Part shown: one piece after another, positions 1 through 64,000 of the stretch
Numbering within the stretch: the stretch's first letter is position 1
How the letters are laid out: every line of letters starts with the position of its first letter
Source: Astropecten irregularis
Lineage: Eukaryota > Echinodermata > Asteroidea > Paxillosida > Astropectinidae
Direction of reading: 5' to 3'
Assembly (NCBI GenBank): GCA_963971285.1
Contig: OZ020255.1
Location: 2,480,001-2,544,000 of the forward strand
DNA: 64,000 bases
Notes under the pieces: model-generated
Database searches by the model: none
Told to the model about the DNA's origin: nothing
The model's input: the letters and a program-made list of their open reading frames with translations, nothing else
Translations under genes and position numbers: made by a program

Positions 1-419
1 TATTACCACAGTGAGCGGTTCATATTGGCACAGTGAGTGGTTCACATTGGCACAGGGCGTGGTTCACATTGGCACAGTGAGTGGTTGATATTGGCACAGT
101 GAGTGGTTGATATTGGCACAGTGAGTGATTCACATTGGCACAGGGAGTGGTTCACATTGGCACAGTGAGTGGTTGATATTGGCACAGTGAGTGGTTGATA
201 TTGGCACAGTGAGTGATTCACATTGGTACACTGAGTGGTTGATATTGGCACACTGAGTGGTTGATATTTGCACAGTGAGTGGTTGATATTGGCACACTGA
301 GTGATTGATATTGGCATAGTGAGTGGTTGACATTGGCACAGTGAGTGGTTGTATTGGCACACTGAGTGGTTGATATTGGCACAGTGAGTGGTTCACATTG
401 GCACAATGAGTGGTTCACA
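1..419. repeat. 22-bp tandem repeat (minisatellite)
   Basis: About 18 imperfect copies of a 22-bp unit (cacagtgagtggttgatattgg and variants with ttcaca in place of ttgata) run from the left edge to about 415. The minus strand lacks stops in several frames, so it gives long spurious reading frames rich in Asn, His and Cys. The array lies in what should be intron or downstream sequence of the CUB/LDLa gene, 65 bp from its last visible exon. Confidence 0.95.
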
Positions 420-483
420 CTCCAAATTAAATATATGTCATTCTTGTATGCTCGGTTTTGATATGCTTTTTTTTTGTACGTAC

Positions 484-594
484 CACAATTTAGCTCGTCT
501 TCGTAGTCAGGACAATCAAGAATGCCATCACAGACACGAGTCATATCCACGCAGCCTAGACCCGACTCACATACAGTTTCATTCTGTCCACACT
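484..594 (-). CDS. Exon: LDLa module 2 of CUB/LDLa gene
   Basis: This 111-bp exon has acceptor ttgccag and donor gtacgtac and is phase 1 at both ends. It encodes one complete LDLa repeat with six cysteines (CGQNETVCESG, then CVDMTRVCDGILDC) and ends in DELNC. The acidic DGILDCPDYEDE segment is the usual calcium cage. No later exon lies before the left edge. Confidence 0.85.
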
Positions 595-3500
595 CTGGCA
601 ATTGAATATCAGATAATGCGAAACAAAAAGAGTTTACAGCAACAATCTGAAAACGCAAAATAAATTTACATTTAAAGGAATAAAATCCTCATACATTTAT
701 ACAGAATTTGTAGACATTTTGTATACATATGTACATAATATAAAGTTTTGAGCAGTGAGGACAGGGGATGGTGGCGGCTGAAGCTGGCGTGGCAGTACCT
801 TTCCTAACCATACTGTCTGCTCAGCTACTGTCATCCTGGTTTCCTCGTGGGCTTTTGCACCACTTTTGACGTCTGCACGCCACTTGACTCTGGCCTCTGC
901 AAGGGTTTCCAGACTGCAATTCCTAAGGATTCCATTGAGGCCTTCAGTGTTTCTTTAAAGCACTTCTTCTGTCCTCCGGGGAGCGCTTGGAAAGGACACT
1001 AAAGACAAGAGTTTCCTTAATTCATCGTTTGAAAAAGCAGGCACTAATACAAGAAAATTGTTTGCAGTGCTTGGGCAACTGTAAGGGTTATAAACCTCAT
1101 GTTGACAGAGCAAGATCTCGAATGTCTAGACTCTTGTTTTTTTAAGGACAGACTCCCGTCTTGGGGGATTTACAAAATTTAAATGCTGAGACTCACCTGA
1201 CACATTGTATGTTGTAATTACGAACCGAAGTTTCTCAAGTTCTGCAGCGGCCTGCCGCTCACGAAGCCTAATCCACATTCCGGACTTCTTTAAATCTACC
1301 TCCACTGGTGGAAGGAAAACATCGGATGAAGAATCGATATATGGAATCGGATTCCCCACAGTCGGGACCATTCCATCGCCAACTAAAATTGACATTTTCC
1401 AACCAATGAATTCCATCACTTTGAGGCGGATCCGGGTTCCGGGTGGCTCCACCAGCCGCCAGATGCACTCAAAGTATGTGATGGGATCCGTGTGATTGGT
1501 AATGATGACCTCACCGGGAGAGGGGTTGCTTGGCAACACTGGTGACTCCCCCGGGTAAATGGCAATGAATCCGGTAAACTTGTACGGTGGAGTCTGTATC
1601 ACAGTGAAATCACCCAGTATAGTAAGCGATTCGTCTCGTTTCAACGAAATGTCAGTGACGCCACAACGATCTGTGAAGCAGGAAAAGTCACCGAGTTTCA
1701 AATTAAAACCAAAAGATAAACACAAAAACCTGAGTTTACAACAGTCAAAATAATAAAGTTACGACAAGCTTCAGTTTAAACCAATATCGTCATTATCAAA
1801 AAAGGTACTACGGGAGCATATCGCGGACAAAGCTAAAAGGAATAAGAATTAAGTAATAAATATTGAATTCTGACATTCACAAAGTTATACATAATTATGA
1901 CCTTATATAATTATGTATGAGCAAGAATCATCAAAATACCACGCAGGAAACTACATGGTTGATTTTAAGTCATTGAAAAGTGAATACAGATAAAAGCGAC
2001 CTCCTGAATACCGTAGAGGCGCTCTACCAACTGAGCCATCTAGCACTACGTTGGTTGATGTCCCTAATAGTCAATTATCTTTGTTCGCTTGGCAGTCAGA
2101 ATCCATGAAACCACTCACTTACAAATAAGTATGTTATGCCAACGACCTCCAGTTATTCATGATTATGATATTTAGGTAAAGAATAATTTATGACTTAGGT
2201 AGAATCATGATTTCGAGATTTGTCATATATGTCCTTCTGCACAACACAAAACTTCACTTATTGCTTGTATGTACTCACCACATTCGTTTGCCTCGTCTGA
2301 CAGATCTGAGCAATCAACCTTGCCATCACAAAGTACGCGTTTGGGGTAACATTTGAATTCATGTAGACACATTAATTGGTCCGTACCACAAGAACCTGAT
2401 AATAAATAAAACAAAGTGCACAGAGCACGAATGTGATTACGATAGTCTAGTATGAAAACCGTCTCACTCAATGTTTAATTCTTGTTTGCATAATTACCTA
2501 GAAAATTCAACTCTAGAGCCAATTTGTCCTCAAAACATATTTCCCTCTGATGTTGCGCAAATGAATTATTTAATTGATTTATTAATCAATTATTGTTGTC
2601 ATTTTTGTGTAATACAGACCTTGTCCTGTGCTGTTCTCAGATCGCAAGACCACCCTTATAGTTGGTAGATATGGATATGTTCCATCACCGTACAACAAAA
2701 TCCAGACAGTATTCGCAATTAAGAAATACGATGTTCCTTTTTCAACATTGCTCTGGATATCCATCCCGGTCACGATGGTTGAGGTATTGTAAGGATCGTG
2801 GCCAATACCAAATTTAATAAATTGATTTCCCATCAGATCAAGCTGGACGAGATCCACGTAGATCATGGTACCAGGATCGCTGGTAACCAACCAGATGCAT
2901 CTCTGAAAGCGGTGGCCTGGGAGTGACACCCTGATGAGATGTGTCTCATTCAAATAAATATTCGACAGACCACACACTGGATCTGTGAAAAGAAAACAAC
3001 ATTATATACTTATAAGTCATGCTGTCAACTTTTAGCAGACACATTTAATTCATATATCTATACAGTAACATTAACTTTTATGATTTCAAATTAACATGAA
3101 GGGCAGGTGTTCTTTGAAATACAAATCAAGGTAATTCATATAGCATCTAAATGCATCTACGAAATCTTACTTATAGTTGGAGAGCTAGGTGGGTTTTAAT
3201 CATAATGTTGAGTACAAAAGGTTTGAGTGCATATTTCTATTGGATTTAATGTACGAATGAGAGAATGGGGCGTCTTAAGTTGCACACCCCTGGGCTTTGG
3301 GCCCCCTGGGGCACCAAAGTTGCCCCAAATATCGATTTATTCAAACCTTTGAGTACAACCAAAATTCCTTTTGCAAATGATCATTTAGTGACCTCTGACA
3401 ACAAATCCACAATTTAAGACATGATTTTTCCTGGGGTTTGTAGATAAGACGGGGGTGTTTGTAGATAATATGGGGGTTTTGTACATAAGGCATGGGGTGT

Positions 3501-6500
3501 TTGGACCCATTGGGTCCTTCAAAATTGAACTTATAAAAAGAGTCTGTACATCAATTTTGATAACAGCTATGGATAAAACATTACTCTAGATGAATAAAAA
3601 TGTAATTTAAGACATACAAATGTCTGGGGTTTCTAATTAAGACCATAACTAATTAACGGCCAATTAGCGATTTATTCACACTTTTGAGTACAACCAAAAT
3701 TCCTTTTGCAAATGATCATTTAGTGACCTCTGACAACAAATCCACAATTTAAGACATGATTTTTCCTGGGGTTTGTAGATAAGATGGGGGTGTTCGTAGA
3801 TAATAATGGGGTGTTTGTACATAAGATGGGGTGTTTGGACCCAGGGTATAGGCCTATTAGGACCTTAAAATTGAACTTATAAAAAAAGAGTCCGTACATC
3901 CATTTCGATTACAGCTATGGATAAAACATTACTCCACATGAATAAAAATGCAATTTAAGACATACAAATGTTTGGGGTTTCTAATTAAGACCATCACTAA
4001 TTAATGGCAAATAAGCGATTTATTCACACTTTTGTGTACAACCATAATTCCTTTTGCAAATGTTTATTTAGTGACCTCTGACAACAAATCCACAATTTAA
4101 GACATGATTTTTCTTGGGGTTTGTAGATAAGACTTAAAAGTTGCATCACAGCACCGATTTACACGTTAATGTTAATTATGTATGTATACACATGCAACGC
4201 ATTGAACGCAAACGGTAATTTGATGGTATTTCGGGAAAATGCCGCGAAATGATGAAAAGTGCCACGCAAGAGAAAAAGGTCCAGTCTTTACCCCCCCCCC
4301 CCCCTCCCCCCAAAAAAGGAGAGTGGAAACTTTCTGAGACTGAAGACGTCTGAGACTGAAGACCGCTGGATAACGATTCTCAAATCTGTGACGCCGCCCT
4401 GAAACAAACTATGAAGTATGAAATATCCAAGTACCGTCCCGTGATCGAATATGGAGGTTCAAAAGTGGACATCTACTTTTTTCCTCTCCAAGAAGCATAA
4501 AAAACACATCGAACGCTTTTGCAAAAGGCGCTTTTCTATACCTTTCTGTTAACAGAAAAGCAGATGACACGTTTTGGCAAATCCACTTTGTTTTCTTTTC
4601 TGTCTTTCAAGAAAGCAGATTGAACGCTTGTGGGCCAGTGGTTTAAAAGTGGCCCTTAGAAGGGGCCCAATTGAGAAGTATCTGCCTTCCAAACAGTAAC
4701 CTAATATTATAACCTCAAAATACTTCCATTCAAAAACAAACGTCGCTTTTAAAGTCCTGAAGCTTATCTGTATTTCCTGTGTGAGAATGATTAAAAGCTG
4801 TGAACGAACCTACATTTTGTCCTGTTGGAAAAAGCAGAAAAGTGGATCTATCCAAAACGTTTATTTCTACGATTCTGCTAGCAGAAAAGCATATGACCAC
4901 TTTTGAATCACTGCACAATCGTTCAATCTGCTTTATTGGAAAGCAGACAAACAAAAGAGTGGATTTATCAAAAACGTCCAATCTGCTTTACTGGTACTGG
5001 TAGTGAGAAAAGTGAAAATGCAGATGTCTACTTTTGTACCGCAAGTTTCGGATAAAAAGTAACACTTACTTTTCTGGTAGCAGGAAGCAGAAAACTGCAT
5101 TTTACCAAAACGTGTCATCTGCTTGTCTGTTAACAGAAAGGTATAAAAAAGCGCATTTTGCAAAAGCGTTCGATCCGTTTTTTATGCTACTTTGGTTTTT
5201 GTTTTTACTTGGATTCTGGGACCTGATGAAAACATCACTAAAGATGAAAAGTGGCCCAAAGCATAATGCTTGAAGGAAGTTGCAATACAAATCTGAAAAG
5301 TGGAGCAAAAGAACAGCATAAAAAGAACATGATTCATTTGGTGGTCATGGTGTTGGTAACCCCATCACTATAATGCCCATCAGGAAAAATAAAAAAACGC
5401 AACCTGACTAGGCGTGCCGTTCATCCACACTTTATGGGCCCGTGCCCCGTAGGCTGTCAAATTCGCAGGTCACAATTTCCTAGCCAGCCATTAAGCTACC
5501 CTAACTAAACCATGACCACCAGATAAACAGCTAAAATAGAACTGGAGAGATGTTTTAGAACATCTGACCGATGAGGAAAGCATTCACTTTTGTCTTAAAG
5601 GCAGACACATCTGCAGAGGCAGGAAAAGCAGACGTTCCACAGTCGACTTGTCCTTCGTATGTAGGAGTTCAGTTTTTGATCTAGGAATACGTACACAGTA
5701 TGGAAGTCTAGTCAGTTAAGATCTTGTATATCGCTCTCAGACTAGGTGCACAAGGGGGTAAAATATCAGCTAGCTCAATGGATGGTTTCAGGAAGAAATG
5801 ACGGTAAAAAACACAAAGTGATGAAACATTTCTCCTGTGACTCAGTGGAACATGTCATGTCAAACTTGAGAGGCTCATCAATCCTGAGTAAGTAAAGTGC
5901 TTTGTTCTCAGTGGCGTCGCCAAGGGGGGGGGGGGGGGGGGTTGGGCAGGGGGCACGTGCCCCCCCCAAAAAAAAAAAACCGCGTGCCCCCGCGTGCCCC
6001 CGCGTGCCCTCGCCCCCCATTTGAGATTTGGGTTGGTGAAAAAAAAAATATATATATTGGACGGCGACCACGCTCAAACTTGGTGCCCCCAACAATTGCT
6101 TGTGCCCCCCCCCCCGACTCAAAAGTCTGGTGACGCCACTGTTTGTTCTGCAACCTATCCAGCAGCTTTAAGGATGAAATACCTGCTCCATTCCAAATTG
6201 GAGAGGAGAAAAGTCCCTCTTGGAGAGGAGAAAAGTAGAATGTCCACTTTTGAACCTCCATATTCGATCACGGGACGGTACTTCATACTTCATAGTTTGT
6301 TTCAGGGCAGCATCGCAGATTTGAGAATCGTTATTCAGCGGTCTTCAGTCTCAGACATATTAAATTTCCACTTTTCGTCTTTTTTTTTGGGGGGGGGGGG
6401 GATAAATATCACAACTTATCAAAGATTTTTTTGTGCGGGTAAAGACTGGACCATTTTCTCTTGCGTGGCATTTTCCCGAAATACCATCAAATTACCGTTT

Positions 6501-7670
6501 GCGTTCAATGCGTTGCATGTGTATACATACATAATTAACCATAACGTGAGGAAATCAGTGCTGTGATGCAACTTTTATATTGTGTCTTATTTACAAACCC
6601 CAGGAAAAATCATGTCTTAAATTATGGATTTGTTGTCAGAGGTCACTAAATAAACATTTGCAAAAGGAATTATGGTTGTACACAAAAGTGTGAATGAATT
6701 GCTAATTTGCCATTAATAAGTGATGGTCTTAAATAGAAACCCCAAACATTTGTATGTCTTAAATTGCATTTTTATTCATGTGGAGTAATGTTTTATCCAT
6801 AGCTGTAATCAAAATTGATGTACAGACTCTTTTTTATAAGTTCAATTTTAAGGTCCTTATATACCCTGGGTCCAAACACCCCATCTTATGTACAAACACC
6901 CCATTATTATCTACAAACACCCCCATCTTATCTACAAACCCCAGGAAAAATCATGTCTTAAATTGTGGATTTGTTGTCAGAGGTCACTAAATGATCATTT
7001 GCAAAAGGAATTTTAGTTGTACTCAAAAGTGTGAATAAATCGCTAATTGGCCGTTAATTAGTTATGGTCTTAATTAGAAACCCCAGACATTTGTATGTCT
7101 TAAATTACTTTTTTATTCATCTAGAGTAATGTTTTATCCATAGCTGTAATCAAAATAGATGTACAGACTCTTTTTATAAGTTCAATTTTGAAGGACCCAA
7201 TGGGTCCAAACACCCCATGCCTTATGTACAAAACCCCCATATTATCTACAAACACCCCCGTCTTATCTACAAACCCCAGGAAAAATCATGTCTTAAATTG
7301 TGGATTTGTTGTCAGAGGTCACTAAATGATCATTTGCAAAAGGAATTTTGGTTGTACTCAAAAGTTTGAATAAATCGATATTTGGGGCAACTTTGGTGCC
7401 CCAGGGGGCCCAAAGCCCAGGGGTGTGCAACTTAAGACGCCCCATTCTCTCATTCGTACATTAAATCCAATAGAAATATGCACTCAAACCTTTTGTACTC
7501 AACATTATGATAAAAACCCACCTAGCTCTCCAACTATTAGGGCGTACTTGGTTAATTTGTTGTGACACAGTATATTAGATTTTATCATAGTCTTACTCAC
7601 TCGACTTGGTAACGGCTACGAAGAGTCCTAGTATTAACATCGTGCCCAAATAGAGACCGTGCAGATCCAT
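484..7670 (-). CDS. CUB/LDLa-repeat secreted or membrane protein, 3' part outside window
   Basis: The gene model has five exons read right to left: 7670-7601, 2982-2620, 2395-2279, 1670-1197 and 594-484. The first encodes a 23-residue hydrophobic signal peptide beginning MDLHGLYLG. The others encode CUB-like (about residues 24-144), LDLa (145-183), CUB-like (184-341) and LDLa (342-378) modules. Every internal junction is phase 1, so each module is a symmetrical 1-1 exon, as expected of shuffled extracellular domains. Both LDLa modules keep six cysteines and the acidic calcium-binding CDGxxDC motif. Each CUB keeps only the first cysteine pair. Order and content resemble the LRP3/LRP10/LRP12 group (CUB-LDLa-CUB-LDLa), but orthology is inference. 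The last exon ends at a splice donor, so the gene continues past the left edge. Intron 1 holds the fold-back element at 3174-7536. Confidence 0.8.
595..1196 (-). other. Intron between CUB 2 and LDLa 2
   Basis: It is flanked by donor gtgagt (after 1197) and acceptor ttgccag (before 594). I see no exon, repeat or RNA gene inside. Confidence 0.6.
1197..1670 (-). CDS. Exon: CUB-like module 2 of CUB/LDLa gene
   Basis: This 474-bp, phase 1-1 exon has acceptor ttcctgcttcacag and donor tcag|gtgagt. It encodes about 158 residues, longer than a typical CUB (about 110). The fold signature is visible as a starting CG, hydrophobic strands (YKFTGFIAIYPGE), the pair FECIWRL followed by RIRLKVMEF, and a final strand LRFVITTYNV. 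Only two cysteines are present, so the second CUB disulfide is missing. The stretch between FTGFIAIYPGE and FECIWRL contains an insertion. Confidence 0.75.
1671..2278 (-). other. Intron between LDLa 1 and CUB 2, with tRNA-like repeat
   Basis: The intron has good splice signals at both ends. It carries a partial copy of the tRNA-derived fold-back repeat at about 1962-2130. The remainder is AT-rich and unremarkable. Confidence 0.6.
1962..2130 (-). repeat. Partial tRNA-derived repeat (family of 54561-54955)
   Basis: On the minus strand a tRNA-like region with an A-box-like segment (tggctcagttggtagagcgc, from ggcgctctaccaactgagcc on plus) is preceded by ctacgttggttgatgtccctaatagtcaattatctttgttcg, the same internal block found at 39210 and 54630. 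The B-box half is degraded (agcgacctcctgaatacc). One arm is present and the second arm is missing. Confidence 0.75.
2279..2395 (-). CDS. Exon: LDLa module 1 of CUB/LDLa gene
   Basis: This 117-bp, phase 1-1 exon has acceptor ttattatcag and donor gtgagtac. It encodes one LDLa repeat with six cysteines (SCGTDQLMC, LHEFKC, YPKRVLC, DGKVDC, ending NEC) and the conserved CDGKVDCSDLSDE calcium motif. Confidence 0.85.
2620..2982 (-). CDS. Exon: CUB-like module 1 of CUB/LDLa gene
   Basis: This 363-bp, phase 1-1 exon has acceptor tttcttttcacag and donor caag|gtctgt, a weaker donor than its neighbours. It encodes about 121 residues starting after the signal peptide with DPVCGLSNIYL. CUB-type strands are visible (RCIWLVTSDPGTMIYVDLV, TVWILLYGDG, PTIRVVLRS). 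As in module 2, only the first cysteine pair is kept. Confidence 0.75.
2983..3173. other. Intron sequence before fold-back element
   Basis: Short AT-rich intron stretch of the CUB/LDLa gene; nothing recognisable. Confidence 0.5.
4490..5195. repeat. Inner inverted repeat within fold-back element
   Basis: The segment 4490-4605 (agcataaaaaacacatcgaa ... ctgttaacagaaaagcagatg) is repeated as its reverse complement at 5081-5193. Between them, variants of gcagaaaagtggat and ccaaaacgt recur in both orientations. This makes a second, off-centre palindrome inside the loop of the larger one. Confidence 0.75.
5196..5900. other. Loop of fold-back element, non-coding
   Basis: It contains a small inverted pair (tggtggtcatggt at 5339-5351 and accatgaccacca at about 5509-5521) that could bound a 180-bp MITE, though no target duplication was found. 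The following 350 bp resemble decayed retroelement sequence without an open frame. Confidence 0.35.
5909..6141. mobile_element. hAT-type MITE
   Basis: A 233-bp element has terminal inverted repeats CAGTGGCGTCGCCA and TGGTGACGCCACTG and exact 8-bp target duplications TTTGTTCT at 5901-5908 and 6142-6149. Inside are poly-G and poly-C runs that form a G/C-homopolymer hairpin. The size, CAGTGGCG ends and 8-bp duplication are typical of hAT MITEs. It inserted into the loop of the larger fold-back element, so it is younger than that element. Confidence 0.92.
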
Positions 7671-7700
7671 TTTGCTTTCTCGAATCAAAGCAACACGACA
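7601..7700 (-). CDS. Exon: start codon and signal peptide of CUB/LDLa gene
   Basis: The minus strand shows a strong acceptor (polypyrimidine tract, then ctgcctgatttctag) before 7700 and a start codon at 7670-7668 with aaaATGG context. It encodes a hydrophobic leader (LYLGTMLILGLFVAV) followed by TKS, and ends at donor A|gtgagtaag in phase 1, which fits the first CUB exon. The acceptor in front of the start implies an upstream non-coding exon. Confidence 0.75.
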
Positions 7701-7773
7701 CTAGAAATCAGGCAGAAAAAAAAAATAGACGTGTTTATTATTATATCAATGATGTGGATTGGACTATTGTTGT

Positions 7774-7811
7774 TCAAAGCGTAGTGTCCCGTTTGGAACA
7801 CTACGCTTTGA
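7774..7811. repeat. Perfect 14-bp hairpin
   Basis: tcaaagcgtagtgt at 7774-7787 pairs exactly with acactacgctttga at 7798-7811 around a 10-nt loop. It lies just right of the signal-peptide exon and just left of the 31-bp array. Confidence 0.85.
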
Positions 7812-7822
7812 CCAACATTGAC

Positions 7823-8084
7823 TAGGTTACAGAACGCCACAAATATCTTTAATTAGGTTACATGGCGCCACAAAGAGCTATAACTAGGTTACAGAACGCC
7901 ACAAAGAGCTATAATTAGGTTACAGAACGCCACAAAGAGCTATAATTAGGTTACAGAACGCCACAAAGACCTATAATAAGGTTACAGAACGCCACACAAG
8001 AGCTATAATTAGGTTACATAACGCCACAAAGAGCAATAATTAGGTTACAGAACGCCACAAATGCCTATAATTAGGTTAAAGAAC
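7823..8084. repeat. 31-bp tandem repeat
   Basis: Eight copies plus a partial of a 31-bp unit (taggttacagaacgccacaa followed by agagctataat) lie head to tail. They differ by single substitutions and by 1-bp indels in the fifth and sixth copies. No coding potential. Confidence 0.95.
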
Positions 8085-9221
8085 ACTTTGTTTACTGTAA
8101 ACTGCTACGTCGTGATTTATGTCACCATTAGATAATCATGTACAAGCGATTCAACTTTCAATTTGCTTTAGTTGCAACGAGCATTATTTCTGAGACCTGT
8201 TTCAATATTTAAACTCAAACAGTTCGTGCAAAGCCCTTCCAAAAGTGGACTATAATTGCATATATAAGTACATGCAAAGCTTTTGATGTTAAAGACTTTA
8301 AAAGCAATTTCAATGTATATTAGTCTTTTCTTGTGTGGTTGAGTTGTTTGGTTAAAGCCAACAGTCATCAGAGAAGTACTGATATAACGACCATCATTAG
8401 TGTCACTAATAACATTATAAACTGTATTAGAATCGTTGCAATATACTTTAGCACTGCCTCGTACCACTTACAAATTGCAAGGATAATTTATATGTACATA
8501 AACGAATGGTGTTATTAGACACGTATTGAATTGCATTAGTGCAATGTCAATGTACACACAGTGTCTCGCTCAAAGTGGTCATTTATTTCCAGGCGCATTA
8601 TTTGGCAGCGCGGAAAGGCGGCAAAGTAAACAACTGTTCATTACTGGGACTAAACCGTTGCCATGACCCCATCAGGAGAATCTCATACTGGTCATATCTC
8701 TGATTGAAGAACAAACGAGATGAAGAACCTATCAAATCATGGCCATTCCTCGGCTGTGATGCAATACTCTGCAGATGATATTGCCGAGAAAGACAATAAT
8801 GCACTGAGCAGTGTTTTTCCATCCAGATTAGAATCATACAAAGGCCTGAAAATACCATCTTATTCTTCAGATGATGATGATTATTATTATTAATTTATTC
8901 AGAATTTATCAACAAATTATAATCAAGTCATGCTGCCTGGTTTTATTTAGGGAAAACCCATAGCTCCTTTCTTCAAAACCTCATGCAGTGCAAATTTCTT
9001 TCTTTCGAAAATGTGACGATCATACCAATATAAAGCGATTGACTATTAGTGGTCTCAAGCCAACATTTTTTGTGAGGCATTGGACGTCATGCTTATTCAA
9101 GAAACCCACATAACAAGACGTAGGGGAAATTATTCTTACTCACATAGATGGTCTTTCAAATGACCTTCTCTATAGAAATTCCGATTGGCTGAATGCTTTG
9201 GATTCACTTAAAAGGTATAAT
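8085..9221. other. No recognised gene
   Basis: AT-rich sequence. Minus-strand frames at 8168-8467 and 8598-8858 resemble no family I know and lack convincing splice or start context. This is probably intron 1 sequence of the CUB/LDLa gene. Confidence 0.4.
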
Positions 9222-9505
9222 TCAATATTGGTAAAGGTCACAGAACAGAACTCACACTCTTTCTAGTCCAATTTGTGCATGAAATAATAGACATGTGACA
9301 AATTGAGCTAAATTGAACATCTGGGTCACGAGAAACAGCGAAAACCCGACACAATTTTTCTTGTAAGACTTAAAGAATGATTTTGATCTTAATCCGAGAT
9401 CAAAATGTTTTCGTTCTTTGTTTTACAAATTTCTGGATAAAAACACCATTTAAGGCGGAAATATTTTAACGGTATGTTTCTACCAGCACCATCTTCATAC
9501 CAATA
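9222..9505 (-). repeat. Dispersed repeat R1, copy 1
   Basis: This is one of four about 280-bp copies in the window. On its own strand it starts ggtatgaagatggtgctggtagaaaca and ends near acctttaccaatcatgtatta (here in reverse). The frame at 9389-9712 is an artefact of this repeat, since the same encoded motif (EDGAGRNIP) recurs at the other copies. Family unknown. Confidence 0.8.
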
Positions 9506-11003
9506 GCTGCAAGTTATTCGTACATCTGTGAACATTTCTGTTTCGTTTTTGTTTCTGTTTGGTTTTGGGTTTGTTACCAATCCTGTACCTTCAATATACA
9601 ACTCAGATAAACCTGGAATGAAAATATTGACATTAGAAAAGCTATTATTTGGCATATACATCTCATTAGTATCCACTGTACAGACATTCCCTATGCACAT
9701 TTTGTGCTGCATCGCTACAGTGGTTCGCCATTCTGATTCTCAAGAAGACGGCAAGGGAAGATCCGCAACGTCGTTTTAAGACAATTACATCTTATCAACG
9801 CCATCCATAATCTAAAAGCAACATTGATATCCTCATCATGCTCCTTTGTGCGACTTTCCTTCCTTCTAGTCGCATTGACCCTTTAATGTAGACTTCACCA
9901 GCATTCTTTTCCTAATCTATAATTAGTTACAGCATGGGAACTGCAATATCAAATGAGCAGGTTGTGTACTCTTTGCATGTACGGTGTACTTGCACTTAGT
10001 AACGACATATTGTTTGGTCATAGATACCAAAGTCCACCAAGTGGTCAGCTTCACCGTTGACGAACTGTTATTATGTTTGAATGCTTGTACAGGTGTAGTC
10101 AGCATAATGATGAAGGAATAATTTACAAGTTTCCATTAATTTTGTCAATTTGTAAATAATTGCACTGCAAACAGTCATTACAAACGCACAAAAAATATTA
10201 TTGATAGTGTCATTAAGAGACCAGCTGTAAAAACATCAAACTTCAGCACTAGAACAAGCTTATATGGTGTCAAGTACTTGCCCCGTTTTGGCCCTATTAA
10301 ATATTTTTTCTGGCGATACTAAATAAGGTTTACTGTTTATTATTACCTGAGATTCTACTAAACGTTATTCAGATACTTTCTGTCCTTGAGATTTTCAGAC
10401 ACAGGATTATAATCAGTTCCTTTGTGGAAGAAGACATGGGGACATGTCTTTGTAACATGCAGCACCTATACATTGTGAAATCGGTTACCAAAGGAAATCC
10501 ACTGTATTCATTCTCTAGAAAGTTTCAAAAGTCATTTGAAATAATTTGTGTGTATTAATGTTTTGTATAATGTGTTAACTGGGCTGGATTTCACCAGGCA
10601 CTAGGATTGATCTTAAGATGTGTTGTCGGTATCGCCACGGTGGTATGTGCTGTGGTGTCACATGCTGCTTGGCAGTTGGAATTCATTCACACTTATTGAG
10701 ATCAGTCTTAGTGCTTCGTGATATCGGCCCCTGGTCTACTTTGTTATAAGGTTTTTCTTAAATATTTCTCGATTGTTTAAGTGCTATGTGCAGATTCTGC
10801 GCTTTGAGCATCCTTCCTGATGGAGGTGGCGATATACAAGATTTCACCATTATTATTAATATTATTGTAAATAAATTAATTTGAAATACATTTTGTGGCG
10901 AGGAGAACAGGCATGATTCGAACCTCCTATAGGTCTAAATGTACAATACAGAATTGGTAGCAGGCAACAGAAATATTCACAGATTTACGTATAACTTTCA
11001 GGT
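9506..11003. other. No recognised gene
   Basis: AT-rich spacer between two R1 copies. No coding, RNA or repeat signal that I can support. Confidence 0.4.
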
Positions 11004-11285
11004 ATGAAGATGGTGCTGGTAGAAACATACCATTAAAATATTTCCAGCTGAAATGGTGTATTTATCCATAGATTAGTAAAACAAAGACCGAAAACAGTTT
11101 GATCTCAGGATAAGATCAAAATCATTCTTGATGTTGAATAAGAAAATTTGAGTCGGGTTGGCGCTATTTTCTCCTGACTCAGATGTCCGATTGGGCTCCA
11201 ATGTTCACAGGTTTGATATTTTATGTACATTTCGGATTAGACAAAGTGTGAGTGCTGTTATATGATATTTACCAATCATGTATTA
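11004..11285 (+). repeat. Dispersed repeat R1, copy 2
   Basis: Begins ggtatgaagatggtgctggt and runs through cagatgtccgattgggctc to atttaccaatcatgtattata. It is in the opposite orientation to copies 1 and 3 and matches 52637-52925 throughout its length. Confidence 0.8.
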
Positions 11286-12042
11286 TACCTTCAAACAAAT
11301 ATATTAACGTGTTGTGTCTCCAGAGCGGATTATCATAGCAATATTTGATCTTAAAACTTGGTTTACCACCTATACATGTCACATTTGCAGCTTATTTTTT
11401 AATAAGAATTTACTCGCCACACGATCATAAGGGGGCCACTCAAGGTGAGGGCCAGAGGAAACGCTAGCAACAGGATTTCATTAAGAATCCAGGAAGGTTA
11501 CATGTAGCTATTCTTAAATGTAGGACAACATGCCTCCATGTATTTTACAGAGAATGCAGTTTTATCTCGTCCTTTTCAAGATTCTATGTTGAATATTTCC
11601 TCAACCCTGTAACCTATCTTCCTTTAGATTGAATGTCAGTTCCTATCTTCAGCTCCACTGAGCATCTCCTTATTCTTTCTCCCTTAACATGAGAAACTCA
11701 AGGTCTGCTGAGGGAGAAAAACAAGAAGGAAAAAGAGAGAGAAACGAAACAACAAGAAGAGAATGTGCGGTTTTGTTTCTATTTGCCTGTTAACTATGAT
11801 GGTCTGAAACATCAGGGAATACAATTCTAAATATTTGGGGTACACAAATGAACTCCCCATTTCACTCACAAACAACGATTCGTTTGAAGCCTCCTCATTA
11901 GAAATGTCATGTTATTAATGTAATTCTGATATCGAATTTGTAAATGCAAAGAAAGCCCCGAAGGTATAAAGCTCACAGAAGACATACATATTCGCTATGT
12001 TCAAGTAGCAGACGTTGTATTGTGTACAACGGTGGCGAACAT
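11286..12042. other. No recognised gene
   Basis: Purine/pyrimidine-rich stretch near 11700-11760 (aggagaaaaacaagaaggaa and similar). Otherwise nothing supported. Confidence 0.4.
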
Positions 12043-12275
12043 GACAGAATAGCACCCACACTTTGTCTAATCCAGCATGGACATGAAATAATCAGCCTGA
12101 GACAATTTGAGTTCAATCGGACATCTTAGTCCCGAGAAAACAAGAATAAAGATTTGTGACCTTGCCAAGATACAAAAAAGAAATGTCCTTTGGTGTTAGG
12201 TGTATCTTTGTCTGGATAAATTTCAGAAGGACATATTTTAACAATACGTTTCTACCAGCACCATCTTCATACCCT
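12043..12275 (-). repeat. Dispersed repeat R1, copy 3
   Basis: Reverse-oriented copy ending (on plus) in tttctaccagcaccatcttcatacc, with an internal region more diverged than in the other copies. Confidence 0.7.
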
Positions 12276-12438
12276 GAATATACGTAAAAATGTCAACATT
12301 TCTATTTCGTTTGCTACCAATGTTGTACAAGCACTTTAAATTTAGCTGGACAAGCAATTGGACTATTAAGCTATGATGTTTACACTGGATATAGTTTCTT
12401 TCATATCAAATACGAACACAATGAATGATCCCACTCAC

Positions 12439-12590
12439 CTGTTTTAAGAACTTGGAGTTGTCAACGTCAGGAAAGTCAACTCCTTTTGACTGTTGGATCG
12501 GACGCCAAACGCCCCATCCCAGGACGACACAAACATCACACTGGCGAGTTTCAGAGCGAGTTGACTCTATGACTGCTGCGTGTTGCCGTG
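12439..12590 (-). other. Candidate 5' UTR exon of the CUB/LDLa gene
   Basis: The minus strand shows a good donor, AAACAG|gtgagtgg, at 12439. The signal-peptide exon at 7700 needs an upstream partner and no nearer donor looks as good. The exon end near 12590 is arbitrary, because the transcription start is not visible. A palindromic TGCGCATGCGC lies just upstream. Joining to 7700 would give an intron of about 4.7 kb. This is inference from splice signals only. Confidence 0.35.
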
Positions 12591-12617
12591 ATTAGACGTG
12601 TAATGAGCTCTGCCGAG

Positions 12618-12628
12618 TGCGCATGCGC
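12618..12628. promoter_or_regulatory. NRF1-type palindrome TGCGCATGCGC
   Basis: An exact match to the nuclear respiratory factor 1 core palindrome, in a locally CpG-rich patch just upstream of the candidate first exon. Such sites are common in TATA-less animal promoters. Its use here is inferred. Confidence 0.4.
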
Positions 12629-12639
12629 TGTTCATAACG

Positions 12640-15395
12640 TAGGCGTGTTGATCGTGAAAAAGCACTTACCTATCTGCCAATCATATACAAATGTTATTTC
12701 CAATAGACACTGTCTAGATAAGAAACTTTCTAGTTTTGTTTATCTCCTCCCCCCCCCCCCTTTCAAACTACTCAAACCATCCAACCAAATTGTTAACCGG
12801 GTTACATTAATGAATGCAATTACTTTGACATGATTTTCGTACAGACAGCTTGAAATATTTTGTGTGCATATGTTTATTTGGCGGGGTTGGGGTGTTTGAT
12901 GTCGTTGTTGTCTGACGTTTATTGTTGTTGGTTTATATTGTTTTCGGTGTAATAAATGTCATGCATTCAAGGTGCGTTGAAATATGAACAGCCTTCTCAG
13001 CTTCTGTTACAAATTGTTCTGCTGCAATTCGCAAAAGGTTCTGCAAAACCCAGGTCTGCCTTAAGCCTTCCGCACACGAGCAGCTTCTAGGGTTGAATGA
13101 AGAAGTTAATTCGTGAACCTTGGCGTGAGCACTTGGCGCTCTTGTTCGGCAAGCTTTACGGCACATACAGACCTGCACAATTTCAAAGGGTCGTTCCTAT
13201 CGCAAAAAAAAAACTTCCTTTAATTTGGTAAATTTTGAGCTTTGAACGTCGCAAACATTATTTCAATTGATGTTGTATTGAACAGAGATTCACCTTTTTG
13301 GTATAACATTCAATAAGATTCAATGCCAGGTATAAGCAGAACCTTAATAAAAAACATTTGTTTTTGTTCCATGTGTTTGTATATCTTTACCTTAAGGAAA
13401 ACAAACCAAGAAAGCTAACGGACCGATGCTTATACAGTTAAACAATGAAATACAACTACCTCTCAGCTTAATACATCAATAGTTGTATTGTGTGTCGTGG
13501 GCACAATCGAGCATTGAATTAGCGACCGACAGATCAAACATCAAAATGCGCTGTAATGAAGTCGACCTATTTGTTATACTAAAATCCAAACAATTTCCGG
13601 GAGACTCTTTCTCCTGGCTCTATTAATGCAACACCTCGTCTCCATCATCAATTGACTAATAGTCAAAACTGGGGCGAGAGACAAGTGACGAGCAGATAGA
13701 GCAGCTGCAACAAGCGTTACTGATGGCGCCATTTTGTCTGTTACTTGGAGAGCCATGTTTGCTACATATCATAATGCATATTGCAGATTTTAAGCACTTT
13801 ATAATCTAGACGTTTCTCGAGACACATCCAAAAGATGGGGGACGCCCACTGGCGGATATAGGGTAGGAGGAGGGGTGAGGGCTGGTGCGTTCAGCCGCCC
13901 ACCTATATCAATGTAACCATGGAGGATGGTCTTCCTCAGTGAGTGATGTAACATTCAGTGATTGTTGCTATAGGTGCTGTAGACCTAGGTTTGGTGTATT
14001 ACTAAGGCATGAACACAGTGATAACCGCTCGCTAAGGACAGACTACGGAAGACCAAGATAGGGTCTATGGGTACTGCGTACTGTTTCATTCACAACCCAT
14101 ACTAACGTACGTGCAGAAGGCAACTGGTGATGTAGTCACCAGATACAGGTATTGAGATGGCATAGTCTCAATATTCGAAGAAATGATTTAAAATAAGTAA
14201 GAAAAGGTGAACTTATACAGAAATCATAGGGGCTTTGCTTCTATACACAAAGGGACATGGCTTGTATTATTACCTAAACATACTTGTTTGTGGGACTTGT
14301 TTAATAATAATATACAAATGAATTCTTATAAAACAAGGGATGTGTTTGGAGGATTCGATATGTGTGTGGGACAATGTAAATTTATGTACTGAGTGATTTA
14401 TCCAAATAAGGCCGTATTATTTGTCTTGGCCTCACTTTCCCGGAATGATGCCGATACCCTTGTGGGTAAGAGAAAGGTCACTATGAGACGATGTACGTGT
14501 ACCCGTACGTGTACACCGTACGTGTATATTAATTATTAGGCACGTTATCACACACCAAAAAGCGCGACTATTATGATTATGGTACAGCAACTGGTGAACG
14601 AGAATGTCTCAACTGTTATTGATTAGGCTGACAGTTATTAAATGGAAGGAAACCACGTACTCTGGCGCAACGAAGCAGAAAACATCTTTCATAAAAAAAC
14701 CCACATGTCATATTGGGCACAATTAGTGGTAGAACCGCCTCTTTCATAACTCTCTGGCAGCCATCCAGGCTGAATGTCTTCACGTTTAAGGTCACCAGAG
14801 CTTGAAGACAAAGTTTGTACTTGCCTTACTTACTATGACCATATACATGTATGTATTAATATCAACAAGCGCACTTTTGCAGACTTCTTTTGCCTTTTTG
14901 ACATTTGCTTTCTTCAGGAAAGTATTTTTTCGGGATGAAGTTCAAATCTCTCTTGTATTAAAAGAAGAGATGGAGGTCCTCTCACCATGATAATTATGAC
15001 TAACGTTTTTTTTTTTTTTTCTCGATGCTTTATGATCCTAACAGGATCGTTTTACAATCATCTTAATATTATTTATTTCTGGTAATGACGACAAGGATTC
15101 CTCAAAAGTGCCCTAGGCACTGTAGCTCGAAAGCCTGATGAAACCTTTTATGGAAAGTTGATGAGAAGAAGATACAGTTTAAGATGTGTGAGAAAAATCC
15201 CAGAGTTATATTCTGAGTTAAACCCACAGAATCAGGTAGGGACTGAAAACCCAATCCACTTGTGGACCGAGCCGGAAAAAAAAAATTCTTCCTGAAATGC
15301 TGTATTTATCCGGAAAAGAGTAAAATCAATGACCAAAATTATATGAACCCGGTCCGCAGAGGTGAAAGACGAGGAAGATCCGCTAAACCAACCAG
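12640..15395. other. Intergenic, no firm gene
   Basis: Short minus-strand frames at 12933-13178 and 13574-13756 have no recognisable domain. The second has two in-frame ATGs with reasonable context and an Ala-rich start, but no splice site follows. Local oddities are cgtacgtgtac repeats near 14490-14530 and a block at 14721-14790 (agtggtagaaccgcctcttt ... aggctgaatgtcttcacg) that resembles the right flank of the 18809-27367 unit. Confidence 0.4.
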
Positions 15396-15470
15396 GGGCC
15401 GAGTTCACTAACGCATTGCGATGGATTTGGGCTTTACGATGATCGCAAAGCGTTAGTGAAATCGAGCCCT
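15396..15470. repeat. Short inverted-repeat element (gggccgagttcactaacgc family)
   Basis: The ends gggccgagttcactaacgc and gcgttagtgaaatcgagccc are inverted copies around a 35-bp core containing atttgggctttacgatgatcgc. Related copies lie at about 51925-52052 and 52120-52190. This looks like a miniature non-coding repeat. Confidence 0.7.
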
Positions 15471-15494
15471 GACTCGCCAAAACTCTGCGGAAAC

Positions 15495-15575
15495 TGATTG
15501 ACTTTAAAGTCATTGAAAAGTGAACAAAGAAGAATTGACTGGAGCGGGATTGGAATCGGCGACCTCCTGGATCGT
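15495..15575 (-). repeat. tRNA-derived repeat, terminal fragment
   Basis: The string gtcattgaaaagtgaacaaagaagaattgactggagcgggattgga, then atcggcgacctcctgga, matches the outer end (B-box side) of the fold-back repeat at 54561-54955. Only the terminal piece remains. Confidence 0.65.
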
Positions 15576-17345
15576 TTTACACTATCTTCATAATGATGGT
15601 TTAACAACAACAATCCGAAGGGACGTCTCGAATGGTAAAAAGGCATCATTAACCCTTGAGAAGGATCCTGCTCAGGTTGAAACGTCAGTCCCTCCTAACT
15701 GCAAGAACGACCATAATTGAAATATTTATTCCATACAAACTTCCCTGTTATTTAATGTGCCAAACGCTTAGTTTCAAGTCCCATGGTCAAGCGTACGACA
15801 GAACATTTAAAGACTTAGAAAGGAAAATGACAAAAAGACAAAATAAAAGACAGACAAAATAGCAGTGTCAGGCAGATGCATGTACACTTTAAGAACATCA
15901 AACAAGTGATATTTATTACATACGAAAAATGAACAAAGAAGAAAATCGTAATCAGTCTACAAATTAACAATATAACGTGATATTAATTACATAATAGGCC
16001 AATTAATTCATTAAGAGAATTTAAATACTGCCGCTGGATTCGACTCGGGACTCGAGAATAGGGAGTTCGGCTCTCTCTCTGCCTCAACCGGGGTTTCATC
16101 GCTGTCAGGAACTCGCATACAGTGAGTATGAGTTATCACAACTCAGAATAGCCAGCTTAAAGGTCACCACTCAGAACAGTCACAGAACCAGCCAGACATC
16201 GCAGTTCAGAGCGGTCAGATTATACGGCTGCCACACCTGAGTTAAAGTCACGGCAGCGAAGGGTAGAATATTGGCACCCGTATAGGTGATGAGGTTTTTC
16301 CGGTCAGCATCCCACCTCGAGTCCCAAGTCAAAGGAAGGCGAGTCCTACATCTACATAGACTTTTATACAAAGGCATTCAGCATTTATACATTTAAGCGC
16401 ATCTACTTCAAATACGTTAATTTAGAAACTTCCACCTGATACCACCAAGTAAAACACACATTAAACCAATAAAGTTGGCTTCGGCAATACTTGCGAAAGG
16501 AATATTAAAAAAAGGTAATACTTGGTCTGCATCCGTACCATCTCTCTACATATTGATTGTTGCTAATTTGCTCTAAATGAGATAGATTCGGATCTTCATG
16601 ATCATTAATCTGTTTCACTTGACAACATATTGACGTTTTAACTGTTCACGACATCCACATTTTAAAATATTTTATATCACACCAATGCCATTACTAAGAC
16701 ACTAAGATTCGGTTAAATTGAAACAGAAAGGCATAAATTCTGATTATTTTTCTTCTGTTTGGTTTATAGGATTATAATTATAAAATAGCTACTGACCTCC
16801 TCCTGAATATCAGGGATGTTATTGATTTGTTGCTCATGATTTCCTGCCCAAATCCGCTGAACTGAATCACAGTACACCGATACGGTACCCGTATCTGGGC
16901 CGATACCTTCTAAGCAGAAATTTGTCCTGATGGATGTAAATGTTTCTATGATATTCAGTTCGATATTACGATGCTCTTTTAGGGCCAGTTTCAATTATTA
17001 TTTTGTATTAATTTAAATGCCAAATTTGTCCTGATGGATAGAAATGTTTCTATATTTTGATATCACGATGATCTTGGAGGGCCAGTCCTAGGCAGTTTCA
17101 ATTATTAGATAAATTTAACAGCTATGATAACAATGTCAAATAGCGTCACCCTCTTAGTCTTCCTTCTATGGCGTCATTTCGCAAAATGTTGGTTGAATGA
17201 CAGTTGATTCCCTAGTCTGGTAGCCCCTTCTCTGCATATCTCATCAGTCACATTAACTTGAATAAGTACTTTTTCCGGGTTTTTTTTATAAAGCAGGTTA
17301 ATTGAGCCATTCTGTCCGACGGACACTTCTGTATGTCAGGCCTAG
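15576..17345. other. Intergenic, no firm gene
   Basis: Contains ggatcctgctcaggttgaaacgtcag at 15663, similar to cgatcctgctaggattgaaacgtcaa at 33123, a dispersed motif I associate with Penelope-like element ends. A minus-strand frame at 16180-16377 has weak resemblance to a Cys-loop receptor segment (LTWDSRWDADRKN, VWQPYNLTALN), too little to call. Confidence 0.35.
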
Positions 17346-18083
17346 CTAGTTGCTTGAGCAGAAGTCAACTGCGATATCATGGGACACCGCCTTCATTCCA
17401 CCCTCTCTGACGTCAGTAGATTTGACGGTCATTTTGTAGTCTCCATTCTGAGCTTGTGAATCTTGAGTGATGTTGTACACGGACTGTCCTTGCATCGCCA
17501 CTTTGGAGAGATGCTTGGATTCCAGTGCTTCGATGAGCTTGGCAGAAAGGCACTGCTGATCGGCTGCAGCTCCGGTGCATACGTCAGGGCGGGAAACTAA
17601 CTTCTCGCACATGTAGGACTTCAATAGATTGCAACCAGACATTATTTTCCACTGTCCATTTTCTCTTGCCGAGCCTTCTGCGGTAATGACTGGACACTTT
17701 CCCAATGTCCAATCAGTCGACGGTGACCAGTTTCTATATTGGGTATCGACTCGGTCTTCTCCTTCGACTCAACTCCACACGCCGTTTCCATCCCCAGTGC
17801 AGCCAATCCACATACCCCAGTCGAAATTTGATGCGTCACGCAGCGCAAACATGAAATCGTTCTCTGACTGAGAAGAAGGCATGGCCAGGTATGCACAGTG
17901 TTTCTTACAACACTCAACGGCATCGGCGTAGGTTAGTATGTCTGTACCACAAGGTTGCATCTTGTAAAGAGAGTTACCCCACTGGGTCCATCCAGTCTTC
18001 ACACCGATTGCAGTTGGGCTGATTCCAGACAGAAATAAACTCACTGCTGAGGTGAAACGCACCAGTAATTTCACATCGATCAT
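17346..18083 (-). pseudogene. C-type lectin gene interrupted by one in-frame TGA
   Basis: The single-exon reading frame spans 246 codons including stops. The first about 27 codons encode a signal peptide (MIDVKLLVRFTSAVSLFLSG). Codons about 30-161 form a C-type lectin fold with GWTQWGNSLYKM, the helix containing AVECCKKHCAYLAMP, the WIG core, YRNW and a final CNLLKSYMCEK. A tail of about 84 residues follows with no domain I recognise. Codon 105 (plus 17769-17771) is TGA, in the Gly-Val-Trp-Ser segment just after the WIG core, with the same frame continuing intact for 140 codons. EPN or QPD and WND sugar-binding motifs are not seen, so calcium-dependent sugar binding is doubtful. Alternatives are a recent pseudogene, a sequencing or strain variant, or readthrough. 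I favour a recent inactivation. Confidence 0.7.
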
Positions 18084-18460
18084 TATGGTGATTGAAAAAT
18101 GTGTAGTCTATTAATTAAAGCTCCTGGAAATTGTACACTGAATCTTGGTGAGATTCTGTAGCTATCGTAGCGTCATACAGGTCCTCGGTCCACCTTAGAA
18201 ATGAGTGAATTTTGAAGGAAGAGTCTTACGTATCGTCTTGTACTCTCGTGCAGACTGTATCGTATACTGGTCTAACGGCTCATTCAGGTACCAACTCTGA
18301 CGCAGCTTCAAATTCACCTATATTCACACGTTAATGAACCTATCTAAAAGCTAGGTTTTCAATGCCATTATAAGTTCCATTACATTAAGTATCGCGCCAT
18401 TTCAAGACATATTGTTATCATTGTAATTAATGGCATTAGTGTAATTAGAGGTACTCATCC
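18084..18460. other. Upstream of C-type lectin gene; no gene
   Basis: Would contain the lectin gene's minus-strand promoter. I see no convincing TATA box. Confidence 0.3.
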
Positions 18461-18808
18461 GTGAGCTGCTCTTCGCCGATGACGCAGCCTTGACATCTCA
18501 CACGGAGGACGGCCTTCAGCAGCTTGTCAGTCACTTCTCCCGAGCCTGCAAGGAGTTCGGACTGACAATCAGCCTGAAGAAGACGAATGTCATGCCCAGG
18601 ACGCAGTCTCCCCAACATCCATCACCATTGACGGCTACACCCTAGAAGTTGTGGAGAACTTCACGTACCTTGGTTCCACCATCTCAAACTCACTGACCAT
18701 CGATATGGAGGTTAATTACAGGATTGCCAAGGCAGTAGCAGTCATGGCTCGCCTTAACCAGAGGGTTTGGAACAACGCAAACCTCAAATAGAAAACCAGG
18801 TTGCGTGT
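18461..18808 (+). pseudogene. Non-LTR retrotransposon reverse transcriptase fragment
   Basis: The plus strand encodes the RT catalytic box in ELLFADDAALTSHTEDGL, then FSRACKEFGLTISLKKTNV, one frameshift near 18600, and then SITIDGYTLEVVENFTYLG (with GSTISNS following) and RIAKAVAVMARLNQRVWNN. This is the palm-to-thumb region of a LINE-type polymerase. It stops abruptly at about 18808, exactly where the 60-bp repeat A1 begins, so it is probably the insertion target of the next element. Confidence 0.85.
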
Positions 18809-18868
18809 CTATTTGCATCGATGTGAACGTTGAGGGCGACTGATGATATATCAGTCGCGATTCTGTAG
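18809..18868 (+). repeat. Terminal repeat A1 (60 bp)
   Basis: Identical to A2 at 27096-27155. It contains the perfect hairpin gcgactgat-gatat-atcagtcgc (18836-18858). It starts ctatttgcatcg, the near reverse complement of the end of repeat B. Confidence 0.9.
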
Positions 18869-20629
18869 CCCCCGTAGGTGGGTGTGCTGTTTGCCTGGTC
18901 AGCACAAAGGTCCTTCATTTCCCCAGAAAGCAATGGATTCCCTCCAGAAATAGGAAGGTGATATGGTACAGTTGATAGGAAGGTGATCGTTACCCTTAGA
19001 GCTCGGGAAATGCAAGGTAATGGCGTTTTATCCTGTTTTAATGAGGAGAATTCAGGGTTCTTCGGCGATCGGGATCTTTGGCCCCGCCCCTAATACATAA
19101 TATAAGGGAGGTTCCTGAGTTGGACTTTGTGTCCATGGACACCGATTGAGTTGTCGGTATATACAGGATTTATATATAAAAAATAAAATTGTTGGAAGTC
19201 TTCCATGGGTAATCGTGTAAATCGAAGATTGTCGGAAATTCAGCCAAGGGGGAAGTGGCCAGGTGCATATTGCATTGGGTATGAGACCCTGCACGGCTGA
19301 GTGGTTCAGAGCAATTGCAGTATTTTTATATTGTGTGGCAAAGCGCAGCGCATTTAGGGTGCGGTCCACGCCCATGCCTTTCAGGTCAGGAGCATTCCAC
19401 CACATAATGGAGTGGCCATTCAACTTACGCATTCAATGGATCAGTTCGGTGAGGATCAGACCGCATACATTATGCGATGCCGTAGAGGTCATTCCCGTTT
19501 TTTCATTTACCAAGGGAGTTCTAGAGGATGATGGCAGTTTAATACTGATTATGATAGATTAGTAGAATAAAGGGGAACCCGGCTCAGAAAACGATTACAT
19601 AATGTGAAGTTGAATGAACAGAGTACACTGTAGATATTTTGGGCTCATTGGCAAGGCGTACATGGTACCATTCTAGCCTTTTGTGTTTATAGGTATCGTT
19701 GGGTTGGTTGCGTACAGAGCAGAGAAATCTTTCTCTTGCGTCGGTCTAGCCTCAGGCATTGTAAAGTGGCCATAGATGGTTAGGGTTTATACTGAACGAA
19801 CCCTAGGTCCCCTATTATGAATATTTATACACCCTGTATAAGGGTGCAGGCATATATTTAATGCGGCATCTCGACCGAGGCATAATTTGAGGGGTTTCGT
19901 ATATGAATTATACGCATACAATTTTCGCATTTATGGGTGGTTGTGTAGGCATAGGTGTGTATGCATGTCTATTGGGGGACAAACATGCCCTTTTTTCACA
20001 TTATTTCGGGTTTTGTGTTGTTCATCTGGTTTAATCAATTTGTTGATTGCCTCATATATGATCCTTTTTAATAGGAGGACGCTGGGGCCCGTGGCGATGT
20101 CGGCGAGCCGGTCAGTGCTCCATGGAAAGGTCTCTCTCTGTACTCCAGACAGCAGATGAAATTCATGTTTTCAGAATTTGCGTCCAGGGCGGATGGGATG
20201 ATGTGTGTCCCTACGTGTGGGGTTCGGAGGAAGGCGTGGCACGGTCTCGCTCTAACCTTTGCCCCAACCGGGGGCCCACAAGAGGGAAATGAGAACGAGT
20301 CCCCAACACGGGGCGACGCCACGAGGAGACAGATGCCTTTAAGACTCGGTAAGGTTCATCCCAGCAAGGACGCAAGGACCTATAGGTGCCGGCCCCAGCG
20401 GATTCAAATGGCAACAGGAGTGCCATGCACGCCATACTCAAATTCTTCTCAGGGGTTTCTGGATCGAGTGGCCGTCCAGGATTACTGCCCCTTTTGCGCG
20501 CCACAGATGAAGCAATCAGGAAACAAGTAGGGCGTGTTTATGTCTGTGATTCAAAAGACTGAGGGAAGAAGGGTGGAGGTTTAAAGAATGGCTTCGGGCC
20601 AGTAAAAATAATCGTTGGCTCAATATGGC
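18869..20629. other. 5' interior of the split-repeat unit, no gene recognised
   Basis: Short frames occur on both strands (for example 19052-19432 minus and 20156-20530 plus), none with a family I can name. Stop codons are frequent in all frames. If this region once encoded Gag or RT, it is heavily decayed. Confidence 0.4.
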
Positions 20630-20659
20630 ATGAGGTATTGCACAGGGGGAAATCTCTAA

Positions 20660-21340
20660 CATACTACAAACAGTCGTAGGGGGAAATCCCCGGTGCCACT
20701 ACATGTATACTGTACGAGAGGTGCAAAGACTCAAAGAGCATGACGGTGCGGTTAGCCGTGAATGACTGTGGCTCGAGGATATCAGTTGATGTGCAGGAGA
20801 AAAGCCCCAACGCGCTAGGAACAGCCGTAGGGGGAAGGCCCGGTTCAGCTCTGTTGTATGAACGGTGCAAAGACTCAAAGAACATGAGGGGTCAGCTATA
20901 GACGTGAATGGATGTGGCTAGAATATGAGGTTTTGCGCAGGTGAAAAGCCCCTAGCCAGAGACAGCCGTAGGGGAAGAGCCCTGGTTCGGCTCTGTTGTA
21001 TGAACAGTACAAAGACTCAAAGAGCATGAAGGGACAGCTATAGCCGTGAATGGATGTGGCTAGAATATGAGGTTTTGCGCAGGTGAAAAGCCCCTAACAT
21101 CAGAGACAGCCGTAGGGGAAAAGCCCTGGTTCGGCTCTGTGGTATGGACGGTACAAAGACTCAAAGAGCATGGTTTGTGAATGGCTGTGATTTGAGAGCA
21201 TGGGTTATGCGCGGGGAGAAGCCCCAGCGCGCTAGAAACAGCTGTTGGGGAAAAGCCCCGGTTCGGCTCTGTTGTATGAACAGTGCAAAGAGCATAAGGG
21301 TACAGCTAGCCTTGAATGGCTGTGGATTGAAGTACAGTGT
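20660..21340. repeat. Tandem repeat of about 135-150 bp, five copies
   Basis: Copies begin near 20669, 20821, 20963, 21106 and 21238 with acagccgtaggggaaaagcc, then ggttcggctctgttgtatga, then gtgcaaagactcaaagagcat, then gtgaatggatgtggctagaa and gaggttttgcgcaggtgaaaa. Each unit carries two G-run/C-run snapbacks. Confidence 0.85.
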
Positions 21341-22529
21341 ATCAGTGAGATCCTTTGAGATTCAGGTATTTTGTGCCGTCATGGCAGTCGTTTTTTGCAC
21401 TCTGTGAAAGGGTTGTGATGGTGCATGCTCAGATCCGGTGTTTGAAAATGTATGCCCGGATTCAAGGCTAAGTTTGTCTAAGGGTCCGCGACTATCCTTT
21501 TAACCCTAGAGGGTTTGGCAGTGGGATTTATTCACAGTTAAGGTGCAGGACCCATACAGAAACTCAGTGTCTTCTCATGCTTTTAAAACAAGGGGAAAGG
21601 GGGAAATCCCGGCCATACATTTATTGGGTTTTACGTGGACAAGTTGCATCAGACGCAGCTCTCAACGTGGCATGAGAACGTCAATGACAGCGGTTTTTCC
21701 ATTGGAAGCATTTTTTCATATCCCAAATCTGCTTGTGGTGTTTATATTTGGCCCGCTCGCACCTTTTCGTAGGCGCTACTCTGTTATAGTGGGCCTGTTA
21801 TGTGTTGTTTGCGCCAAAATAAAATGGAAACAACAGACAGATTGTCGGTTGGGAAATGCCCGGTTTGATCGGGAAAAAACCCGCACAGTGGAAAATGTTC
21901 TTGTTGGCTCCCGCCTTGGGGAGGGGGAAAACCTCCGCCTGGAGGAGTTCAAGGATGGGTCTTGGGTCTAGATCGTTTGGGGTCACGACCTCTGCGATCC
22001 TTGCTATAGCCCGATGGGGAAATCAATCAATCATTGGCAATCATGATAAATTAAGGGAAATGTGGTATATATGGGACCTGACTCTGTCGTGAGTATATTC
22101 GGTATTCACGTATTTTATATATTTTGTATTTAATAAGTCGGCAGCAGTCCGTTTTTCTTGGGTAGAAGCAGTCGTTTATATCAGGTCAGGCGTTTGAAAA
22201 TGAGGAAAATAGGCTAAATGGGATGCCCAAATGTGGGGAATATGGCCTCATACTTATGATAATAAGCGTTGGTACGGGACAAGCCCTGCCCAACAAAGGG
22301 AAGGGGGAGGAGAACGCCCACGTTTTGCAGGATGCGCCCCTGAAGTTGTGTTCAGGGTGTGGGGAAACCCAATCGAATTCTAATGAATCGCAAACTTGCT
22401 TGCAGGAAGTGATTGCCCTTGTCGGGGCGGGTGACATGCCCAATCTATACCCAGAGAGGGGGGCTAGGCCCCAACATTACATTTTTCGGGCGATGTACAT
22501 GTAGGTCAGACACACGCAGCCTTTATTGA
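21341..22529. other. Single-copy interior with scattered G-run/C-run hairpins
   Basis: No gene recognised. Snapback strings continue between the two arrays: gggggaaatcccgg (21600), gggaaatgcccgg (21851), cgggaaaaaacccg (21869) and ggggaaaccc (22359). Confidence 0.5.
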
Positions 22530-23770
22530 GTCTAGCTTGCTGAAGTAAGGCAAGCAAGAAAGGGGAAAAGCCCCATAAAAGTGAAGCTTGCTGATGTGAG
22601 ACAAGCAGGTGAGGGGAAAGCCTCATAAGAGTGAATGCTTGCTGAGGTAAGACAAGCAGGAGAGGGGACGGGCCCCATAAGAGTGAAGCTTGCTGATGTG
22701 AGACAAGCAGGAGAGGGGAAAAGCCCCATAAGAGTGAATGTTTGCTGATGTGAGACAAGCAGGAGAGGGGAAAAGCCCCATAAGAGTGAATGCTTGCTGG
22801 TGTGAGACAAGCAGGAGAGGGGAAAAGCCCCTTAAGAGTGAATGCTTGCTGGGGTAAGACAAGCAGGAGAGGGGACGGGCCCCATAAGAGTGAATGTTTG
22901 CTGATGTGAGACAAGCAGGAGAGGGGAAAAGCTCCATAAGAGTGAAGCTTGCTGGTGTGAGACAAGCAGGAGAGGGGAAAAGCCCCTTAAGAGTGAATGC
23001 TTGCTGGGGTAAGACAAGCAGGAGAGGGGACGGGCCCCATAAGAGTGAAGCTTGCTGATGTGAGACAAGCAGGAGAGGGGAAAAGCCCCATAAGAGTGAA
23101 TGCTTGCTGAGGTAAGACAAGCAGGAGAGGGGACGGGCCCCATAAGAGTGAATGTTTGCTGATGTGAGACAAGCAGGAGAGGGGAAAAGCCCCATAAGAG
23201 TGAATGTTTGCTGATGTGAGACAAGCAGGAGAGGGGAAAAGCTCCATAAGAGTGAAGCTTGCTGGTGTGAGACAAGCAGGAGAGGGGAAAAGCCCCTTAA
23301 GAGTGAATGCTTGCTGGGGTAAGACAAGCAGGAGAGGGGACGGGCCCCATAAGAGTGAAGCTTGCTGATGTGAGACAAGCAGGAGAGGGGAAAAGCCCCA
23401 TAAGAGTGAATGCTTGCTGAGGTAAGACAAGCAGGAGAGGGGACGGGCCCCATAAGAGTGAAGCTTGCTGATGTGAGACAAGCAGGAGACGGGAAAAGCC
23501 CCTTAAGAGTGAAGCTTGCTGAGGTAAGACAAGCAGGAGAGGGGACGGGCACCATAAGAGTGTAGCTTGCTGATGTGAGACAAGCAGGAGAGGGGAAAAG
23601 CCCCTTAAGAGTGAAGCTTGCTGAAGTAAGGCAAGCAGGAGAGGGGACGGGCCCCATAAGAGTGAAGCTTGCTGATGTGAGACAAGCAGGAGAGGGGTAA
23701 AGCCCCATTAAGAGTGAAGCTTGCTGAAGTAAGGCAAGCAGGGGAGGGGAAAAGCCCCTATGAGGATGTT
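22530..23770. repeat. 51/52-bp tandem array with higher-order structure
   Basis: About 24 monomers of the type gaagcttgctgatgtgagac followed by aagcaggagaggggaaaagc and cccataagagt. Each monomer can form two stems, GCTTG...CAAGC and GGGG...CCCC. Variants alternate: monomers with gtgag carry GGGGAAAAGCCCC, while those with gtaag mostly carry GGGGACGGGCCCC. A six-monomer block of 310 bp starting at 22891 recurs at 23201. The minus strand is stop-free over long stretches because most units are multiples of 3, which gives a spurious 361-codon frame. Confidence 0.95.
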
Positions 23771-24190
23771 GTTGGCTGATGGCAGCCAGGCAGGAGAGGA
23801 TGAAAGCCCCTATAACTTGCAGCTATAGTTGATGCGAGACAGGCAAGAGAGGGGAAAAGCCCCTATATAAGATAGAGGCTTGCGGATGTGACACTAGCAA
23901 GGAAAGATGAAGCTTGCCGGTAAGAGGCAATCAAAGGGGGTCCCCTGAGAAGGGTGAGGTTCTTTATGAGGCAGGCCCTATCAGGAGAAGAAGAGAAATT
24001 AAGCGGCCAGATAATAATCGCTTATTATGGGACAGGCACAACCTGTATCTGAAGGGAGGGGGAATGTTTGCTGACATGGGACAATTCTAGTCAAATCAGG
24101 AGGAGAGGGAGAAAGCCCCACGAAGGGTTTGCTAGTCCATTCAAATAGTCTAAGTGTTAACGCATAAAAGCAGACGGAAAATGAAGAGAA
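23771..24190. repeat. Degenerate continuation of the 51-bp array
   Basis: Diverged monomers remain recognisable to about 23940 (gacaggcaagagaggggaaa, gaggcttgcggatgtgacac), and the gaaagcccc motif persists to about 24120. Confidence 0.7.
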
Positions 24191-25189
24191 CATTGGGGCA
24201 AACATAACGGTGACGAATGCTTCACTTTTATCGGGAAGGCCCGAAAGTCCAGAAGGGAGAGAACCCTTTACGGTAAGACGGGCTACGCCGGGGCCCGGAA
24301 GAGCCCATCAAGGGGCGGTGTGGACGTGTTCCAGCAAGGAAACACTATATATAATAAAACAGAATGCTATAAGACGTGTTGAACTCTTGTGGTTTTTTGA
24401 TGTGGTTTTTAACACTGTTTTGTTCTCTTTCCTGTTGCCCAGTCCATATGCCCCGCTGGCTTGCAGTCAATACTTCCTGGGAGCAGTTGTCCGCCAATGT
24501 TTTGCAGTTCTTACCTTACAGCCGGGGCAGGGGATAGCTCATGGGCAGACATTATCCGCCGGGAGGGTAGCTATCGCCAGGTTGGACTAAATCCGAGTCT
24601 TGGCTTTTACGGCCCAGAATGGGTCGGGATGGGCGGCTCCGTGGCGCGAGTACTGATGGGAGGCTTGGGATACGTTTTTGACTGGGTTAGGGCACGGTGC
24701 GTGATGTGGAAGGGGAATCAGATCAGAAGCTTTGTCAAGGCAGTCCGGCAAGGCAGTTCCAAAGCGCGCTCTCGCATTGGCGGGTAGTTTGTTTGTGCCC
24801 TTATCATTAAAACAATTGCAGGGCTTTTATTTGCTTGGCAGCTGGATCTCGCCATTTGTCCGTGCGGAGGAGCAGTGGAACCCATGAAGAAGAGCAGTGG
24901 AACCCATGCGGAATTCTCGTTTGATTGCCGTTTCCTAATGGAAGCCAATAGGGGTTCAAGGTGTACATGTAGGCTCCTGGGCGACGACTTGCATTATAAT
25001 TCATTCACTTCCGGAGGGTTCAGCCAGTGCCAAAGAAGACGGGAGTGTCACTGGCCTTATAATTGGGCCATTTCATTGACGTGAGGAGAGGACATCGACG
25101 GCCGGCTTGCACCTTATGGGTCAGTTGCTACGCCTCAATTCTTGCTCTTTATGGGCATCCGATGGGCTGATACGAAGAATGTTATATTT
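24191..25189 (+). other. Interior, possible decayed polymerase region
   Basis: No intact frame. A translated string ALALAGSLFV near 24765-24795 resembles the segment that follows the RT thumb in DIRS-type polymerases, but this is weak on its own. A 19-bp direct duplication (agagcagtggaacccatg) sits at 24868-24910. Confidence 0.25.
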
Positions 25190-25640
25190 GTTTGGGTTGT
25201 GTGGCGTTTTCACCTCCTACCTTAATGGTCCCACCTTGGTTCCGCTGATTCGGGGCCAATAGATTGGGGGACAGGAACTTCCGCTCAACAATGCAGCTCA
25301 CCTTGGATGCATCGAGTTACAGATATAGGGTGGAGTGCTGCGGTCGCTGATTTTGTTAGAGGCATTAAGCTTGGGTTTTATTCGTTCACGAGGGTCATAC
25401 GCTGCAAAGAGGCTCCCTTCACTTCGTGCTCCCTGTGGTGCGCCGTCTTTTGAGCAGAGAGGTGGATGCGCTAGCGGATTCGTTGATATAACGCCACGCG
25501 GGATCAGGTCTCCAAGCGAGGTCGGTCATGTTTGCGAGTGAATTGAGGCCTTCTCATTTGTGCCTGCAGTGGAGAGGAATTTCATTTGTTGGTGCCGTTT
25601 AGCAGTAGGCCTAATCCGACTGACGCTCCCTCGAGGTAAT
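25190..25640 (+). pseudogene. Decayed RNase H-like region of a DIRS-type polymerase
   Basis: Across shifting plus-strand frames the expected landmarks appear in order and at normal spacing: a Trp/Phe-rich connection ending SYLNGPTLVPLIRG (about 25210-25255), LDASSYRY (25301-25324), KEAPFTSCSLW (25405-25437), a basic segment, and NPTDAPSR (25613-25636). In the family these correspond to the DAS, KEL and ADALSR motifs, about 110 residues apart as here. Several frameshifts and stops show it is dead. The call rests on motif recognition by eye. Confidence 0.4.
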
Positions 25641-27024
25641 TTTTGTCGAGGGCTGGCTCTCGGCTCATACCGTCTTTGGGGTGGCTTCTTCGCGGGAGGA
25701 ACTGGGCGGTAAGTAGTACGTGAAGTCTAACGCATGTGGGTTTCTTCTACTAAACGTGCAGTTTGCACGAACGAAAGGCCAGTCAGGAGAGGCTGGTCCA
25801 AAATTTTGGGCGCTTGCCCAAACAATAGCAGGTACGGGGCTGTTTGTTTGATCAAGCTGGGATGCACTTGCTCGAACTTGCCCCCCCCCCCCCCCCCTGC
25901 TGCCAATGTTACTGAAGGTGGAAACCCCGGATGACATCGTCAATAGACCGAGGCTCAAGAGGGAAGACCCGATCCTGTCATGATGTCCTTGGATGGCCTA
26001 GTGGGGGAGACAAGGTTTGCAAGAAGGCTGGCGTCAACCATGCCTGGTATTCGGTAGCGGGCACAGTGGGCTCATCTGGGAAGACCTTATGGCATATTGT
26101 CCTCTTTGTACTCGATTGCGGACATCCAGGGTATCCAAACGCCAGAGAGAAAATTCCAATCATCGAAGTGGGTCAAAAAATAAATGAATCTACTCAGTTG
26201 GAGCAGGCCAGGGCGCTCGTCTTACCAGGAGGTACAATGGACTTTTTTCTCTGGCGTGCGCGATGGTTGGTCGGTGAGATTTGGGAGTCAGGCAGCTTTG
26301 CCTTCGCTAGGGCAGCGAACCCAAGCCTCATTTCAGCTGAATATTTGGGTTCCCTTCTGATTTCTAGGCATATGGGGCAACGGGCTTGAATCAGGGTTGT
26401 GGATCTGGCCCGCGAGGATGCTTTGACACGTTTTCAGGAGCTTCAAATTTCCGGATGCCCCGTGCCAGTTGCTTAGTGAACAATTTTTTTTTTTTCGTGA
26501 GGCAGCCCTGATATCCGGTTTCAAACTGCATTGTCAGGTTCTTTGGACGAGGGCTGCCACGCCCTGGGAGCACTTAGGCACTTGGCCTCCACCTTGAAGC
26601 TTCTAGGGCCGCGGAGCAGAGCAGAGAGCGGCGCCCCGAACCTGGGGTGCAGCTGTGCCACATTAACGACGTAACGAGGCCTCGCGTCACAGTTCTAGTG
26701 CCTCGCAGTGCGGTTATAGCCTTAACGGTAGTGGAAGGTGTTCAGCAGCGGGCTTTGCTGGGGTTTCTATCGCCCTTTGGTCCGTGGCTCCAGAGCCCTT
26801 CTGGCTTTCCAATTCATTACCTTACTGGAGTTCAGACAGGTCTATAAAATCGGATATGGGGTCTAGAGCCCAATGGCAAGAGATGAGACAACGGTGGACG
26901 AAATGGTTGCAGGTTTTGCAGCTTATCAGAAAGGGGGCGGCTAAGGTATGGGAGTGAGAGATGGGGTGGTTTAGGGAGAGTTTTACTTGGAGGAGATGCG
27001 CGGTTCGGCAGGTGCCCGGAACTA
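25641..27024. other. 3' interior of the split-repeat unit
   Basis: The longest frame is 25931-26389 on plus (152 codons), with no domain I can name. A tyrosine recombinase would be expected here if the element is DIRS-type, but no H-x-x-R or terminal Tyr signature is evident. A poly-C run lies at 25880-25898. Confidence 0.4.
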
Positions 27025-27091
27025 AAATCATTTCTACCCATATCTCAATCCATAGAATCCAGAGCCCGAGACAATACAGCGATGCAAATAG
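27025..27091 (+). repeat. Internal repeat B1 (67 bp)
   Basis: Begins aaatcatttctacccatatc and ends acagcgatgcaaatag. It differs from B2 at one visible position (gagaca versus gagaaa). It directly precedes A2. Confidence 0.85.
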
Positions 27092-27095
27092 TTTA

Positions 27096-27155
27096 CTATT
27101 TGCATCGATGTGAACGTTGAGGGCGACTGATGATATATCAGTCGCGATTCTGTAG
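27096..27155 (+). repeat. Internal repeat A2 (60 bp)
   Basis: Identical to A1. Only tttA-type spacer bases separate it from B1, so B1 end and A2 start form the hairpin cgatgcaaatag-ttta-ctatttgcatcg. Confidence 0.9.
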
Positions 27156-27300
27156 ATTCTGGGGATGAGGTGGAAGCGGAAGCGGAAGCTGCAATGTACA
27201 CGCCGCGCGCCTTTGGATTACAGGGGTGATTTTCTCCTTTTGCCCCGCCCACCCACCCCCTTTTGGAAGCATCGTTGCTGTAGGGCTGGTTTCTACACCC

Positions 27301-27367
27301 AAATCATTTCTACCCATATCTCAATCCATAGAATCCAGAGCCCGAGAAAATACAGCGATGCAAATAG
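27301..27367 (+). repeat. Terminal repeat B2 (67 bp)
   Basis: Second copy of B in the same orientation, 145 bp after A2. It ends cagcgatgcaaatag and marks the right end of the unit. The following tggtagaacatctttc ... ggctgaatgtctccacg matches a block near 14721-14790. Confidence 0.85.
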
Positions 27368-27795
27368 TGGTAGAACATCTTTCAAAATTCTCTGGTGGCC
27401 ATTTCAGGCTGAATGTCTCCACGTTTTTAATGCTAACTAAATATGTGTAATTTTGTTTTTAGGTCTTCCTAGAAGTCAACACTAAAAGTGTCAAATACAT
27501 CCCGACGCAGTATTTTAGGTTTCGTCAAGGCTGCGTGCAGTTAATTTAGGGATATTATATATTGAAAAGCACGAGGAAACCAAAAACCTACGAAAGAACT
27601 TGAGGTTTCTCCTCAGCTGCTGGGAGTATTTCATGAATATAAATGTGCGCGGTTGTCGATTCGGGCACTTCATTAATGACGTCAGTGTTTGAACTTGGTT
27701 ATGACTAAATTGAGTTTTGTCCATTAGGGTAATTTCTCATCGACTCATTGGTAGTATGAACAGCTTATCGGGCTGGATAACTCTACAGCCAGCCA

Positions 27796-28480
27796 CTAGA
27801 TATGAAGGGCATCTCGATGCTCAGTATTTACACGAACTTGGTGGAACATGCCATCTATATCAGCCATCAAGACACCAACGAGCTTGTTGCTGAGATCCGG
27901 ACCTGGATATGCATTAATTTTCATTGAGTGAGGTACCTTGGAAAGATGTTGCTCAATCGAACATGATTCGCATTTTATCTGGCTTGTGGGGGTTAAGTAT
28001 AGGGTGATGGAGCAGGTACCACACGTAACCATCATTCCTGTCCATTTCATTATCTTGGACCATTTACGCATATCCCTGCCTTAGGAGGTCGTTGATTCTG
28101 TAATTCTCCTATAGAACTGGATCATTGGAAAGCCGCCTTCCCAATAGACCCAAGAAGTGTTCAGTATTATAAATGGATCTGTCGTCAGGTAGGTGTGATG
28201 ACGGTCTCTCCTTAAATGGAATTTTCAAGGAGTGATTGGCTCCTTGTCGACACTAGAGAGAACTTTCCAAATGTGCTTTAATTCCTTTCAATGGTGGATG
28301 GAATACTTGTGCTGCTTCCAACATCATCAAGCTTCCAAAACTTCTCAGCTTGATGCTGTAGGTCAACTTCGTTTTGACGAAGTACAAAGCAAATACTTGG
28401 CCTGACTTCTAAAGGTTATCTTGACCAAATGTCCAGCCTAGAGCCGTAATGGTTGCCGCTATCTTCGGAGGTATGCCATC
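27796..28480 (-). pseudogene. BEL/Pao retrotransposon pol remnant
   Basis: The minus strand encodes, with frameshifts and stops, motifs typical of the BEL/Pao polymerase in order. They are a stretch like LPDDRSIYNTEHFLGLLGRR, then NPHKPDKMRIMFD, then PGPDLSNKLVGVL and finally MADIDGMFHQVRVNTEHRD. About a dozen residues normally between LVGVL and MADI are deleted. No LTR, integrase or complete RT is present, so it is a dead fragment. Confidence 0.8.
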
Positions 28481-28538
28481 ACTTGGTTTTCCATGATGCA
28501 TTTTTTTGTTGAAAAGGTATAAGATATCAAAGCTCACA

Positions 28539-28621
28539 AATAATACCACCCTACGGAATGGAATCAACCAAAGCTCATGTCATGAGCTTTTGTTGATTCC
28601 ATTCCGGAGGGTGGTATTATT
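28539..28621. repeat. 83-bp near-perfect palindrome
   Basis: The left arm aataataccaccctacggaa ... aagctcatg is repeated as its reverse complement catgagctttt ... ggtggtattatt. Arms are about 41 bp with a few mismatches around a single-base centre. The flanks show no obvious target duplication. Confidence 0.9.
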
Positions 28622-29799
28622 CACGAACATGGAAAATCATTCTTATAAAATCCAATCGTTTAAGCCTCACAACCTTGGCTTTCTTTAAAGGCATCATTAA
28701 TGAATATTTTGTCCCATTCCGTATTCAACTTTCTATTTAAGATGTTTATTCATTACCCGATCTTCAATATGGTACATTGGCCTGAGAAAGCACTTATCGA
28801 AATCCTAATAAAAAGCTCGTTTTTCAGAACAATTCGTTATGATTGATTAATGATTAACTTCCAAGAGAACACTGCGTCACTAATTCGTGAAATTCATCAC
28901 CTTGTCTGTATGTGATCTCCGTAAATATCGCTTTTGTGAAGTAACACACAATTTTGAAAACAATATACATTGCTTCAAATCCTACTTAAAATACATTGTC
29001 TTTGAATATTACATTATTTTGTGAAGAATGCTAATATCACAATTACGACAGCGGAATTTTAAAAACGATTTATCTTAATAAGGTAAGAACATCCTTACAC
29101 CTCTCAACCGTTAAAAACCTGGGACACCTCCCTTGAACTAAAATCAATACTTCTGCCATTGGCGCCAATAATGTAACCTAAAGGGCATTATGAAGGTGCA
29201 TATAAGTTACTAATGAGTATAATTTATTACAGAAATAAGTAATGAAGTTTAAAAGGGTGACGTATTATACCTCATATAACATACATTATTTTATGAAATT
29301 ATTCATCCACTACTTTTATTTTAATTTATAGACATTAGCCAGGATTCATTAGATTCTAGTGTAATCAAATGTATTTGATGTATTTGATTATTGATCACTC
29401 CTCTCATTAAAACTACATGAGGTAACTATGATTACTCATAGTAACACGTAATAATTGCATAAATACACATTAGGAACAAACATCGATTACGAAAAAAATA
29501 TAATAAGTACAGCGTGATTCATGATAATTTATTTTAAAATTAAGATAATTTATTTAAAAATAATTGATTTTCATGAACCAACTCTTCAACTTTAGTGTCA
29601 TTACACCTTTTTGTGGCCGCCATGACATATGACATTGTTGGCGAATCACAACCACTAACTGCATCCCGTTATTGCGCTTGTCGCGGGAGTTGACTGATGT
29701 TATCATAACTATTTGTTTATCTTTCACTTGAGTTCTTACGTACCGTAACTAAGCAAACAAAGATTATGAAAAAAAAACATGCAACATTTAAAAAACACA
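28622..29799. other. No recognised gene
   Basis: AT-rich sequence, including attaattatgattaat-like inverted AT tracts at 29515-29575. No supported feature. Confidence 0.4.
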
Positions 29800-29950
29800 C
29801 AAACAATATGTGCGCAGGTCTATGATGTGCGATGCATCGCGCGTCATTATGTGCACAGATATTTGTGATGTGCAAACATCGCACATCACTGATATGTATC
29901 ACACATCACAAATGTGTGTGCAGATATTTGCGATGTGCGATGTCCCTCCT
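29800..29950. repeat. Cluster of gatgtgc/gcacatc inverted repeats
   Basis: gatgtgc and gcacatc units recur about eight times in both orientations, for example gtgatgtgcaaacatcgcacatcac (perfect 9-bp stem). The cluster gives several mutually exclusive hairpins. Confidence 0.75.
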
Positions 29951-31547
29951 GTGCAACAAGTCTTTGCCATCTTCACGCTGTGAATAATGTAATGCGCGCC
30001 CGAAGTGTCATGTGTCATGGTGCCCACCACATCATGCCCTGAATACGAAACCATACTATTATAATCAGGGTTTAACCCTTACTTGTTAAATTACTACATT
30101 CACCAACATTTACAAACTCACAGAGATACGGGATCAGGCCAATTGACACCAATTTACAATCAGAAAGAAATGGTGCCAAACATCATACATTAATTATATC
30201 CAAGATTCATTGTTGTGAATATCAAAGGTCCTGATAAAAATGAACACTTATAATGAAGTTGCACTCACATGCTATGGACCATTATGTTTTATGAAGGGAA
30301 TGTTGAGATTCAGAGGATGTACACCATGTAAGGACATTTATTGTCACCCATGTTTTAGAATTGCTCGGACACTATTGGTATATTTTCCTCAATTTTTGTT
30401 GACATCTTGCAGCAGCGTCAGTGCAGTTGAAAATCAGTGATCAAACTGTACTTACTCTACTTCTTTTAGTACCCTACTTGCCATGTTTAACTGCTTACAT
30501 TTTGCATGTACTGTATTGTACAGTTTTTGTGTGTGCCAATAACTGGGTTTCGAATAACAACATTTGGACACATTCAAAGATACATTAGAGCTTGAAACTC
30601 CTCATGGCACATGTGAGTCTGGGGCAGCCACCTGTGAACCTGTTCTCGTTCAGACTGTAAATTCCTAGTTCAAACCTTTATTTATCAGACAGTGTGTCAT
30701 TTTATTAAACATAAAATCATTATTCACAAACGACAATCTGAATGTAAAAGTAAACGAAGGAAATCTAGCCCAATAGGTAAAATAATAACAAATACACTGA
30801 CAAATATTTTTTAATTTGGCAGAATATATTGGTGATCTTGTGGTCATGTAGCTTTTCAATGACCTTTTTTGCACTCCTAGTATGTACAACATAGGATTAG
30901 TCAGCTATCGTCATTGCACCATTTATCAAATGGACAGGTACATGTATATTTTATCGTATTTCTTTATCAACCTACAATCTTGATCTCTAACTGATTTGTA
31001 TGCCTACATTACAGAGTATACACCATAAAAACTCTTGTGAGGAAAAACTTTGAAAGTTTTAAGTGATCTAAAAACGAGGATTAATAAATTCCTTGTTAAT
31101 AGGAATATAGTGAAAAGACTTGTGATCGTTTTTTTTTAGCCCTATTTGAGCATCCGAATACCTGGCAGAATACGGGTAAGTAGGACTGCAGTCCGTTGTA
31201 ACGTAACATAACAGTTCTAGCTGAAGAGCGGCGAGTTCATACAATATAGCGACACCATGGAAAGACCGAGCGACGCGGGACTTTTCAATACATGAATTTT
31301 ATGAAGTTTTAGGTGAACATAAGGGTTGAAGTTTGGCAGAGATCATTTTAAGTTCTTAATAACTTTATGCTAATAATAGCTAAAAGGGTATGTCTTCCTT
31401 TTCATATTTCCCTTTTTATTTCCCTGACTTGTCCACGCCTGACCGCCTCTGCACTGCCGAGTGATTCCCCATTGAGAACTTTGTTTCTTTTTTATTCTCC
31501 GCATTCACCCCAACGAAACCATTTACATGCATCGGACAATTTTGTAC
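29951..31547. other. No recognised gene
   Basis: Intergenic AT-rich sequence. Short frames only, none convincing. Confidence 0.4.
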
Positions 31548-31826
31548 CGTGCTGTCGATAGATGGCAGCAAACTACCGTTCTCCTTCTGCACACGCTTTA
31601 AGTACGGCGATTGTCCAAAAACTTTCCAAACGTCGCAGGAAAATACTGTTAAAATTAAATTCAGGACATTTACAATTTAATTGTAATAATATTGTTTAGC
31701 TTCACATTGCCGCCCAACCCGATTTTAATGCCCGAAAATACAGGTGAGGTAAAATTCTTATGTTAAGCAAGGAATAATGTGATAGGTCTCGATTGCCAAA
31801 GTAAAAACTTTGTGCACAAGACAATA

Positions 31827-32147
31827 AAAACAATTCTTAATTCTTAATTTTTATTCTGTAAAGGTTTTGTCAAAACAAATGTTTTTTTAGTAATGTATAT
31901 ACGAGTAGCAGCTGATTATATTTATATGTTGTTTATTGTTTTTAAATCGCTGTAATCTGTCCTATCTCTTTATGTATTGTTCTGTCCTTTATGTCTTTTT
32001 GTAATTTGTATTGTGTGGATAGCCTTTTCTATAGTGATTTATTTCGCTTTTGGGCATCCGCGGGCATGTCTTTCTTTATGTTTTTGTCTGAGGTTTATTT
32101 TATATTCTTGTATATTGCTGCCCGAAAATAAATAAATAAATAAATAA
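31827..32147 (+). mobile_element. LINE-like 3' end with TAAA tail, inserted in repeat
   Basis: A 320-bp T-rich sequence ends in (aaat)6 (gcccgaaaataaataaataa and on). It interrupts an element whose intact counterpart is at 48060-48530. The tail structure indicates a retroposed 3' UTR fragment in plus orientation. Confidence 0.65.
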
Positions 32148-32306
32148 ATATGCTGTTTGCCATCGGCCTCCATGACCGTTTGTAAGTCTCCCTTTTGATG
32201 GCCAATCTCCATAGATTCTGCATTTGTCTATTGTAAGGGAACTCATGTCCTCCCCTGCCACCAACACCAGACACTGCACATGTACCAGGCATTTCCATTC
32301 ACTTAT
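32148..32306 (-). pseudogene. THAP-like zinc-finger fragment
   Basis: Minus-strand translation gives MEMPGTCAVSGVGGRGG, then HEFPYNRQMQNLWRLAIKR and SWRPMANSI. The pattern (MP..C, FP, W..AI.R, then a Cys..F segment beyond the insertion) is that of the THAP DNA-binding domain found in P-element-type transposases and THAP proteins. The second cysteine of the finger is changed, and the frame is cut by the insertion at 32147. Confidence 0.45.
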
Positions 32307-32611
32307 TTTACGCCGTTTGTGTTTACGACGAATATTCGTGAACAAAAGCAATGACAACTGAATCGACTCATTTTTCCTGAGACTGGTGTAGCGCGCCCTC
32401 TTGAGATTATAAATGGTTAGTCAAACAATTCCCATTGGACAATGACTCAATAGCGAGCCAGGATGAGCATCCTTGTTTATAACGAACGTTATAACAGGCT
32501 CCGATGAGCGTTTCCTTTCACCATTAGCTCATCCACACAATATTGATATAGTTTAAAAGTAACGAAACCCATTGTCGAAAATGTCGTTAGTTTAGTATTC
32601 ATAAATTTATT

Positions 32612-32902
32612 TTAAACCTTTGTTAGCTCCGTTTCTTTGGTTGTGACATCAGTTTCCGATGTCTTGTTGGACTGGTGAGGGCGCTGTTGGGTACTGGTGC
32701 TTGCAGTGTCAGTGCGCTGATCGTGACTTCCCATCACTCGATCCTTCCACATTGAAATCACGCGCTGATTGCAGACGAAAGCGAGGCAGATGAACGCCCC
32801 CTGGAGGGAGTTCAGAATGATGAAGGGATACCATAAGATTTGGACGCCTGAGAAGGAGGCTACGAAGCCGAAGAGCCAAGTGAAGCCCATGATAGCAGTA
32901 AG
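32612..32902 (-). CDS. Exon 4: TM6, TM7, cytoplasmic tail and stop
   Basis: The acceptor ccttcag|CTTACTGCT is in phase 0. The exon encodes GFTWLFGFVASFSGV (TM6), YPFIILNSLQGAFICLAF (TM7) and a hydrophilic tail with TDTASTSTQQRP. Stop TAA is at 32612-32614. An AATAAA on the minus strand directly follows the stop. Confidence 0.88.
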   Translation of the reverse strand, partial: LTAIMGFTWLFGFVASFSGVQILWYPFIILNSLQGAFICLAFVCNQRVISMWKDRVMGSHDQRTDTASTSTQQRPHQSNKTSETDVTTKETELTKV

Positions 32903-35900
32903 CTGAAGGCAATGAGAAGAAAACAGGCTAGTGCCATGTAAGAATTGCTTATAGTGCTGACTTCGTCAAGCAGTTAATGAACGTCTGAATGATCAAGTCA
33001 TTCCTGATGGTTAACAGTCATCATTTGATAGCAAAATCAAAGGCAAACAGACTAATGGAATGGATACTGATCGTGAAAAGAATTTTTCCACTCACAAACT
33101 GATATAAACAAACTTTGAAAACGATCCTGCTAGGATTGAAACGTCAAGTCCTCCTACATCCAAGCATTTGCTATTATAACCAAATATTCCCATATTTATC
33201 ATTTTAATTTCAGATTGATTCTTGTAAACTACGACGACTCACCTTGAGGTACAATATCAGATCAGTTCGAGTCCTCTTTGATGCCGAATCACCTTGTTGA
33301 CCTTGTGTCACATTCATTCTCTTTGATGTATTTCTCGTCTTCATCACACCAGCAACGGTGAGAGAAAACAAGACGACATTGCAAGCAAGAATCAGGAGAA
33401 TGGGAACCCCGAATGAGAGCAGGTTAGCCATCCCATTACCAATCCAACATGCAAACTCAGAACCATAGTGGATATCTACTTCTACGCAGTCGCAGAAGCT
33501 CAGGATGACGCAAGTGCAGACAATCAGACTTGGTGCTGCCAGGCCGTAGAGGGCGTAGTAGCGAAAGGACCTGTTGTTGGGGTTGATGATTGCAGTACCA
33601 ATGCCAAAGGTACGATAGATGTCAATGGCAAGGATGTTCATCCAGGAGAATGCAGACAGCCAGAAGAAATGTGACGCAATTGCAAATGTTGTACACAAAG
33701 CAATGACGTCAGTTCTCTCCAGACCTACATCAAAACAAAATTGCAATAATACAACCAGCTTTGTTTATGAAGGTAACATGAGTGATTCTTATAAAAATAT
33801 GTTTTTCTTACTCAATGGAGGGAAAGGTGTGGACGGTGATTGGCAGAAAGCATTATGTAAATTGTTATTGAGTGTCTGAGAAGACAACCATCAACAATAA
33901 TACTAATTTCAATGTATGTGGGTCAGAGTCATAGAGCTATATTAAAATTATTTTAACATAGCTCTATGGTCAGAGTTCATTGCCAAATAGAACTGTGTCT
34001 TATAACACAGCCTTCATCGACCCCTTGATATCTACTTGCAGATTAACTAAGAGGTCTGAATTCCATGAATGTGAAGTTTGAGTGGGGACACTTAGTTAGT
34101 TATCATAACTATCTACTTACCTACGAGCATCGTCAACTGTGCGAAAAACAGTGACGCTACGAGACACATGAGAGACTTGCCAGCAGCATTACGACGTAGA
34201 ATCGGAAACGTGATGTACGTGGCAATAATGACCACAAGACCAAGCAACGACAGAGCACTGCCAGTAACTGTCAGAATAGTGTGAGCGTAGTCCCAAACTG
34301 ACGATATGGATGGCTCAGAGGTAACGAATTGGAGGAAGTTGCAAACTTGAACTTCACCATTCTCCTTCAATGTGAATTCACCTGCCTGGAACACGCGGTC
34401 GTCTTGTTTGAGCCGAATTGAATCGTTGAGGGCGCCAGTCACGACGTATTCATCTTCAGTAAAAGTCACTAGTGGACATTCAATGTTGCTGCAAGTAGTA
34501 TTTTGTGAAACTTTGAAGAGGCCAGAATAAGCATCCCACATATATGCAACTTTGGATGTCAGGTTCGTGTTTGGTGTAGCTGCGCTTGAAGCATTTCCAA
34601 GTGGTTCACATGGAGCTGAGACTGCCAAGTAGTGTAGTTCAATTCTATGGTTCCAGATGTTACCTCTGAAGCATTGCTTGAGGAGCATTTTGCTAGAATC
34701 AGTGAGTTCATTCATAGGTAGCACTGTGGTGCTGAATGACACGTTGACAACGCAGGTAAATACGTTGTTCATGATACATTCATCTACGGGATTAATATTG
34801 TCTCTGCTTGTTGAACATGCCCACGTGATAATCACGTCATCACAGCTTCTACTTCCTTGCTCTTGCTCTCTCGTGATCCCGTTTGGTTCCATGTTACATG
34901 CGGAAACATATGACTCAAAGTCATCAACCGTTTTGTATGCAATGTCCTTCCACATGGCGTCAACATTTGAGCTGTGCTCTACTGATGTGTTGTGGAAACT
35001 TCCAGTTACATTGAATGTTATCTTGATATTCACCATCGGGTCAGCTGCCGAGTCTTGATTGATCTTGGAACACCTTTCTCCTTGTAAGGCAAATCCTTCC
35101 GGGCAAGTCAAGTCTCTACATAGGTCTATAGTAAGATCGTAGATTTGGTTATCGTGGCATTTAGCTGCGTTTGTTTCTCCCGCATCGCTGTTGCCAGTAT
35201 GATCAGCAAATACCAAAAGAGTTGCCATCGACAGAGGTTGAACCTTATGACCTGGAGGAGGCTCCCATGACTCTCTCAAAGAATCGCACATACCATTGAT
35301 ATCTATTCCTGTTGTTGGAGAGATATTGCACTGTAGACATGCCAAGTTCTTGTATGTAGTGCCATTTAGTGCGATTGGTGCATTATACTGGCCACAGATT
35401 GCTTGAGTGTAGGAATCACCAAACTGGCAGGGACCAGTTTGACTTAAGATGACGCAGCTACGGAGTGAGGATGTAGCCAAGTGAGATGTAAATGTGTATC
35501 TATCAGTGTAGCCAGGAGGACTGTAAATCCTCTTCACTAATGGATTTTGTGTCGTCTCTTTTGCAATGTCCAGCAATTGGCTGCTATTCAAAGCCTTCAA
35601 ATCATTGATTGTTTTCTCTTCAAACGATACAGACCAGAAGGTAAGATTACCTGGCTGTAGACCGTGGCAGAGTGCACAGTAAATGTTTCTGTAGTGCAAT
35701 CCGTCTGTCCCCTCCACCGGAAATGCTGCAATACCAAACATTGTGTCTGTTTCCTCGCATAATTCACGAATTGCAGAATCTCCCAACCAATTAGATGGAC
35801 AGAGAGCAACTAGGTAGTGACCGGAACGTGGACGTGATATACTTGGATTGAATTCAGTCGTCTGAATGCACTTGGTTAAACTGTCCAGTGGGGGATCTTC

Positions 35901-38900
35901 TACCTCCTCTGCTTTCTTCTTACACAGGTCCTCATGATAATCAGGGCAGCAATCATCGTACCTCATGCAAAGTGGATCGCAGTGACAGTAAAGGGTTCTC
36001 ACCCAGACATATTCTTCGCATTGATCATTACAAGTGTGTCTTACTGTGATGTCTGTAGGGCAGGCGTATGTGATGGGTCTTCGTGTGGTAACTGATTGCG
36101 TTGATGCTTCTATGATCGGTGTAGGGCTTGAATAAGTATCGGGTCCTGTGAATGCAAAAATAAAAGACCACAAACATCAATTACAGTAGAAAAAAAAATG
36201 TTTTCAGAGTATGCGGCAGTAATCAATCATTTTAATATTTGCACAGTTAGATTGGATAGAGTCAGTGGTGAAGCTATAGTCAAGAGAGACAAATATTTAA
36301 AGTTCTAAAACTGAACATTGCAGAGTATAACACAATATTTCTAGAACACTTTATGAAGGTTTTCGTAGTGAAAACATGTACAAATTATACCGTCTGATTA
36401 AAGATAATTAACGGGAAAACAAAGGTTAGCGTATGCGCATTTCCTGTTCGAAGGATGTTGCAAACAAGTGGTTTTAGACCAGTAATCGTAGCTGGAACCC
36501 ATGATAGCTATACACATTTTTTTTCGAGTTCACGAAATGTTTTCGAGTTCACGAAATGTTATGTCGAGTTCACAGAATGTTTCCGATAACACGAATTGTT
36601 TTAAAGAATACAAAGAATAACAGAATTATATTCTAGTTCACGAAATGTTCGTAAATATCATGAAAACGGCTTAAGTGTACCGTTTATTTGTGTGAAATGT
36701 TATATTCTTCATTTGAAAGACCTTTCCAGTCATGATAAAGATATGCATTGGGGTCATTCCATGTGAGACCAACACACTTTTTTTTCTTAGGTTCTTTGAT
36801 TTTTATAAAAATTGGTATGCAAGTAGGTATCAATGAGTAATGAATGCATGCCAATTTTTATTGGAATCCCTCAAACTGTGAGGCCAGTACGCATGCGCCA
36901 AAAATACGGAAATGTTCATGTTCTGACACTACCTTTCCATAGGATTAAACTATAACTCGGTCATATTTCCACAAAATATGCAAGTTTGGTATCAAAATGA
37001 CCGGAATTAGATGCCCGAAGCGACACCACCCTAAAAATATAGAAAAAGTAAAAGCCGATGACCTTTGCCACACAGACTTTGACCTTTGACCCAGATTTAA
37101 AAAAATATATCATTCCGAAATTTTATGAAACGACTTTTTGGTTGATTGAACAAGTTTTTGTTTCTACAAGATTCCTTTGAAATTGTTCTGGGGCACTTGA
37201 AAATTTACGATTTTATGGCATTTTTTCTTGTTTGTGCATGTCCATTTTGTACCCTTTTACAACAAAAATCCAATTCATGTCTCATTCTCCTTTACCCTGC
37301 AGTACCTCTGTGACAGTATGCGGACCTCACTGGCAGGGTTGAAAAAAATCATGATAAAAAAAAATGGGATTTTTTTTTATTTAAAGATGGAGAATAACGA
37401 TTTGTAAAAAAATGAAACAAATACAAATCCTCGTTTATAAGACATATAAGAACCTTCTCATAATATACAATGTGGCTGTTGTTTTTTCATTATTTAGTAA
37501 TATTTGAAATAAAATTTGATAGTAATTGTCAATTCTTGGGACTATTTACCCAAACTGGCCGTGGGTGGCGCTATTTAAATTCATGTCAATGTGTGACGTA
37601 GTCGAGGGGATACGGTCCACGAACGAATCCCCTCGGCGCGCGGGAGTTTCCAATGAGTTTTGTGTACATGCGGTTTTTGTATGCTAAAACTGTCCGAATC
37701 ACTGCCCGAATGATCATAAATATCCGATTGGTACATTGATTCTTCATCGATGCTGTATTCCTACCAAGGACGGTCGCCATATGTATCATTTTCAACCATT
37801 TTACCTTCGAAATGATTGGAGTGCATGTATTGCGTGTGGGTATGTAATATGCAACACACTGAATATAAATATTCATAAGGAAAGCGAATCCCCTCTTCTA
37901 CCTCACCAACTTGAGGAAAACATGAATATTCATGATATGTAAATGAACCAAAAACGGGCAAAGTCGAGAGAAAATTTATCATTCTTGGCGAATGTGGAAC
38001 GGTAAAAGGTGGCTTAAAATTCACATCAAGAAACTTCAAAAAGTGAGGGTTTATTATATGTTTACCTTAATTGGAGGTAGGTGAACAAAATTTTACGTGA
38101 ACATCTTATTTTTCGAAATCGTTGGAGCCCAGCTTTAAATCAGATTTAGTTTTATTTAAAAAAAAAATTTTATTTTCATTAAATTATTAATTGTTTACGT
38201 AATAACATCATAACTTTTGCTTCAAAACCCCATAAATGCTGCCAAATTGCATCTTCTTGTCGCTTTGGCGTTGTGGTCATTAAAATGTAGCAACAAAAAC
38301 AGAGCAACAAAAACAGAAATTGTTACTGACTGTCACTACAGGCATATTGTAATGCTTCCCTGCTGATGGGATGTTTATGACCACGTTCAAAGATGTTTCA
38401 TGGCTTGTACCAGTGGTCCATTTGCATCTCAGTACATGTGTATTAGAGCTAATAATGGCAGTATTACTGTGCAAAGTCAAGATGTAGTGATGTTCACAAA
38501 CAGATGTTAATTCTGTTAATTCAGTTTATGCAGTTACATACATATATATTATACTGTGTGTACATTTTATTCATTGCCAGGTTGTATGTATTACAAGTAA
38601 TGCTGTACACATACTTTGTGTACAGCATTATTCTGACTGGGGGCCGCCATTGGTCACGTGAATAGGGCCAAATCATTCAAACGCAAATTTGTTTTCTGGA
38701 TGAAGATCACTTCGTAAGGTTTTGAAAAGGATGAAACGTAAGTGTAAATTGACCGACGCGCGACCGAGAGGCCGTGCTACGAGTGCCACGTCCCGACAAC
38801 CTGTTCCTGCAGAACTTTCGCCCGATACACGGCCGTGAGGCCATGCTATGAGTGCCACGAGTGCCATGCCCCGACAACCAGTTCCTGCAGATCTTTTGCC

Positions 38901-41549
38901 AAAACTATTATCGTAGGATATTGTCAGATTTTAACGGTCTACAGATTCATTATAATCCCAATTAAGATTCCTCGATTTATTAAAACCTTTTTTCCCCGCC
39001 CTCCATCCAGCGAGTCCAAACCGAAACCAGAATTTGGATCTGACCATTGAGATTGAGATATAAAGTGGTGTGATATCGACATTACTGGACAGTACATATC
39101 TAACTACAAGGCAAACACTACATGGTGTCTCGGGAAAAAAAACCGAAAAATTGCAGAATTGAAAAGTGAACACCGTACAGGCGCTCTACCAACTGAGCTA
39201 TCCAGCCCTACGTTGGTGGTGTCCCCAATAGTCAATTATCTTTGTTCGTATGGCAGTCAGAAGCCATGAAACCACGCACACACCGCTTTATCCCAAGGAT
39301 CATTTCATCGATACACGCAGCAATGTAAGTTTCCCTTGAGTAATCCATGTACCGTTCTCATTGCTGCGCGTATCTTAAAAATGATCCTTGGGATGTAGCG
39401 GTATGTGCGTGGATTTATGGCTTCTGACTGCTAAACGAACAAACAAGATGTTGAAACAAGGGGCAGAAAATCATCGAAATGTTCTTATTTGTATAAAATA
39501 TAGGTTTTCCCGGTCATTTTCGGCAAATGAGCGGGCAATTTAAACGCTGCGTCATTCCATTTCGCGTGAAACTGCAAACAAATGTTCACAAGCGTCATGC
39601 GATTAAATAGCCTTCCAATTTTAAATTCCACTCGAACAGGATTACAATTCGCAACGGCTTTTGGCAGCGTGCTAAACTAAACGACTGTTGACTTTAATTG
39701 AATGCAATGCTATATAAATACAGATGCATCAATGTGAAATCGAGTGACGGTTTTTGTGTTTCTTACGATAAGACAAATCTGAATTGTAGGTGGTTAGATT
39801 TCATCATAAACTCTAACCTGACTTTGATTATTGTATCGAATATTTCATATGGAGAAATCAATGCTGAGATTTCTGTTCTCTACTGCAATATTTTCGCAGT
39901 GTTGTCAGATATTCAGGACTTTGGATGTTATATTTGGTTTGCGTCGAGAGGAGTTGATTGCTAAACTAGGACAGTTAATTGCAACAGTTAATTTGTAACT
40001 TTTCCAGATTCGCCAATCAGCGATGTGAAAAATAGGTTAAGTTTTTTGTTAAATGAAATGCTTTTCGATTCCCTGAAACACACAATATCCTGTTAAAATC
40101 AATTAGGTGCTGTTCTGTCACCTTTACCAATCATGTATTATGCTTGTATTATAATCTATAATAGCAAAGCACACTTGTTTTCCATTTCCCCCATTAAATA
40201 AGCAATAATATTGCTTTTAACCATACTTATTGGCATCACGGAAATAAATCTATGGAACCTACATGTACAATCTGTGTGCAATTAAACTATGGAAATAATT
40301 TTTATTTCATGTTTTAAAGACGTGCAATGAGGTCTCATTCTCATTTATCATTAGTTCAACTCTACCGAGCTCAGTGTCCAAGCTGGTGCAAAGATTAAGC
40401 TGGAGATCTTTGTTTGGGTTCCATCAAAGAAGGCATGTGAATGTTTGCACATAATCTCAATGACATGACATGCTGGATAAGACACATCCCCCTCATTGAA
40501 AAGGGGGAGGGGGGCTTCTCATGGGTTGTATTTGTTTTTTTTGAGAAATAGCTATATACGTGCTTTGAAACAATTATAAATGTATATAAAGTGGGCAATA
40601 TTTTTGTTCACTTTTATCTGGTACTTCATTTGCATGCAGTTGTCGATATTTCTGAAAAAGTGACACAAACTAGCATTTTTAATTGATGAGCTAGTTTGTA
40701 AAACGGTTAACCTGAAACTAATCATGATTCTAAGCAACATCTGGGGCGGACTACAAAAAAGTGGTCTTAAAAGGTGGGCTTAAGGATGCAGACAAAAGCT
40801 GACTTTCTCTCTTAGCCGGTCTTGAGTTAGACAACGAAGTTAGCCCACTGAAATAAGTCAGTCTTTCATAGCCCCTTGTGGAGTAAATGATTCACCCATG
40901 GTTACTGTGATGTGCGTAACATGTATGTACTTTGTGTGCACATAATTACAGATATGTTGCTTGACGGCTTGAATCGCAATGGAAAATAAAAAATGGAAAA
41001 ACTTAATGGAACTCGCGTCGGTATAAGTCATCATATCATCATATTAACCACAGGATTCAGTCTGTCCCTCAGAAACCCCTCTGTCAGCCCAAGGCGCTTC
41101 TGTTTCAATCCTCAACAACAAAGTATACATTGCTATGTCGAAATGCATCACATTACAATAACCCGTATTACAGGTGGTAGGGGTATAATTGATTATAACA
41201 ACGCCAATCCTGTAATGGGATTCCTTAAATCTGGGATTGCTATTTTGGGACATTAGAATAGTTGAAAGCTTTGAACCAAATATTATTCTGGAATGATTCT
41301 TATTAAAACACAATTGACAGAGGAAATCACGGAATATACAATCTCCATAAAATTTGCGCACAAACAATAACAAAGAAGGGCCTTTCACGTCAATATTTTC
41401 TCACTGACTTGATCGATGGATTGAGCTGGAATTTTGTAATTCTAATAAACATTTTTCTTACCTGCACTTGTGGTAGATGTTAAGCCATAAACCGGTCCTA
41501 CTACCAACAACATGACACAACACACAACAAGTTGATATCCAGTCGCCAT
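32612..41549 (-). CDS. Methuselah-like GPCR with somatomedin B domain
   Basis: Four exons (41549-41462, 36145-34121, 33724-33243, 32902-32612) join in frame to 961 codons. Residues 1-29 hold a signal peptide (MATGYQLVVCCVMLLVVG). A somatomedin B domain at about 58-104 has eight cysteines including CHC and DDCCPDY. A long ectodomain with many Asn-X-Ser/Thr sites follows, ending in the CPLVTF ... VQVCNF region typical of Methuselah-like receptors. No GPS autoproteolysis motif is seen. TM1 and TM2 are at about 651-704, TM3-TM5 in exon 3, and TM6 and TM7 in exon 4 with GFTWLFGF and NSLQGAFICLAF, class B2 signatures. The C tail is short, Thr/Ser-rich. It is an orphan receptor at the plasma membrane; its ligand is not inferable. 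Confidence 0.88.
32903..33242 (-). other. GPCR intron 3
   Basis: Contains cgatcctgctaggattgaaacgtcaa at 33122, a dispersed motif shared with 15663. No other feature. Confidence 0.6.
33243..33724 (-). CDS. Exon 3: TM3-TM5
   Basis: Acceptor gatgtag in phase 1 and donor AAG|gtgagt in phase 0; 482 bp. It encodes ALCTTFAIASHFFWLSAFSW (TM3), YALYGLAAPSLIVCTCVILS (TM4) and ANLLSFGVPILLILACNVVL (TM5), with the extracellular-loop Cys in FACWIG. Confidence 0.9.
33725..34120 (-). other. GPCR intron 2
   Basis: Short intron with a small inverted repeat (agctatattaaaattattttaacatagct at 33936-33965). Nothing else. Confidence 0.6.
34121..36145 (-). CDS. Exon 2: ectodomain, TM1 and TM2
   Basis: A single large 2025-bp exon, phase 1 at both ends, with acceptor gcattcacag and donor gtaagtagat. 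It carries the somatomedin B domain near its start, a cysteine-rich ectodomain of more than 500 residues, and TM1 (ILTVTGSALSLLGLVVIIA) and TM2 (SLMCLVASLFFAQLTMLVG). Confidence 0.92.
36525..36600. repeat. Short tandem repeat (ttcgagttcacgaaatgtt)
   Basis: Three to four diverging copies of about 21 bp, with a further isolated copy near 36643 (ctagttcacgaaatgttcg). Confidence 0.75.
38598..38630. repeat. Perfect 14-bp hairpin
   Basis: taatgctgtacaca and tgtgtacagcatta are exact inverted copies around the loop tactt. Confidence 0.85.
38729..38910 (+). other. Duplicated Arg/Pro-rich short coding-like segment
   Basis: An ATG at 38730 opens a 35-codon frame (MKRKCKLTDARPRGRATSAT, then SRQPVPAEL) that ends in TGA. 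Directly after comes a second version (GHAMSATSAMPRQPVPADL) in the same frame. The duplication of about 65 bp and a CGA-to-TGA type stop suggest a decayed first exon of a mobile-element gene. It is on the strand opposite to the surrounding GPCR gene. Confidence 0.3.
39172..39450. mobile_element. tRNA-derived fold-back repeat, copy with truncated right arm
   Basis: The left arm has a reverse tRNA-like A-box part (caggcgctctaccaactgag), the block ctacgttggtggtgtcccca ... caattatctttgttcg, and cagtcagaagccatgaaacc. The right arm (39356-39450) is the reverse complement of the inner part (cattgctgcgcgtatcttaa, then atgatccttggga ... ggcttctgactgctaaacga) and stops before its own tRNA-like end. Confidence 0.8.
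40105..40150 (+). repeat. Tail fragment of dispersed repeat R1
   Basis: ggtgctgttctgtcaccttt followed by accaatcatgtattatg matches the 3' tail of the R1 copies at 11250 and 52890. Confidence 0.55.
41462..41549 (-). CDS. Exon 1: GPCR start and signal peptide
   Basis: ATG at 41549 (taagATGG context), a hydrophobic leader, then LTSTTSA, and donor GCAG|gtaagaaa in phase 1, which restores GGA at the join to exon 2. Confidence 0.85.
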
Positions 41550-41712
41550 CTTACTTTAGTCAGTTAGTCAACTCAAATGAAAAGTCAAACCCAAGCTGAA
41601 ATGAAGTTGTGATTACCAAAGACTGTCATTTAAGTCATCGTACGAGTTTCAAGACTTGCTCAGTTGTCTTCTGTCGGTTGCAATATGATGCTTGCCCCGA
41701 TGTGCATTGTGT

Positions 41713-41721
41713 TATATATAG
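41713..41721 (-). promoter_or_regulatory. Candidate TATA box of the GPCR gene
   Basis: Minus-strand tatatataac lies about 165 bp upstream of the ATG, giving an expected start near 41685 and a 5' UTR of about 135 nt. Inference from position and sequence only. Confidence 0.35.
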
Positions 41722-42049
41722 CAGGTTGCTGTCCTTACTTAGTACGTCACTAATTCCATACAAACCGCATGCAGTGATTGGGAAGCATTGCGCAGGATAT
41801 ATACTTCTATATTGAACAATGCATACTATTGCGTTTTACTTGTGGTTGATTTTCAATATGCTATATCATCACTTGTGATCCGTTTCGTCATTGTCCAGCA
41901 CGATCGAATTAATCGACAAAGACTCTTAAATTGCAGTTCAGTTTATGATTCCAAGGTAGAAATTAATGAAACAGTAATACAACTAAGACCTGGGCAAAGG
42001 TTATATTACCGTGGTAAATCTCATGCTTATTGGAATTATTCCAGATAAT
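41722..42049. other. Upstream intergenic sequence, no gene
   Basis: Nothing recognisable; presumed upstream regulatory region of the GPCR gene. Confidence 0.3.
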
Positions 42050-42057
42050 CTAGGATT

Positions 42058-42101
42058 AGTCTCCATGAGCAACGTGGAGTCCAGGGGACTTTCTCAAAGC
42101 T

Positions 42102-42156
<55 letters not shown>

Positions 42157-42336
42157 AGGTATCAAAAACGTTATAAAAAAAAGGAGGATTTAAGCTGCAG
42201 TTCGGAAGTAGATTCTCTTGTTTGAAAAGGACAACAGAGCTTCAGCTTCAATGGCGAACCACATCCTATATTTTCAGCGTATGCCAAACAGAGACGAAGC
42301 CGGAGTCGGAGCTGGGGCCGAGCTTTGAGAAAGACC
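42058..42336. mobile_element. GGCTCC-rich inverted element with 8-bp flanking duplication
   Basis: CTAGGATT occurs exactly at both borders (42050-42057 and 42337-42344). Inside, actttctcaaagctcggctcc (from 42088) and its inverse, gccgagctttgagaaaga (ending 42334), face each other, and a (GGCTCC) run of about nine units lies at 42103-42156. The 8-bp duplication suggests a hAT-type non-autonomous element. The inverted ends are not flush with the left border, so part may be rearranged. Confidence 0.6.
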
Positions 42337-42395
42337 CTAGGATTCCAACTAGCAACTGAAAAGTAACTAGCAATATGGCTTGTCAAAAACTGAAT

Positions 42396-42468
42396 ACCTT
42401 GATCTGATAGAGCGCCATTACTGTATTCAACAAAGGTAGAAGGTTCGAATCCCGGTTTTATCTAGCTT
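42396..42468 (+). repeat. tRNA-like (SINE-type) sequence
   Basis: ctgatagagcgccattactg ... gaaggttcgaatcccggttt contains A-box-like and perfect B-box-like (GGTTCGAATCC) elements, but the acceptor stem does not fold. It is therefore a tRNA-derived repeat, not a tRNA gene. Confidence 0.5.
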
Positions 42469-42479
42469 CTCTGCACAGT

Positions 42480-43925
42480 CACCTTTAATTAATCCAGCCG
42501 TGCAGTTTCCCTTGCGGCGTCTTAATGTCGTCGTTTAACGGTAAAGTATAATTTGTTAGCTACCATAAACTAGGTGTGTGCCTGTAACGCATGCAGGTAT
42601 GTCAGTGGTATCAAGTATTATATGTAGGCCTTTGCAGGTTTCCTATCGCGAACAATGAGATCCAATATAATTGTTCATTGTTTGATGTTTTCATTTTGCA
42701 TCAGTTTCTTGCCATATGACAGCTCGTAAGATCCTTGATTTAAATTCTTGTTTTCGTTTTTTCTTCTGTGATTTCTTCTCATAACAGCCGTTGATGTTGA
42801 TTGAACAACTAAACACTTTGCCTTCCTGAGATGTTAGACAGTATTTAAGCCTTTTGACTTACTGGTTTACAGGAAAATAATATTTTCCATGGGAAAAAGG
42901 GAAAAGCTATGTGATATACGAATGGTTTAATGCTTTATTTTAAAGAAGCTGGCATTCTATTTCATTTTGTGATCGGCACCCCCAAGAAACCAGGCAGATG
43001 GATCTGAATTGGAAGGTCAAACAGCAAACTCAGTTTGTACGTTGTTATTTTTATATACTATGTAGTAAACAATATTCTGTATTGAAACCCGATTGTAAAA
43101 TGCAATCAAGCACTTGACTTGAAATTTCTATAGCTAAAAGCTGAGATAATAATACAATGCCAATGCCAGAATATAGAACATATGCATTACAACTAATTCA
43201 ATAAAAAGGCCTCTCTGGAGAAATTGCAGGTTTTCCTGTACGTCAGGGAATATAGCTGTGCTCAGGGAAGGAGAGTCACGTTTTAATTCTTTTCAATACC
43301 GGTATCTTCCGTCGAAAGTAGCACTCTTTTGTTTCCCTATAGTAAAGTGGCATGCACAGAAGCACGTATTCGGAATTTAAAAGGCTCTCTTAACTCGCTC
43401 TTAACTTACATGAGGCTTTATTGAATAAAAACGCGGCCTTTTGACGTATGCAATTATGCCTACAGTTGTTCGCTTTCGTGATAGAGCCATAAATTTCAAG
43501 ACATATATTACCAAAGACTGCAACACTACTTTTATACCCGAATATAAATTCTGACCTATTTATGAAATTTTGTTTTGTTGTGTTTTGTTTTGTCGTTTAG
43601 ATAATTCAGATTTCTCATGTGGTCATCAGCAAAATTTGCCGGAAACGATTCTTCAAGGGCAAAAAATCTAAACATGTGGAGATTTCAAAACACAAGAAAC
43701 AGCAATCACATTACAAATAGATAAAAACTTAATTGATATTAATTAAAAAACTGCAATTAATATTACAAATTAATAAGATACATTTTAAGGTGAGTTTTTA
43801 TTAAAAGTTTTAATTAAAATATTTGGTAAAAAGGTACATGTTTAGGGATTTCTTGAAGATAAAAATAATAATACAGCATTTATAATGCGCACAGTATCTG
43901 GATAATACCATTCGAAGGCGCAGGT
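42480..43925. other. No recognised gene
   Basis: AT-rich intergenic sequence without supported features. Confidence 0.4.
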
Positions 43926-43929
43926 CTGG

Positions 43930-44200
43930 AAAGGTTAAAGATGGAAAGCATTGAAAAGATGTGTCTTTAGATGGAGTTTTTATCCCTCAACTCGTCTGGC
44001 AAAAGACGCGGTGCAAAGCTGGAGAAAGCCCTGTCGCCATAGGTTGCCAAACGAGTCTTGGGAACATACAGAATATGAGAAGATGACGATGACCTCAGAC
44101 CAGGTCTCAGATTGCGGTATTGCAACATGTCCCGGATGTAAGATGGGGCGAGACCATGGAGGGCTTTAAATGTGACTACACCACTAGTTGCTTCCTGCAC
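43930..44200 (-). pseudogene. Non-LTR retrotransposon RT C-terminal fragment (CR1/L2-like)
   Basis: The minus strand encodes FKALHGLAPSYIRDMLQYR, RSSSSSHILYVPKTRLATYG and RAFSSFAPRLLPDELR, the conserved tail after the RT domain of CR1/L2/Rex-type LINEs. The upstream polymerase is absent, and the frame ends soon after. Confidence 0.85.
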
Positions 44201-44458
44201 TTAATAATCTGGGGTTAGTCTTGGTTCCAAGCCGCCACTACCTGTAAGAGTGTGTGTAATTGCAGTCAATAGAGGGCCGCGCAATGTGACTAACTGCAGG
44301 AAATACTGGATTGCAAGTACGTCTTGGATATCTTGTATTTGAGGGCAGGGCCAGATTATGGCAATAACGCGCAGCGAGTATGGCGTATGGTGATTGGTTA
44401 ATATAATAAACGCATTTATTGCGTGCTTTTTACTTAAAGATACAAAGCGCGGGCTACA

Positions 44459-44528
44459 ACGTAATCGGATTGCCGGTATTCATCGGCGCCCTCGGCTGCC
44501 AGCAATACCGGTAATCCATTATGATTAC
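44459..44528. repeat. Imperfect hairpin
   Basis: cgtaatcggattgccggtatt pairs with aataccggtaatccattatgattacg, with a GC-rich loop between them. Confidence 0.7.
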
Positions 44529-44539
44529 GGAGCCTGAGA

Positions 44540-44720
44540 TCTAAAGTGCTTGGTTTTATGGAGGGAGGAAAACCGGAGAAAACGGAGAAAAACCCTCGTA
44601 GCATAGGAGAGAACCAACGCACAACTCTACTCACATATGACCCAAGCCGGGATCGAACCCGGGCAACATTGGTGAGAGGCGAGTGCCTAAAGCACTTGCC
44701 ACCTATGCAAAATGGCAACT
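44540..44720 (-). repeat. tRNA-derived SINE
   Basis: The minus strand shows an A-box region (ggcaagtgctttaggcactc), a B box (gggttcgatcccggcttgggt), then a tail reading gttctctcctatgctacgag and ggtttttctccgttttctccgg. This is the layout of widespread metazoan tRNA-derived SINEs. The head lies at 44712-44640 and the tail below it. Confidence 0.7.
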
Positions 44721-45059
44721 ATAGTAATTAATGAGACAATCGGAGCTGAACATGTATACAGTACAACAAAGCCATGGCGTTTGCATGTGGCCGTGTTGCT
44801 CAATTCATTCCATTGAAGGTGAAGTGCCTCGCTTTAGCGGTGATCTTTGACCGACATAATAATGTGCACCTCGATCAGCAGCCATATTGTTTTTTACTGA
44901 GTTTTTCCACGTGCAGTGAAGTCACATGCAGCAGGCTGACTTGTGTTCCAAGTTACTTTTCTACTTCGAATAGTAGCTGAAAGCAACACAATTTTATACA
45001 GTATGATTTACTTCCTGTCGCGTTATTATTTCCGTTATTGGATCGCGCAGAGGTTCATG
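44721..45059. other. No recognised gene
   Basis: Where the Ty3/gypsy integrase would be expected there is only AT-rich sequence with no coding signature. Confidence 0.45.
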
Positions 45060-45420
45060 ACTTACAGATCGAAGTCGTCAGTGCCAGTCTCTGACGTCGG
45101 TGCGCGCGACAGAATATCGGCTAGGAACAGTAATTTCCCTTTCTTGTACACGAGGGTGATGTTGTACTTCCGCAACCGAAGAAGCATGCATTGAAGGCGT
45201 GCTGGGGCACACAGTAGAGGCTTTTTGACGATGGTCACCAGTGGTTGGTGATCGGTTTCGACGAAGATGTCCTTGCCGTAGATGTAGTCGTAAAACTAGG
45301 TGCAAGCGAACACAACCGCGAGCAGTTCGATTTGTGCGTGGTGTTGTTCAATATCGGTCATAGTACGTGAAGCATACGCGAAAGGGGCACCGTCTTGGAG
45401 GCAGGCTGCTCCAAGGCCAA
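45060..45420 (-). pseudogene. Ty3/gypsy RNase H fragment
   Basis: GKDIFVETDHQPLVTIVKKP and LFLADILSRAPTSETGT mark the RNase H domain and its end. One stop interrupts the tract near 45298. Confidence 0.8.
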
Positions 45421-45422
45421 AC

Positions 45423-45962
45423 TTAATTGGAGGCACTACATGTGACTGTCACAAGTTTGTTGACATCAAAGTACTTGAGTGTCGGTGCGTTGACGATGTT
45501 GTCCATGATCGTGAGGAATGCTGCATTGTGTTGGTCGAGCCAGCACCAATGGGTGTCACTGCAGGTGAGCTCACGTAGGGGTACTGCTAAGTCGCTTAGG
45601 TTAGGTACGGACCTGGCGAGGTATGTCACCATGCTGAGGAAGCGTTGTAAGGCAGTGACATCGTGGGGAGGAGGCATGTCGGTGATCGCACCAACTTTAG
45701 CGGGGTCAGGCTGCAGACCAGTAGCGGTGAAGACGTTCCCGACATACGAGACTTGCGTGAGACGAAAATCGGCACTTCGCGGGGTTAAGACGCATGTTGA
45801 CTGAATGCGATCGAGGACAGTTTTGAGGTTTTGATCATGTTCGGCTTTAGTGCGTCCACCAACAAGTATGTCATCAACGATGATGGAGCATGGCAAATCG
45901 GCAAATATCTGTTCCATGGTTCTCTGGTACACATTGGAGGCAGAACATAGTCCATAGGGCAT
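45423..45962 (-). pseudogene. Ty3/gypsy RT, catalytic half
   Basis: The 179-codon frame contains MPYGLCSASNVYQRTMEQIF, the active-site IIVDDILVGG (VDD variant of YxDD), and the connection segment VTALQRFLSMVTYLARSVP. The frame shifts relative to the next segment upstream. Confidence 0.88.
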
Positions 45963-46518
45963 GCGAAGGTAGCGGTATCTGCCGTATGGCGTGCCGAGGG
46001 TAGTCAGCAGTGACGATTGTTAATCCAGGCCGATCTGCCAAAACGAGCATTTGGCATAAAGCACGGAGAAAACAGTGGCGCCATCCATTTTGGCGGCAAC
46101 TTCTTCTTCGTGTAGGGTGGTGTGGGCGTTTCAGTGCTTGGTAAAAGTAACGAGGGTCAATGCACAAGCGTATGTCCTCGCTATTTTTCTTGTGCGTCGC
46201 AACCATGGAGGAGACCCAGTCGGTCGGATCGGATACTGGAGTAATCACACCGAAAGTAGTCATCTGTTCGAGTTCGGACTTGACCTTGTCTTGCATTGCC
46301 GCAGGGATGCGACGTGGAGGCCGGACGACTGGTGGGGTATTAGGGTTTATGGTTATGGTGTACAGGACCGGTAGGGACCCTAATGAACTGTCAAACAGGA
46401 CTGCATAGTCTTTGAAGACTTGAGGCGATGTCGTGTCCGTTGAAACATGGTACACTGAGTTATTGACGGACAACAGACCTAAGCGAAGACAATTGATTAA
46501 TCCTAGTATGGCCTTCAC
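45963..46518 (-). pseudogene. Ty3/gypsy RT, N-terminal half
   Basis: PPRRIPAAMQDKVKSELEQM, FGVITPVSDPTDWVSSMVA and DIRLCIDPRYFYQALKR are the conserved fingers region. A frameshift follows near the LKRPHHP motif, and the next part reads in another frame. Confidence 0.85.
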
Positions 46519-46800
46519 TTCTGCATCAACAATGTGAAAGTCGATCTGGTAATCAGTCTTCGATGAGTCGATGCGACATGGCAGTTTAGCTTGTCCAACT
46601 GTGTGGAGCTCTGTTCCTCCATAAGCGATGAGCTTGGTTGACTTGGAACGATCGGTGGACTAGGGCGGTGCGATGACATTGTAAACATTCATGGGCAGCA
46701 GTGTCAAGTTGGACAGGAATATGTGTGCGATGCACGATAAGCGTAGCGTGGATGTCGTGTTTCAGGTTCAAGGTAGTATTTTCTACAGCTCTGACGTAGA
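46519..46800 (-). pseudogene. Ty3/gypsy aspartic protease remnant
   Basis: VQLDTAAHECLQ carries the catalytic Asp-Thr-Ala triad in one frame. Flanking protease sequence (AYGGTELHTVGQAKLPCRID) lies in another frame. Confidence 0.6.
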
Positions 46801-46804
46801 AAGG

Positions 46805-47083
46805 TTATTGGTCGGGGTTTACTGTATGGATCTGGCGGCTGCTTCTGCAGTAGTCAGCGAAATGATTCCTTTTGTTACATCTGTGGCAGGTCTTGCCGTA
46901 GGCTGGACATTCACGCATATTGTGAAAGGTTCCACAATTTCCATATGGTTTTCTGGGCTGTTGATGCTGTGCAGAAATACTGCGTGTGGATGTCTGTGGG
47001 TAGTTAGGCTTGTTGGAGTGTTGTGCTTGTTTCTTCTTGAGAGCATGGATACTGGCATGTGATTTTGCGGTGCCGTTGGTCAC
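46805..47083 (-). pseudogene. Ty3/gypsy nucleocapsid with two zinc knuckles
   Basis: NCGTFHNMRECPAYGKTC and CHRCNKRNHFADYC form tandem knuckle-like motifs; the first has lost its leading Cys. A basic, Gln/Asn-rich stretch precedes them. Confidence 0.8.
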
Positions 47084-47565
47084 CTGCGAGCTGCATAGAT
47101 TTTTGCGAGCTCTACTGTGCGCTGGAGGTTGAGTTTGTCCTTAGGTTGTACGAGCAGGGCTTTCTGGATTCTCTCATCTATTACACCGCAGACAAGCCGG
47201 TCTCGGAGCATTTCCTCAAGGTTCTGGCCAAAATGGCAGTCACTGGCGAGTGCACGAAATGCAGCTAGGTATTCGGCGATAGATTCACCGGATCGTCGAC
47301 AACGACTGTTAAAATGGAAGCGAGCAATGATGCTTGACTTCGTGGGTTTGAAATGCTTCTCGAATGTCTGCACGAGTTCCTTGTATGTGGCTTCGTTGGG
47401 CTTTTAAGTCGCCAAGAGATTACCAATCAGCTAATGCGAATGGCCCGTTGACGTTTACAGTCGGTGATATTGTTCGCCGCGAAATACTCGCAAAGGCGAT
47501 ATGTGTACATTTCCCAAGTTTCGTTGTGTCAGAAAACTCTCCAATATTGCCGAAAGTGGCCATGA
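47080..47565 (-). pseudogene. Ty3/gypsy Gag (matrix/capsid) remnant
   Basis: The retrotransposon Gag domain is seen in ARFHFNSRCRRSGESIAEYL, AFRALASDCHFG and RDRLVCGVIDERIQKALL. The N-terminal part (47390-47565) is frameshifted, with WEMYTYRLCEYFAANNITD readable in one frame. Confidence 0.8.
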
Positions 47566-47587
47566 TAGATAAAGACAAAATCCTTTA

Positions 47588-47874
47588 CTTACTGACACCA
47601 GATGGTTACAATTTTTTTTAGAATGTTACTAAGGATTTTATTGATGATAATATGACGACATCATGATGTTCATGTCAGCAGCTGCCATGTTGGGAGAGAT
47701 ACAGCATGAGGAGGTGGTGCATGCTGGGTAATAATTATGTTCGTGAGGCTAGACTTGTTACAAGTCAGTTTAAGTTATGTGGATAGCTATAAGGGGCATA
47801 CAACCTGAGAATATTTACTACGCCAGTTGATGTTGATAGGCTAGGATGGGTACTTATGTTGCTACCGCCACACA
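47588..47874 (-). repeat. Candidate 5' LTR and primer-binding site of the Ty3/gypsy copy
   Basis: Just upstream of Gag the minus strand reads accatcTGGTGTCAGTAAG (47606-47588), resembling a gypsy primer-binding site (TGGTGTCAG). An LTR could run from TGTGGCGGTAGC at 47874 to about 47606. No second LTR is present to confirm the limits. Confidence 0.3.
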
Positions 47875-48059
47875 AAACGAATCGGAAGGATGAGGAAGCA
47901 GACGAAAGGCTCCAGCGTCGCCATGTATCTCAAACCCTTCATCTCATTTATGGGCGTTTACGAAACGGAGGCATAGGCTCAGGCTCAGGCTCCAGCACTG
48001 ACATCCATGTTTCCACAGATAGAACCACAAACTAATGCAATGGGAGACTTTTGGAGCGA

Positions 48060-48530
48060 GCTGTCGATAGAGGGCAGCAAACAAAAAGTCTCCTGAAAAC
48101 TTTTGTACACGCGATTGTCAAAAAACTCTCTTAAAGACGCAGGAAAATGTTGTAAACAATAAATTCAATATTGAGGAAATACATATTGAGGTGAATTCTT
48201 ATGTTTGGCGAGGGAAAATGCGCTTGGGTCTCGCTTGCCAAAATAAAAACTTGTGCACAAAACATTATGATGTTTACCATCGGCCACCATGATCGCTTGT
48301 AACTCGTCCTTTTAATGGCCAATCGCCACATATTCTGCATTTCTTTGTTCTTGGGGAACTCCCCCTGCCACCACATCTGGGCACTGCACAGTATTTACAA
48401 GGCATCTTCATGCGCTTATTTTTCGCCGGTTGTTTTAAAGACGTATATTACCGCATAAAAGTAATACGACACACGTTTCCCGAGAACAGTGAAGAGCGCC
48501 CTCTTGAGGTTAACAATGGTTAGTCAAAAG
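48060..48530. repeat. Dispersed element with THAP-like fragment, copy 2
   Basis: Uninterrupted counterpart of 31548-32420. Shared landmarks are ctgtcgatagagggcagcaaac, cttgtgcacaaaacattatg, gcgccctcttgaggttaaca and atggttagtcaaa. Confidence 0.8.
48270..48410 (-). pseudogene. THAP-like zinc-finger fragment, copy 2
   Basis: A minus-strand start near 48408 gives MPCKYCAVPRCGG in one frame, then, after a shift, GEFPKNKEMQNMWRLAIKR and SYKRSWWPMVN. This copy keeps the first Cys pair of the finger. The two copies support each other as remnants of one THAP-type protein gene carried by a repeat. Confidence 0.45.
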
Positions 48531-48821
48531 TCTTCCATTGTTCGGTGCCCTGAAAAGTAAATGATGTCAAAAACCAAACTTGAACCGAAGGAATTCAGCA
48601 CACTGACATGATTCCTGGAAGGTGTCTTTTTAAGATTCGATCCGAAAAGGGCCTCGGAAGACTTGCTTTGGCAGGTAGGTGCGACACAGTTCCAACCCAA
48701 CATAATCACAATGCCCTTTGTGATTTGTTACACCTTGCATAGGCCTACGTCTGCTCACGACCATTATGTCCGTTTGATCGATTACGTCCGACAACAGATT
48801 TTGGCGAGCAAGAAACGATTA

Positions 48822-49275
48822 TGTCCGACCCATTGTGTCCGGCAAACGATCATTTTCGACCCATTGTGTCCGACGAACGATTATGTCCGACCCATTGTGT
48901 CCGACAAACGATTATGTCCGACCCATTGTGTTCGGCAAACGATTATGTCCGACCCATTCTGTCCGACAAACGATTATGTCCGACCATTGTGTCCAGCAAA
49001 CGATTATGTCCGCCCATTGTGTCCGACAAAGGAGTATGTCTGACCCATTGTGTCCGGCAAACGATTATGTCCGACCCATTCTGTCCGACAAACGATTATG
49101 TCCGACCCATTCTGTCCGACAAACGATTATGTCCGACCATTGTGTCCAGCAAACGATTATGTCCGACCCATTCTGTCCGACAAACGATTATGTCCGACCC
49201 ATTCTGTCCGACAAACGATTATGTCCGCCCATTGTGTCCGACAAACGATAATGTCCGACCCATTGTGTCCGACGG
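48822..49275 (+). repeat. 31-bp tandem array, left arm
   Basis: About 15 copies of cgattatgtccgacccattg followed by tgtccgacaaa. The unit length is 1 more than a multiple of 3, so a stop-free unit is open in all three frames, giving spurious proteins of repeated MSDPLCPTNDYVRPIVSD. Confidence 0.95.
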
Positions 49276-51008
49276 CTGACACAAATCCTGCAAATGTGAC
49301 AATGCGGTCGTATTTAGAAGCACTCACTCATAAAAGAGATTTTTCCTGACCCAATTTTGTTCAGTAGTCTCTGAAAGCCTGTTGTCATATTGATTATGTC
49401 CGCTATTATGGGGTCTTATACTCTCATGATTTTGTTTTCAATAATTTTATAATATTTTAAAATTGTTTAATACAACTCACTGAGTGAAATTGACCCTGCT
49501 AATGTTACAAAGGGCGTTTGTAAAAGTGAATTTTTTTTAATAAATCAAGTGGGCAGCACTTGAATGAGGGCGCCCCAGTGCGTGCTGAGGGCTGGTGCAC
49601 TATAATCTCCCATTGACCTTGTAAAATCAACCTCAACTTCATCAAGCTCATCCAGGAGTCACTCAGTTTTTTTGTGCAAGACTGTAAATGATAGTTTTAA
49701 CCCTCATGTACCCAATTCTTTTAAAATGTTTGTTTTGTTAGCCGTTAATTTTTTTTGTTATAATTGCCCCAAGAAAAACACATGTCCCTTTTCCGTAACC
49801 TACTTGCTACCAGTTTCTATGAAGCAACCCTCCACGTTAAAAATAATGTACGCCTAGATTTTAGTCCCCACAACAGGCTGAAGCACTGAACCCCCAGGTC
49901 CCCCTGTCATAATTAAACAATATATTAATTGTACCACCCCCCAAAAAATTGCCTAATTAATCTCGGCTTATTTGTATTTGGAGCTACAGTGGAGTGCTCC
50001 CCGGCACGAGGCCTGCAACTACACTACGCCGCCTGTAGTTTGTTGTCAAAATATTTTTTTTTTATGAGAGCCATAACATTTTTGAATTGAAGATATATGG
50101 TAATGAACATCTTCCCCTAGATGGATAATTGCATTATATGACACAATACATGTGCATTGTAATGAATAACACAACTCAGTGGAAGTAGTGAATGATTTAG
50201 TCTAGTGGATGGACACTACGGGTTGCCATTTTTTAAATTCAATAATTGCGTAATTCCACGTTCTCTTAAATAGGTTTTAATATTAATTTAAGGCATTTTT
50301 CTTTTGCAGTAATGAAGTGTGGTTTGGAGAATTTTGTTAATAAAAGGAAGTTTCAAAAAACTTTTATAGCAAAACGTTTCCCCCAAACGTAAACTTTAAC
50401 AATATAAAATAGGGCCTATCACCTTACACAGGGGCCCACAATGTTATATCAATAAATATAATTATTTTGTTGACTTATATTATAAAAGAACATAATTTGA
50501 CAATTATGGAAACAAATAGGTCTTTATTAAAACAAATATCAATATAATTATGTGAGTTGATATCGGGAATTGCTTTTAACATTTTTTTGCGTGTCATCAT
50601 GACTAGATGAATCTAAAAGGAATAAAAAAACATACTATTGACTCACAAGCAACACGAAACTACGGACCAGACAAACTGGCATTTCAAATGTCCCGCATTT
50701 TGACCACCATCTCCAAAAATGTATGAAGCAAAAAAATACATTCTCTATGGCAAACTCTTGATGGTGCACTGCAATGTTAATTGCGCGCGTTAAGTTTGCA
50801 ACATTTTGCATCAGGAAAAAAAAAACCTCGCCTAGTCACTCCGCATTCTGGACAAGCTCAATACCAAAAACTATATACTCATAATTATTCACGGTCAGTT
50901 TGCGCACGCAATCCAGTTACAATCCAAGGTTAACTTAGTAAAATCAATACATAACGGAATTAATCCAGAGAAATCGACCATCTAAATACAGAAAGTTAAG
51001 GTATCACA
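49276..51008. other. Loop of fold-back element, non-coding
   Basis: AT-rich, with no frame longer than 61 codons and no transposase motif seen. Confidence 0.6.
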
Positions 51009-51548
51009 TCGCCAGACACAATGGGTCGGACATAATCGCTGTCGGACACAACTTGGGTTGGACATAATCTTCCGTCGGACAATGTGTCGGACACAATGGG
51101 TCGGACATAATCGTTTGTCGGACACAATTGATCGGACATAATCGTTTGTCGGACACAATGGGTCGGACATAATCGTTTGTCGGACACAATGGTTCGGACA
51201 TAATCGTTTGTCGGACACAATAGGTCGGACATAATCGTTTGCCGGACACAATGAGTCGGACATAATCGTTTGTCGGACACAATGGGTCGGACATAATCGT
51301 TTGTCGGACACAATGGGTCGGACATAATCGTTTGCCGGACACAATGGGTCGTACATAATCGTTTGTCGGACACAATGGGTCGGACATAATCGTTTGTCGG
51401 ACAGAATGGGTCGGACATAATCGTTTGCAGGACACAATGGGTCGGACATAATCGTTTGTCGGAAACAATGGGTCGGACATAATCGTTTGTCGGACACAAT
51501 GGGTCGGACATAATCGTTTGCTGGACACAATGGGTCGGACATAATTGT
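51009..51548 (-). repeat. 31-bp tandem array, right arm (inverted)
   Basis: About 17 copies of the same 31-bp unit on the minus strand. The outer part, near 51040-51110, is degenerate, with a shortened copy. Confidence 0.95.
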
Positions 51549-51837
51549 TTCTTGCTCGCCAAAATATGTTGTCGGACGTAATCGATCAAACGGACATAAT
51601 GGTGGTGAACAAACGTCTAACACTGTGGATGATTCAGTATGTACTTACTGCAGCCCGTAGGAAAAAGCGAAGTTCAACATAAACTTGCTTTATCCCCACA
51701 ACCCGCTGTTTATGTATAAAGCCCGAGCAATCGTTTATACACACAATAGATGGAAAGACATACCTAATTCATTATTAACGATGCAGAACAACGAATAGGC
51801 CTATTAGTAAAAATGCTGTGAATTATATACCTTGACG

Positions 51838-52190
51838 TAAGTTTTTTTTGCGATGAAATTATAACTTTGCGGTCAGTAAATGGTCATCGCAAGATATTCA
51901 TTGCTAAGTGAACGCATTGGCGATGAGAATTCATTGCAAAGTTTTAGTGAAATCCGTCTTTAAAATCGATAGCTAATTTGCGATCAATGTTTCGTTTAGC
52001 GATTGATTTGGGCTTAAGCAATGATCGCAAAGCGGTAGTGAAATCGGCCCCAGGGACGTAAGGTATATGGAAGGTCTGAGGAAATGTCTACGCTACTGAA
52101 CTAAGCCATGCTGAACCTGGGCCGATTTCACTAACGCTTTGCAAACATCGCTAAAGCCCAAATTTATCGCTAAATGGAGAATCGTAAATT
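51838..52190. repeat. Inverted pair of gggccgatttcactaacgc repeats
   Basis: gcgattgatttgggcttaag ... agcggtagtgaaatcggccc (ending 52052) and gggccgatttcactaacgct ... agcccaaatttatcgctaaa (starting 52121) are inverted copies of the family at 15396. Further decayed half-copies (gcgatgagaattcattgcaa) lie at 51850-51950. Confidence 0.7.
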
Positions 52191-52636
52191 TGCGTTAACC
52201 AGCGACACGTTTGAAGAGTCATATTATCGTAGCACTATACCGTGAAAAACATGGCTATACCGTGGCACATTGGTACATATCGCAATTTAATTGATTCACT
52301 TCCTTGTATACACTGTGTACTATGTACTCTCAGTAAGACCTACAACTCATTGCTGATTAACCCACCAATATTTATGCTAGTTCAAACCGCAGAAAACCTT
52401 TAAAGGGAACATATAGGATTTGCAAGGCCCTCAAAACAAATTATTGAGTTTGAGAAAGAAAATTTATTCAACAGTACGTGAACAGTGCACACAGTTACCA
52501 TGTAAAGTCTCTGTTCAAGAGATGCTGGGTTTTCCAAGGAAATAAAGATTTGGTGTCTTTTCCAAAGATCGTTCGTCCGAACGATTTTAGGATTAAACAT
52601 AAAGGACACCCTCACTTTAGTTGTTATACACTCAAG
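52191..52636. other. No recognised gene
   Basis: AT-rich. The minus-strand frame at 52400-52663 overlaps repeat R1 and is not supported. Confidence 0.4.
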
Positions 52637-52925
52637 ATATGAAGATGGTGCTGGTACAAACATATCGTTAACATTATTTCCACCTGAGTTACTGCATTTA
52701 TCCAGAAATTAGTAAAACAAAGACCGAAAACAATTTTGATATCTTGGTAAGGTCAAAATCATTCTTCAAGTTTTATAAACAAAATTGAGTCGGGTTTTCG
52801 CTATTTTTCAGTGACTCAGATGTCCGATTGAGCTCAAATTTCATAGGTTTAAAATTTCATTTACATGTTTGATCAGAGAAAGTATGAGTGCTGTCCTGTG
52901 ACCTTTACCAATCATGAGTTATGCA
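52637..52925 (+). repeat. Dispersed repeat R1, copy 4
   Basis: Starts gatatgaagatggtgctggt and ends gacctttaccaatcatgagtt. Colinear with 11004-11285. Confidence 0.8.
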
Positions 52926-53225
52926 TTTAATTATGCTTTGCAGAAAATTAACATATAAAATTCAAACTCACTCAGCTAACAGGTATTAGTGACCACAAAT
53001 ATAAGGTTATTTTATTCACCGTTAAAACCAGAAACACTAACCTCTAATCCCAATGTTTAAAACTGAGTGCAGATAATAATGATTTGGGTTCCTACTGTAG
53101 GCCATAATGGAATACTATCTGCAGAATATTGACGAAGTGCAGAAATTATATTTGAAGAATATTAAAACAAACTGCAATGCAAATGAATTCATTACGCGGA
53201 GTCGTCATCCGGAAGAAGAGTAGTC
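52926..53225. other. No recognised gene
   Basis: AT-rich spacer with nothing supported. Confidence 0.35.
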
Positions 53226-53228
53226 TTG

Positions 53229-53337
53229 GTTCAAGACTGTATTGGTGTGGATACTCGAACCGCACTGACCATACGTGTGTACGTACAGGTAATCCGCACA
53301 CACGTACGCACGGACCTGTCACTAATACAGTCTTGGG
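53229..53337. repeat. 110-bp hairpin-forming repeat
   Basis: caagactgtattggtg and cactaatacagtcttg are inverted ends around a CpG-rich core (acgtgtgtacgtacagg). A relative is at 54430-54550. Confidence 0.65.
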
Positions 53338-53349
53338 AATCGTGTAAAA

Positions 53350-53369
53350 TCTCCCCCCGAAATCGGGGG
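53350..53369. repeat. G/C snapback hairpin
   Basis: tccccccgaaatcgggggga is a perfect 8-bp stem with a 4-nt loop. Confidence 0.8.
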
Positions 53370-53835
53370 GAAACACACTGCGCATGCGTTGCATGTAAAG
53401 TCGGGCGCTGCCCATTTTCTGCTCACGCACGTGCATACACGTAAACAAGGCACCCCGTGAAGTTACACAATATGGTATAGTTACAATAGTATGGTACCGT
53501 ATACGTGCCTTTTGGTTAACATTTCGACGATGTGACTGGGCGAAAGTTGGGGAGATATATGACTGTGTATTTCAGTGGCTTATTTACAACATAATGTAGA
53601 AATCCATGGTTGCTGAATTATTGTACCTTGTAATACTATAATTCCATTGCATTTGGTAAAAACAAACACGAAGCAAGGAGTTTTAAACGTGCTATTTAAG
53701 TATTATTTAGCCTGAGGCCTACAGTGAAACACTCCATTTTAAGTTACATGTAGGCATGTAGGCCTATAAACAAAAACATTTACACTGTTCATAATTTGTA
53801 GCTCTTTGATACTTCACACTGTAGCTCACTTCACA
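53370..53835. other. No recognised gene
   Basis: Contains an NRF1-like gcgcatgcg at about 53384 but no supported start of transcription or gene. Confidence 0.35.
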
Positions 53836-53837
53836 AC

Positions 53838-53869
53838 CATGGAGGTAGAAATAGATTTCTACCTCCATG
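53838..53869. repeat. Perfect 15-bp hairpin with 2-nt loop
   Basis: catggaggtagaaat and atttctacctccatg are exact inverted copies separated by ag. Confidence 0.9.
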
Positions 53870-54003
53870 ATACAAAGTGCATGGTACATACACCTGTACA
53901 CCGCATGCATATCAATTCCCACAGGTCGGCCGTGGGAATGCAGCGATCTCTGCATTGTTTGACCCGGGCGTTGCCATGGGAGCTGACCGCAGGCCTCGAA
54001 GTT

Positions 54004-54293
54004 CAGGGGTGCGTTCCACTCCAGCTAACTACGCGCACGGCGCACAATGTGCGCCACCGTTTTCAAACCGGAACGCGCTGTTCGCCAAACACGCACACAA
54101 CGTTTGCCTAACAAAGCTAACGGTGTAGAGGAGGTGTTTGCTGAAGTTGGCTAACTACTTTGAATGAAAGATCGACGCAGTACGCAACACTTGTTCGCGG
54201 TTTGTTGCGTGTGCGTTCCACTACAAAATCCAAGCGTAACGCAAACGACGCGAACATGTTCGCGTATGTTCTCGCAAGCGGAACGCACCCCAG
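54004..54293. mobile_element. CpG-rich MITE-like element
   Basis: The ends caggggtgcgttcc and ggaacgcaccccag are inverted with one mismatch. The 290-bp interior is CpG-rich with internal ttcgcg and gcgaac inversions. No target duplication was found, so limits and class are provisional. Confidence 0.55.
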
Positions 54294-54429
54294 GTTTTGC
54301 CTGAGGGGAATGACCATATATGACCAGCGTCATTCTTATATATCATACATATTCAACAGTGTGCCATGGTGACGAAGTAGCGCGCTACATACATTATACT
54401 AACGAGGTGCGCGCGCAACTCCCCGCCCT

Positions 54430-54550
54430 TACACGACTCCCAAGACTATGTTATCGAAGGCCTTTACGAATGGGTGTACGTACGTGCGTGTCAGTGCGGA
54501 TAATCGGTTCGTACGTTCGAGTACGGTAATAACATAGTCGTGGACCAAGA
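54430..54550. repeat. Hairpin-forming repeat related to 53229-53337
   Basis: ccaagactatgttatcg and aataacatagtcgtgg are inverted ends. The core shares tactcgaac-like and atccgcac-like strings (in reverse) with the copy at 53229. Confidence 0.5.
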
Positions 54551-54560
54551 CTAGAAGAAG

Positions 54561-54955
54561 AGCTGAATTCGAGCCGGCGACCTCCTGAATACGGTGCAGG
54601 CGCTCTGTCAACCGAGCCATCCAGTTCTACGTTGGTTGTGTCCCCAATAGTCTGTCATCTTTGTTTGTTTGGTAGTCAGAAGACATGAAACCACGCACAC
54701 ATCGATTAAATGATACACGCGCAGCAATGCTGCAGCCTGAGAAACAGTACATGGGGGATCACTCAAAGAGGATGCGTCTTTTTAATCAAAATAATCATCA
54801 AATATACACAAGGGAAACTGGCTTATGACTGACTGGCTTTTGACTCCCAAACGAACCAAGATAATTGACAATTAGGGACACCACCAACGTTGGGTAGCTC
54901 AGTTGTAAGAGCGTCAGAACGGTATTCATTAGGTCGCCGGCTCGAATCCCCCTCC
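54561..54955. mobile_element. Fold-back element with tRNA-like ends
   Basis: The left arm (54561-54685) begins with a reversed tRNA-like sequence: B-box side gaattcgagccggcgacctc, A-box side ggcgctctgtcaaccgagcc. The shared block ttctacgttggttgtgtccc ... tttggtagtcagaag follows. The right arm (54830-54955) is its inverted copy: ggcttttgactcccaaacga ... gggacaccaccaacgttggg, then tagctcagttgtaagagcg and gtcgccggctcgaatccccc. Both tRNA-like promoters point outward. Fragments of the same family are at 1962, 15495 and 39172. Confidence 0.8.
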
Positions 54956-55000
54956 AGTCAATTTTTCTTCGTTCACATTTTTTCAATAACTAGTATCACT

Positions 55001-55006
55001 TTTATT
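55001..55006 (-). terminator. Candidate polyadenylation signal of the F5/8C gene
   Basis: AATAAA on the minus strand, about 210 nt after the stop codon. It sits next to the tRNA-ended element, which would therefore lie just downstream of the 3' UTR. Confidence 0.35.
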
Positions 55007-55216
55007 ATTTGGTCAATTCTGAAACACTTTCATTACAAGTGTTATGTTTTATGACTGCACAGATACAATTAATGTTAATATTTGGATAATCACTTAAAAT
55101 GCTCATGAAATTCAATCATGTAAAATGATTTGTACGTAATTCCACACCTGATCTTGATTGAGAATTGAAACCAGATATCTCACTCAAATTATTTCTTCCT
55201 GTCAAGTTTGCTCCGT

Positions 55217-55354
55217 CTAATTGCAGCCAATCACCTCAAAGCGCAGGGCGCAGTGGACGTTGCAATCAATGGGAAAAATGCGAATGAATCTGGTGTGCAG
55301 GCCCGCGGTGAATCTATTGGTCACGGTACTGCCTGCCACGATGTTACCAGGGAA
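55217..55354 (-). CDS. Exon 4: end of F5/8C domain and stop
   Basis: Acceptor catttacatacag|TTCCCTGG in phase 0. Encodes FPGNIVAGSTVTNRF and the final barrel strands. TAG at 55217-55219. Confidence 0.85.
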   Translation of the reverse strand, partial: FPGNIVAGSTVTNRFTAGLHTRFIRIFPIDCNVHCALRFEVIGCN

Positions 55355-55787
55355 CTGTATGTAAATGATGAAATGAAGAGTACGCATTCCGTTATATTTC
55401 AATTGTTTGTTGAGAAATAATCATCATTCTATTTGTATATATATATACCTTGTTCTTTCACTCTCAAAGTTACTGACCGTTATGATTGTCCCATTTGTAT
55501 AGGTCATGTGATCCCACGACTGACCATCGTTACTCTGTGCCACCTGATACTTGAACACTCTTTGGTTGTTGCGATGCCCATCTTCACCACGACCTTGAGT
55601 GATGAGTCCAGTGATAATGACTTTGGTATTGAAATCAACTTGAATCCACGGATTGGAGTCGCTGTCGTCGTGAACCCATGCAGCGACGTGACCTGATCAT
55701 GTGGAAAGTGAAGCCGATCAAAACAGTGGTTACATTAGGCTGTGGGGGAGAGGAAGGTTGAACGGTATCGGGATTCTTCTGTTTTCT

Positions 55788-55820
<33 letters not shown>

Positions 55821-58800
55821 CTCTTTTTTTTTTGGTTGGGGTTGTTTTAATCCATTGTTTTGTATTTCTGTTTGATGCCACGTGACGGGGTTCGAATTTT
55901 GTGTTTGCGTATACATTTTGTTCGTTTGTTGAGTCTATGGATGAAGTTTCCTATTGGACTCGCTGAATTTATTGGACAAACTCATTTTACGCGTCTTAAC
56001 TCGACTTTCAGGAACTAAGCTTTATCTTAATTTTTGAGCAATCACAATATTAATCTACCATTACAAAATTTCATTTTCATACTAATGAATTAAATTCACA
56101 AATATACCTTGGGTATTAAGCCGTGCCCTCACCGGTCCATATTCTGGATAATTGCGATAAATAGTCGAAGCTGTGATGCTTTTATCCAGGATGCGTCCAT
56201 CCTCCATACCAAGAGGTTCCTCGTTCGAGCAAGCAGCTACACCTTTTAGGGAACATGTAAACAAAAATACATAATGAAATCTTGATGTGCCGATAAACTC
56301 TCTATAACATCCTTGATCATTGTATACTCTACGAACAACTGACGCCAGTAACTCTGCATTGTACGTATTAAAGTAGGGGAAGATAGACCATTGGATAAAC
56401 TGGGAAACTGTATTGTATTGCGAGGTTTAAAAGGGCGTTTGGTAATTTCAACTCAAGACAGCTCGATACATTGTCCAGTTTATAACTTGGAGCTCATCGG
56501 TGTGATTCCCTCCTTCGTACTAGCATTACAATGGGTATAAACACTCATTGTATTTCTACACAACCATGGTATTCAAGTCTTTGTCTGGGAAACAGTCCAA
56601 ACTCCTTGGTCAGAGAGAACTCCTCTGACATTGATTGTGGAATATTTCTCTCAGATCTAAAGTTATTTTAATCTGTTGCACACATCCCAACTATCATCTA
56701 TTGGAAGCTGAATGGACCTTCCTACACGCAATGAAATTTTTTCCCCACGTTTTGGCCAATTGAAATGATCGTTACTTAATTTTCATTTCAAATCGACGTT
56801 TTTTGTGAAGGATCTCTTCAATCTATTTTCTGCAAGTAGAAGCTTACTGTATTTGGAAGCTAAGGTCAACAAAATTCCAGACTTGGCCGGATATTATGCG
56901 AAAGATGCAGTTTCCACTAATTGGTCTCTATCTGCTACCGCCAGAGGGCGCTATTACATTTTCTCAAATGCGGAAGTAACGCCAGCGCTCAGTGTATTAT
57001 GCGTGCCGACTTAATTAAGTGTCGCTTGGTTAATCAGTTGTATAACTTGGTATTGCCATACCAACTCTACTTTGTAAGTCTTTACTTTCGTTGTTATTTC
57101 ATAATCTTTTGTCATCGGTTAGTCCTTGGGCTTGTCTTCAGTTTTACACATTTTGTAATTGTTTACTGTTATTGTTTTGTCACACAGGACTGTATCATTG
57201 TTGTTGATGTAATAAAAAGGATCCGCTGCTAAGTACCAGCAATCGTGGAGTCTATTTCTTCAAAAGGAGTTTTGTATATTAAGGCACATGCATAGAGGGG
57301 GCAGCGTTTACAATGTCGTAGTCATTTCTTCTAGCCAAAAGATCCCGAAATAATGAGATGTGGCAAATAACAAGCTAATATTTTGATAAGAATGAAGACA
57401 GAATTCTCTCGCTGTGGTCTATATCGATGATTTAGTTTCCTAGGTAAGAACGCGTATTCTATATACTTATAATAAACGCGTCAAGTTAGGTTGTACAATA
57501 CAGTACCATGTTTAACAGTAGCAAACAAAATACCAAGATATTGTGGTTTGGGGTGAGCAAAATAATACCAGGGAAAGGGATCGATGAAATACACATTTCC
57601 ACTGACAATCACCTCTAGACGAACAAATAGGCAACTTAAGTCAGTCGTAAATATAGGATTGAATCAACTAGTTTTGCTATTTGAGTGTACCTGGTAGGCA
57701 GCGACGCCTTTGGAATTTCGTAATGTATTATGACAAAACTCACTTCTTTAAAACCTTATTCAAGTTTCTCTCCCATGATTGGAAAAGCTTCGGTATTAAT
57801 TAATTCTTTATAAGGGTACACTTTTACTTCCTCGAGACTTACCCAATAATTTTGAAGATTAAATGAACATTCATCCCTTTCAATTCAATTGCTTCCAATG
57901 GAGAAAGATCGTATAGCCACATATTATTATTGGCTTAGTGGTTTGTACTGACCACTGTCTTACGTGACCCTCTGCATTTTTTGTTTAAGATAAGAGCATT
58001 GTACTCATGAACCTGACGTTTGTGGTGAAGGCATGGATTGAGACAGGTTAGAAAAGATATGAGAAATATTCAGTCCAATGATTTTTCTCTCGTTAATTCA
58101 ACTAAATGCATAAATAAACAGGTTAAATTTAGGTATAAGCAGATTTAAGATAGAAATGATAAATAATCTTCGATCCAGGAGCTATATACATTGAGAATGG
58201 GTTGTTACATTTGATTGTACGATCCTGGAGTCTCTTGTGCTGAGATAGGTGGAAGGATGGTAACTATACTGAGACCCCCCGAAAAACAGCAATTTCAATT
58301 CTTTATTTATACAGGTTCATTTGAGGTATTAGATAGTAATCATTATTGCCTATCTTCCAGTTCTGCAAATCGAGAATAGGTGGTGTGAGACAATTGTTTC
58401 ATTTTGATAAAAGTAAAACCACCACTATGAGATGTATATATTTATTTTCCTATAGGCTGACGTGTATCCATCTTGTTGATCTTATAGTCTGCTATCATCG
58501 TTGGCTCTGTGGCGTTTGCATGCACTTTGTAGTGTACGTCGTTTTACGTAACCCTGGATATGCGTTTCTGTTTGAAATAAGAGCCATTACTCAGAAAACA
58601 AACTTGAACTTATTCAATTGTAAGAATTTTTACTAAAAATAAATTTGCCACTTTCGTATCACTATGACAACAAATTTATTTGACCAATCACTCAGGTGAA
58701 ACAGTCCAATACGTTACCTGTTACTTTTACACATTATAAAATAATGGTCGTTGTATATGGAACGTTAATAAAATTGCTGAAAACCAAATAGCAATGTCAA

Positions 58801-61123
58801 GACGTTGATAAAGTACAACTGATTGTAATACTTGTAATTGTATATAAGCCTCACAAGCTGTAGTTTAAAACTTCATATACCATCGGGGAAATAAAGGAAA
58901 ACACAGCTGGTCTCGGGAGATTACTCTTTTGTGAAAAGACCTGCACTCCAAATCCTGGTGCAGTTTCGGCAGAATACCGAATATAAAGCTCATATTTTGG
59001 TTTTAGCTTCAAGACGGTTTTCTCGCCATGTACAGTGTGTCCCAAAAACGATATCCATTTTAAACCAAATAATTATGAAAAGGAAACATACGTTTTCAGC
59101 TTTTTGATTGTTTGTCATTTGCATTCAATATCTCCCAGCCCATGAGTGGAGAGAAAGGCAAAATCATACATATAGCCGTGTTTCACAAATCAGAAGAGCG
59201 GACCCAAATGGTCTTACCCCAATGCCAACAAAATGACGGACACATACATATTTTATAGAGTCATCTTGGTTTTCTATTTCTATCTCCATGATAGCTCAGA
59301 AAAAAGGAAAAACCGGACTGCTTACCTAGAAATTAAATAAGCTTATTATTAGTGTGATCGAGCTAAAAAAAAAAAAAATTCAAGAGGCATAGTATAGTTC
59401 TTTAGATGGTGGAAGGTAATGGTTGGGGGGGTTGAAGAAGGGTATAGGGATGGGAGAGGGTCGTGGTGAGAAGGAAATAAGGCGACGAAATGTGCCCGCA
59501 CCAGTAGTCTAACAAACTTACGACGCGCCACCATAGCTAAACCACTGGAGGCGGACATGGGGGGGGGGGGGTTGTTGGAAGGGAAACCAGCGGAAATAAC
59601 ATGATTAATAAGTAGTGAAAACAGCTAACTGACATTCCCACTAAGAAGAACAGGGTTGTTCTTCTGCCTCTATATTTCTTCCTCCATGCTTGAATTCAAC
59701 AGTCAGAAAAAAATATCAGTCAACCAGATTTATACAAAATCATACCAGTTGAAAGCTAGCAAAGAAGGAAAAAGGACATGAAGAAAAGAACTTTTTAAGA
59801 GCAACTTTTATTCCGGTGATAATATGCTGAGCCCTTTGTTTGTATCCTTTTACGGGGGGTTAAAAGCATATTTTCTGTGCTTTTTGTTGCACTTAATCAG
59901 TCACCTTTTGTATTATGTGTTGTTGTTCTTCAATCAGTCAGTTTAATTGAGTGTAGGATTATACATGTAGTTATTTGTATGAACATCGAAACAACAGTGG
60001 GATCAGTCCTTCTTGTATTTTTTTTAATAAGCGGATTGACTTTATCCCCTTCGTTTCAATTGTATATTGTGTGTCCTCTGGACCATACGATCGGTCTGCC
60101 AGTAGTACAAGCAAAATTTGAAAATTCAGTTCTTTCAAAATGTTGAGGACAAATCCTCATGTAGAATCTTCCAAAATTGCTTGAAAAAAATTGTTGATAT
60201 GTTCTGTTGTTTAGAGACCAACAGAAATGGCACGAGAGAGCAGTTAGGAAGATAGGCCCCTAACAATAAATTGAAAAAAAAAACTGGTAGAAAATATTTG
60301 ATGAACATACACATGATATTCTTTTACAGATAGTTTCATCATTATTGTGATTCCAAGTAGGTGTAAGAAAATAAAACAGACCTGCTTAGGTCAATATGGG
60401 GGCTGGATAATCCACAAAATGAGAAACAAAGGTGGAACTAGATAAAGTGAAAGAGGAAAACAAAAACGAAACGAAATTTGAATGCAAGGCATTCATAAAT
60501 CAACGAGCAATTACTGATTGTCTGGAAAAGTCCATTTTTGACTGCCATTTTTATTATTTTTTTTTAATTTTTTTTTTTTTTTGGTACATGTCTTCTTGCA
60601 AAACATTGTACATAATATACCTAGAATATTATACGCACTGACCCAGTTTGTAGACTACATCCCTTATTACTGCGCATGGACTTTCACCTTATATAAATAG
60701 TTCCGTGAGGACAACATTGTTTATACTAACTCTAGAGCTGGTAATTCGCTTTTATTTATATCTGATTCTGGACTTATCGGGTTCTTTCAACCGTTAGGAA
60801 AAATGGGTAAGGAGCTTTAATTTAGATTTTCCGTCATGTTTATTCACGAGTCAACATATAATTCAATTTAAATCGAGTTTATACTTGGGGATACTAGTGG
60901 GATTTCGATGTTTCACTAACTTATAGCTCAATTGATCTTGGTTTTACTTACAGGATGTACACGATTCCTCTAGTTTCAGGGTATCCCACCGCATCTTGAA
61001 ATTCGCGAGTTCGACGTCCACCCGTTTCTTTAAGTTGTCCTGAGATTGCTCACTGCAGATCTCAGTACGTACGAGGATCGGACAATTACTCACAAGGAGG
61101 AGAAGTACGGCAATTCGGTTCAT
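55217..61123 (-). CDS. Secreted F5/8C (discoidin) domain protein
   Basis: Four exons (61123-60952, 56236-56108, 55692-55478, 55354-55217) join in phases 1, 1 and 0 to 217 residues. The first encodes a signal peptide (MNRIAVLLLLVSNCPILV) and a short, charged, probably helical linker (QSQDNLKKRVDVELANFKMR) bounded by cysteines. Residues about 60-216 are a complete F5/8 type C domain, starting CSNEEPLGMEDGRILDKSIT, with NPWIQVDFNTKVIITGLITQ, and ending RFIRIFPIDCNVHCALRFEV plus IGCN. First and last cysteines (about 60 and 216) form the usual domain-closing pair. Such domains bind sugars, lipids or cell surfaces; the ligand here is unknown. The short linker could drive oligomerisation (inference). 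Confidence 0.88.
55478..55692 (-). CDS. Exon 3: core of F5/8C domain
   Basis: 215 bp, acceptor catgatcag in phase 1 and donor ACG|gtcagt in phase 0. Encodes GHVAAWVHDDSDSNPWIQVD, ITGLITQGRGEDGHRN and VFKYQVAQSNDGQSWDHM, the most conserved F5/8C segments. Confidence 0.88.
55693..56107 (-). other. F5/8C gene intron 2
   Basis: Contains a long T tract with CTC interruptions (55785-55833). Otherwise featureless. Confidence 0.6.
56108..56236 (-). CDS. Exon 2: start of F5/8C domain
   Basis: 129 bp, phase 1-1, acceptor aaaggtgtag and donor CAAG|gtatat. Encodes ACSNEEPLGMEDGRILDKSI, TASTIY and VRARLNTQ. Confidence 0.88.
60270..60400 (+). repeat. Dispersed repeat, inverted partner of 63300-63425
   Basis: actggtagaaaatatttgat, gaacatacacatg, cttttacagatag, tgattccaagtagg and cctgcttaggtca match the reverse complement of 63300-63425 with moderate divergence. 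Confidence 0.6.
60692..60805 (+). promoter_or_regulatory. Possible plus-strand promoter and first exon inside the intron
   Basis: ctgcgcatgg and then ttatataaatag (TATA-like, 60692-60703) are followed about 100 bp later by aaaATGG|gtaagg, an ATG directly before a consensus splice donor. No downstream exon was identified. May be chance. Confidence 0.2.
60952..61123 (-). CDS. Exon 1: signal peptide and linker of F5/8C protein
   Basis: ATG at 61123-61121 (gacgATGA context). The donor TCCT|gtaagtaa in phase 1 restores a Ser codon on joining exon 2. Confidence 0.85.
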
Positions 61124-61210
61124 CGTCGTTGTCTAACTTTGCAGCAAGATTCTACATCAACAAAATGGCACAACCCAGACGCAACTGACTCTGAAATATC
61201 ATTCCCATGC

Positions 61211-61218
61211 AATTTATA
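61211..61218 (-). promoter_or_regulatory. TATA box of the F5/8C gene
   Basis: Minus-strand ctgccTATAAATTgcatgg lies 88-95 bp upstream of the ATG, predicting a start near 61185 and a short 5' UTR of about 60 nt. Confidence 0.6.
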
Positions 61219-61790
61219 GGCAGAGGTTGGTCACATGACCAACCCATCCAGAGTCACGCGATGAGAAAACGTCCATATGTACACAGTTCTTTAACAAAAA
61301 TCGTACATGTGTAGTAGTCGTTGTTGTTTTTTACTACACATCATAAATATTCATGACAAAGAGCCGAATCCCAATTGGTCAATATTCACCATCACGTGCT
61401 AGTGGATCACCAGCGAGTAGGTTACACATGATACATCTTACTGCGCATGGAGGATTGCACCGGGCATCTATTTTTTTATTTTTTTATTTTTTTTTTGCAG
61501 TGCGCATTCGTGAATTTCACCCTACATGACAACGTAAACGTAGTTGTGCTTCACTTCTCGACAAAATTGTGGACAATAACGAATATTCATGAGGTATAAC
61601 AAAACAAATATCACGTGATTTATAGCGGGTGGGCAGTCGATTCTAGCTTCTAGACCGTCAGCCCAGGGCCTTTATGGTATATGAACGAGGTACCAATATT
61701 TGAGTGCTGGAGCATATAGGGGGTACTTTAGTATGAACAGAAATTGGTGTCTGCCGAGTGACCTCTGTTAAGGGTAGCCAGCTAAGGGCT
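61219..61790. other. Upstream intergenic region
   Basis: Presumed upstream control region of the F5/8C gene. A poly-T tract lies at 61470-61495. No gene. Confidence 0.35.
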
Positions 61791-61799
61791 GCCATGAGT

Positions 61800-62769
61800 T
61801 AGACTTGGGGCCAAGTCTTTCTTAATCCGCGCCGTGATTGTCTCTTTTCCCCCACAACTCTCGCGAAACCGCGCGAGACTCATGGTTACGGCGAGAATTC
61901 AGCTCTCGGCCCGGGACCGCTCAAAAAGAAAGACTTGGGAAACCCGTTTTAGACGCATATTCATTTATTCACGTATGGGCGTGCTTTGCATTACGGTTGC
62001 CGTAGAGACGGCCGTTAAGACGAGTCCATTTTATTTGAGGGTGTATACAATTTCAAGTAGGGCCTAAGGCAGCAGTGGTGTACTTTCTACTTACATTGGA
62101 CAGCATTTTCAAACTATGGTTTTTGTTCAATTACTTCGTGAGTTGAACGATTTAATAAATAATTTTGTATTAAGCTGGAACTGAATCTATTACATACGTG
62201 CATTAATTCATGGAAATGAATAATACCTACGGTAAATGTCAATATTTTAGCAAGTGTGTAGGTTAACATGTACCTGATGTACGTAGGTCTACACTTTAGC
62301 TACAGTTAGTAAGACGGACTTAAAAAAAATTCCTATTATGCACAGAGAAGATAAAAACAAACATGCACATATGAATTTCACTACCCACGAGTTAAAAGTC
62401 TCATTATCAAGGTCATACCCCATGGTCATACTGCAGCTATATAGCTAGATACGTGCGACGGCTGTGGTTGTGTATTCAACGTGAATCAGCCCCGTGTACA
62501 CGTGCAGAATGTAGCGTTGGCCTACATAATGAATATTCATATATTTAATAAAGATTGGCCATTCAGTCACGTCCGTACGATTTCGGCTAAAGAGCCCATA
62601 GGCCGTGTACAAAGTGAAAACAGGTTTCCCAAGTCTTTCTTTTTGAGCGGTCCCGGGTCGAGAGCTGAACTCTCGACGTAACCATGAGTCTCGCGCAGTT
62701 TCGCGAGAGTTGCGGGAAAAAAAAGAGACAATCACGGCGCGGACTAAGAAAGACTTGGCCCCAAGTCTA
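61800..62769. mobile_element. Non-autonomous hAT-like element with about 165-bp inverted repeats
   Basis: The left arm starts TAGACTTGGGGCCAAGTCTT and the right arm ends AAGACTTGGCCCCAAGTCTA. They are inverted over about 160 bp (to about 61962 and from about 62605) with scattered mismatches. GCCATGAG is duplicated at 61791-61798 and 62770-62777. The 8-bp duplication and TAG start fit the hAT superfamily. The interior has no transposase. Confidence 0.85.
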
Positions 62770-62777
62770 GCCATGAG

Positions 62778-63299
62778 GGGACTTAAAATGGGTCACTGGC
62801 AACAGTAACAATTCATTTTGCCACAATCACCATGTTCAGTGACATTACAACATACAATAGGCAATCAAGAACTCAGGTACAAACGAACAACAAAACATGC
62901 TATGGATGCATATTGCATATTAGCTCGGAAGGTTGGGGAAGAAGCTCGTTTGACGCCATAGAATTTCAAACAGTTTTATACAAAGACTGACAGGAAAATG
63001 GGCAGAGGGTAATTTTTTTTTTTTTTTTTAATGAAATCAAGTCCTATAAAGTCGCTCTAGTTTGCAGGGCTATATCTTCAGTCTTCATGGTGCTCATCCA
63101 TTATTTTGGTAGTAGGGGTATTATTTTCACCCACAAGTCATCGGTTTAACTACATGTATATAAAACAACAAGGAAAGGTTAATGTTATGCCAGTCTTGTT
63201 TTGCTGTGCGGCTTGATTGCCTCAGTAATGAGTCATTTAAATATTCTTGGGGTTATTAAGAAGACCTCCAGACGCATTTCGAAAAGCTTTTGTTGATTT
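62778..63299. other. No recognised gene
   Basis: AT-rich intergenic sequence. Confidence 0.4.
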
Positions 63300-63425
63300 T
63301 CCAGCTCGCCACTGACCTAAGCAGGTCGACTTATACCCTACTTGGAAATCACTATAATGGTTAACTATGTCTTAAAAGAATTGCATATGTATGTTCATCA
63401 ACTAAATTCTGCCAGTTTTTACAAT
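63300..63425 (-). repeat. Dispersed repeat, inverted partner of 60270-60400
   Basis: tgacctaagcaggtcgact, acttggaaatcactataatg, gttcatcaactaaattctgcc and agtttttacaa mirror 60270-60400. Confidence 0.6.
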
Positions 63426-64000
63426 TGAATATTATTCTCCCAATGTTCTCGTTTTCCACCTCTGTTGACCATTCAAAAAAAATCATAAGAACAAAACTAT
63501 TCCAGCAAGATTCTAAACGAGGAGATTTCCTTGAGATATAAAAAAAAAAAAGAATTAAAAGAAAAGAATTTGAAAAAAAAAAAAAAAAAACACACACCGG
63601 CATTATGGTTCCAAGAAACAATACACAACTTGAGACAAAGAGGATCGTGCCATTTCCTCATATTAAATAAATTAAACAAGAATACAAGAAGGACTGACGC
63701 AGGTCTATGATATGCAAGGTACGTGAGCCAATAGGTTTTGTGATGAGTTGGGCCTTGAACTGGAAGTAGGCGGGAATATTCAACTGTTCTCGCCAGGGTG
63801 TACCATTGACAATGTCTCACACCACTTAATTCCCCCTTAATGATATGGATTATTTTCAAGCTGAATAATGTGTTATTGTAGGCCTATGTCAGACCAACAC
63901 ACCCTCTGAAATTAGGTCTTCAAATTTGTTTCGCTACCAAAAAGATGAGCTAGTACGGTAAGCTACAATGACTAATGAATGTAATGAATGTAAATTTTAA
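63426..64000. other. No recognised gene
   Basis: Poly-A tracts at 63541-63551 and 63573-63590; nothing else supported to the right edge. Confidence 0.4.

Follow-up and report, generated by a model that had tools for sequence, protein, structure and literature searches.

The window analysed here, a 64,000-nucleotide stretch of contig OZ020255.1 from Astropecten irregularis, contains a composite element delimited by two pairs of split direct repeats, termed A and B, with two tandem arrays in its interior (Table 1). The first-pass annotation had described A as an identical 60-bp pair and B as a nearly identical 67-bp pair in the order A1-interior-B1-A2-B2, and direct comparison agrees: A1 and A2 are identical at 60/60 positions, and B1 and B2 match at 66/67, the T that follows being also common to both. 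Only 4 bp (TTTA) separate B1 from A2. The 12-mer CTATTTGCATCG occurs with 0 mismatches at exactly four sites in the window, which are the starts of A1 and A2 and, on the minus strand, the ends of B1 and B2. Since one 12-bp sequence, inverted, both opens A and closes B, the B1-TTTA-A2 junction forms a perfect 28-bp palindrome. The 9-bp hairpin of A, GCGACTGAT-5-ATCAGTCGC, is found at exactly two sites in the window, with 0.01 expected when up to 3 mismatches are allowed. Hammerhead-like motifs are a feature of Penelope-type elements, and A contains a hammerhead-like CTGATGA; as a ribozyme candidate this was dropped, since the Rfam scan of 18000-28400 contained no ribozyme and returned only a sub-threshold SECIS-like match, located outside the element.

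Table 1. Terminal repeats and interior features of the element copy in the window.
Feature	Position	Strand	Remarks
A1 repeat, left terminus	18809..18868	+	starts with 12-bp arm CTATTTGCATCG; 9-bp hairpin at 18836-18858
5' interior, unique	18869..20690	+	includes ORF 20075-20530
Tandem array	20720..21172	+	144-bp unit, ~3.2 copies
Tandem array	22534..23899	+	52-bp unit, ~26 copies
3' interior	23900..27024	+	coding not recognisable
B1 repeat	27025..27091	+	inverted 12-bp arm CGATGCAAATAG at its end
B1/A2 junction, perfect palindrome	27080..27107	.	28 bp, CGATGCAAATAG-TTTA-CTATTTGCATCG
A2 repeat	27096..27155	+	equal to A1
A2-B2 spacer	27156..27300	+	145 bp, non-repeated
B2 repeat, right terminus	27301..27367	+	followed by TGGTAG, versus the usual TTTACTA

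The element also stands apart in composition, as had been claimed, with a GC content of 0.45-0.53 and a GC skew of up to +0.34 inside, compared to a GC content of 0.39-0.42 in the adjacent left and 0.34-0.36 in the adjacent right sequence. At 44-48 kb, the window has another island that is rich in GC and skewed towards G. The earlier statement that the left end cuts a LINE reverse transcriptase (RT) frame was corroborated by a frame ending at 18807, which matches profile positions 150-193 of RVT_1 (E 5e-7). A six-frame Pfam search of 27368-30069 for the remainder of this LINE to the right of the element gave 0 matches, and is a weak test for the part beyond the RT core. In the 52-bp array, a first hairpin (GCTTGC/GCAAGC) is predicted in 23/23 single units and a second one (GGGG/CCCC type) in 19/23. 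The stems are almost invariant and thus offer little covariation, so that what backs the predicted fold is the contrast in variation between loops and stems, many unpaired positions being as conserved as the stems. No similar DNA was found in a phage collection.

Genomic copies and their insertion sites

A search of the genome with A gave 81 candidate matches; these were ordered by how closely they resemble A, and 40 of them were scored and inspected. How nearly identical A is among copies thus partly reflects ascertainment, and a deletion removing A2 would escape notice. Among the 40 scored matches, the full layout A1-interior-B1-TTTA-A2-spacer-B2 is present in seven copies including that in the window. 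The other full copies are colinear and share a consistent interior of ~8 kb, the whole composite measuring 7.6-8.6 kb. The first-pass annotation had stated that its reading would fail if A and B were independent short repeats lacking a consistent interior, and this objection is thereby removed. Identity to the window copy over two aligned segments, with gaps uncounted, is 93-97%, and L038 alone is at 88%. Within copies, A1 and A2 show 0 mismatches in 6/6 measured, and B1 and B2 show 0 mismatches in three and 1 in three of the six measured. L022 carries two private substitutions common to its B1 and B2, as would be given by renewal of both repeats from one template, or by conversion. The A2-B2 spacer is 139-145 bp long in six copies. 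The seventh full copy is L027. Its A2 equals A, its A1 differs from A at 2 positions, its B2 has decayed, and TGTATA is found near its ends on either side.

If the composite were a pair of adjacent DNA transposons with inverted repeats, both from one family (A1...B1 of 8283 bp and a 272-bp miniature, A2...B2), each would own 12-bp terminal inverted repeats. Two copies, L034 and L037, are indeed devoid of A2-B2. We nevertheless regard this arrangement as very improbable. The TTTA-spaced B1-A2 junction is kept exactly at 10/15 A2 loci, at unrelated sites; the private substitutions of L022 are common to B1 and B2; and a free A2-B2 unit was absent among the 40 scored matches to A (41 candidates unscored). 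One candidate for such a unit, L031, was rejected and proved to be A1-632 bp-A2-B2 with an internal deletion. Neither unit of the window copy is flanked by a duplication, inspection by eye of the pairs 18809/27091 and 27096/27367 having revealed none, and no fixed-length target-site duplication of the kind expected for a terminal-inverted-repeat DNA transposon was found in 12 insertions.

A target duplication is not consistently present at the insertions, and their target motif is weak. An exact duplication of at least 3 bp, directly after B or after TTTA, was found in 0/12 insertions for which both flanks were available; L027 alone among these 12 has a 4-bp flank match after TTTACTA. The left-flank table comprised 20 insertions including the window, in which four C30 copies with one flank were counted once and from which L031 (internal deletion), L041 (flank like that of L026) and L028 (A1 start mutated) were omitted. 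In this table, T at position -8 and A at position -1 each occur in 15/20 insertions (p 5e-6 and 5e-5, respectively), and the same two positions stand out in an earlier table of 22 rows. At the right, 8/15 ends continue directly as TTTACTA, or 9 if L022 is counted, where 6 extra bases intervene. TTTAC is present at 11/15 right ends including L022 and absent from 4/15, the window among them.

The A that precedes A1 also bears on a rolling-circle origin. We hold a Helentron-type element or its non-autonomous form (HINE) to be very improbable, although Helentrons and HINEs, as far as the available description goes (PMC4067079), have a terminal palindrome, tandem repeats in the interior and short inverted repeats close to the termini, and the short inverted repeats, the hairpin near one end and the tandem arrays of the present element look HINE-like. 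The A1...B1-A2-B2 layout does not figure in that part of the Helentron description (PMC4067079), Helentrons favour insertion within a TT dinucleotide, and neither Rep nor helicase was found in the window copy by the six-frame Pfam search.

In L028, L031 and L033, internal deletions end exactly at the junction between B1 and A2, at TAG or A|CTA, and at least six further interior deletions (in L022, L025, L027, L028, L033 and L038) end elsewhere. L036 and L026, in which the element sequence stops early, were rejected as autonomous partners; Gypsy-type LTR elements that encode a DDE integrase are present in both, and both thus represent nested or neighbouring insertions.

Coding potential of the interior

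The first-pass annotation had assigned the element to the PAT/Ngaro type of the DIRS order. The terminal layout and the recurring interior speak for this assignment, but the enzymes that it implies were not found. The window copy was translated in six frames, stops being written as X, and searched against Pfam: RT and RNase H were both absent at E<=1, a tyrosine recombinase and the methyltransferase domain that is a feature of PAT were likewise not found, and the top score was a sub-cutoff match to DUF7840 (E 0.009). Inspection by eye of the three plus-strand frames of 18800-22540 and of all six frames of 23890-27095 revealed no relics of RT or recombinase. Since RT/RNase H and a tyrosine recombinase are the defining features of the DIRS order, the element is at most a non-autonomous relative. 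Elsewhere in the genome there are 108 matches to PF00589, the tyrosine-recombinase family, many of them in open frames of 340-430 aa, and 0 of the 108 fall within the window or within the stretches fetched around element copies.

Two interior segments, together ~4.6 of 8.3 kb and lying to either side of the middle of the interior, were compared between copies. In the segment compared in 11 copies, substitutions fall into the three phases as 260/247/271 and 28/125 indels are multiples of 3; the corresponding values for the segment compared in 12 copies are 459/499/462 and 50/234. These segments show no sign of coding constraint and evolve like non-coding DNA. An ORF at 20075-20530 spans 151 aa from stop to stop; it is open in 5/12 copies and its length is divisible by 3 in 10/12. 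Its substitution bias (44/64/81) is equalled by that of an adjacent non-ORF stretch (63/32/23), so that the ORF is at most a candidate, with some remaining coding function possible.

That ORF, together with ends matching those of a coding family, could suggest that the copies are the dead, decayed remains of a once-coding Ngaro/PAT element instead of a family that spread as non-coding DNA. We give this little credence: one non-coding interior is common to the copies, which are mostly 93-97% identical over the compared segments, with A1 equal to A2 in all six measured, and this common interior and the equality of A1 and A2 indicate that the copies multiplied after coding loss.

Affinities and proposed mobilization

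The arrangement A1-interior-B1-A2-B2 with A1=A2 and B1=B2, which characterizes Ngaro, PAT and VIPER, is found here with near-identical pairs in six copies, though not in L027, and with a spacer in addition. In the available descriptions, Ngaro elements such as DIRS-53_XT of Xenopus likewise have A1 as their 5' terminus and B1-A2-B2 as their 3' terminus, with identical pairs; the repeats of DIRS-53_XT are longer (A 236 bp, B 152 bp), whereas the present element combines repeats of 60 and 67 bp with an A2-B2 spacer of 139-145 bp. As described in the same portion of the literature, Ngaro elements encode gag, RT/RNase H and a tyrosine recombinase, plus an SGNH hydrolase in amphibians, whereas the present element has no recognisable genes; PAT, of the DIRS group, is described as having a methyltransferase domain besides RT and recombinase. 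PAT-like elements have split direct repeats, as does the element, and Ngaro elements make no target duplication. The A1 / B1-A2-B2 layout is also that of VIPER from Trypanosoma cruzi, according to the available account, in which the non-autonomous SIRE of the same organism consists of A2, an exclusive stretch of ~30 bp and B2, like the A2-spacer-B2 part of our element. However, SIRE is presented there as short and free, a few hundred bp in length, and in A. irregularis the non-autonomous unit is the entire composite of 7.6-8.6 kb. Large non-autonomous LTR elements, the LARDs and Dasheng, resemble the proposed element in being long, gene-less and mobilised in trans with conserved ends, and differ in having LTR ends and a DDE integrase in place of split direct repeats and a putative tyrosine recombinase.

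From the ends, the interior and the insertion sites, we consider it likely that this is a large, non-coding, non-autonomous split-direct-repeat retrotransposon with Ngaro/PAT/VIPER-like ends, mobilised in trans by tyrosine-recombinase retrotransposons. Enzymes provided in trans would carry out reverse transcription of its RNA. Inside the element, the B1-TTTA-A2 block would keep the sequence of the joined ends, so that a circle could be closed that contains CGATGCAAATAG-TTTA-CTATTTGCATCG as its palindromic site; the 28-bp palindrome is thus proposed to be a copy of both the circle junction and the recombinase site. A tyrosine recombinase would then integrate the circle by crossover at (A)CTA into a target of roughly T-6 bases-A-CTA, the CTA of the target being presumed. 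The usual recombinase site comprises 11-13-bp inverted repeats around a short core, according to the available text of PMC3212892, and the palindromic 12-bp arms are consistent with such a site. The weakest step of the scheme concerns the twin-hairpin arrays, which probably act at the RNA level as cargo or as packaging signals. A bolder form, which we hold to be unlikely, regards the element as an RNA parasite of tyrosine-recombinase retrotransposons with only cis-acting content, namely a live internal recombinase site and up to ~26 twin-hairpin units (GCTTGC..GCAAGC, GGGG..CCCC) that would capture the Gag/RT of a partner; the internal copy of the junction is read as live because three deletions end there.

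The palindrome, the absence of a consistent target duplication and the junction deletions need just a recombinase, and the RNA stage of the element is putative. A DNA-only circle handled by a tyrosine recombinase (Crypton-like or plasmid-like), passing through no RNA stage and with A2-spacer-B2 as a small second unit locked to the large one, would account for these features, but appears to us unlikely. Copy number rose without coding capacity; in the available text (PMC3212892), Cryptons lack both terminal inverted repeats and long direct repeats, and the Crypton combination of a YR gene and short terminal direct repeats, with no inverted or long direct repeats, was not found in the element. 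The fixed composite with A1=A2 and B1=B2 is, in the accessible parts of the descriptions, typical of Ngaro/PAT/VIPER retroelements (PMC4157794, PMC9210276, PMC6681497).

Non-autonomous split-direct-repeat tyrosine-recombinase elements seem to be scarcely described. Non-autonomous members are familiar in most retroelement orders. A literature text search did not return 'non-autonomous Ngaro', 'non-autonomous DIRS' or similar phrases, and a literature search gave no description of a satellite-array-driven, coding-free retroelement. SIRE of T. cruzi is, by the available account, such a non-autonomous case under another name, and a curated brown-alga survey reports 15 Ngaro families, among which gene-less members are not discernible in the accessible text (PMC12477816). 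The gene-less family in A. irregularis, with its near-identical end repeats, isolates the probable cis requirements, which are A, B, the TTTA core and the 28-bp palindrome. To our knowledge, the use of B1-A2 for regenerating lost ends is a model and not an observed reaction, and such a family allows it to be tested with a donor a few hundred base pairs long.

Terminal repeats and genomic copies

Both repeat pairs lie at the positions that the first-pass annotation had claimed (see table). That annotation did not note that the 12-mer CTATTTGCATCG, which has no further perfect match within the 64-kb window, starts A while its reverse complement ends B, nor that A2 and B2 are not adjacent, with 145 bp of other sequence between them. 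Because B1 and A2 are just four bases apart, positions 27080-27107 form a perfect palindrome, CGATGCAAATAG-TTTA-CTATTTGCATCG. A 9-bp hairpin lies within A.

Terminal repeats and tandem arrays of the window copy
Feature	Window position	Description
A1	18809-18868	60 bp, identical to A2
Tandem array	20720-21172	144-bp unit
Tandem array	22534-23899	52-bp unit, ~26 units
B1	27025-27091	1/67 positions unlike B2
A2	27096-27155	60 bp, identical to A1
B2	27301-27367	1/67 positions unlike B1

The host assembly (475.7 Mb, 168 contigs) was searched with A, yielding 81 candidates; the best 40 of the 81 were scored, at 97-100% identity over the aligned part, and all 40 were inspected. Typed by the sequence after A, these best 40 comprise 26 A1-type and 14 A2-type matches, and a further, degraded A2 within the fetched region of locus L038 gives 15 A2-type loci. 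The full layout A1-interior-B1-TTTA-A2-spacer-B2 occurs in seven copies: the window copy (locus L011), L021, L022, L023, L024, L025, and L027, with a total length of 7633-8595 bp in the six measured (all but L027). The search for further copies, which the first-pass annotation had suggested, recovered the same unit in six others, whose interiors, but for gaps and insertions, are colinear with that of the window copy.

B1-TTTA-A2 is intact in 10 of the 15 A2-type loci (L002, L003, L006, L008, the window, L014, L017, L018, L019, and L025). B2 is present in nine of these 10, with indels in L027 (same locus as L019), and the match at L029 (same locus as L002) stops within B2. The start of A2 or the bases just to its left are altered in L028, L031, L033, L038, and L042, and in L034 and L037 B1 is followed by flank, without A2-B2. 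Since L031 and L034 have both flanks in common on one contig, they are duplicates of one insertion from which different parts were later lost. A single left flank is common to L031, L032, L034, and L035, all on this contig, C30, where they lie at 4.68-4.70 Mb and at 10.41-10.43 Mb; the sequences indicate a segmental duplication carrying one insertion, with later deletions differing.

Ends, target sites, and junction deletions

In six full copies A1 never differs from A2, and B1 and B2 differ by 0, 0, 0, 1, 1, and 1 bases. The seventh copy, L027, has a degraded B2, an A2 that matches A throughout, and an A1 that departs from A at two positions. Two substitutions in L022 are common to B1 and B2 and absent in the other five copies, pointing to renewal from one template, or to conversion. 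Were A1...B1 and A2...B2 two independent neighboring elements instead of one unit, they would not yield both substitutions in both repeats. The ends of the element behave like those of a split-direct-repeat retroelement.

The left flanks vary among copies and are followed by CTATTTGC, except in L028 (mutated start) and L045 (one mismatch). TTTACTA directly opens the right flank in eight of 15 insertions and, after six extra bases, in a ninth (L022); TTTAC is found in 11 of the 15, including L022, and the window's TGGTAG is one of the four exceptions. The sequence 3' of B2 repeats what comes after B1 inside the element, as would be expected from a circle with the junction B-TTTA-CTA... opened by a crossover at CTA. 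No exact duplication of at least 3 bp was found directly after B or after TTTA in the 12 insertions with both flanks; after TTTACTA, a 4-bp match occurs in one of the 12, L027, which has TGTATA near both ends. With 20 insertions counted once each, the left flanks have T at -8 and A at -1 in 15/20 each, positions that were chosen from a scan of flank positions and that were also the two prominent ones among 30 in an earlier 22-row table; the target preference is real, and it is weak.

Three internal deletions stop exactly at the B1/A2 junction, in a set of copies located through A, so that deletions destroying A2 would go unseen. The interior is joined to CTATTTGC after ...AATGGA in L031 (1-base overlap) and after ...GGAAACA in L033, the interior itself reading ACTAT (5-base overlap); in L028, ...GGGTCTAG is joined to TTTACTAT, the interior reading TAG (3-base overlap). 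The internal B1-TTTA-A2 junction may be a live recombination site, at which misplaced recombinase crossovers, occurring at a TAG or ACTA to the left or right of TTTA, would give such deletions. Ordinary microhomology joins fit also, as the short overlaps are compatible with them as well. At least six further interior deletions (in L022, L025, L027, L028, L033, and L038) have ends elsewhere.

Interior and surroundings

The plus strand of the interior is G-rich, with a GC skew of 0.18-0.20 in five full copies besides the window's. The first-pass annotation had proposed an HMM search of the interior for RT/RNase H and a tyrosine recombinase; a Pfam search of the window copy in six frames (X at stops, with power reduced by frameshifts) matched none of these, nor any domain above cut-off. 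Substitutions by phase number 459/499/462 in the 5' segment 19848-22528 (12 copies including the window, 93-97% identity to it; L038, 88%), where 50/234 indels are multiples of three; the 3' segment 25189-27091 (11 copies including the window, 93-97% identity) gave 260/247/271 and 28/125. An ORF at 20075-20530 (151 aa, stop to stop) is open in 5/12 copies, with a length divisible by three kept in 10/12; YCPFC lies close to its C-terminus. We infer that the copies multiplied as non-coding DNA. The young end repeats of the six measured full copies, set against interiors diverging by several percent, suggest several source copies over time.

In the 52-bp array, one hairpin was predicted in 23/23 single units and a second, of GGGG/CCCC type, in 19/23. 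For four 150-base windows of the array (20 shuffles each), z ranged from -2.2 to -5.4 on the plus and from -1.0 to -3.2 on the minus strand; values were comparable in two 144-bp-array windows (-4.0, -4.2), and a minus-strand window of the right flank reached -6.5. Across 93 distinct units, drawn from 15 copies, variation is highest at five loop positions (0.31-0.44) and low at stem positions (0.00-0.13), with positions 2-5 fixed by the unit-cutting pattern and many unpaired positions as conserved as the stems. These predictions suggest, but do not prove, a structured RNA.

The LINE at the left end breaks at the element, as had been claimed. On the other side, 2.7 kb of the window copy's right flank gave no protein-domain match and TTTACTA is lacking, so the original right junction of this copy may be gone. 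On the minus strand, a C-type lectin domain is encoded at 17400-18065, at a distance of 0.7 kb on the element's left side, and a somatomedin B domain in a long ORF at 34113-36176; an ORF at 33210-33764 resembles, by eye, a GPCR membrane segment. Two pairs of oppositely oriented arrays resemble fold-back elements: ~345-bp units at 3326-4133 and 6584-7385, ~2.5 kb apart, the arrays being placed like the arms of such an element, and 31-bp units (AAACGATTATGTCCGACCCATTGTGTCCGAC) at 48813-49273 and 51085-51550, ~1.8 kb apart. A second island that is GC-rich and G-skewed, at 44-48 kb, holds Gypsy-type RT/RNase H fragments (45423-46659, minus strand; RVT_1 and RT_RNaseH_2 in 45423-46019). In L026, 972-bp direct repeats of a Gypsy-type LTR element (510-1481 and 6378-7349) each include A1 and the initial ~370 bp of the split-repeat element, which the LTR has apparently captured; L041, with a similar flank, may be another copy. 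In L036 (reverse strand), a Gypsy-type LTR element with RT, RNase H, DDE integrase, and a PNMA-like gag match lies past the first 776 bp, in or adjoining the element copy.

Class assignment and candidate helpers

Repeats are described in the order A-pol-B-A-B for Ngaro (PMC3783388) and A1-B1-A2-B2 for PAT and Ngaro (PMC4157794); Xenopus Ngaro has an A of 236 bp and a B of 152 bp, each pair identical (PMC9210276). Recombinase sites are described as 11-13-bp inverted repeats with 6-8 bp between (PMC3212892). Of the PAT/Ngaro-type reading in the first-pass annotation, the split-direct-repeat layout holds and the coding side does not, so the element is filed under neither Ngaro nor PAT but as a non-autonomous variant. 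The closest precedent comes from T. cruzi, where SIRE is the counterpart of the A2-B2 portion of VIPER, its two repeats being separated by ~30 exclusive bases (PMC6681497). Ngaro-like elements are also described in amphioxus, one with an unusual split-repeat arrangement (PMC2632668).

PF00589 has 108 matches in the host genome, and many of them lie within open frames 340-430 aa long. The best recombinase matches lie on contigs C66, C72, C76, and C161, which are not the long ones; these, like a few matches on small contigs, may stem from bacterial DNA contaminating the assembly. The element probably works like a split-direct-repeat tyrosine-recombinase retrotransposon, for which the PF00589 proteins are possible helpers.
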